From assembly GCA_021162205.1 (NCBI GenBank), contig JAGGZE010000044.1, positions 1 through 36,734 of the forward strand: a stretch of DNA of 36,734 bases. Direction: 5' to 3'. Numbering within the stretch: position 1 is the first letter of the stretch; each line of letters starts with the position of its first letter. The stretch comes from a bacterium. Its GTDB lineage: Bacteria; UBP14; UBA6098; B30-G16. Positions 1 to 36,734 of this stretch are shown piece after piece. The translations under genes were made by a program, and so were the position numbers. The notes beneath the pieces are model-generated. The model ran no database searches, had not been told where the DNA came from, and saw only the letters and a list, made by a program, of their open reading frames with translations.

Positions 1-8
1 AGAGTCAC

Positions 9-105
9 GGCGACAATGAATCCCGTCCCGACGGGAGAAAAGTCGCCCCTAAAAAGAACCGAAGGTTCAAAAGAAGCACCCCCAGAAAGAGCCGAAGTGC
101 TCTTT
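9..105. repeat. Cluster of three consecutive palindromic hairpins
   Basis: Nested GGCGAC(9-14)...TCCCGTC(21-27)-CC-GACGGGA(30-36)...GTCGCC(42-47); GAACC-GAA-GGTTC (56-68); AAAGAGC-CGAAGT-GCTCTTT (86-105). Confidence 0.7.
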
Positions 106-210
106 TATTCGTTCCGACAAAATATAATTAAAAAATAAATCGAGCAAGATAAAAAGTTATTTTCAAAAAAAAATAATTTGCATTATGTTTAAAGATATGC
201 AAGTTTTGTC

Positions 211-239
211 TTGACAAGAAATTATAATTATCTTAATTT
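211..239 (+). promoter_or_regulatory. Candidate sigma70-like promoter upstream of the Memo-AMMECR1 gene
   Basis: TTGACA (211-216), 17-nt spacer, TAATTT (234-239); AT-rich intergenic region. Confidence 0.35.
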
Positions 240-317
240 TTAATTATCAAACCTTAAAGGAGGCATTCTTTATAGATTAAGCGTTCGATTTTAAGTGATT
301 TTCGCGTAGGGGGAATT

Positions 318-1775
318 TTGAGGTTATTATCGAGCGCAATCGAATGGGATTGTCTCCGTTCCATTATAATCGTTTCGATTCTTGTGGGCGGCATATCCAT
401 CGGCAGTGCGAAAAGTGATATTTGCACTGCGAGGGATGGACTTTATTCCATCGACCCTTCTATTTTATGGGCTCAGGTCGAAGGATTGCTGGAACTTATG
501 CCTGTTCGAAATGAGAATGCAAATATTATGGGAATATTTGTTCCCGGTGAAAATTATCTCATTTCCGGTGGATTACTCGGCACAGCATATAGTTCGATTT
601 CGGGAAAAACTTACGATATAGTCATTATTTTAACTGGGACACAATCCGCACAGCCAGGTGTTTTTATTTCGAGTTCTACTGGATTTATCACTCCACTCGG
701 AGTTTTGTATTCCGATAAAAGACTTGTCGATGAAATCGTAAAATCCTGTCCATCGATTCGGCCTGTGAAAAGACTTTCATCCGATGATTTCTGGTATCAA
801 CTTCCATTTTTGCAATATGTTTTGGGTTCATCGAAAATTATAAATATTCAAATCGGTGAGTCGTCATTTTCAAACTTGAAATCGTTAGCCGATAAGTTCG
901 GTAGAATATTTTCGGGCAAAAGAGTTTTGATAGTCGGTGTCGGTGAACTCGCCGAAAATGAAAATTCTCTTATTGTCAATAAATTAGATAAAGTGGGAAT
1001 CGGTGAACTCGAAGCGATGGATGCAAAATCGTTATTCCTATCCTGCGAAAATGGCGATGCTCGATTTACGAGCAAGGAAGTTGCCGCTTTTACTGTATTG
1101 CTTGTCGCTAAGCTCGAAGCTAAACGAGGTAAAGTTCTCAAACATATAATAGCGACAGGATTTTCACAGGAAATTTACAAAGGAATGACCGCTATCGTTT
1201 GGTCGGGTAAAAAACGCATCGAGAGGAAGATGATAGAGCTCACTCCAGCCGAGGGAATGAAACTTTGGGACCTTTCTGCAGCTATAATTTCTTCAGGGAA
1301 AGTTGTCCGCGATATTCCGAGAAATCTTTATAGTTATAAGGCAGGTGTATTTATATCATTGATTTCCGGGAATAAATTGGTCGCTCAAACCGGTGATTTT
1401 TTTACAAATATGAATATTGTCGAAGCTGTAGCTAAATTCTCTAAAATTCTCGTATCGCCGAGTAGAATCCCGAGAATTGAACAATCGATGCTCAAAAATG
1501 CTGTATTGACCGTTAGTATCGCAAATTCTGTAGAGGGAATTTCGATGCCGAAAATCGATATGGGAATATATATTCGACGGGGTGAGAAAGTTGTCGTATC
1601 TATGCCGGGAGAATTCGCAGACTATTCACCGAAAGAACGGCTCGAGAAAACTTGTCTTAAAGCCGGGTTACCATCTAAAAGTTGGTGCAATCCCGAATGC
1701 GATGTCCAATTTTTTACAGTGCAATCTTTCTCGGGGAATTTGAAGGAGTTCGATGAACAAAGTATCAAAAAATAA
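318..1775 (+). CDS. Secreted Memo-like/AMMECR1-like fusion protein (AmmeMemoRadiSam B+A type), apparently degenerate
   Basis: TTG start with SD-like TAGGGGG; N-terminal hydrophobic segment. Memo-like features: 'MGIFVPGENYLISGG', 'FITPLGVLYSDKRLVDEI', 'FWYQLPFLQYVLG', 'SLFLSCENGDARF'. AMMECR1-like C-terminus: 'GVFISLISGNKLVAQTGDF', 'DMGIYIRRGEKVVVSMP', 'LEKTCLKAGLPSKSWCNPECDVQFFTVQSF'. Confidence 0.72.
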   Translation: MRLLSSAIEWDCLRSIIIVSILVGGISIGSAKSDICTARDGLYSIDPSILWAQVEGLLELMPVRNENANIMGIFVPGENYLISGGLLGTAYSSISGKTYDIVIILTGTQSAQPGVFISSSTGFITPLGVLYSDKRLVDEIVKSCPSIRPVKRLSSDDFWYQLPFLQYVLGSSKIINIQIGESSFSNLKSLADKFGRIFSGKRVLIVGVGELAENENSLIVNKLDKVGIGELEAMDAKSLFLSCENGDARFTSKEVAAFTVLLVAKLEAKRGKVLKHIIATGFSQEIYKGMTAIVWSGKKRIERKMIELTPAEGMKLWDLSAAIISSGKVVRDIPRNLYSYKAGVFISLISGNKLVAQTGDFFTNMNIVEAVAKFSKILVSPSRIPRIEQSMLKNAVLTVSIANSVEGISMPKIDMGIYIRRGEKVVVSMPGEFADYSPKERLEKTCLKAGLPSKSWCNPECDVQFFTVQSFSGNLKEFDEQSIKK

Positions 1776-3003
1776 TGTAATTTTACTTCTATTTATTCTT
1801 TCGATATTTATCGCTGGATGCGGTTCTGTTCCCAAAGCCGATATCGTGCAGAATACAGTTGCAAACGATAATATAGATTGTATCTGCTGCGGGGAAATCG
1901 TTCCCGACCAGGCATTATTCTGGGCATTGGTGAATAAGGGTGTTTCACCTAAACTCGTGGAATCTTTCAAAAATCCATTATCGAAAGTTTTGGATATGCG
2001 CAAGATTTATCCCGGCGATAAATATAAACTCGTATATGGTCGATATGAAAATATTAAATCTTTCGAGCTTATTCGTTCACCATGGGAAAAATATGTGGTT
2101 TATTCGACAGATAGCGGATTGGTTGCAGAAAAGGACACTATCGCACTTACGAGAACGATTTTTTCTGCCGAGGGTATCGTGCATAATACATTATGGGGTT
2201 CGATGCGCAAAGAGGGAATCGAACCTGCGGCTATCGTGAATTTCACCGATGTTCTCGAATACGATTTCGATTTTGTAACCGATACTCGCGAGGGACATAA
2301 ATTTAGAATTATGTATGAAAAAATCTCATTTGGCGATTCTGTAATAAGTGTCGGTAAAATATTATTGGCGGAATATGGAACTTCCGATACTGTTCACACT
2401 GCGGTCTGGTATGTGGACCCCGATGGAAGAGATGGATATTTCGATTTGAAAGGCAATTCTATGCGGAAATCGATGCTGAAAACTCCACTGACATATCGTC
2501 GAATAAGTTCTCATTTCACATATCATAGATTTCATCCGATATTGAAAATTTATCGTCCGCATCTCGGCGTCGACTATGCTGCACCGAGTGGCACACCGAT
2601 TGTTGCATCTGGCAGTGGCACTATAATTTTTGCGGGCAAAAAAGGTGGATACGGAAATTTCATTCATATCAAGCATTCGAATGGAATCGAGACTATGTAT
2701 GGTCATCTTTCGAGATTTGCCAAAGGAATTAAAAAAGGTGTTAAAGTTAAGCGGGGCAGGTTAATCGGTTATGTGGGTTCGACAGGTCTTTCTACCGGTC
2801 CGCATCTCGATTATCGAATTAAAGTTCATGGGAAATTTGTCAATCCTGAAAAATATGCATTTCCCGCTGAACCACCGATTAAGAAAAAATATCGCAGTTC
2901 ATATATCGAATATGCGAAATCTGTTATAAATGGTGCTGAAATGCTTGCCAATGCCGATTCTGAGTATGTCGATAATAACGAAAATAATGGGGAAAATAAA
3001 TAA
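1753..3003 (+). CDS. Lipoprotein with M23 (LytM/NlpD-type) peptidase domain
   Basis: Lipobox 'LSIFIAGCGS'; 'HLGVDYAAPSGTPIVASGSGTI', 'YGNFIHIKHSNGIETMYGHLSRF', 'GYVGSTGLSTGPHLDYRI'. Overlaps the previous CDS by 23 nt. Confidence 0.88.
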   Translation: MNKVSKNNVILLLFILSIFIAGCGSVPKADIVQNTVANDNIDCICCGEIVPDQALFWALVNKGVSPKLVESFKNPLSKVLDMRKIYPGDKYKLVYGRYENIKSFELIRSPWEKYVVYSTDSGLVAEKDTIALTRTIFSAEGIVHNTLWGSMRKEGIEPAAIVNFTDVLEYDFDFVTDTREGHKFRIMYEKISFGDSVISVGKILLAEYGTSDTVHTAVWYVDPDGRDGYFDLKGNSMRKSMLKTPLTYRRISSHFTYHRFHPILKIYRPHLGVDYAAPSGTPIVASGSGTIIFAGKKGGYGNFIHIKHSNGIETMYGHLSRFAKGIKKGVKVKRGRLIGYVGSTGLSTGPHLDYRIKVHGKFVNPEKYAFPAEPPIKKKYRSSYIEYAKSVINGAEMLANADSEYVDNNENNGENK

Positions 3004-3100
3004 AATAATTTAACAAATGACAAAATTTCTTGTGCATATATGAAAATGTTTTTTATTCTTAACAAAATTTTAATATTTTAGGAATAAGGGGGATTTTAAA

Positions 3101-6100
3101 ATGAGGAAAATTTTTATTTCGATGTTAATTTTTATCGGTGTAATTGCAATATTTGCGGATGACCCGCCGACACCGCTTTCTGCTGCATTGGTGAATCCAG
3201 GATATAGATATGCACCATCGGGAGCGATAGCATTACAGGTTTCACCCGCTTGCACACTGAGTAATCCAGCGGGGACTCATTATCAATTCAGACGGGCATC
3301 TATTCTGTCAGCGAGTATGGATACGATAACAACATCGCCGCTCGCACTGACGAGTTATACATTTTACGATGCCGCCGATGGCGAAATTTATGAATATTAT
3401 GTCCGAGCTATTTATGAGGATGATACATCGTTCTGGTCGGATTCACTTATTCTAACTCACGACCTCGAGCCGCCGGAACATATATCCTATCTCGTCGCTC
3501 AACATTGTTGTTCGGAAACAGATTGTGCAATCTATCTTACCTGGCAGAAAGTCGATGATTTCGCATCATCCATAAATGGCTCCGAGGTTCGCGGTTATGG
3601 TATTTATCGTTCTCCGACAACAGGCGGTATCGATATTAGTTTAGGATATATTACTGCTACTACACCCGGGATTGCATTTATTTCATCGGATGGCAGCGAG
3701 ATTTACAATTTTATCGATACAACGATTACTCCCGGCGAAACATATAGATATACTGTTGTTGCGTTCGATAGTGCAGGTTATCCTGTCGCTGGACTCGGTC
3801 ATTTTCAGCATTATGATAATCCGATTGTTTTTGCGAGTGCTGTCGGACCTGGTGTATGCAGTTTTCCATTAAATGCGGTTTTAGAAGCTGTTCCAAGAGT
3901 TATCGATGCTACGAGTCAACTCGTGCAAATCGATGCCAGGGCTGTTTGGTTGAAATGGTCGAGACTTTACCAGTTTATTCGTGAGGACATCGCCTGTGGA
4001 ACTATGGATACCACAAATTGGACAAATGTCCCATATTATACATGGTCGATTCGCGATTGCCATCGATATAATTTTTATGCGAGAATTCGCGACGATGAAA
4101 CAGCGGACACATCGGATTGGTTTATGCGTGGACCGATGCTTACCGACCGCTCTGGTCCGCAGGCAATAGATTCCACTGTTTCACACCCCGAGGGCAGTGA
4201 AATTCGCACTCATTTCTATATTCACGATGAATCCATTCTCGATTGCTTGACCGACGAATGTGGAACTCATTGCGGTATCGGTGTGATGCAATACAAACTT
4301 TATCGTGTCGATTTCGACAATCTCGATTCTTTCTTCCCTTATGACCCATCGGATACCGACCATCTTTTGTATGTGTATAATGTAAATGATACTTTCCAAA
4401 CCGATGTTGACCTTCTATTCCGCGACGATGGCACGATTCTTCCGATGGAGGACAACGAAACATATATGTATATTCTCGTGGCTTTCGACAGTCTCGGACA
4501 TTATAATTATTTCTCGAACAATATGGATACGGCGACATCCGATTTGGGAATAGTGGACCCGGAAATTTTGCCACTCGGCACCTGGTCATCGGGAGATTGC
4601 GTTACATTGCAAATTTTGGATACGAGTTATTGCGATTTCGATTCGATTTATATCGAACAATCGATAAGTGCCGATTTCACTGCGGGTGCTGTCAGTTATG
4701 GACCATATCAAGTTCACGATGCTGTGTTCTCGAACCCCGATGATGGCGATTGCAACGATTTGGATACTTTGACTTTCCAGATATGCGGTCTCGAGGAAGC
4801 GCAATATTATTTCAGAATTTATGCCACAGACCGCAATGGTAATGTATCGGAATATTCTAATATTGTGAATACGAGATTCGATAATACTCCGCCGACACCA
4901 GTTTCGATAGATTCGTTATATTCGCGGGCAGTTTGCACAGATGAGATGAAAATCACGATTTGGTGGTCCCCAGCAGACGATGCAGGTGTCGGTGTTCAAA
5001 AATATAATATCTATCGTTCGGATACGCCCGGTGTATTGGGTTCGCTCGTTGCCACTATCGACCATAATCCGTTTTTTACATATTATAGTTGGACAGACGA
5101 TTTGCCCAATTCTACGAACAATTTTAGGGATAATTACTATACTGTCGCATCTGTCGATAATTTCGATTTGGAAAATATTAGTGGAATTCAAAATACATTT
5201 GGCAGCGGAACTCCACCTTATTCCGCAAGAATAGATACTGTGTATCCCGAATTTATTTCTGGTGAAATGTATGTCGTTATCGAATGGAGCGACACTACGC
5301 CTTACGATTACGGCACGGGCGGAATCGGCAATGCCTATCGTGTAGAACATAGTGCCGATGAAAGTTGGCTTTGTATCGGCGACCCCGATATTATCGATAT
5401 CGAAGACCCTACCTACGAACATCGGTTAGTTCTTCCACGCTCGATTATAGTCGGTTCACCACATAGATTTTTCCATATTGCGACTATCGACCCGTGGGGC
5501 AATGAAAGCGCATATTCTGTTCCTTACGAATATACCGATTCGAGTTGGGCAGCGGATTCTATGGTCGTTCATCTTTATTACGGATGGAATATGGTTGCCT
5601 TGCCTGTTCTGCCGAGAAGTCTAAACTATCGCGATATATTCCCATCGGCACTTTCTGCTCCTCTAAGTTATAGTGCCGATTCGGGTATAGGATATTTCTC
5701 CGCCGATACTATGCAAATCGGATACGGATATTGGATTTATAGCCCGGGCGATATGGATATCGAGATTCTCGGCTATCATATTCCATATATAACTCGTGAC
5801 CTCACAAATCCAGGATATTATCTTGTCGGTGGAATTAGCGATACGACAGGATTTTCGGTAACTCCACATGGTTCTTTGTTGACGAGCGATTTACTTTGGC
5901 ACAATCCTGCGATTGGAACTTATGAAATGGCATCGGAATTGATTCCTGGAAGAGGTTATTGGCTTTTTGTGAATGGCGCTTGCGAATACGATGTTCCTGG
6001 CGGTATGTTGAAAATTTATTCGGATATAGAACCTGAATGGGTCGGCAATATTACCGCTGGAAATCAAACTTTGATTTTCGGTATCGGCTCGGATAAACTC

Positions 6101-6637
6101 GATTTAATAATGCCACCGGCGCCACCCGAAAACGAAATTCCATCGTTGATTTCTGATGATAAAAGTTTCATTCGCGATATTTCTGAAAATAACGAATGGA
6201 CAGTGAAATTGCCCGAAAAGATGGAATTAAATTGGATTTCCAATGATATGCCAAAAGGTTTAATTCTTATCGCCGATAATCGCACAATCGATATGAATTC
6301 GGTCGATAAAATCGAATTGCCCGCTGGCGAATATAAAATTGTGCTGAAAAATTCGGTTCCCGATAAATTTGAGGTTTCGGCTCATCCAAATCCATTTAAT
6401 TTTAGCACATCGATTAAAATTTCCGCGCCTACCGACAACGATGCATCGATTGAGATTTATTCTATGGATGGCAAACAAGTAAAGACATTGTGGCATGGAA
6501 AATTAAATTCTGGCGAGCATACTTATATTTGGAATGGCGTGAACAATAATGGTGTGCAGATGCCTGCTGGAATTTATTTTGTGAAAACTGTTTTTGGAAA
6601 TAATGTATCGAATTTGAGGATTTTATTCATTAAATAG
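3101..6637 (+). CDS. Large secreted FN3-repeat surface protein with C-terminal T9SS/FlgD-like sorting-type domain
   Basis: Signal peptide; repeated FN3-like strands ('YEYYVRAIYEDDTSFWSD', 'YRYTVVAFDSAGYPV', 'YNIYRSDTPG'); 'GWNMVALPV...GYWIYSPG...GYWLFVNG'; C-terminus 'AHPNPFNFSTSIKI...IEIYSMDGKQVKTLW...YIWNGVNNNGVQMPAGIYFVKTVFG'. Confidence 0.85.
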   Translation: MRKIFISMLIFIGVIAIFADDPPTPLSAALVNPGYRYAPSGAIALQVSPACTLSNPAGTHYQFRRASILSASMDTITTSPLALTSYTFYDAADGEIYEYYVRAIYEDDTSFWSDSLILTHDLEPPEHISYLVAQHCCSETDCAIYLTWQKVDDFASSINGSEVRGYGIYRSPTTGGIDISLGYITATTPGIAFISSDGSEIYNFIDTTITPGETYRYTVVAFDSAGYPVAGLGHFQHYDNPIVFASAVGPGVCSFPLNAVLEAVPRVIDATSQLVQIDARAVWLKWSRLYQFIREDIACGTMDTTNWTNVPYYTWSIRDCHRYNFYARIRDDETADTSDWFMRGPMLTDRSGPQAIDSTVSHPEGSEIRTHFYIHDESILDCLTDECGTHCGIGVMQYKLYRVDFDNLDSFFPYDPSDTDHLLYVYNVNDTFQTDVDLLFRDDGTILPMEDNETYMYILVAFDSLGHYNYFSNNMDTATSDLGIVDPEILPLGTWSSGDCVTLQILDTSYCDFDSIYIEQSISADFTAGAVSYGPYQVHDAVFSNPDDGDCNDLDTLTFQICGLEEAQYYFRIYATDRNGNVSEYSNIVNTRFDNTPPTPVSIDSLYSRAVCTDEMKITIWWSPADDAGVGVQKYNIYRSDTPGVLGSLVATIDHNPFFTYYSWTDDLPNSTNNFRDNYYTVASVDNFDLENISGIQNTFGSGTPPYSARIDTVYPEFISGEMYVVIEWSDTTPYDYGTGGIGNAYRVEHSADESWLCIGDPDIIDIEDPTYEHRLVLPRSIIVGSPHRFFHIATIDPWGNESAYSVPYEYTDSSWAADSMVVHLYYGWNMVALPVLPRSLNYRDIFPSALSAPLSYSADSGIGYFSADTMQIGYGYWIYSPGDMDIEILGYHIPYITRDLTNPGYYLVGGISDTTGFSVTPHGSLLTSDLLWHNPAIGTYEMASELIPGRGYWLFVNGACEYDVPGGMLKIYSDIEPEWVGNITAGNQTLIFGIGSDKLDLIMPPAPPENEIPSLISDDKSFIRDISENNEWTVKLPEKMELNWISNDMPKGLILIADNRTIDMNSVDKIELPAGEYKIVLKNSVPDKFEVSAHPNPFNFSTSIKISAPTDNDASIEIYSMDGKQVKTLWHGKLNSGEHTYIWNGVNNNGVQMPAGIYFVKTVFGNNVSNLRILFIK

Positions 6638-6684
6638 CAAAAAATGAAATTTATATAATAGAAAATATAAAAAGGAGTTAAAAT

Positions 6685-9600
6685 ATGAAGCGACTTGGAA
6701 TTATAACAATAATGGCATTTTGGGTGATTTTGGTTTTCGCTCAGGGCGCACCGACATTGGAACCGCTCAATGAATTCACAGGAGGACATACCTGCCAGTT
6801 GAACTGGACATTGCCGGGTGGGACAGAACCTTATGTCTACCACATTCAGGTTTTTCGAGTCGATTCCGGTGAAACCGAATTTCCAGATTCTCTCGACGAT
6901 ATGTATTCTGATTCTATTTTCTCTATTTTTCCGATACCATTGACATCTGTTCCTGAAAATAGTTTCACCGTCGGATTGGATTCCACAAGCACTCTCGCCG
7001 ATGACCCTCTTGTCGATGGAGCGAGATATTGCTATCGAATTCGATACAAGTATGAACCTACTCCTGGCGATTATCTTTTCTCCGATTGGTCGAATGTGGT
7101 CTGTTCGACTCAGGATAATTCTCCACCCGTAGTCGGTGTGGATTCGCTTTGGATTTGGACGAATACGCCGACAGTTGCAGTGAATTGCTCATTATACGAT
7201 GATATTTCAAATCGAATAGTCGGGGCGAAACTCTATGTAAGAACTGATTCGATATCGCCATGGGAATTCTATTCGGAGCGAGATGTCTCTGGAACAGATA
7301 CTGTGGATATAGATTTCACATTTGCTCCCGACAGCGATGGCTATTATGAATTTTATATCGTAGGTATCGATGGTTTCGGCAATGAAACATCGCTATTCGA
7401 TGGAATGACTCCTGTTCCCTGTCATACCTGGACAAGATTCGATACGCAGCAACCCGAGGCATCTGTTGAGCCCGATGATTTCGACGAGTATTATACAACT
7501 CGTTCGATAGAAATGCCGTTCATCGCATCGGATACTTACAGCGGAGTAAAAGAAGTGCAGATATATTATAGGCGAGATTCGGGTTCAGCAACACTTTACG
7601 ATACTCGAATTTTCGAAGGCGAAATAGATATTTCAGAATTGGATACTTTTAATGTCGCAAACGATGGAGATTACGAAATTTATCTTATGGCGGTGGATTC
7701 TGCGGACAATATCGAATTATCGACAATAACAGAAGTTCAATTCTATATCGACACGAATTCTCCCGAATTCGCTGCAACCGATGCAGTCGATACCACGACA
7801 ATTTCACATCGTTACGATGTTCCAGCGGAATCGGGTTATAGCAACGATACGACAATTTTCGTAACTCCGACCGATGCTGTGGATTTACCTCCCGATGGCG
7901 ATGTCTATGTATCGACTATCGAAAGCGTGTATGTCGCTGAAAGTGAAGCATTCGGTGTCAATCTTCAGGTATTTCCATATTTTGATGGAGCACATTACGA
8001 ATATTCTATGACCGATGGCGATAGCGCGAGGAATATATATGTTAAGCTCGAGGATGTTGCAGGCAATTTTTCGATTGTTAATTCGCAGTCGATTTATCTC
8101 GATACCGATGCACCGACTATACGCAGTATCGAAATTTACGATATCGATGCCTCAATTTCCACCGATACCACTGATAATGTGCAGGTTAAGGTTCATATCG
8201 ACCCAGACCCCGATAGTTCGCCATTCTATAAAGTTTTTCTAACACAGGACTCCACAGAATTGAATAATATTCCAGCCGATGGATGGCGGGATATCGCCGA
8301 TACGTTGCTTTTTACATTCGATGGTCTTGTCGAAAGCGGATGGGTATACACTTATGCAGTGCTTAAAGATTCCGCTGGAAATGTATCCAATGCTGTCTAT
8401 GATTCGATTTACTACAATGCAAGTCCATTAAAATACATTCATTTAATTTCACTGCGAGATTTCGATGGTCCCGATACGACTGGAACATATACCGATACGA
8501 TTGCTATCGAGGTAACTCTTACTTATGGAAGGGACATCGATTCGATATCGATTTGGGATGATGGCGCAGGTCCGTCGTTTTATGCAGTAATTACACCTAC
8601 TGGAGCGGAAACAACTGTTACTATCGACCACGAATTTTCATCTGGCGATGGTGTTCGATGGATTTATATTCAGGGTAAAAGCATTGTCGATGCTATTCCG
8701 ACAGATGAGGAATCTTTAAGTATTATACTCGATACGAGAAAACCGATTTTGCCATCCATCGTTGTCGGGGATGCATCGACAGGATTCGATTTAACTGATA
8801 CATCGGAGATTTCCGATTCGGCATATACGAACAATCCTCTTGTCGATGTTGATTTCAATAGTTCTTATGACCCGACCTCTCCTATCGGTTCGGGAATATA
8901 TCATTTGAAACTAATTTCATCGGGAAGCGAAGTGGATACCGAATATACATCGACGATAACATTCGCACTTCCAGATACCGATGCTGTTCGTTTTGTGAAT
9001 GGATATGTTCAGGATTCGGCAGGAAACTGGTCCGACCCGTTTATTCATCAGATTACACTCGATAGATATCGTCCGACGATAATATCGGTGGTTCTTCAGG
9101 ATAGTGCTGCCGGTGATGAGGATTATACGAGTGGTTTGAAAGTTCGAGTTGTTACTGTCGCAGATGATGGTTCTATGGGCAATCCCGCATATATCGCATT
9201 TTTCGAGGACCCTGACCTATGGGCTCAAAATCTCTACGACCTATGGCAACCGTATAATAGCGAACTTTACTATACATTCGATAATCCCGATACGGGAACG
9301 AAAATTCTTTATATCGCTGTTAAGGACCGAGCGGGAAATATCAGTCTTATGACAAGCGACGATATTTTCTATCGGACATCGATTGTATGCAATTTTGCCC
9401 TTTACAATGTCATTCGCGGCACAAGCCATACGGTTTATACAAATTCACCCACAGTAGGTGTTCAGTTTAGTCCACTCGGGACACCGCCCGCTTATTATTT
9501 CTTGAACGAGGATTCGACTGCCGATTTCGATTGGATAACTTATCCATCGACAGGGATGACTACATTTACGATTTCCGCCGATGAGGGTCAAAAAGTCGTC

Positions 9601-11259
9601 TATGGATGGCTTCGCTCGGTTTCGGATATTATTTCAGCGAGAGCATCCGCAACGATTATTCTCGATGAAACTCAACCAGATTTGCCATACAGTTTCTCGA
9701 TTTGGGATACGACAAGTAGCGAGACCTGGCCCACTACATTTAAGGCACATATGGGCTGGTCGAATGAATTGTATGTATATGGTTCTATCCCCGAGGCAGA
9801 CGATACACTTTCGGGTGTCGAATCGCTGCATTTTCTTGGACCTTTCGAGGATGACCTTTGGGCATCGAGACCGCATACCGCTGTCGATGGCGGAATTATG
9901 GTGACTTATCCTAATGATAGCGTCGAACTTATAATCGATGGCACCGATGGCAGTTTCGATATCACAGGTGGAGCGATGGATGGTGCTGGAAACTGGAACG
10001 ATGTAACAGTTAATGCCGGATACGATACTATTGCGCCGACTTTGGCTATGATTCCATTTACTCACGACGACCCGACTACATTGCCATCTATTATTCCGTT
10101 GTCTATTACCGATAATCATCTTTGGAAAGTATGTTTCAAAATAAACAGTCCCGATACGATTTTCTGTGCGGAATATCGTGAGGAATGGGGAACTTATCCC
10201 GATTTCGATGTCGATTTCCCGATTGCGGATTCACTTTCACCCGATACGCTTTATTTCATCGAAATTGTAGCGGTCGATTCCGCTGGAAATCCGAGTAATG
10301 TGATTACATGGGTTCCTGGAAAATTGGAATATTTTGTTGTGGACCCGCTGGATACTTTTGATAGCGAATTCACGGGGACCGATACTGTGATTACGATTGT
10401 CGATGCCGATATTGCACCCAATTTTATGCGGTTTGCCGAGGATTCATCCAATCTTATGGATATGGACTGGATACCGTTCGAGCGAACTCATACTTTCCCT
10501 TTGAGCAATGCTAGAAATGAAATGAAATATGTATATGCTCAGTTCAAATTGGATGAATATGAAACACCCGTGTTGGTCGATACGATTTTCTTGGATACAA
10601 TTCCACCGACAGTGGTTCGTGTCGATGCTTTCGATCCGGAAACTAACGACCCGAACTGGTCGAGTTCACAGGATGTAAAAATTGTGGCAACGAGTCCAGA
10701 CGATACTCCACCCGGTGTGGTTTATGCGTTTAAAATTTCCGAGTCTCCGAATTTCGATTATCACACTACGATTGTTCTGATGGATGAATATTTTTCTGGA
10801 ATATACACGGTCGCCGATGTTCCATATCAACCGACAACCGACGACCCACAGGAACTTTGGGATGTTTTAATGGCTGGTGCAAGAATGCTCTATGTTCAGG
10901 TGCTCGATAGAGCGGAGAATCCAACTCCGACTAAAACTACATCGATTGTCGTAGATTGGGATCCAGCCGAGGTTATCAATTTCCCGAACCCGTTCAATCC
11001 CGATGAGCGTGAGACATATATCAGAATTAAGGCGAAAAACACAGGTGTATCTGTGGATATAAATATTTACGATATGTTCGGAAATCCCGTGTGGAATACA
11101 AGTTATACATTGAAAGCGGATTCCCGTGAAGCCGATATCGCATGGGATGGCACAAATTCCAATGGCGATATAGTCGGCAATGGCGGATATATTTGTGTAG
11201 TCGATTTCGGTGATAGATTAATCAAGCGAAAAATTGCCGTATGGAAAGGCAGTGATTAG
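6685..11259 (+). CDS. Giant secreted protein with tandem Ig-like repeats and C-terminal FlgD/T9SS-like domain
   Basis: Signal peptide; at least seven recurring 'D(S/R/V)AGN'-type motifs (AVDSADN, KLEDVAGN, VLKDSAGN, YVQDSAGN, AVKDRAGN, AMDGAGN, AVDSAGN, VLDRAEN); C-terminus 'INFPNPFNPDERETYIRI...VDINIYDMFGNPVWN...IAWDGTNSNGDIVGNGGYICVVDFG'. Confidence 0.85.
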   Translation: MKRLGIITIMAFWVILVFAQGAPTLEPLNEFTGGHTCQLNWTLPGGTEPYVYHIQVFRVDSGETEFPDSLDDMYSDSIFSIFPIPLTSVPENSFTVGLDSTSTLADDPLVDGARYCYRIRYKYEPTPGDYLFSDWSNVVCSTQDNSPPVVGVDSLWIWTNTPTVAVNCSLYDDISNRIVGAKLYVRTDSISPWEFYSERDVSGTDTVDIDFTFAPDSDGYYEFYIVGIDGFGNETSLFDGMTPVPCHTWTRFDTQQPEASVEPDDFDEYYTTRSIEMPFIASDTYSGVKEVQIYYRRDSGSATLYDTRIFEGEIDISELDTFNVANDGDYEIYLMAVDSADNIELSTITEVQFYIDTNSPEFAATDAVDTTTISHRYDVPAESGYSNDTTIFVTPTDAVDLPPDGDVYVSTIESVYVAESEAFGVNLQVFPYFDGAHYEYSMTDGDSARNIYVKLEDVAGNFSIVNSQSIYLDTDAPTIRSIEIYDIDASISTDTTDNVQVKVHIDPDPDSSPFYKVFLTQDSTELNNIPADGWRDIADTLLFTFDGLVESGWVYTYAVLKDSAGNVSNAVYDSIYYNASPLKYIHLISLRDFDGPDTTGTYTDTIAIEVTLTYGRDIDSISIWDDGAGPSFYAVITPTGAETTVTIDHEFSSGDGVRWIYIQGKSIVDAIPTDEESLSIILDTRKPILPSIVVGDASTGFDLTDTSEISDSAYTNNPLVDVDFNSSYDPTSPIGSGIYHLKLISSGSEVDTEYTSTITFALPDTDAVRFVNGYVQDSAGNWSDPFIHQITLDRYRPTIISVVLQDSAAGDEDYTSGLKVRVVTVADDGSMGNPAYIAFFEDPDLWAQNLYDLWQPYNSELYYTFDNPDTGTKILYIAVKDRAGNISLMTSDDIFYRTSIVCNFALYNVIRGTSHTVYTNSPTVGVQFSPLGTPPAYYFLNEDSTADFDWITYPSTGMTTFTISADEGQKVVYGWLRSVSDIISARASATIILDETQPDLPYSFSIWDTTSSETWPTTFKAHMGWSNELYVYGSIPEADDTLSGVESLHFLGPFEDDLWASRPHTAVDGGIMVTYPNDSVELIIDGTDGSFDITGGAMDGAGNWNDVTVNAGYDTIAPTLAMIPFTHDDPTTLPSIIPLSITDNHLWKVCFKINSPDTIFCAEYREEWGTYPDFDVDFPIADSLSPDTLYFIEIVAVDSAGNPSNVITWVPGKLEYFVVDPLDTFDSEFTGTDTVITIVDADIAPNFMRFAEDSSNLMDMDWIPFERTHTFPLSNARNEMKYVYAQFKLDEYETPVLVDTIFLDTIPPTVVRVDAFDPETNDPNWSSSQDVKIVATSPDDTPPGVVYAFKISESPNFDYHTTIVLMDEYFSGIYTVADVPYQPTTDDPQELWDVLMAGARMLYVQVLDRAENPTPTKTTSIVVDWDPAEVINFPNPFNPDERETYIRIKAKNTGVSVDINIYDMFGNPVWNTSYTLKADSREADIAWDGTNSNGDIVGNGGYICVVDFGDRLIKRKIAVWKGSD

Positions 11260-11344
11260 TTATTAGTATCGAGTGTTAAGTGTTGAGTTATAAAAATCGA
11301 GCAGCAGAATATTCGTGTGTTTTTGGGTATGCGAAGTGTTAATT

Positions 11345-11375
11345 TTGCATTTTGACTTGATAATTGATAGTTTTG
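11345..11375 (+). promoter_or_regulatory. Candidate Bacteroidota-type promoter (TTG-N20-TAnnTTTG) for the PorV/ExbBD operon
   Basis: TTG at 11345-11347, 20-nt spacer, TAGTTTTG at 11368-11375; about 30 nt upstream of the ORF start. Confidence 0.4.
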
Positions 11376-11407
11376 AATTGAATATCAAATAAAAGGGGGC
11401 ATCACCT

Positions 11408-13201
11408 ATGAGGTGGATTCGAGTATTAACTACGATAGTAATTTTAGTGGGATTTTCAGCGTTATTCGCACAATTCGGACAGGCGGGAGATTTTCTTCGG
11501 TTCGGCTCTAATGCACGCTCACTCGGTATGGGTGGAGCATATACTATGCTGGTCAGAAATGCCGATGCACTTTTGTATAATCCCGCAGGATTAGCGAATA
11601 CCGAACGATGGGAACTTTCGTTGACTCACGCTCAACTGTTTATGGATTCTCGATATGAATTTCTTTCATTTGCCTATCCAATCGATTTGCGAAGTGCTGC
11701 TGGAATCGCTATCGCCGATATCGGTGTTTCAAATTTCGATGGCAGAGACCAGTTTGGAACATCCACAAACACTTTTGCTATGCACAATCTCGGTGTTATT
11801 GCAGGTTATGGAAGATGGATAATGCAGAGGAAATTTCGAGTCGGCGGTTCTGCAAAATTTATAATGACATCGATGGACGATAATTCCGCTATGGGTTTCG
11901 GTGGTGTCGATATCGGTGTTATAACAAAGGATGTATTCAGAAAATTCAGATTCGGTCTCGCAGTTCAAAATCTTGCCGCACTCGATGTCGCCGGCGATAA
12001 ACTTCCGATGACTATTCGCGGCAGTGTCGGTTTTCGCGCGTTGCGGAATCTTTATCTGCTCGCCGATGTCGATATGGTCGGCAGCGCATTTAAGCCCAAA
12101 GTCGGTGCGGAATATAAATTGAATAGATATGTAACACTTCGCGCTGGATACAATATGACCGAAATCACCGCAGGTCTCGGATTGGCGATGGAGAGATTGA
12201 TAAGTTCACTTCGAGGAATGGGACATCCGCTGTTAGATTACAGTGCTGGTATGATGAATCCGCTTGGCAACGATTTCGCTCGTGTTTCATTGACTTTGCG
12301 TGGAGAGGAGAAAACTCCTCCGCCACCACCACCGAAAGTCTCTATCTGCGACCATCTCAGTGAATATGAAGGTTCGTTAGAAAAGGATGGACTCATCGGC
12401 GCGAGAGCTAATGTGCTTTTCGGATATTGCAATTTCATATATGAGAGTGTCGATGCGGATTTGAAAACCGAGCCGAATCTAAAATCCGCTTACGATTATT
12501 TCCACGAAGCTTATGCCGGAAAATTCGGAAGCAATTGGACACAATCTATTATGACTCTCGAGGGCGCAAGCGAGGTATTTAACCAGCGTATTCATTATAT
12601 GTTCGCAGAATCGAAGATGAACAAAGAGCCGATTTCCGAGGAGACTAAGAAACTCGTTCAGGATTTGATTTTCGTCGGCGGTGATAGCACGCGATACGAC
12701 CCCAGACTTCAATACGATTTGGCTTATACTTATGAGATGCTCGGATACCTCGATAGTGCGAAAGGATTATATGGCAAGCTTGCAAATAGAGATGAACTCA
12801 AAGACCCGGTTCATCCGCTTTCGATGTTCAGACTCGCTTATCTTTTACGGGAATCCGACCCCGATAGTGCGATAGCATTATTGGATAAATTAACGAGGAT
12901 TTTCCCATGGGGTTTTTACGATGAACAGGGTGAGCGGATTTCCTATCCTATGTTCCCGAAATATAAGGATAATATGCTTGCCGATGATGCACTACTTCTG
13001 ATGGGTGATATTTATGCCAACAAGGGTGGGCCGGAAAATAATCGGAAGGCATTGATGGCATATTTGGATGTATTATATTTCTATTCCGATGCGGAAAATA
13101 GTGTTTTGAGAAATGCAGCAGAAAGAGCCGCAAATGCTTATGAAACACTTGGAATGACAGATGAAGCTCAACTTATGCGTCAACGCGGTGGGAATCTTTA
13201 A
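11408..13201 (+). CDS. PorV/UPF0164-like outer-membrane barrel fused via a polyproline linker to a TPR-like C-terminal region
   Basis: 'QAGDFLRFGSNARSLGMGGAYTMLVRNADALLYNPAGLANTERWELSLTHAQ' is typical of the PorV family; linker 'EEKTPPPPPPKVS'; helical TPR-like C-terminus ('YDLAYTYEMLGYLDSAKGLYGKL'). Confidence 0.8.
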   Translation: MRWIRVLTTIVILVGFSALFAQFGQAGDFLRFGSNARSLGMGGAYTMLVRNADALLYNPAGLANTERWELSLTHAQLFMDSRYEFLSFAYPIDLRSAAGIAIADIGVSNFDGRDQFGTSTNTFAMHNLGVIAGYGRWIMQRKFRVGGSAKFIMTSMDDNSAMGFGGVDIGVITKDVFRKFRFGLAVQNLAALDVAGDKLPMTIRGSVGFRALRNLYLLADVDMVGSAFKPKVGAEYKLNRYVTLRAGYNMTEITAGLGLAMERLISSLRGMGHPLLDYSAGMMNPLGNDFARVSLTLRGEEKTPPPPPPKVSICDHLSEYEGSLEKDGLIGARANVLFGYCNFIYESVDADLKTEPNLKSAYDYFHEAYAGKFGSNWTQSIMTLEGASEVFNQRIHYMFAESKMNKEPISEETKKLVQDLIFVGGDSTRYDPRLQYDLAYTYEMLGYLDSAKGLYGKLANRDELKDPVHPLSMFRLAYLLRESDPDSAIALLDKLTRIFPWGFYDEQGERISYPMFPKYKDNMLADDALLLMGDIYANKGGPENNRKALMAYLDVLYFYSDAENSVLRNAAERAANAYETLGMTDEAQLMRQRGGNL

Positions 13202-13215
13202 CTTTGGAGTTTATT

Positions 13216-13755
13216 GTGCATAAACTCATTTTAATGGTATGTATCTTGTTCTTTGTAATATTTGTTCGTGGCATTGAAAATGAAGATTCATTGTGGATTC
13301 ATATCGAGAATGTTAAACCCGATATCAATAAAGCTGATAAGGTGGAATTTTTGATTCAATGGTCGATATACGATAGTCCATTCGAGGATAGCGCTTATGG
13401 CGATTGGTATCTTGTCGAAAATGAGAATCATATGTTTTTGATTCAATGTTCTGCCGACAGCGAATTTGAAAAATTAATTTATTCCGATAGCACCGATGCA
13501 AATAATATCGTATTCGATGGACTCGATATCGATAGAGAATATTTTTTAAGAGTGAAAATACTAAATTCGAAAAATCCGATGAAATCTGATGTAGCATCGG
13601 GCGGATATTTTACGAGGTATGCACGGGCAAGGCAGACAAGAAGAGATGCGGAAACTGATAAATTTTATATCGTAGTTGGGATTTCTACTATTTTAATAAT
13701 TTTAGGATTTGGGATAATGATATTTTATTTGATTAGACAAAAGTCGAAAACCTAA
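13216..13755 (+). CDS. Small signal-peptide protein with FN3-like periplasmic domain and C-terminal TM helix
   Basis: The ORF track gives a TTG start at 13204; GTG at 13216 is better placed behind the SD-like TTTGGAG. 'DSLWIHIENVKPD...' resembles the N-terminus of the next gene; C-terminal TM 'FYIVVGISTILIILGFGIMIFYLI' then basic RQKSK. Confidence 0.68.
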   Translation: MHKLILMVCILFFVIFVRGIENEDSLWIHIENVKPDINKADKVEFLIQWSIYDSPFEDSAYGDWYLVENENHMFLIQCSADSEFEKLIYSDSTDANNIVFDGLDIDREYFLRVKILNSKNPMKSDVASGGYFTRYARARQTRRDAETDKFYIVVGISTILIILGFGIMIFYLIRQKSKT

Positions 13756-13769
13756 ACAAAGGAGGAACG

Positions 13770-15110
13770 ATGCGCAGGGGTTGGTACATGCTGGTATTTC
13801 TGATGATTTTTTTGGTGCCGATGTGTATTAGAGCAGAGGCAACGAAAATCGCGGATATGGATTCTGTATGGGTAAATATTGTATCTGCTGATGAAGCTAA
13901 GGATGAACAGGGTAATTTGCAGGTAACAATCGCTTGGAAAGTATTTACACGAAAATACAACAAGCGCAAGGGAAGTTATTCTGAGTGGCAGGAGATAAAA
14001 GCACCCGAGGGATTCACATTTGGTTCTGAAGTAACTACTGATTCAGCATTTTCTAATGTTATCGAATCACATGAACTTCAAGAAATGAACTATACTTTCC
14101 ATAATCTTAATTTTGCTCAGCAATATTGGTGGAGAGTTAGATTGATTTCGCCTGAATGTCAATCTAAATGGGATTTCGCCGAAGGAATACAATATAAACA
14201 CGAGGTTCAAATTACGAAAAAAAGAGGATTAATCTCAGGTTATTTCCACTTTGTCAAAAGTGGCGGTCTTGTTTTTATGATTCCAATGCATATCTTGCTT
14301 TTATTTGGAATTATCACATGGATTTTAATTTGGCGAAGATTGTGGTTTGCAAATATTTTCCCACCGAATAAGCCATCGTTTGGGTATCGTATTCTTCCTG
14401 TGGACCGCACCGGTAAAACCGAGATTCACAGTGATAAAGGGAATATTTTCTTGAGAGAGGTTGCTAAATATTGGTCGAAGGCTATGGAAGCTATGTCGGT
14501 CGGTCCCGAACATTTTGATAACCCCGATGAATATATTAAAGCAGATAGGCAAACGCAGGAAGAAATAGAGAAGAAACTCTGGCTCGAAATGGGATTGCCA
14601 AATGTGGAAAAAGCGATAGAAATTTGCCGAAATGGTGTTCCAGGAGTCAAACTTCCCAAAAAACCACTCGAATATTCTACTGTTAGAGTTTTACTAGCAG
14701 CACTTGAAAATCATAGGTCTAATAGAAACAATTTCTGGGCATCACAAGAAATGGACAGAGCAGCAGAAAATACAGTGCTTAAAGAAATCGATGGTCTTAA
14801 AGGCTGGGAAACAACAGGACTTTGGGCAGTCGGTTCTATCGAGCCGATGATGGGGCTATTTGGAACTGTTGTTGGTATTCGAGGTTCATTCGGTAAAATT
14901 CAGGAAACTATCGCTATGAATCCTAATGCCAAAATCGCACAAATTGTCCCAGCACTCGCAGGTGGTATCTATGTTGCACTTATTACAACAATCGTCGGTT
15001 TGACATTCGGTATCCCAATGATGCTTACGCATTATTATTATCGTGGCAAGGTCGATTGGATTTTTGGGAAATGGGAAGAAATTATGACAGATATATTAAA
15101 TGAAGCATAA
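13770..15110 (+). CDS. ExbB/TolQ/MotA-family proton channel with N-terminal periplasmic FN3-like domain
   Basis: SD AAAGGAGGA; signal peptide; FN3-like region; C-terminal 'WAVGSIEPMMGLFGTVVGIRGSFGKIQE...IVPALAGGIYVALITTIVGLTFGIPMMLTHYYYRGKVD' is typical of ExbB/TolQ. Confidence 0.88.
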   Translation: MRRGWYMLVFLMIFLVPMCIRAEATKIADMDSVWVNIVSADEAKDEQGNLQVTIAWKVFTRKYNKRKGSYSEWQEIKAPEGFTFGSEVTTDSAFSNVIESHELQEMNYTFHNLNFAQQYWWRVRLISPECQSKWDFAEGIQYKHEVQITKKRGLISGYFHFVKSGGLVFMIPMHILLLFGIITWILIWRRLWFANIFPPNKPSFGYRILPVDRTGKTEIHSDKGNIFLREVAKYWSKAMEAMSVGPEHFDNPDEYIKADRQTQEEIEKKLWLEMGLPNVEKAIEICRNGVPGVKLPKKPLEYSTVRVLLAALENHRSNRNNFWASQEMDRAAENTVLKEIDGLKGWETTGLWAVGSIEPMMGLFGTVVGIRGSFGKIQETIAMNPNAKIAQIVPALAGGIYVALITTIVGLTFGIPMMLTHYYYRGKVDWIFGKWEEIMTDILNEA

Positions 15111-15125
15111 AGGAGGTGAACCTCG

Positions 15126-15662
15126 ATGAAACATAGAGCAGAGGAACTTCCAAAGGCCGCATGGACATCGTTGATAGATATTATCTTTCAACTATTGATA
15201 TTTTTTATGGTTACTATGGCAGTTGGAACGATGCAACAACAAGCGAATGCTGCGGTTGCAGGCGCAGAAAAGAAAAATTTACCCAAACTTCCTCCTGTAG
15301 AGAAACTGGCAACTCCTCAAGAATTTAGTTCGGGATTTCTTCTGCACATCAATAAAATCAATGAGAAACCATTTAATGGCGAACTTGGAGCTTATATACT
15401 CGATTCTGATGTCGCAACTGTGGATGATGCTAAGAAGGATTCTACAGGAAAGCACGGTCCATATACTCTGAAAAAGGCGAAAGGTATTCTTGAAAAGAGA
15501 ATCGAGAATATATTTTTTACAACTGGTGAACCTCCACGACTTGAAATTCGTGCTCATAAAGACACACCTTTCGGTTATATTCTCGGTATTATGGAGTTTT
15601 GCGACCAAGATTCGATAGAAGTTGTAGGTTTCAGGTTCGCGAATGTTGTTAAACAATCATAA
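15126..15662 (+). CDS. ExbD/TolR-family protein (first copy)
   Basis: SD AAAGGAGGTGA; N-terminal TM with the conserved Asp: 'AAWTSLIDIIFQLLIFFMVTMAV'; ExbD-like C-terminus 'RLEIRAHKDTPFGYILGIMEFC'. Confidence 0.88.
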   Translation: MKHRAEELPKAAWTSLIDIIFQLLIFFMVTMAVGTMQQQANAAVAGAEKKNLPKLPPVEKLATPQEFSSGFLLHINKINEKPFNGELGAYILDSDVATVDDAKKDSTGKHGPYTLKKAKGILEKRIENIFFTTGEPPRLEIRAHKDTPFGYILGIMEFCDQDSIEVVGFRFANVVKQS

Positions 15663-15674
15663 GGGAGGTAAAAT

Positions 15675-16247
15675 ATGAGATTACGAGCAGAACCCCTCCC
15701 TGAAACAGAATTAACATCGATGGTGGACATAATATTCCAGTTGATGATATTTTTTCTCGTTACTATGTCCGTTATGCCATCGGTTAAATCTGCACCTCAG
15801 GTCGAGGGAATGATGAACTTGCCAACACCCAAAAAAGGTGATTCGGAAGCATCTGTTCTTGTTCAGTTCCATAGAACACCCGCGGGCGGTATCGACTATT
15901 ATGTTTTTCAGGGAAACGATAAGTCCGCTGAATTTTATCAGTGGTTCAAGGACAAGCGAAGTGTGATTAAATCTTCTGGTGCATATCCTGCATTTAGAAA
16001 TATTTCTTCCAATAAATATCAGCTTGTTTATAATGAAAAGACCTTGAAAGGTTTTTTGATGGAGATTCGAGATAATGACCCAGCAGTAATATTGCGGGCT
16101 CCAAGTAATCTTCCTTATGGTGATGTTGTCAAAGTAACGGGATTTATGCATACTTTAGGAATAAGCAAAATTGCTTGGGTTAAAGGAACACTGGCGAATT
16201 TGAATATCGAAATTAAAAAGGGCAGAGCAAGGAGGCGGGGAGCATGA
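15675..16247 (+). CDS. ExbD/TolR-family protein (second copy)
   Basis: SD GGGAGG; 'ELTSMVDIIFQLMIFFLVTMSV' with the conserved TM Asp; ExbD-like C-terminal region. Confidence 0.86.
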   Translation: MRLRAEPLPETELTSMVDIIFQLMIFFLVTMSVMPSVKSAPQVEGMMNLPTPKKGDSEASVLVQFHRTPAGGIDYYVFQGNDKSAEFYQWFKDKRSVIKSSGAYPAFRNISSNKYQLVYNEKTLKGFLMEIRDNDPAVILRAPSNLPYGDVVKVTGFMHTLGISKIAWVKGTLANLNIEIKKGRARRRGA

Positions 16248-16792
16248 GATATAAAAAACTAATATTCGCATTTCTCTTGCTCGCTGGGATAATTTCTATT
16301 ATCGGATGTGGCGATAAAAGTGGTGAATCGTATATTAACTTACCGGAAGGTCCCAAAATACTTTTCAGAGGTGGAATCGGTAAAATTACTATTCGATATG
16401 TGCCTCCACCGGATCCGATATTTAGAATTTCAAATGCAATGGAATATGTCGAATTTCCTTACATTAAGGATAATTATGGTATTCCTGATAAACCGCTGAT
16501 TATCGATTATACGGTTGAAAATTCTGTTATTGCTCCGGTCGTTATTCAAAGAACGAGTATCCCGCAGTTTAATGATTATATTTTAAGAATTCTTCAGAGC
16601 TGGACTTATACCCGTTTTGGCAAAGGACCGATGCGAATTTCCGTGGATGTCGCAAAAAAGAGAATTTCCGTGGATGTATCGAATATTCGTCTTGCAGAAC
16701 AAGAACCTGGACGACCTATGCCAAAGATGGGAAATATGAGAGAATTGGTAAAGCAAATGGGCTTTACTGTTGTTACTGGGAATTTGTATTAG
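16244..16792 (+). CDS. Lipoprotein with TonB-C-terminal-domain-like fold
   Basis: 4-nt overlap with the previous gene; lipobox 'GIISIIGCGD'; 'PLIIDYTVENSVIAPVVIQRTSIPQFNDYILRILQSWTYTRFGKGPMRISVDV' follows the TonB-CTD pattern. Confidence 0.6.
   Translation: MRYKKLIFAFLLLAGIISIIGCGDKSGESYINLPEGPKILFRGGIGKITIRYVPPPDPIFRISNAMEYVEFPYIKDNYGIPDKPLIIDYTVENSVIAPVVIQRTSIPQFNDYILRILQSWTYTRFGKGPMRISVDVAKKRISVDVSNIRLAEQEPGRPMPKMGNMRELVKQMGFTVVTGNLY
16635..16677 (+). repeat. Direct repeat GAATTTCCGTGGATGT x2 (27-nt period) within the TonB-like lipoprotein
   Basis: Copies at 16635-16650 and 16662-16677; encodes 'RISVDVAKKRISVDVS'. Confidence 0.9.
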
Positions 16793-16804
16793 TTTTTGTT
16801 TTAT

Positions 16805-16839
16805 GGGGAGTCGCTTTCATTTGAAATTTGCGGCTCCCC
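16805..16839 (+). terminator. Intercistronic stem-loop (terminator- or processing-like)
   Basis: GGGGAGTCGC (16805-16814) / GCGGCTCCCC (16830-16839), 10 bp with one G.T; lies in the gap between the lipoprotein and the TPR-propeller gene. Confidence 0.6.
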
Positions 16840-16898
16840 CCTGAAAATTTGTTTAAATTTGGAAATAATGTAAATTAACATAATTTTGGAGGATTAGA

Positions 16899-19800
16899 AT
16901 GAAGAAAGTAATAATAATGCTGGGACTTCTGGGGCTTATTTTTGCTCAGGAGGTCGACCTCGCTTCGATTACCGCAAAACTCGACAAAGGCACTAAATTG
17001 TATCAAGAGAATAAGTTAGAGGATGCACTCGTTCCATTTCAGGAGGCGGCAAATGGTTTCGAGCAGATGCTACAGGGTGTTCTTTCTCCCGAGGATGAAG
17101 CTTATGCTACATATTTTTTATCGACAACGAAATATTATATCGCTCGTATCCAGAAGGATGTTTCGGGATTCGAGGCTACATCGAAATTATTCAATGAATC
17201 CGCCGCTGCATTCAAAAGTCTCGACATTGTTGGTGAGGAGTATGTTCGCTCGAAGTATATGAAAGCTCTTTGTTCATTTAGACTTTATCAATTGGCTAAT
17301 ACCGAACGAGCACAAATTAAAAATCTCGACCCGGCTATCGGTGATTTCGACAATTTTATCAATGATGAAGATGTTATGAAACACGCCGACGATTTTCAAG
17401 ATTTAATCGACAATGCTCAGTATTTTCTTGGATACTGTCAATATCGGCTTGCTTTTCTGAAAAGTTTCGATATGGGACAATTGTCCAATGCTAAACAGAA
17501 TTTTGAAAAAGCTATTACATCTTTCCAATCCGCTAAGAAATCTCCCGATGAAAAAATTTCTCTTGCCGCATCGCTGATGGAAACTAACTGCCATTATATG
17601 ATTGCGAGATTATTTTTCCGTGTTAGCGATGATGATTGGAGTAAATATAAGTTATCGAGCAAAGGAAGATTGTTTGCCAGCGAGGATGAAATAAATAATT
17701 CGATAAGTCTTTTGGATAAAATGATTTCTGCTGCTGGCACGCAAAAGGAGCTTCAGATGTTCGGTAAAGTAGGTAAAGTTATAGATAATGTAGCATTAGG
17801 TTCTGTCGGTGTTAAGGAAAAATTGAACGATGCAATGAACACTATGACGACTCTTAAAGATAACAAAATCTGGGGAAAAGACATTCTTAGCAGACTCGCG
17901 TATGGTTCACTTTTGAATTACTTGATATACAGTGGTCCACCTAAAGCGGCAATAACAGGATTTAATAGAATTTCGGGTTCGGAACCCGAAGGACTTTATT
18001 GGATAGGTATGGTTCACTTTATTCAGGGAACTTATGACAAAGCTAATGCTAAATTGACTGCGTTTTCAGGGCAAATCGGTTCGAATCGTTCGACTCGAGC
18101 AAGAGAGCTTGTTGCCGATGCTAAATATCGTCAGGCAGAATGCCTTTTCTGGATGGGAGTTAAACAGGAGAATATTGCATTCCTTTCACAAGCCGATGCG
18201 ATTTATAAAGCATTGGAAAATCCTAAAGGTGAATACTACGATTTTCTCACGAAGGATATTCGGGATGTTGTTACTATCCGAAGATTTCTTATTGGAATCG
18301 AGAATAGTCTTGGGAAACAACAGGATATAGGCACTTTCGATGCTGCGATGTCGCTTGCGGGACTTCAACTTCCCAAAGATGCCGATAAATATCTTAGTGC
18401 GGGGAAATATTTTCTTCAGAAAGCTATCGAGGTCGCTGCGGATAAGAGAAAAGTATCGCTTAAATTCGCTATTCACGCATTCGATAAAGTTATCAATGCT
18501 AATGTATCGTCGGGTATTAAAAATAAATCGAGATTTATGAAAGGTGTCGCGCTTGTCAAGCGTGCGACTATCGAGGAAGATAATGTCGCTAAAAGCACGG
18601 TCGATGAGGCGAAAAATGTGCTCGATGCTTGCACTTCGCCCTATAATAATGAAGCAAAATATGTTATTGGAATCGGATATTTTAATAATAATGATTATGG
18701 GAAAGCCCTGCCGATTCTTCAACAATTGAAAGCTAAAGGACATATTCGTGCTGCATTTACTTATGCTCTTGTTCAAATCGAGAAAAATAATTGTTCGAGC
18801 GCCGCTAAAGCACTCGGTTCTGTTAAGATTACAATTAAAGACCGCACGGACCCGATTTATCAAAAAGCCGACCTCGAACTTTCAAAACTTTCCTGTCGAG
18901 GCGAGGCAAAGGGTGCAAGTTCACTCGCGCATTTGTCTGAAGCGCCTATGACTTATGAAAATCTTGTCGATGAGGAAGCTGAAAGAGCACGCAAAAAATC
19001 GGAAGCTTTGTTTATATGGCAACGTTCATCTAAATTTATCGAAACACCCGATATCGATGAACTTGTTCCCGATAGACCACCCGAGACAAATGTAAAAATC
19101 GAAATTGCTATCGAACCCGCCGGCGGTGAAGAAAATATTATTATCGATGGTGATGAAAAATCTGCTCAACTTGTTGAAAATTCTGTATATAAGGTTATTC
19201 TAAATCGTGGAACACATAGGATTCAAATTAAGAAAAAGGGTTTTTATCTTTTAGATGACAAATTGAAAGTTACCAAATCCGAACGAATTAGTTTTAAACT
19301 TTCTAAAGCTGTTCGTTATACTTCTGCAGGAGAAATCGCTGGGACTGCGAATGCTCTCGCCGTTGCTGCGAATGAAAACGAAATTTTCGTTGCACCGATA
19401 GGGAAAAAGTCCATTGTGAAAATGAATAAAGATGGCAAGAAAATTAGCGAATATTCATATTCGGCTCTCGGTATCGGTGGAGTCAGTGGACTCGCTCTCG
19501 ATGGCGAAATGCTTATTATCGTGGACCCCAAGCAAAATCAAGTGGTTGCACTTTCGCTTGGAGGCGAGGAAAATAATATGGAACCGACCGAAATCGATAC
19601 GAGTGAATCTGTCGAAAAACCTACCGATGAAAACGATACATCGGATACAGTAGAGAAAATTGTTCCCATTGCCAATGCAAAAAAATCCAATGTTTCTGTT
19701 ATCGCATACAGCGGCGAAACTTATGGTTCTATTCCACTTTCGAGACCTGCTGGAATTTATGCTGATGATGGAGTTTATTATATCACAGATGCTGGGAATC

Positions 19801-20225
19801 ATCGAGTTTTAGTTTTCGATGGCAATTCGTTCAGGAAGGAAATTGGCGTCGATACACTCGTTCATCCAATAGATGTCGCTGCTAAAGGTGATATGCTTTA
19901 TATTGCCGATATTGGTAATGGCAAAATCGTTCGATTTTCCACTGCTGGTGAGTTTATAGATAAAGTCGAATTGAAAAACCAAACTCAACCATCGGGGATT
20001 TTTGTTAGCCCTGAAGGATTCGTTTTCGTAAGCGATTTCGTTAAAAACAGTATTGTCAAATACACTGAGGATTTGGAACCTCTTTCGGTTGCTGGTGAAA
20101 ACATTGTTGCACCTCGAGGTATCGCGCAAATTGGCAACGGTCCCGAATCTGTCGTTTATGTATCCGATTTATCGGGTTTGACAATTCTCAAAGGCGGATG
20201 GGACAATACATATATGCCTAAATAA
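16899..20225 (+). CDS. Secreted TPR-PEGA-beta-propeller (NHL-like) protein
   Basis: Signal peptide; N-terminal TPR-like helices; PEGA-like 'VKIEIAIEPAGGEENIIIDGDE...YKVILNRGTHRIQIKKKGFY'; C-terminal NHL-like blades ('SRPAGIYADDGVYYITDAGNHRVLVFDG', 'HPIDVAAKGDMLYIADIGNGKIVRFS', 'QPSGIFVSPEGFVFVSDFVKNSIVKY'). Confidence 0.78.
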   Translation: MKKVIIMLGLLGLIFAQEVDLASITAKLDKGTKLYQENKLEDALVPFQEAANGFEQMLQGVLSPEDEAYATYFLSTTKYYIARIQKDVSGFEATSKLFNESAAAFKSLDIVGEEYVRSKYMKALCSFRLYQLANTERAQIKNLDPAIGDFDNFINDEDVMKHADDFQDLIDNAQYFLGYCQYRLAFLKSFDMGQLSNAKQNFEKAITSFQSAKKSPDEKISLAASLMETNCHYMIARLFFRVSDDDWSKYKLSSKGRLFASEDEINNSISLLDKMISAAGTQKELQMFGKVGKVIDNVALGSVGVKEKLNDAMNTMTTLKDNKIWGKDILSRLAYGSLLNYLIYSGPPKAAITGFNRISGSEPEGLYWIGMVHFIQGTYDKANAKLTAFSGQIGSNRSTRARELVADAKYRQAECLFWMGVKQENIAFLSQADAIYKALENPKGEYYDFLTKDIRDVVTIRRFLIGIENSLGKQQDIGTFDAAMSLAGLQLPKDADKYLSAGKYFLQKAIEVAADKRKVSLKFAIHAFDKVINANVSSGIKNKSRFMKGVALVKRATIEEDNVAKSTVDEAKNVLDACTSPYNNEAKYVIGIGYFNNNDYGKALPILQQLKAKGHIRAAFTYALVQIEKNNCSSAAKALGSVKITIKDRTDPIYQKADLELSKLSCRGEAKGASSLAHLSEAPMTYENLVDEEAERARKKSEALFIWQRSSKFIETPDIDELVPDRPPETNVKIEIAIEPAGGEENIIIDGDEKSAQLVENSVYKVILNRGTHRIQIKKKGFYLLDDKLKVTKSERISFKLSKAVRYTSAGEIAGTANALAVAANENEIFVAPIGKKSIVKMNKDGKKISEYSYSALGIGGVSGLALDGEMLIIVDPKQNQVVALSLGGEENNMEPTEIDTSESVEKPTDENDTSDTVEKIVPIANAKKSNVSVIAYSGETYGSIPLSRPAGIYADDGVYYITDAGNHRVLVFDGNSFRKEIGVDTLVHPIDVAAKGDMLYIADIGNGKIVRFSTAGEFIDKVELKNQTQPSGIFVSPEGFVFVSDFVKNSIVKYTEDLEPLSVAGENIVAPRGIAQIGNGPESVVYVSDLSGLTILKGGWDNTYMPK

Positions 20226-20230
20226 AAAAT

Positions 20231-21754
20231 ATGGGGAAAATGATGTCCCAAAAATGCCGATTAGAGATTAGATGTTTATATCTTTTAAGAGGACTCCTGT
20301 TTTTTTCGGGAGTCCTTTTGGTTTTTGTATCGAGTCTCGGTGCATCACAACTCGATTCTCTCGAAAACTGGACGAATAAAACTTTCTGGGGACATTACAT
20401 TTCACCGGATAGCTTAAAAATGGATTACTATATCGCATCGTCATCGAATGATTTTCCACTTATGGTGAGACTTGCCGCTGGAATTTCATATCTTAATTAT
20501 AATACAATCGATTCTGCGATGTATGATATCGCATATTGTTTCATTCGTAGCGGAGATTTTTCATCGGCGGGCGATGCAATCGATAGAGCGGAAAATATTT
20601 GGGGTGAAAATGCACAGTTGGTTTATTTGAAAGCACTCGCAGAACTTTATTCGGGTAATTCAGGGAAAGCTCGAAAGATTTTGAAAAAGAAATCGAAAGA
20701 TGTATCGACCGACGATGATAAAAAGTTTATATCGATTGCATTGGGGATGGTCGAAATTCTCGATGGAAAAACTCGTAAAGGATTCACTCATTTGCAAAGG
20801 GCTGAAAATCTCACGCCGATTGGATTCGACTCGCCATTATATGAGATAAGATTGTTCGGGCAGACAGCCAATTACAATGCAATCGTTGGAACTTTATGGA
20901 TAAGACAATATTATGGTTTTCCGTCGATTATTATAAGAATGCGTCCTATTTTTCAGATGATGGACGGTTCGATATATAATGGTGCTATTTTGGGAATCGA
21001 ACAGGTTGCATCGCTTTTCGGAAGTCCATATTTTCAAGCCGATGTTCATCGAAGTTCGCAGATAGTTATTCCTCGATGGAGTGGAATACCTACAAGTGCC
21101 AAAATGTCGATGTGGATTGTTTATATCGATTCGCGAAATGAATTCGATTCATTATTAGTGAAAGTAATCGGCAAGGTCGAGGGTTTTCCTCCTGCGGATA
21201 ATTTCACTGCGGCTATCGAGGATTTGCGAAAGGATGCGATAAAAATGTGGTTCGATTCACTTGCGAAACCGACTAATGAAATCGGTGAGCCATTTTGGCG
21301 GTTGGTTCTTTCCGCTAAAGTCGCATCTGCGCTGGCGGATTCGACACAATGGGAATATGGCGAGGCAATGGTGGATAGTTTTATAGATGTCGCCCCATAT
21401 ATTACCGAACTTTATCTGTGGCGAGGCGCTTTTTCGCTATTTTTAGAAAATTATGACGACGCATTCAAATATTTCTCGAAACCATTGGAGAAAAACCCCC
21501 ATAATATCGATGCTCTTTACGATGCCGGTATCGCCTGTTATTTTCTCGATGATTATGAAACAGCCGAATCCCTTTTTATAGCGGTAATAGAATGTCAGAA
21601 AGATTTTGCGCCGCCTTATTTTGCACTCGGAGTATTAAATCAGGATGTGTTCGAGGATTATAAAAAAGCGACCGATTACTATGAAAAATATTTGAAATTG
21701 ACTCCATACTTAAAAATCGAGGTCGAAAAGTGGATAGACGAAATGAAACAATAA
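20231..21754 (+). CDS. Secreted TPR-repeat protein
   Basis: Signal-peptide-like 'LLRGLLFFSGVLLVFVSSLGAS'; C-terminal TPRs 'YLWRGAFSLFLENYDDAFKYFSKPLEKNPHNIDALYDAGIACYFLDDYETAESLF'. Confidence 0.72.
   Translation: MGKMMSQKCRLEIRCLYLLRGLLFFSGVLLVFVSSLGASQLDSLENWTNKTFWGHYISPDSLKMDYYIASSSNDFPLMVRLAAGISYLNYNTIDSAMYDIAYCFIRSGDFSSAGDAIDRAENIWGENAQLVYLKALAELYSGNSGKARKILKKKSKDVSTDDDKKFISIALGMVEILDGKTRKGFTHLQRAENLTPIGFDSPLYEIRLFGQTANYNAIVGTLWIRQYYGFPSIIIRMRPIFQMMDGSIYNGAILGIEQVASLFGSPYFQADVHRSSQIVIPRWSGIPTSAKMSMWIVYIDSRNEFDSLLVKVIGKVEGFPPADNFTAAIEDLRKDAIKMWFDSLAKPTNEIGEPFWRLVLSAKVASALADSTQWEYGEAMVDSFIDVAPYITELYLWRGAFSLFLENYDDAFKYFSKPLEKNPHNIDALYDAGIACYFLDDYETAESLFIAVIECQKDFAPPYFALGVLNQDVFEDYKKATDYYEKYLKLTPYLKIEVEKWIDEMKQ
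20287..20327 (+). terminator. Terminator/attenuator-like hairpin inside the 5' end of the TPR gene
   Basis: AAGAGGACTCCTG (20287-20299) - TTTTTTT - CGGGAGTCCTTTT (20307-20319), then GGTTTTTG. Confidence 0.65.
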
Positions 21755-22923
21755 AATTTGTTCATACAGCGGATTGGCATCTCGGGCTTGCAAATTTATC
21801 GAAAAAGGATGACAGCGGAATCCCTATTCAATATATCTGCGTCGAGAAATCCGCCGGGGAAATTGTCGATTTCGTCCATTCGAACGATATCGATTTAGTT
21901 CTTATGTGCGGCGATATTTTGCATACGAGAAATCCAAGCCCGACAGTCGAAAATATTTTAGCGAAAATTCTCCATAAATTAACATCCGATGGTGCAATTG
22001 TGATATATCTCATCGGGAATCACGAAATTCCAGGTTGGGGAGACAATCCTGTAAAAATATACGATACATTGGATATTCCTGGAGTAATCGTTGCAGATAA
22101 AGTAGAATTGCATAAAATCGAACTTAAAAATGGACAAAAAATCCAAATCGGGACAATTCCGTATCCTGTCGATTTCGATTTAAGCGATGCTATTTCGTCG
22201 TTTGCTGGAAAAGTCGAACGGGGGATACCATCGTTGCTTATGCTCCACAGTTTCGTGAACGGTGCAGGACTTTCGGGCAGCGATTTGAAACTTCTACCCG
22301 ATGAACCGAATCTTAATCCCGATGAGTTCGATGAATTGCCATTCGATTATATCGCTCTCGGGCATATTCATCGCTACCAGCAAATCTGGGGGAAACCGCC
22401 GGCGGTTTATTCGGGAAGTATTCAAAAAGTAACATTCGCAGAGGAGAAGGAGCGAAAAGGTTTTGTCGCTGGAACGATTTCAAATCCGCAATCGTTCAAA
22501 AATGAATTCAATAAAAACAGGCGAATGTCTGAGTGGCATTTTGTTCCGGTTGAAAGTTTGAATTATATCACATTGAATATCGATGTTTCGGGTGAGAATA
22601 ATCCGACAGAAATTATATTGCAAAAATTGAGAAATCGTCCGGTTGCGAATTCGGTGGTGAAACTCAAAATCACTATTCGCCCCGACGACCCTAAAATTTC
22701 GCTCGTTCAAATCAAAAAGTTGGCGCAGGAATTAGGAATTTTTGTTATCACGAACGACCGGAATATCGTGGATACGATTCGAGGGAAAATCGAGTCGGCA
22801 ATCCCTACTGGAAATATGTCTGCGGATATCGAAAAATATATTATAGAAAAAATGCCCGAACATAAAGAAAAAATCCCGGAAATTTTAAATATTATAGAGT
22901 TGTTGCAGAAAAATGAAAAATAG
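21730..22923 (+). CDS. sbcD: DNA repair exonuclease SbcD/Mre11-like metallophosphoesterase
   Basis: 'IKFVHTADWHLG', 'IDLVLMCGDILH', 'YLIGNHEIPGWG', 'LLMLHSFVNG', 'YIALGHIHRYQ'; GTG start overlapping the TPR gene by 25 nt. Confidence 0.85.
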   Translation: MDRRNETIKFVHTADWHLGLANLSKKDDSGIPIQYICVEKSAGEIVDFVHSNDIDLVLMCGDILHTRNPSPTVENILAKILHKLTSDGAIVIYLIGNHEIPGWGDNPVKIYDTLDIPGVIVADKVELHKIELKNGQKIQIGTIPYPVDFDLSDAISSFAGKVERGIPSLLMLHSFVNGAGLSGSDLKLLPDEPNLNPDEFDELPFDYIALGHIHRYQQIWGKPPAVYSGSIQKVTFAEEKERKGFVAGTISNPQSFKNEFNKNRRMSEWHFVPVESLNYITLNIDVSGENNPTEIILQKLRNRPVANSVVKLKITIRPDDPKISLVQIKKLAQELGIFVITNDRNIVDTIRGKIESAIPTGNMSADIEKYIIEKMPEHKEKIPEILNIIELLQKNEK

Positions 22924-22982
22924 TTATATTATAAAAATGTTCGATTATATATATTATTAAATAATTCGATTGGGAGATAATT

Positions 22983-24476
22983 ATGAACGGAATTAAAATA
23001 TTTGTGAGCGTTCTTTTGATTGTCCTTTTTGTTGTCGGCTGTTCAAAAAAGGACGATAGCAACGGTGACAATGCACCTGTTGTGGAAATCACCGAACCTG
23101 CCGATGGCGATACGATTTCGTTCCCACAGATTATAACTGCAAATGCCACGGGCGATGAAATCGAGCAGGTTATATTTCTCGTTTCCGATGATACTATCGA
23201 TACCGATACAGCAAGTCCATATTCGGTTTATTGGTCGTTTTATATGGGGACGGGAGATGTTGTCTTAAAAGCTTTTGCTATGAATAGTCGGGGACAAACA
23301 GGCGCCGATTCTATCACTGTTTTCGTCCCGCAGCAGGAATACGATTTTCCGCTGACATATATCGATAAAAGTTCTCACAATGTTTATTTATCCTGGTGGC
23401 AGTTCGACGAGCTTTTTTTCAATCGATACGATGTTTATATGTCGGATGGCTCGAGTGTCGATTCCACCGATGAACTCGTAGCGAGTATTGTAGGCAGAGT
23501 CGGCGATACCTGCGCTTTTATCGATGAGCTCATTCCCGAAAGCGATTATATGTTTATTGTCTATGCTTATTCTCAAATTGGAAGTTGTTTTGTATCCAAT
23601 ATATTGTTTGTCCAGACGAACAGTGTGCCATCGGCGAACGATGATGGCGCCGAGTTAATCTCGCTTTCCACCGATACTTTCACGATGGGATACAGTTGGA
23701 CAGAAGGCGGTGGCGAAAGCGAGGAATATCCTGCTCATCCTGTTCGTTTGAATTCTTACAGCATATATAAAAACGAGGTTACCTGCGAGCAATTTAAGCA
23801 GTTTATCGATGCCGACGGATACAGTAATCCAGAATGGTGGGACAGCTCGGGATGGATGTGGAAAGAAAGTAATGAAATTACACAACCGCAACAATGGAAT
23901 AGTGCCGATTTTCCCTGCGGAGACGATTATCCCGCTTATCCTGTCGTCGGCATATCGTGGTTCGAGGCAATGGCGTATGCGAGATTTGTCGGTAGGGATT
24001 TGCCCACCGAAGCACAATGGGAATATGCGGCACGAGGAACACTCGGGAGCGATGAAAATGGCGATGGTTACCTGGAGGGTGAAAGATTCCCCTGGGGAAA
24101 CGATTTTCACGCAGGCGATGCTGTTCATTGCAATTACCTTTCAGGCGAGCAGGGCGATACATACGATGATGGCTACGAGCAGACCGCTCCTGTCGGTTCA
24201 TATCCCAATGGGGCATCGGTTTTCGGTGTCGAGGATATGAGCGGCAATGTCGAGGAATGGTGCAGCGATTGGTTCGAAAATACTTATTATTGGGATAATC
24301 CATTCGATAATCCGACAGGTCCCCATACAGGAACCGAGAAGGTTACGCGCGGCGGTTCATTTATTCTGTATTCGACAGCGAGTTTGCCGGGATATTTCCA
24401 CAGAACTACAATCAGAAGTGGTCTTCAACCGGGTAATCGAAGATATTTTGTCGGATTTCGGCTTGTGCAGAATTAG
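22983..24476 (+). CDS. Lipoprotein with Ig/FN3-like domains and a formylglycine-generating-enzyme (SUMF1/FGE-sulfatase) domain
   Basis: Lipobox 'LFVVGCSKK'; 'FTMGYSWTEGGGESEEYPAHPVRLNSYSIYKNEVTCEQFKQFIDADGY', 'YPVVGISWFEAMAYARFVGRDLPTEAQWEYAARG', 'GVEDMSGNVEEWCSDWF', 'RGGSF...R.YFVGFRLV'. Confidence 0.92.
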   Translation: MNGIKIFVSVLLIVLFVVGCSKKDDSNGDNAPVVEITEPADGDTISFPQIITANATGDEIEQVIFLVSDDTIDTDTASPYSVYWSFYMGTGDVVLKAFAMNSRGQTGADSITVFVPQQEYDFPLTYIDKSSHNVYLSWWQFDELFFNRYDVYMSDGSSVDSTDELVASIVGRVGDTCAFIDELIPESDYMFIVYAYSQIGSCFVSNILFVQTNSVPSANDDGAELISLSTDTFTMGYSWTEGGGESEEYPAHPVRLNSYSIYKNEVTCEQFKQFIDADGYSNPEWWDSSGWMWKESNEITQPQQWNSADFPCGDDYPAYPVVGISWFEAMAYARFVGRDLPTEAQWEYAARGTLGSDENGDGYLEGERFPWGNDFHAGDAVHCNYLSGEQGDTYDDGYEQTAPVGSYPNGASVFGVEDMSGNVEEWCSDWFENTYYWDNPFDNPTGPHTGTEKVTRGGSFILYSTASLPGYFHRTTIRSGLQPGNRRYFVGFRLVQN

Positions 24477-24541
24477 ATTTTACAAAAATATATAACGAAA
24501 AAAATAATGATAGAATGAAAAAAGCTCAAACTTGAATTGAA

Positions 24542-24561
24542 CCCACGACTTCAGTCGTGGG
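24542..24561. repeat. REP/IS200-end-like palindrome
   Basis: Perfect inverted repeat CCCACGACT-TC-AGTCGTGGG in the context TTGAACCCACGACTTCAGTCGTGGGCAACGAGAA, intergenic. Confidence 0.6.
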
Positions 24562-24592
24562 CAACGAGAAACATAAAATTTAAGGAGGCATT

Positions 24593-25129
24593 GTGAAAAA
24601 GTTAATCGTTGTTTGTCTGCTCGTTTTGATGGCATTTGCCATCGTTTCAGCGAAACAGTATAAGCCCATGTTCGGGGGAGGACTCGGATTCGGCTTGGTA
24701 AATACGAGTTCGGGTGATTATAGTAATTCCGATTTCGGTTTCCAGATGACCGCCGAGGGAATGGCTCCCGTCTATCGAGCGCTTTATGTTCGAGCGAGTT
24801 TGCTTGCTCTTCGAGCGGGAGATGCTACCACATTTTCGCTCGGCACAGGTTCCGCATTCGATTTGGTGTATTTCCTCAATCCAATGAGCAATGGTATCGA
24901 GCCATATGGTGTCGGTGGATTGAGATTATCCAATCAATCGACCGGTGGATACAGCTCGACTACATTCGGTTTCGCATTAGGCGGCGGCGCTCAAATGTCG
25001 CTCAAAACCGCGTCTGTCAAACCTTACGGTGAAATTCAAATCGGTATCGGGACAACTTCATATACAGGTTCGAGTTTGACCGAATTCGATTTCTCGATGA
25101 TGTTCGGTATAAGATTTGGAGGTAAATAA
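24593..25129 (+). CDS. Small outer-membrane beta-barrel protein
   Basis: GTG start behind AAGGAGG; signal peptide; alternating amphipathic strands, 'FGGGLGFGLVNTSSG', 'FGFALGGGAQMSLKT', C-terminal 'FDFSMMFGIRFGGK'. Confidence 0.7.
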   Translation: MKKLIVVCLLVLMAFAIVSAKQYKPMFGGGLGFGLVNTSSGDYSNSDFGFQMTAEGMAPVYRALYVRASLLALRAGDATTFSLGTGSAFDLVYFLNPMSNGIEPYGVGGLRLSNQSTGGYSSTTFGFALGGGAQMSLKTASVKPYGEIQIGIGTTSYTGSSLTEFDFSMMFGIRFGGK

Positions 25130-25146
25130 TTTAGCGAGGTGTTTTA

Positions 25147-26631
25147 ATGAAATATTTCTGGGTAGCAGTCGCAATTTTTATTGCAGCCGCGGTATTTGCG
25201 CAGCCATCGGATATCGACCCACGCTATCGGACTATCGATGAAGTTTTCACCGAAGTTTCCGCACTTGCGGACACATATAGCACGATTTGCTATGTGGAAA
25301 CACTCGGTTTTTCAGCGGTCGATTCTATCCCGATTATCGGTGTAAAACTTTCACATAACGCTTTTCTCGATGAGGATGAAAGCGTCGTTCTAATTGTCGG
25401 TGGACAACATGCAAACGAACCTTCGGGGACCGAAACTGTTATGTGGCTGCTTCACTATTTGACATCTCATTATGGAAGCGTTCCCGATGTTACCCGATGG
25501 CTCGATTCATTGCAATTATGGTTCATCCCTATCGTAAATGTAGATGGTCGACAGATTGTTATGAACGAAAGTTCTCCACATTCTCTAATGTGGCGAAAAA
25601 CAAATCGTGATAATAATGAAAACGGCGAGTTCGATTTCGGGATAGATGGTGTGGACCCGAACAGAAACTATGAATATAAATGGGATGAATACAACGATAC
25701 GCTGTGGTCATCGCCAAACTATAAAGGTCCTTATGTCTGGTCGGAAAATTGTGTGGTTACTGTCCGCGATTTTATCGAACTTTATCGTCCCACAGCGTTA
25801 TTGGATTTGCATTCGCCGGATAGCACAGGCGGGAATAAACTTTGGTTCTGCTGGTTCGATACATCGCTTGGAGCTTACCATAGTGGCGGTTTTCCGCATT
25901 ATCTCAATGTTGCTATGGAACTTGCGGCGAATACAGAAACCGAAATCGATGGTCAGTATTATGAATATACCGCCGCGTATAATATCAAGCCGAAATTGCA
26001 GCTATGGTCTTATTGGTTCACAGGAACTTGCTCGATAATTATGGAAATCACAAACCAATGTTTTTGGACTGGCGATACTGTAGATACAGTCGCTGCGAGA
26101 GTTGGCAGAGGACTTTTCTATATATTCGATAGAATGTTCTATGCTGGGCTTGTGGTTAAGGCGTTCGATAGCGAGAACTCGTTACCATTGTGTGCAGAGA
26201 TTATTATCGATGGTGTAACCGATACGACTTTCCCTGCACGGCTTTGCGACTATCATGGCAGATTTCATAGGTTTTTGTATCCTGGAACTTATACGGTTCA
26301 TATTAAATACGATACATTGGAGCAGGTTTTTGAAAATATTTCGATTAACAACGATAGCAATACATATATCGAAGCGGATTTCCCCGGTGCAAATGTAAAA
26401 GAAATAGTGCAGAATAGCGATTGCGATATAAAATTATTTGCGGATAAAGTATTTTTCACTGCTTTTCGCGGGACTGTCGAGATATTCGATGTTATCGGTC
26501 ATAAGGTTTTCGAGAAAAAATTTGATAGAAGTTTAGAAATACTTCGCAATCGATTTCCCGAAGGAGTTTATTTTGCAAGATTAACCACGAATTCCAAAAC
26601 GATAAAGAAAAAATTTATCGCGATAAAGTAA
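25147..26631 (+). CDS. Secreted M14 zinc carboxypeptidase with C-terminal sorting-like domain
   Basis: 'VGGQHANEPSGTETVMWLLHYL' (HxxE), 'DGVDPNRNYEYKWDE', 'LLDLHSPDSTGG', 'SIIMEITNQ'; C-terminal 'VEIFDVIGHKVFEKKF...FPEGVYFARLTTNSKTIKKKFIAIK'. Confidence 0.88.
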   Translation: MKYFWVAVAIFIAAAVFAQPSDIDPRYRTIDEVFTEVSALADTYSTICYVETLGFSAVDSIPIIGVKLSHNAFLDEDESVVLIVGGQHANEPSGTETVMWLLHYLTSHYGSVPDVTRWLDSLQLWFIPIVNVDGRQIVMNESSPHSLMWRKTNRDNNENGEFDFGIDGVDPNRNYEYKWDEYNDTLWSSPNYKGPYVWSENCVVTVRDFIELYRPTALLDLHSPDSTGGNKLWFCWFDTSLGAYHSGGFPHYLNVAMELAANTETEIDGQYYEYTAAYNIKPKLQLWSYWFTGTCSIIMEITNQCFWTGDTVDTVAARVGRGLFYIFDRMFYAGLVVKAFDSENSLPLCAEIIIDGVTDTTFPARLCDYHGRFHRFLYPGTYTVHIKYDTLEQVFENISINNDSNTYIEADFPGANVKEIVQNSDCDIKLFADKVFFTAFRGTVEIFDVIGHKVFEKKFDRSLEILRNRFPEGVYFARLTTNSKTIKKKFIAIK

Positions 26632-26714
26632 AAATCAGGTTTTAAATTCTGTGAACAAATTTTGATAGATTATTTTAAACAATAGATGATATTATAATTA
26701 TTCTATAAATTTTA

Positions 26715-26738
26715 CCTCGCTTCTGCGAGGTTTTTTTT
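26715..26738 (+). terminator. Intrinsic terminator
   Basis: CCTCGC-TTCT-GCGAGG followed by T8. Confidence 0.9.
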
Positions 26739-26814
26739 ATAAATTTTGTTTGCAATTTTGGTTGTTGGAAATATAATTTAACAATCGAGAATCTTTTTAG
26801 TAGAAAGGATAAAA

Positions 26815-27978
26815 ATGAAAATTTCCGCTCTCGCTCGTTCGCTCCATTCGAGCCCTACTCTATCGCTTTCTGCGAAAGCACGAGCAATGAAAGCTCGTGG
26901 AATCGATGTTATCGCTTTATCCGCAGGGGAACTCGATTTTTCTCCGCCCGATGTCGTTGTCGAGGCTGCTGAAAAATCTATCGAAGCGGGCAATATCAAA
27001 TATACCGCCGCAATCGGTATGCCGAAATTGCGTGAATCTGTCGCAAAACGATATTCGCAAAAATATAGTGCATCGATAGACGCACAAAATATCGCTATAA
27101 CTGTCGGCGCAAAACAGGCATTAGCGAATACTTTGCTGGCGCTTATCGAACCGGGCGACGAGGTTATAATCCCTGCGCCATATTGGGTCAGCTATCCAGA
27201 GATGGTAGAATTAGCTCGTGGGAAAGCCGTATTTGTCGAAACTACTGCCGGGAAAAATTTCCATCTCGAACCAGAAAAGTTTGAAAATGCGATATCTGAA
27301 AAGACGAGGATTTTAATGTTGAATTCTCCATCTAATCCGACCGGTGCTGTCTATTCCGAATCCGAATTGACCGAAATTTTCGAGATAGCGAAACGACATA
27401 ATATCATAATTCTCGCCGATGAAATCTATGAGGATTTAATTCTCGATGGCGAATTCTTTTCGTTTCTTCAATTCCATGAGAATATATTCGATAATGTCGT
27501 TGTTATAAGTGGAATATCCAAAACATTTGCAATGACGGGCTGGCGAATCGGCTGGGCGATTGCCGCTCCCGAACTTATATCGGCACTCGGCAGAATTCAG
27601 GGACACCAGACATCGAATTCCTGCACGATTTCGCAATATGCGGCGATTGCTGCACTCGAGAAAGCGAATGATTTTGCTCCTAAAATCGTAAGGGAAATTA
27701 GAAAAAGGCGAGATGTCGCAATCGAAATGCTCTCTCAAATACCCGGTTTTAAACCTGTCAAACCCGCCGGTGCATTCTATATTTTCTGCGATGTTAAAGA
27801 TGCTCTCGGCAAAAAATTTTCATCGTCGGCAAAATTATCTGAATTTCTGTTGGAAAATGCTCATGTCGCCGCTGTTCCTGGTGAAGCTTTCGGTATCGAG
27901 GGTTATTTGAGAATTTCGATTGCAGCGAGTATGAAGAATATAGCAGAAGCTATCACTCGAATAAAAAATACTATTTGA
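26815..27978 (+). CDS. aspC: Class I pyridoxal-phosphate aminotransferase (aspartate aminotransferase-like)
   Basis: 'YTAAIGMPKLRESVAKRY', 'NSPSNPTGAVYSESELTEIFEIAKRHNIIILADEIYEDL', 'ISGISKTFAMTGWRIGWAIA'. Confidence 0.92.
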   Translation: MKISALARSLHSSPTLSLSAKARAMKARGIDVIALSAGELDFSPPDVVVEAAEKSIEAGNIKYTAAIGMPKLRESVAKRYSQKYSASIDAQNIAITVGAKQALANTLLALIEPGDEVIIPAPYWVSYPEMVELARGKAVFVETTAGKNFHLEPEKFENAISEKTRILMLNSPSNPTGAVYSESELTEIFEIAKRHNIIILADEIYEDLILDGEFFSFLQFHENIFDNVVVISGISKTFAMTGWRIGWAIAAPELISALGRIQGHQTSNSCTISQYAAIAALEKANDFAPKIVREIRKRRDVAIEMLSQIPGFKPVKPAGAFYIFCDVKDALGKKFSSSAKLSEFLLENAHVAAVPGEAFGIEGYLRISIAASMKNIAEAITRIKNTI

Positions 27979-27991
27979 AATATTTGAGGGC

Positions 27992-28013
27992 AACCTCTTT
28001 TCCAAAAGAGGTT
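27992..28013. terminator. Perfect inverted repeat between the aminotransferase and pyrH genes
   Basis: AACCTCTTTT-CC-AAAAGAGGTT, flanked by AGGG...CCCT. Confidence 0.6.
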
Positions 28014-28052
28014 ACTCCCTGAAAATTCATCAATTTAAATCGAGGTAAAATT

Positions 28053-28775
28053 ATGGCTATTTATAAACGAGTATTATTAAAACTTTCGGGCGAGATTCTC
28101 GGCGGTGGTAAGGGTCATGGAATCGACCCGAATTCTATTCTGCGAATCGTAAAAGAAATATCGGAGGTTAAAAATTCCGGTGTCGATGTCGCTATCGTTG
28201 TCGGTGGAGGAAATATTTTTCGTGGACTTTCGGGAACCGAACTCGGTTTCGATAGGGTCGCTGGCGATTATATGGGTATGCTCGCTACTGTGATAAATGC
28301 TTTATCGCTGCAGGTTGTTTTAGAGGGAATCGGTGTTCATACGAGAGTATTATCGGCGATTATTGTCGAGCAAGTTTGTGAACCATTCATCCGAAGGCGA
28401 GCTATTCGTCATCTGGAAAAGGGAAGAGTTATCGTGCTTGCTGGCGGAACTGGAAATCCATATTTCACAACCGACACTGCGGCGGCTCTTCGCGCTGTCG
28501 AAATCGGTGCCGATGTCATTCTAAAAGGAACGAAAGTCGATGGCGTATATTCCGCAGACCCTGTTGTTCAACCCGATGCCCAAAGATTCGATTTCATCAC
28601 TTATGAAGATGTTCTGACGAAAAACCTTAAAGTTATGGATGCTACTGCAATAGCTATGGCTCGCGAGAATAATATCCCGATTATGATTTTCGATATAACA
28701 AAACCCGGGAATCTTATGCATGTGATAGATGGCGAAAATATTGGAACTCAAGTCAGCGAAAAAAACGAGGTATAA
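28053..28775 (+). CDS. pyrH: Uridylate kinase (UMP kinase)
   Basis: '[22 protein letters not shown]', '[13 protein letters not shown]', '[16 protein letters not shown]', '[41 protein letters not shown]'. Confidence 0.96.
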
Positions 28776-28778
28776 ATT

Positions 28779-29654
28779 ATGCGGTGTTTTAATAGAAATG
28801 CAATTATAAAAATCTTGCTATTACTTATTTCGATTGGTGTTTCTTCGATATCGGCGCAATCGAATTATTCGAAAATTCCATTTGCGAGTTATCTGATGTT
28901 GCCTGTTTCTGCCGAGGATGAGGCATTAGGCGGCGTTAAACCATCGTTCTGGAATAGTCCCGCAATCGATGCCGATGTGAACGATTATGTTCGCGGTGGA
29001 TACCGCAATCGTTTCGGTATTTTCAACGATGAATATATTACAGGAGAATTGTTATTCGGCAAATTTTCGACTTTTTCGCAATTAGGAATTACATCTGTGT
29101 CTGATATCGAAGGGAGAGAATTTGCGACATCCGACCCCGATTATCTGTTTTCTGCGAATCGAGCAAATTTATTGCTCGGTGGAAATTTTAGATGGAAATA
29201 TTTTGCGATAGGACTTGCATACAGACATATATATGAAAATATCGAACTGCGAAAATTCGATGCGAACACATTTTCGGGCGGTTTCGGTTTCTCATACAAA
29301 AGTCTTATCGTTAGTGTTTCCGCCGTGGATTGCGGTGCAATGCAACCATATTTTGATTATGAATATCCTGCACCAACTATATATCGAGCGCAAACTTGGT
29401 ATTCGTATAGGTTTCTATCCGCTGGTGCTGGATTTTTCAAGCCCGATATGACAAAACTCTATGGAGCGGCTGCTATCGAGGCATCCCCGACCGATTGGCT
29501 GAAACTGCAAAGTTCGTATACATTTTTGCACGATAGTCGTTCGTTCGCATTTGGAACAGAATTCGACTGGAACGATATAGAATTGAATTATGCACTGACT
29601 TTTATGGGCGACCTCGGCGATGTCCATTCTGTTTCGTTCGGGTATAAATTTTGA
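28779..29654 (+). CDS. Outer-membrane beta-barrel protein, possibly PorV/PorQ-like
   Basis: Signal peptide; 'FASYLMLPVSAEDEALGGVKPSFWNSPAIDAD' followed by beta-rich sequence; 3 nt after pyrH. Confidence 0.6.
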   Translation: MRCFNRNAIIKILLLLISIGVSSISAQSNYSKIPFASYLMLPVSAEDEALGGVKPSFWNSPAIDADVNDYVRGGYRNRFGIFNDEYITGELLFGKFSTFSQLGITSVSDIEGREFATSDPDYLFSANRANLLLGGNFRWKYFAIGLAYRHIYENIELRKFDANTFSGGFGFSYKSLIVSVSAVDCGAMQPYFDYEYPAPTIYRAQTWYSYRFLSAGAGFFKPDMTKLYGAAAIEASPTDWLKLQSSYTFLHDSRSFAFGTEFDWNDIELNYALTFMGDLGDVHSVSFGYKF

Positions 29655-29688
29655 TAATCGATAATTCATTTAAATTTAAAAGATTATT

Positions 29689-31827
29689 ATGAAAATTTTA
29701 TTCATTTTTTTAACTTTATTTTCCACATTATTTGCCCAATACAAATGGGTGCTGCCATCGTCACATATGATGACATCGAGTTTCGCCGAGTTTCGAGTCG
29801 GGCATTTTCATGCAGGGATAGATTTACACGCTCCTGTCGGGATGCCGATTGTCGCTCCCGCCGATGGATGGGTGCAAAGAGTTTCGATTTCACCATGGGG
29901 GTATGGAAAAGCGCTATATTTCGTATTCGATGATAGTCTAACAGCGGTTTTCGGACATCTTTCGCGTTATGCTAAAAAGGTTCAAAATCGAGTCGTATCC
30001 GAGCAATACAAGAAAAAAAGTTCGATTGTGAATCTATATTTCAAAAAAAATGAAAATAGTTTCAAAGCTGGCGATGTCATAGCATATACTGGAAAAACAG
30101 GTGTCGGTCTGCCGCATCTTCATTTTGAAACAAGGCGAGGGCTGAAAACTCTTGTTTCACCATTTCACTATGGGTTTACTTCACCCGATACATTTGCTCC
30201 TACGATTGTGAGAATAGCGGTAGTTCCACTTTCGCAGGATGCCTGGGTCGAAGAAAGTCTTTTACCATTGATTATTAAATCGGGAGATGATTATTATTCG
30301 CGGAAAAAGCCTGTTAGGTTCTGGGGTAAAATTGGATTCGCATTGGATTTTTTTGACAAAACAAGTTCTGAAAATTCAAATCGTCTTGGAGTTAGATTTC
30401 TCGAACTGTTTCTCGATGGCGAAAAGATATTTTCCTGCGATTACGATTCATTTAAAATAAGTGAAACGAGAAATATCGGTTTTCTATATGATGGTGGACT
30501 CGAGTATCTTTATCATTCTCGATTTCATAGATTATTCGTGAAGGATTCATTGAAAATAACGCAATTTGCGGGTAATAAACCCAATGCTGGAATTTTAGAT
30601 GGCTCGATTCTTACATCGAGAATTCATAGTTTGCGTATAAGACTCGAGGATTTTACTGGCAATGTTACGGAGGAAACGCTTTCGATTATACCATCGCCTG
30701 TGGAGGATGTGTCGTTGCAGTTTATATATAACGATTCTGGGGAAGCGATGGTAACTGTGCTCGGCGATACGGATGACCTCGCTATTCAGTTTTGCAAAAA
30801 GGGTGAAAATAAATTTCATACTATCGCTCAAAATAAGAAATCGATTCCATTGAATAATAGAAATGGTTTTTTCCGCCCTATCGGTTTGGGTTCGCGACAG
30901 ATTTATTCATTCATTTTGGGAACGATGGAGGAACAGAAATATCGTTCTGAGCAGTGTTCGCTTTTTGTAATGGAGGATTTTCTATATTATCTCGATAAAC
31001 TCGATATCCCGCCTGTTTGCGTTCCCGAATTCGCAATTTCGGGTATTTCGATAGAATATCAAATGCTAACGCCGACAAAATGGCTGTTGAGGCATAATTC
31101 GGCAGAATTGGAGCAAAATATTTTACCCGCTGTGGAGGTTTTTCTCGGAGACCCCGAATTTCCGTATGCAAAACTCGGTGAATTCAGTCCTGTTCTTTGT
31201 CTAATGGGATTCTGGACTGAAAGTAAAGAATCGAGCAAATTGTGGAAAACCGCTCTCCGAATTCCCGGTGATGCTCTATATAGTTCTACTGCGATATATA
31301 ATTGGTTCGAACCTGTGCGAGGCGAAAATATAGCGAGTTCGCTGTTTCATTATCTTCCAGATTGGCTTTATTTCAAAGAACCTGCCAGCATTGTCTTTGA
31401 ACCGACTGCTAAAAATTCTTTGCCCGATGATAGTTTGAAAAAATTGTGCATCGTGAGATGGTGGAACAATAATTGGTATTATGTGCCATCGAAATTAAAG
31501 GGTAGACAAATTATCGCAAAAGTTCGTGCATTGGGAAGTTTCGCATTGCAGTGGGATTTTGAACCGCCGATAGCGAAATTGCTTTCCGCCGATGCCGATA
31601 CGATTGTGCTTTCTGTGAACGATAATCTTTCAGGTTTCGGTGCGGGAAATTTACCGACAGCATATATCGATTCCGTATGGACACTCGCCGAATACGACCC
31701 CGAAGGCAAAACTATTACTATCCTTCCGCATAATCCATTAGACAAGGGAAAACATAGTCTAAAAATTCTCGCTATAGATAGAGCCGAAAACAAATTCGAG
31801 AATGATTGGGAGATAAAAATCCCATAA
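29689..31827 (+). CDS. Secreted M23 family metallopeptidase
   Basis: 'SSFAEFRVGHFHAGIDLHAPVGMPIVAPADGWVQRV', 'TAVFGHLSRYAKKVQ', 'AYTGKTGVGLPHLHFETRRG' (HxxxD and HxH). Confidence 0.88.
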   Translation: MKILFIFLTLFSTLFAQYKWVLPSSHMMTSSFAEFRVGHFHAGIDLHAPVGMPIVAPADGWVQRVSISPWGYGKALYFVFDDSLTAVFGHLSRYAKKVQNRVVSEQYKKKSSIVNLYFKKNENSFKAGDVIAYTGKTGVGLPHLHFETRRGLKTLVSPFHYGFTSPDTFAPTIVRIAVVPLSQDAWVEESLLPLIIKSGDDYYSRKKPVRFWGKIGFALDFFDKTSSENSNRLGVRFLELFLDGEKIFSCDYDSFKISETRNIGFLYDGGLEYLYHSRFHRLFVKDSLKITQFAGNKPNAGILDGSILTSRIHSLRIRLEDFTGNVTEETLSIIPSPVEDVSLQFIYNDSGEAMVTVLGDTDDLAIQFCKKGENKFHTIAQNKKSIPLNNRNGFFRPIGLGSRQIYSFILGTMEEQKYRSEQCSLFVMEDFLYYLDKLDIPPVCVPEFAISGISIEYQMLTPTKWLLRHNSAELEQNILPAVEVFLGDPEFPYAKLGEFSPVLCLMGFWTESKESSKLWKTALRIPGDALYSSTAIYNWFEPVRGENIASSLFHYLPDWLYFKEPASIVFEPTAKNSLPDDSLKKLCIVRWWNNNWYYVPSKLKGRQIIAKVRALGSFALQWDFEPPIAKLLSADADTIVLSVNDNLSGFGAGNLPTAYIDSVWTLAEYDPEGKTITILPHNPLDKGKHSLKILAIDRAENKFENDWEIKIP

Positions 31828-31835
31828 ATAATATA

Positions 31836-32192
31836 TCACGGGATGGTTTTACATCCTCGAATTGTGAATATTGAATCTAATGTTACTATCACCGAATCTC
31901 CCTCGCTCCATATTGGATTGACTGTTATGTATAAGGAATCGGTTGTGCCGGAAATATCCAGAACCGGCGGCGATGTTACAGTCGTGTCCAAACCATTTAC
32001 TTCGATGGTGAAATAGAGTTCCGATGGGTCGGGTGAATCGATGTGAGTAGTATCGACCACGATGAACGAAACGGGAAACGGCTCGCACGATACGAAACTC
32101 ATGAGTGGAACGGGGCACCAGAGTTTTGTTTTAAGTCCATAGCAGCAGGGGATTCGGAAAGATACTGCGAGTCCTTCGATGGATAAGTTGTG
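31836..32192 (-). pseudogene. Fragment of a secreted FN3-like surface protein
   Basis: Open frame back to a TAA near 32200 with no plausible start; encodes 'GLAVSFRIPCCYGLKTKLWCPVPLMSFVSCEPFPVSFIVVDTTHIDSPDPSELYFTIEVNG...LYITVNPIWSEGDSVIVTLDSI'. Confidence 0.5.
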
Positions 32193-32195
32193 GGA

Positions 32196-32378
32196 TTAGC
32201 ATTGTTGACCCAACTCCTTGCAAATAACCTCGACGATGATATTCTCGATTTCGCTATGTTTGGGGACTGCAGCGCCGCGCTCCGTTTTAGAATTCCAGAA
32301 AATCGTGTGTTGTTTCCCCTCACGAGATATTTTGCAGCCATGACTGTGCAAATATTTAAGCAATTGAATACGCTTCAT
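32196..32378 (-). CDS. hicA: HicA-type toxin (mRNA interferase)
   Basis: 'MKRIQLLKYLHSHGCKISREGKQHTIFWNSKTERGAAVPKHSEIENIIVEVICKELG' has HicA length and motifs, including the central His. Confidence 0.85.
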   Translation of the reverse strand: MKRIQLLKYLHSHGCKISREGKQHTIFWNSKTERGAAVPKHSEIENIIVEVICKELGQQC

Positions 32379-32571
32379 ACTGCAACTTGCATAGGTTCAG
32401 TTTGCTCCATAGAATAGTTACTTTTCTCATCCTATATTCATCGACAAGCTCCTCGACAGCTTCGCGAATTTCCTCGATTGTCTTGCCCTGTCCAGTTGCG
32501 CCGGGAAGTTCGGCGGCAAATCCTGCATAACCGCTATCAACCGAATATATGACAGGAGTTATTTCTCCTAT
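32375..32571 (-). pseudogene. hicB: HicB-like antitoxin with missing start codon and frameshift
   Basis: Translation by hand: 'IGEITPVIYSVDSGYAGFAAELPGATGQGKTIEEIREAVEELVDEY' in one frame; 'DEKSNYSMEQTEPMQVAV*' in another, ending with an ATGA overlap on hicA. SD CCTCCTC complement at 32579-32585 precedes ATA rather than ATG. Confidence 0.65.
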
Positions 32572-32599
32572 TTTTATTCCTCCTCGTTTTTGTTTCCAC

Positions 32600-32734
32600 T
32601 TAATTTATTGTTTTATACTGAATAGTCAACCAAAATATTATCACTGCTGTGTGTAAGGGCTTATCGAATACGCCAAATATAAAAATTAGAATCGTAAAAA
32701 CATAAAATAATATACTCGATATAATTCTTCTCAT
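32600..32734 (-). CDS. Possible small membrane protein (44 aa)
   Basis: 'MRRIISSILFYVFTILIFIFGVFDKPLHTAVIIFWLTIQYKTIN'; hydrophobic, purine-rich stretch upstream of the ATG. Confidence 0.3.
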   Translation of the reverse strand: MRRIISSILFYVFTILIFIFGVFDKPLHTAVIIFWLTIQYKTIN

Positions 32735-32763
32735 AATATCCTTTTCTTCTTTCACTAAAATAC

Positions 32764-32815
32764 AATAAATTTTTACAAATGTCAAATAGAATAAATTTTT
32801 ACAAATGTCAAATAG
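32764..32815. repeat. Perfect 26-nt tandem duplication
   Basis: AATAAATTTTTACAAATGTCAAATAG at 32764-32789 and 32790-32815. Confidence 0.95.
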
Positions 32816-32924
32816 AAATCGTGTCAGAATTCCCATAGAGTGAGTAATACTCGAATAAAAAATATCCTCGCACAAACTTCAAATCGGTAGCATATTTCAT
32901 AAAATTCTGAAGGAGAATATTTTT

Positions 32925-34262
32925 ATGGAAAAAGTTCTAATTGCAAATAGAGGCGAAATTGCCTTGCGGGTGATTCGCGCCTGTATCGAACTCGGGATTA
33001 AGACAGTTGCGGTATATTCCGAAGCCGACCGCGATAGTCTTCACACCTGGCTTGCCGATGAGGATATTTGTATCGGGAAAGCTCGTGCAACCGAATCGTA
33101 TCTCGACCCGAGAAGAATAATTTCTGCGGCGGTTGTTACCGGTGCCGATGCTATACATCCCGGTTATGGTTTTCTCGCCGAGAATGCAGATTTCGCCGAG
33201 ATGTGCGAGGAACACGGTATAACATTTATCGGACCAACTGCCGAACAAATCCGTTCGATGGGCGATAAGGCACAGGCGAAAAAATTGATGCGGGAAGCCG
33301 ATGTTCCGACAACTCCTGGCAGCGAAGGTCTTGTCGAGGAACTCGACGATGCGATTCAGATTACGAAGGAAATCGGCTATCCTGTGATAATCAAAGCCAC
33401 AGCGGGCGGTGGCGGCAAGGGAATGCGTATCGCAAACGATGAAAACGAGTTGATTAAAAATTTCGAGATGGCTCGTGTCGAAGCCGGTGCGGCATTTGGA
33501 AATTCGGGTGTGTATATCGAAAAATTCATCGTGAATCCACATCATATCGAGGTGCAGCTGCTCGGCGATGGACAGGGCAATGTAATTCATCTCGGTGAGC
33601 GCGATTGCTCCATTCAGCGAAGACATCAGAAGTTAATCGAGGAATCGCCATCTCCGATTGTAGATGATGAGTTGCGAGCGAAGCTCGGTAATGCTGCGGT
33701 TTTGGGAGCAAAGAAAATAAATTACCGCGGTGCAGGCACAATCGAGTTTCTTGTCGATGATGATAAAAATTTCTACTTTATGGAGATGAATACGAGAATT
33801 CAAGTCGAACATCCTGTCAGCGAGATGATTAGCGAAATCGACCTTGTGAAAGAGCAGTTGCGAGTGGCGAGCGGTCAGAAATTGCGGTTCACTCAAAATG
33901 ATATTCATTTCCGTGGGCACGCTATCGAGACCAGAATCAATGCGGAAAACCCATTTGATAATTTTATGCCATCTCCTGGTAAAATCACGAGTTTCCATAT
34001 CCCCGGCGGACTCGGTGTCCGTGTCGATACTCATGCCTATGCCGGGTATATTATTCCACCGTATTACGATTCGATGATTGCGAAACTTATAGTCTGGGGC
34101 GAAGACCGAGCCGAGGCAATCGCTCGAATGCAAAGAGCATTGCAGGAATTCATTGTCGAGGGAATAAAAACCACTATTCCATTCCATCAAAAAGTTATGC
34201 AGGACAAAAGATTTAGAGATGGCAAATTCGACACGGGATTTTTAGACGATTTTGAACTATAA
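32925..34262 (+). CDS. accC: Acetyl-CoA carboxylase biotin carboxylase subunit
   Basis: '[38 protein letters not shown]', '[13 protein letters not shown]', '[20 protein letters not shown]', '[16 protein letters not shown]'. Confidence 0.96.
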
Positions 34263-34283
34263 TTGCTTATACTAAAAAATATT

Positions 34284-35258
34284 ATGGCAGATTGGCATAG
34301 TAAAATTTCTAAATTATTCACGGCGGACCTTCACTGCGATGCGTTGTCATCGGTTAAAAATGGTGCCGTTTTAGCTGGACGACGCACAAAAGGTCATTTC
34401 GATTTGGTCAGAATGGCCGAGGGTGGAATATGGGCTGAAATCCTGTCGATTTTCGTTCATCCCAAATGGATACCCAAAATATTCTGGTGGCGAGCCGTTC
34501 TCAAACAAATTGTTCGGCTGGAACAATTTATCGAAGCGGGTGATGGCAAAGTTAAATTGGCTCGTTCTCCCGCAGATTTAATCGATAATTTTAATAATGA
34601 CATTCGCTCGGTTATTCTTGAAATCGAGGGTTTGCATTCAATCGAACAAAATCCCGATAAATTGGTTGAATTATGGGATATGGGAGTTAGAATTTTCACT
34701 TTGACCTGGAATAATTCGAATCGATTTGCACATTCGGCGGTGGAAAATCAGGATGCTGGACTTACCGACGATGGCAGAGCGATTGCGAGAAAAATTACCG
34801 AACTCGGCGGGATAGTCGACCTGTCACATTCATCCGACCAGACATTTTACGATATACTAAATTTAGGAATTGTTCCGATGCTATCACATTCCTGTGTGCG
34901 TAAATTGAAAAATTCATCTCGCAATGCCACAGATGATATGATTCAAAAACTCGGCGAGGTCGGTGGAATTATCGGAATAAATTTTTTTGCTGGATTTCTT
35001 TCGACAAAGAGTTATTCTAATGTTTCGAGTGAGGATATTGTTCGGCATATAGTTGAGATTATCGATATTGCAGGGGAAAATGTTTCAGCGATGGGTTCAG
35101 ATTTCGATGGTGTCAGTTATTTACCGAACGATATTGCCGATGCTGGTTCGTTCTATAAAATAGCTGAAACTATGGAACAGCATGATATTGAATTCGATAC
35201 AATCGAGAAAGTAATGGGTAATAATTTTTTAAATTATTGGATAGCAAGGAGCAAATAA
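34284..35258 (+). CDS. Membrane dipeptidase (renal dipeptidase-like, M19)
   Basis: 'TADLHCDAL', 'LEIEGLHSIEQ', 'IFTLTWNNSNRFAHSA', 'GLTDDGRAIARKITELGGIVDLSHSSDQTF', 'LSHSCVRKL', 'MGSDFDGV'. ATG at 34284 preferred over the TTG at 34263. Confidence 0.9.
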   Translation: MADWHSKISKLFTADLHCDALSSVKNGAVLAGRRTKGHFDLVRMAEGGIWAEILSIFVHPKWIPKIFWWRAVLKQIVRLEQFIEAGDGKVKLARSPADLIDNFNNDIRSVILEIEGLHSIEQNPDKLVELWDMGVRIFTLTWNNSNRFAHSAVENQDAGLTDDGRAIARKITELGGIVDLSHSSDQTFYDILNLGIVPMLSHSCVRKLKNSSRNATDDMIQKLGEVGGIIGINFFAGFLSTKSYSNVSSEDIVRHIVEIIDIAGENVSAMGSDFDGVSYLPNDIADAGSFYKIAETMEQHDIEFDTIEKVMGNNFLNYWIARSK

Positions 35259-35776
35259 TGAAAACATTCGCACTCGACAGAAAATATATTATCGCATATT
35301 GGGTTACACTTGCGACATATATCGTTGCGTTTACTATAATGATATTGACAATCGGGTATTCGTATAATCAGTCGTTTGAAAATCCGTGGATAAGAAGAAT
35401 CGGCTTGTTAATTTTTCTATTCGGATGGCTTGTCTGGTATCTCGGCAGGAAAAAACTCGGTCCCGATAGCGTGGATATCGACCCACTCGGCAGTATTTCA
35501 CGGAAGATGCTTTATCCATCGCATAAAAATATTCATATAAAACCACCGAAAGTTATAAATAATGGAATTTATAGTATAACCCGTCATCCACAGTATTGGG
35601 GCACGGTTCTTTTCTATATCGGTCTGTCGATTGCGCTTGCCTCGATACCAGCGCTGGTATTTTCGGTATTATTTGTTCTTCCAGCACATATCTGGCGTGC
35701 AGCGGTCGAGGAAAAAATGCTTATGGATTTATTTGGCGAAAAATATATAGATTACAAAGAAAAAGTTAAGCATTAA
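35258..35776 (+). CDS. Isoprenylcysteine carboxylmethyltransferase/PEMT-like integral membrane methyltransferase
   Basis: 'NNGIYSITRHPQYWGTVLFYIGLSIAL', 'AAVEEKMLMDLFGEKYIDYKEKV'; ATG overlaps the preceding TAA (TAATG). Confidence 0.82.
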   Translation: MKTFALDRKYIIAYWVTLATYIVAFTIMILTIGYSYNQSFENPWIRRIGLLIFLFGWLVWYLGRKKLGPDSVDIDPLGSISRKMLYPSHKNIHIKPPKVINNGIYSITRHPQYWGTVLFYIGLSIALASIPALVFSVLFVLPAHIWRAAVEEKMLMDLFGEKYIDYKEKVKH

Positions 35777-35907
35777 TTTAAATTATATACTATTATACTA
35801 TAACTGAAAAAGAGAGAACATAAAGCCGATGTCGGATTTGAAATTACGGCAGATATACTAAAATATTGTTATTAGAAATCAGAATGGGGATGCTCAATAA
35901 ATTATAT

Positions 35908-36734
35908 TTATCTCGCTATAGTAATTGTTCCTTCACATACGATTTCCCCATCGACTTCGATTACATATATATATAATCCTTGTGGCAAACTTCGCTTATT
36001 TTCATCCAATCCGTCCCAGCGTGATAATTCCTTGGCTCGAGCACCTGTCTGCACTACAATTTTACGAACACAGATTCCAAAAATATCGTAAATATATATA
36101 TGTCCAACTTCATATACTAATCCAGGGAATGTGAATCGACAACAATCGTTTTGTTCGTCATTGTTCGGTGTAAACGGATTGGGCATTCTATAACAACCCG
36201 AACCTGGAATTAAAAAGAATCGCCAGAAATATGTTGCACAGTTCGGGGAACATATATCGGGTGAATCGCATACGGTTAATATAACATATATAGTATCGCC
36301 GGGATAGTATTTTATACCAATATCATCGGGTGATAAAGTCAGTATATTGCCCGTTATGTCGAAATCTGAAAAGGGATAGTATGTCCCTTTAATATAATTA
36401 CAGTAGATTCTGGCAGAACCCCTGCAATATTATCATCCAGTCCAATCGAAATAGGATGTTCGAGGTCGTAAATATAAACAGGCACATAAGTATTGATAAT
36501 AGATGTATCCATCGGCTCGCCTATAGGTGGGTCGAACATATATGCCGTAGGAGGGTCTATATCGAATATCGCAGAATATATAGAATCGAATGTATTGCCA
36601 CAATCATCCTGCAAATGCAGTTGAAAAAAATGCCATCCGCTATGCCAATATCCCGAATCGGGTTGAAATTGGAGCAGCGATTCGGCGGGGTCGAAATATA
36701 GTTCTGTCGAATCGAGTGTATATGTATCGACACT
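35908..36734 (-). pseudogene. 3' part of a secreted Ig/FN3-type protein with C-terminal 'PNPFTPN' sorting-type domain; apparent frameshift near 36.4 kb; truncated by the window edge
   Basis: 'MPNPFTPNNDEQNDCCRFTFPGLVYEVGHIYIYDIFGICVRKIV...WDGLDENKRSLPQGLYIYVIEVDGEIVCEGTITIAR'; upstream reading frame 'VDTYTLDSTELYFDPAESLL...LDDNIAGVLPES' continues only after a -1 shift into 'YIKGTYYPFSDFDITGNILTLSPDDIGIKYYPGDTIYVILTVCDSPDICSPN'. Confidence 0.6.

Follow-up and report, generated by a model that had tools for sequence, protein, structure and literature searches.

The window (the whole 36,734-nucleotide stretch of DNA analyzed here) belongs to a candidate phylum labeled UBP14 at NCBI, as judged from a GTDB contig scan, with 'bacterium UBP14_UBA6098' as a named member. 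It carries genes for two giant proteins followed by an operon of partly overlapping genes. An earlier note had recognized the last eight genes listed below as a unit, and an ORF check returned exactly the same eight ORFs and all seven gaps (2, 14, 15, 12, -4, 106, and 5 nt), with TTG as the start codon of gene 2. The extent of the unit is revised: because both giants are collinear in relatives, the conserved unit begins further 5', at 3101, and includes them. Gene 2 occurs in no family other than the window's own, and relatives differ in their possession of gene 8.

3101 to 6637, + strand: giant1, an exported protein of 1178 aa that has FN3-type repeats and ends in a FlgD_ig/Por_Secre_tail domain (TIGR04183; collinear homologues in relatives)
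6685 to 11259, + strand: giant2, a 1524-aa Ig-like repeat array with a FlgD_ig-like C-terminal domain, putative dedicated cargo (full-length homologues; shared CTD motif)
11408 to 13201, + strand: gene 1, a PorV-family barrel with a C-terminal TPR domain, putative carrier or shuttle (NF033709; TPR)
13204 to 13755, + strand: gene 2, an FN3-like domain plus TM segment (paralogue of the N terminus of the ExbB-like gene; own family only)
13770 to 15110, + strand: gene 3, an ExbB/TolQ-type proton channel with an N-terminal FN3-like periplasmic domain and a long cytoplasmic linker (PF01618; model)
15126 to 15662, + strand: gene 4, ExbD1, with invariant TM aspartate D18 (PF02472; alignment)
15675 to 16247, + strand: gene 5, ExbD2, with invariant TM aspartate D18 (PF02472; alignment)
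16244 to 16792, + strand: gene 6, a lipoprotein with a TonB-C-terminal-domain-like fold (lipobox C22; model and Foldseek)
16899 to 20225, + strand: gene 7, a periplasmic TPR-PEGA-NHL beta-propeller protein, putative scaffold or adaptor (domain matches)
20231 to 21754, + strand: gene 8, a TPR protein that only some of the relatives have (domain match; relatives' loci)

Both giants have C termini of the FlgD_ig/Por_Secre_tail type in the domain scan; giant1 scores 32.1 bits against TIGR04183 (cutoff, 23), and giant2 does not reach this model in the profile scan. Homologues of giant2 in relatives are full length with 36 to 73% identity, and its C-terminal domain (CTD) ends GNGGYIC...KRKIAVWK, of which GNGGYIC is also found in the giants upstream of PorV in two genomes outside the phylum (G077 and G286). 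Its single match to PDB profiles is a weak one to a flagellar protein, at the C terminus, and an identification as the PorU sortase was rejected, the PorU model matching the C-terminal region only and no peptidase domain being found. Gene 1 had been described as coding for a PorV-like barrel, and the family assignment holds, with 98.8 bits against NCBIfam PorV_fam (NF033709; subfamily cutoff, 90), although the protein falls below the PorV and PorQ equivalog cutoffs (23.9 bits for the PorV equivalog, with a cutoff of 250) and its C-terminal TPR region had been missed. The full-length combination of barrel and TPR is matched inside the phylum only, whereas the barrel alone matches widely.

The motor genes follow directly. 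The gene 3 product has a MotA_ExbB match (PF01618, 62 bits) in its C-terminal part, at residues 323 to 436, with TolQ as the best-scoring model among ExbB-type profiles; its low-confidence structure model (mean pLDDT, 61) matches TolQ/ExbB structures, and the N-terminal domain of that model matches FN3 scaffolds. Gene 2 has no domain match in the family scan and is a diverged paralogue of the gene 3 N terminus, and genes 4 and 5 both code for ExbD proteins (PF02472). Alignments of the homologues show no variation in the TM aspartate D18 of either ExbD or in the two ExbB/TolQ-type motifs of gene 3 (GLFGTV and ALITT), which makes it plausible that the operon encodes a working proton channel.

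Assignment of gene 6 to TonB by sequence failed, with no significant match in Pfam or PDB profiles, and the relationship is recovered only by fold. When its low-confidence model (mean pLDDT, 53) was compared with the PDB using Foldseek, at least 10 of the best matches, including the first four, were TonB C-terminal domains, the best with an E value of 0.03 and a probability of 0.98, which is support for, but not proof of, a TonB-CTD-like fold. The protein has an invariant lipobox cysteine, C22, and a signal peptide followed by no TM helix; the TonB-type inner-membrane helix anchor is thus absent. Gene 6 matches were obtained in 15 of the 17 phylum genomes, with one weak match among 367 others. 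Homologues of gene 7 have NHL repeats in nine of nine cases and a detectable PEGA domain in three of the nine, and TPRs were also found; gene 8 codes for TPRs in the domain scan. Further downstream is an FGE-sulfatase lipoprotein (22983 to 24476) that makes a doubtful PorK (GldK) candidate: it scores 73 bits against a cutoff of 350 and is unmatched in the relatives' operon loci, several of which stop short of the corresponding position.

The sample consisted of 384 genomes, of which 17 are from the phylum and 367 are others. Wherever the contig is long enough, all four families keep the same gene order, giant1-giant2-PorV/TPR-ExbB-ExbD1-ExbD2-TonB-like lipoprotein-TPR/PEGA/NHL. The operon is found at least in part in 16 of the 17 phylum genomes, and the first 328 positions of the gene 3 product likewise match in 16 of 17, with only short, generic FN3-domain matches in the 367 others. 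The fragmented MAG G015 has SprA and CTD proteins and yielded no FN3-ExbB, lipoprotein, or full-length PorV/TPR, and true loss and an assembly gap are indistinguishable there. The gene cluster is genuine and conserved, in this form it is specific to the phylum, and it combines known families in a new way.

Several of these families are shared with Tol-Pal and Ton systems. TolQ is the best model for gene 3, and the TPR and propeller proteins are reminiscent of CpoB and TolB, so that the operon could be read as a Tol-Pal-like envelope-stability or division system of the phylum; but domain scans of the operon and of relatives' loci reveal neither TolB nor Pal, a separate locus ordered like TolQ-TolR-TolA-TolB-Pal-CpoB is present in G002, and fixed giant CTD partners with a PorV barrel are not predicted by Tol function, which together make this reading highly improbable. 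A Ton-type uptake system, with PorV as an unusual outer-membrane channel, is also very unlikely: ExbB, ExbD, and a TonB-like domain are present, and PorV is distantly related to FadL-type barrels (gene 1 has a weak Toluene_X match), but the operon contains no TonB-dependent receptor, its TonB-like protein lacks the inner-membrane anchor, and the window's own genome (G000) has a separate ExbB-ExbD-ExbD-TonB-like locus. Both separate loci were recognized by gene order and sequence features, and the suggestion that the operon might be an ordinary Tol-Pal or TonB locus does not hold, as loci of both kinds exist apart from it.

Components of type IX secretion (T9SS) are widespread in the phylum. 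SprA_N (PF14349) is over the cutoff in 14 of the 17 genomes, the window's own among them, and Por_Secre_tail (TIGR04183) matches number 68 to 150 per genome in all 17. GldM (TIGR03517) was detected in none of the 17, and neither GldL (TIGR03513) nor GldN (TIGR03523) was over the cutoff in any, although strongly diverged versions could be missed because the profile models are Bacteroidota-trained. A complete PorKLMN set elsewhere, with the operon not co-occurring with CTD cargo, had been raised as a counterargument, and the profile searches found no PorLMN. In G000, SprA is a 1977-aa frame on another contig (C31), without linkage to the operon. This lack of linkage tells against a dedicated unit of giants and motor, as does G015, in which SprA and CTD proteins occur without the tested operon parts.

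With SprA and CTD proteins common, GldL/M/N undetected, and the operon nearly ubiquitous in the phylum, the operon could be its general T9SS motor, replacing PorL/PorM/PorK/PorN for all CTD cargo. This seems unlikely, as most phylum genomes have at least four PorV-family matches, only one of which is in the operon, and both giants are retained along their whole length as fixed partners. Furthermore, the 384 genomes include 108 with SprA and three with GldM, two of the latter being among the 108, so that 106 of 108 SprA-positive genomes lack detectable GldM, and most of these have no operon. The earlier proposal of a PorLM-like motor assembled from ExbBD parts stands as an ExbBD envelope machine tied to T9SS-type parts, in genomes with SprA, many CTD proteins, and no detectable GldL/M/N, whereas a general replacement of PorLM is not supported: each giant is a conserved, single partner and not one of many exchangeable cargoes, and SprA without detectable GldM is common where the operon is absent.

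PorV genes are also found beside motor genes outside the phylum. The neighborhoods of the best outside PorV matches were compared, with each of 60 genomes contributing one; an ExbB- or MotA-type gene lies near PorV in six of them, compared to 1.1 expected from the number of ExbB/MotA genes per genome and the bases fetched; the Poisson probability of about 0.001 is indicative only, because the loci were chosen by PorV score and the first 20 prompted the test. Several share the order giant-PorV-(TPR)-ExbB-ExbD-TonB, including G077 (giant-PorV-TPR-ExbB-ExbD-ExbD-TonB, with Pfam support for every domain) and G189 (CTD giant-PorV-ExbB-ExbD-TonB); G286 has giant-PorV-TPR-lipoprotein-ExbB at a contig end, G117 is arranged as ExbB-ExbD-ExbD-TonB-CTD protein-PorV, and in G225 a PorV/TPR gene is followed by MotA and MotB. 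In 32 of the 60 loci, the gene immediately preceding PorV codes for a CTD protein. Pairs of this kind without a motor are commoner, so that not every pair needs one. No literature linking PorV with ExbBD was found among open-access papers. SprA is present in three of the six genomes with PorV-motor loci (G286, G117, and G185) and was not detected in the other half (G077, G189, and G225), an observation that also counts against a dedicated unit.

The MotA/MotB pair adjoining PorV-TPR in G225 is in keeping with another role, that of a surface-motility (gliding) motor like Myxococcus Agl-Glt, independent of SprA-type secretion and with the giants as adhesins, to which their Ig arrays are suited. 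The motor formula is shared with Agl-Glt, which combines a single TolQ-like protein with two that are TolR-like and also includes a TonB-motif protein and TPR proteins (PMC3169522). The giants, however, have T9SS-type C-terminal domains and a PorV partner rather than Glt parts, and no motility is known for the uncultured cells of the phylum, such that a gliding motor is decidedly unlikely.

The reading we prefer, with a probability of roughly 0.45, is that the operon is a dedicated cargo-carrier-motor unit, driven by the proton motive force, for the two giant surface proteins; a general T9SS motor is less favored, given that each giant is a fixed, single partner and that PorV matches number several per genome. 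A CTD protein directly upstream of PorV, as in the 32 outside loci, is the arrangement reported for type B cargo and its SprF-like shuttle (PMC12618676). By analogy, giant2 resembles a cargo and PorV/TPR its carrier, and the ExbB, ExbD, and TonB-like parts resemble a motor belonging to this pair. As a precedent, export of PopC through Oar is driven by ExbB/ExbD/TonB (PMC6434023). Also in favor of this reading are the collinear order that includes both giants, the invariant channel residues, the TonB-CTD-like fold, the TPR tail on a PorV-family barrel, the presence of SprA and CTD proteins with GldL/M/N undetected, and the motor genes that join such pairs in other lineages; the low confidence of both structure models weighs against it. 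The FN3-ExbB protein and the two ExbDs would form a proton-driven inner-membrane motor, whose movement would reach the PorV-family barrel at its periplasmic TPR tail by way of gene 6 (the TonB-CTD-like lipoprotein) and gene 7 (the TPR/PEGA/propeller protein). This barrel would be the cognate carrier of giant2, and perhaps of giant1, bound through the giants' CTDs. An action of the motor on the carrier is inferred, as is the ejection or movement of the giants: the motor may drive the complex of giant and carrier out of the SprA translocon, or it may move the complex over the surface, an alternative modeled on the action of GldL/M/K/N on SprB-SprF in Flavobacterium. With such a chain, the operon would work like an energized type B T9SS arm in which ExbBD/TonB parts take the place of PorLM/KN.

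For cargo to be ejected from the SprA translocon, Bacteroidota need an energy chain that the GldLM motor drives (PMC12635249). GldM is undetected in nearly all of the SprA-positive genomes sampled here, and for one phylum the operon is a concrete and testable candidate for what energizes SprA; it may be what powers an export system whose usual motor the phylum seems to lack. The scattered PorV-ExbB-ExbD-TonB clusters elsewhere suggest a recurrent pairing. A broader proposal is rather doubtful: it holds that, outside Bacteroidota, SprA-type secretion as a rule does without GldL/GldM as its power source and that ExbB-ExbD-TonB- or MotAB-type motors paired with PorV-family carriers are a second, independent means of energizing it, with the most elaborate form in this phylum.

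Each known system shares only some of these features. Tol-Pal has a TolQ/TolR-type motor together with TPR and propeller proteins, but the operon is without TolB, Pal, or an anchored TolA and stands apart from the Tol-Pal-ordered locus. PorE of the Porphyromonas gingivalis T9SS, to which gene 7 had been likened, similarly combines TPRs and a beta-propeller in a single protein; the likeness stops there, as no OmpA domain was found in gene 7, which has a PEGA domain in place of the CRD and OmpA domains. In AglRQS-Glt, the resemblance extends to the presence of outer-membrane parts, although PorV, CTD giants, and FN3-ExbB are not reported in the Myxococcus machinery. The ExbB-ExbD-TonB system acting with Oar in PopC export also uses ExbBD/TonB energy to move a protein outward across the outer membrane, but Oar belongs to the TonB-dependent transporters and has a TonB box, whereas the barrel here is of the PorV family and a lipoprotein carries the TonB-like domain. 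The T9SS type B arm (Flavobacterium SprB-SprF with GldK/L/M/N) shares the succession of a giant CTD protein and its barrel carrier, a proton-driven inner-membrane motor, and a genomic SprA; it differs in that GldL/M/N are undetected here and the motor is of the ExbB/ExbD type, with an FN3 domain, two ExbDs, and a TonB-CTD-like lipoprotein, and in that the carrier is not SprF but a PorV-family protein with a TPR tail.

The window carries further genes outside the operon that links the giant proteins and PorV to ExbB, two ExbD proteins and a TonB-like lipoprotein:

318-1775, plus strand: single protein joining Memo-like and AMMECR1 domains
22983-24476, plus strand: lipoprotein with Big_7 and FGE-sulfatase domains
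25147-26631, plus strand: zinc carboxypeptidase (M14) whose C-terminal part resembles Por_Secre_tail, scoring slightly short of the Pfam cut-off for that domain

The lipoprotein, downstream of the operon, scores 73 bits against the GldK/PorK model, for which the cut-off of 350 is far above this score, and nothing in the operon loci of the relatives matches it, although several of these stretches stop short of the corresponding place. The carboxypeptidase is likely an ordinary cargo protein with a T9SS-type C-terminal domain (CTD). Of the 60 PorV loci from outside the phylum, 32 have a gene for a CTD protein immediately before PorV, a cargo-carrier arrangement.

The window's own genome also codes for an ExbB-ExbD-ExbD-TonB-like locus apart from the operon (L144, G000:C24, 4976-7147), and loci resembling this set are present in G014, G002, G008, and G015.

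Among the 384 sampled genomes, SprA_N is detected in 108 and GldM in only three; at the thresholds used, SprA is far commoner than its known motor. In G225, a PorV cluster (L171, contig C37) includes a flagellar-stator-type motor: after the gene for a PorV barrel-TPR fusion come, all in one direction, genes for a TPR protein of 719 aa, another protein of 1304 aa, and a pair of MotA/MotB type.
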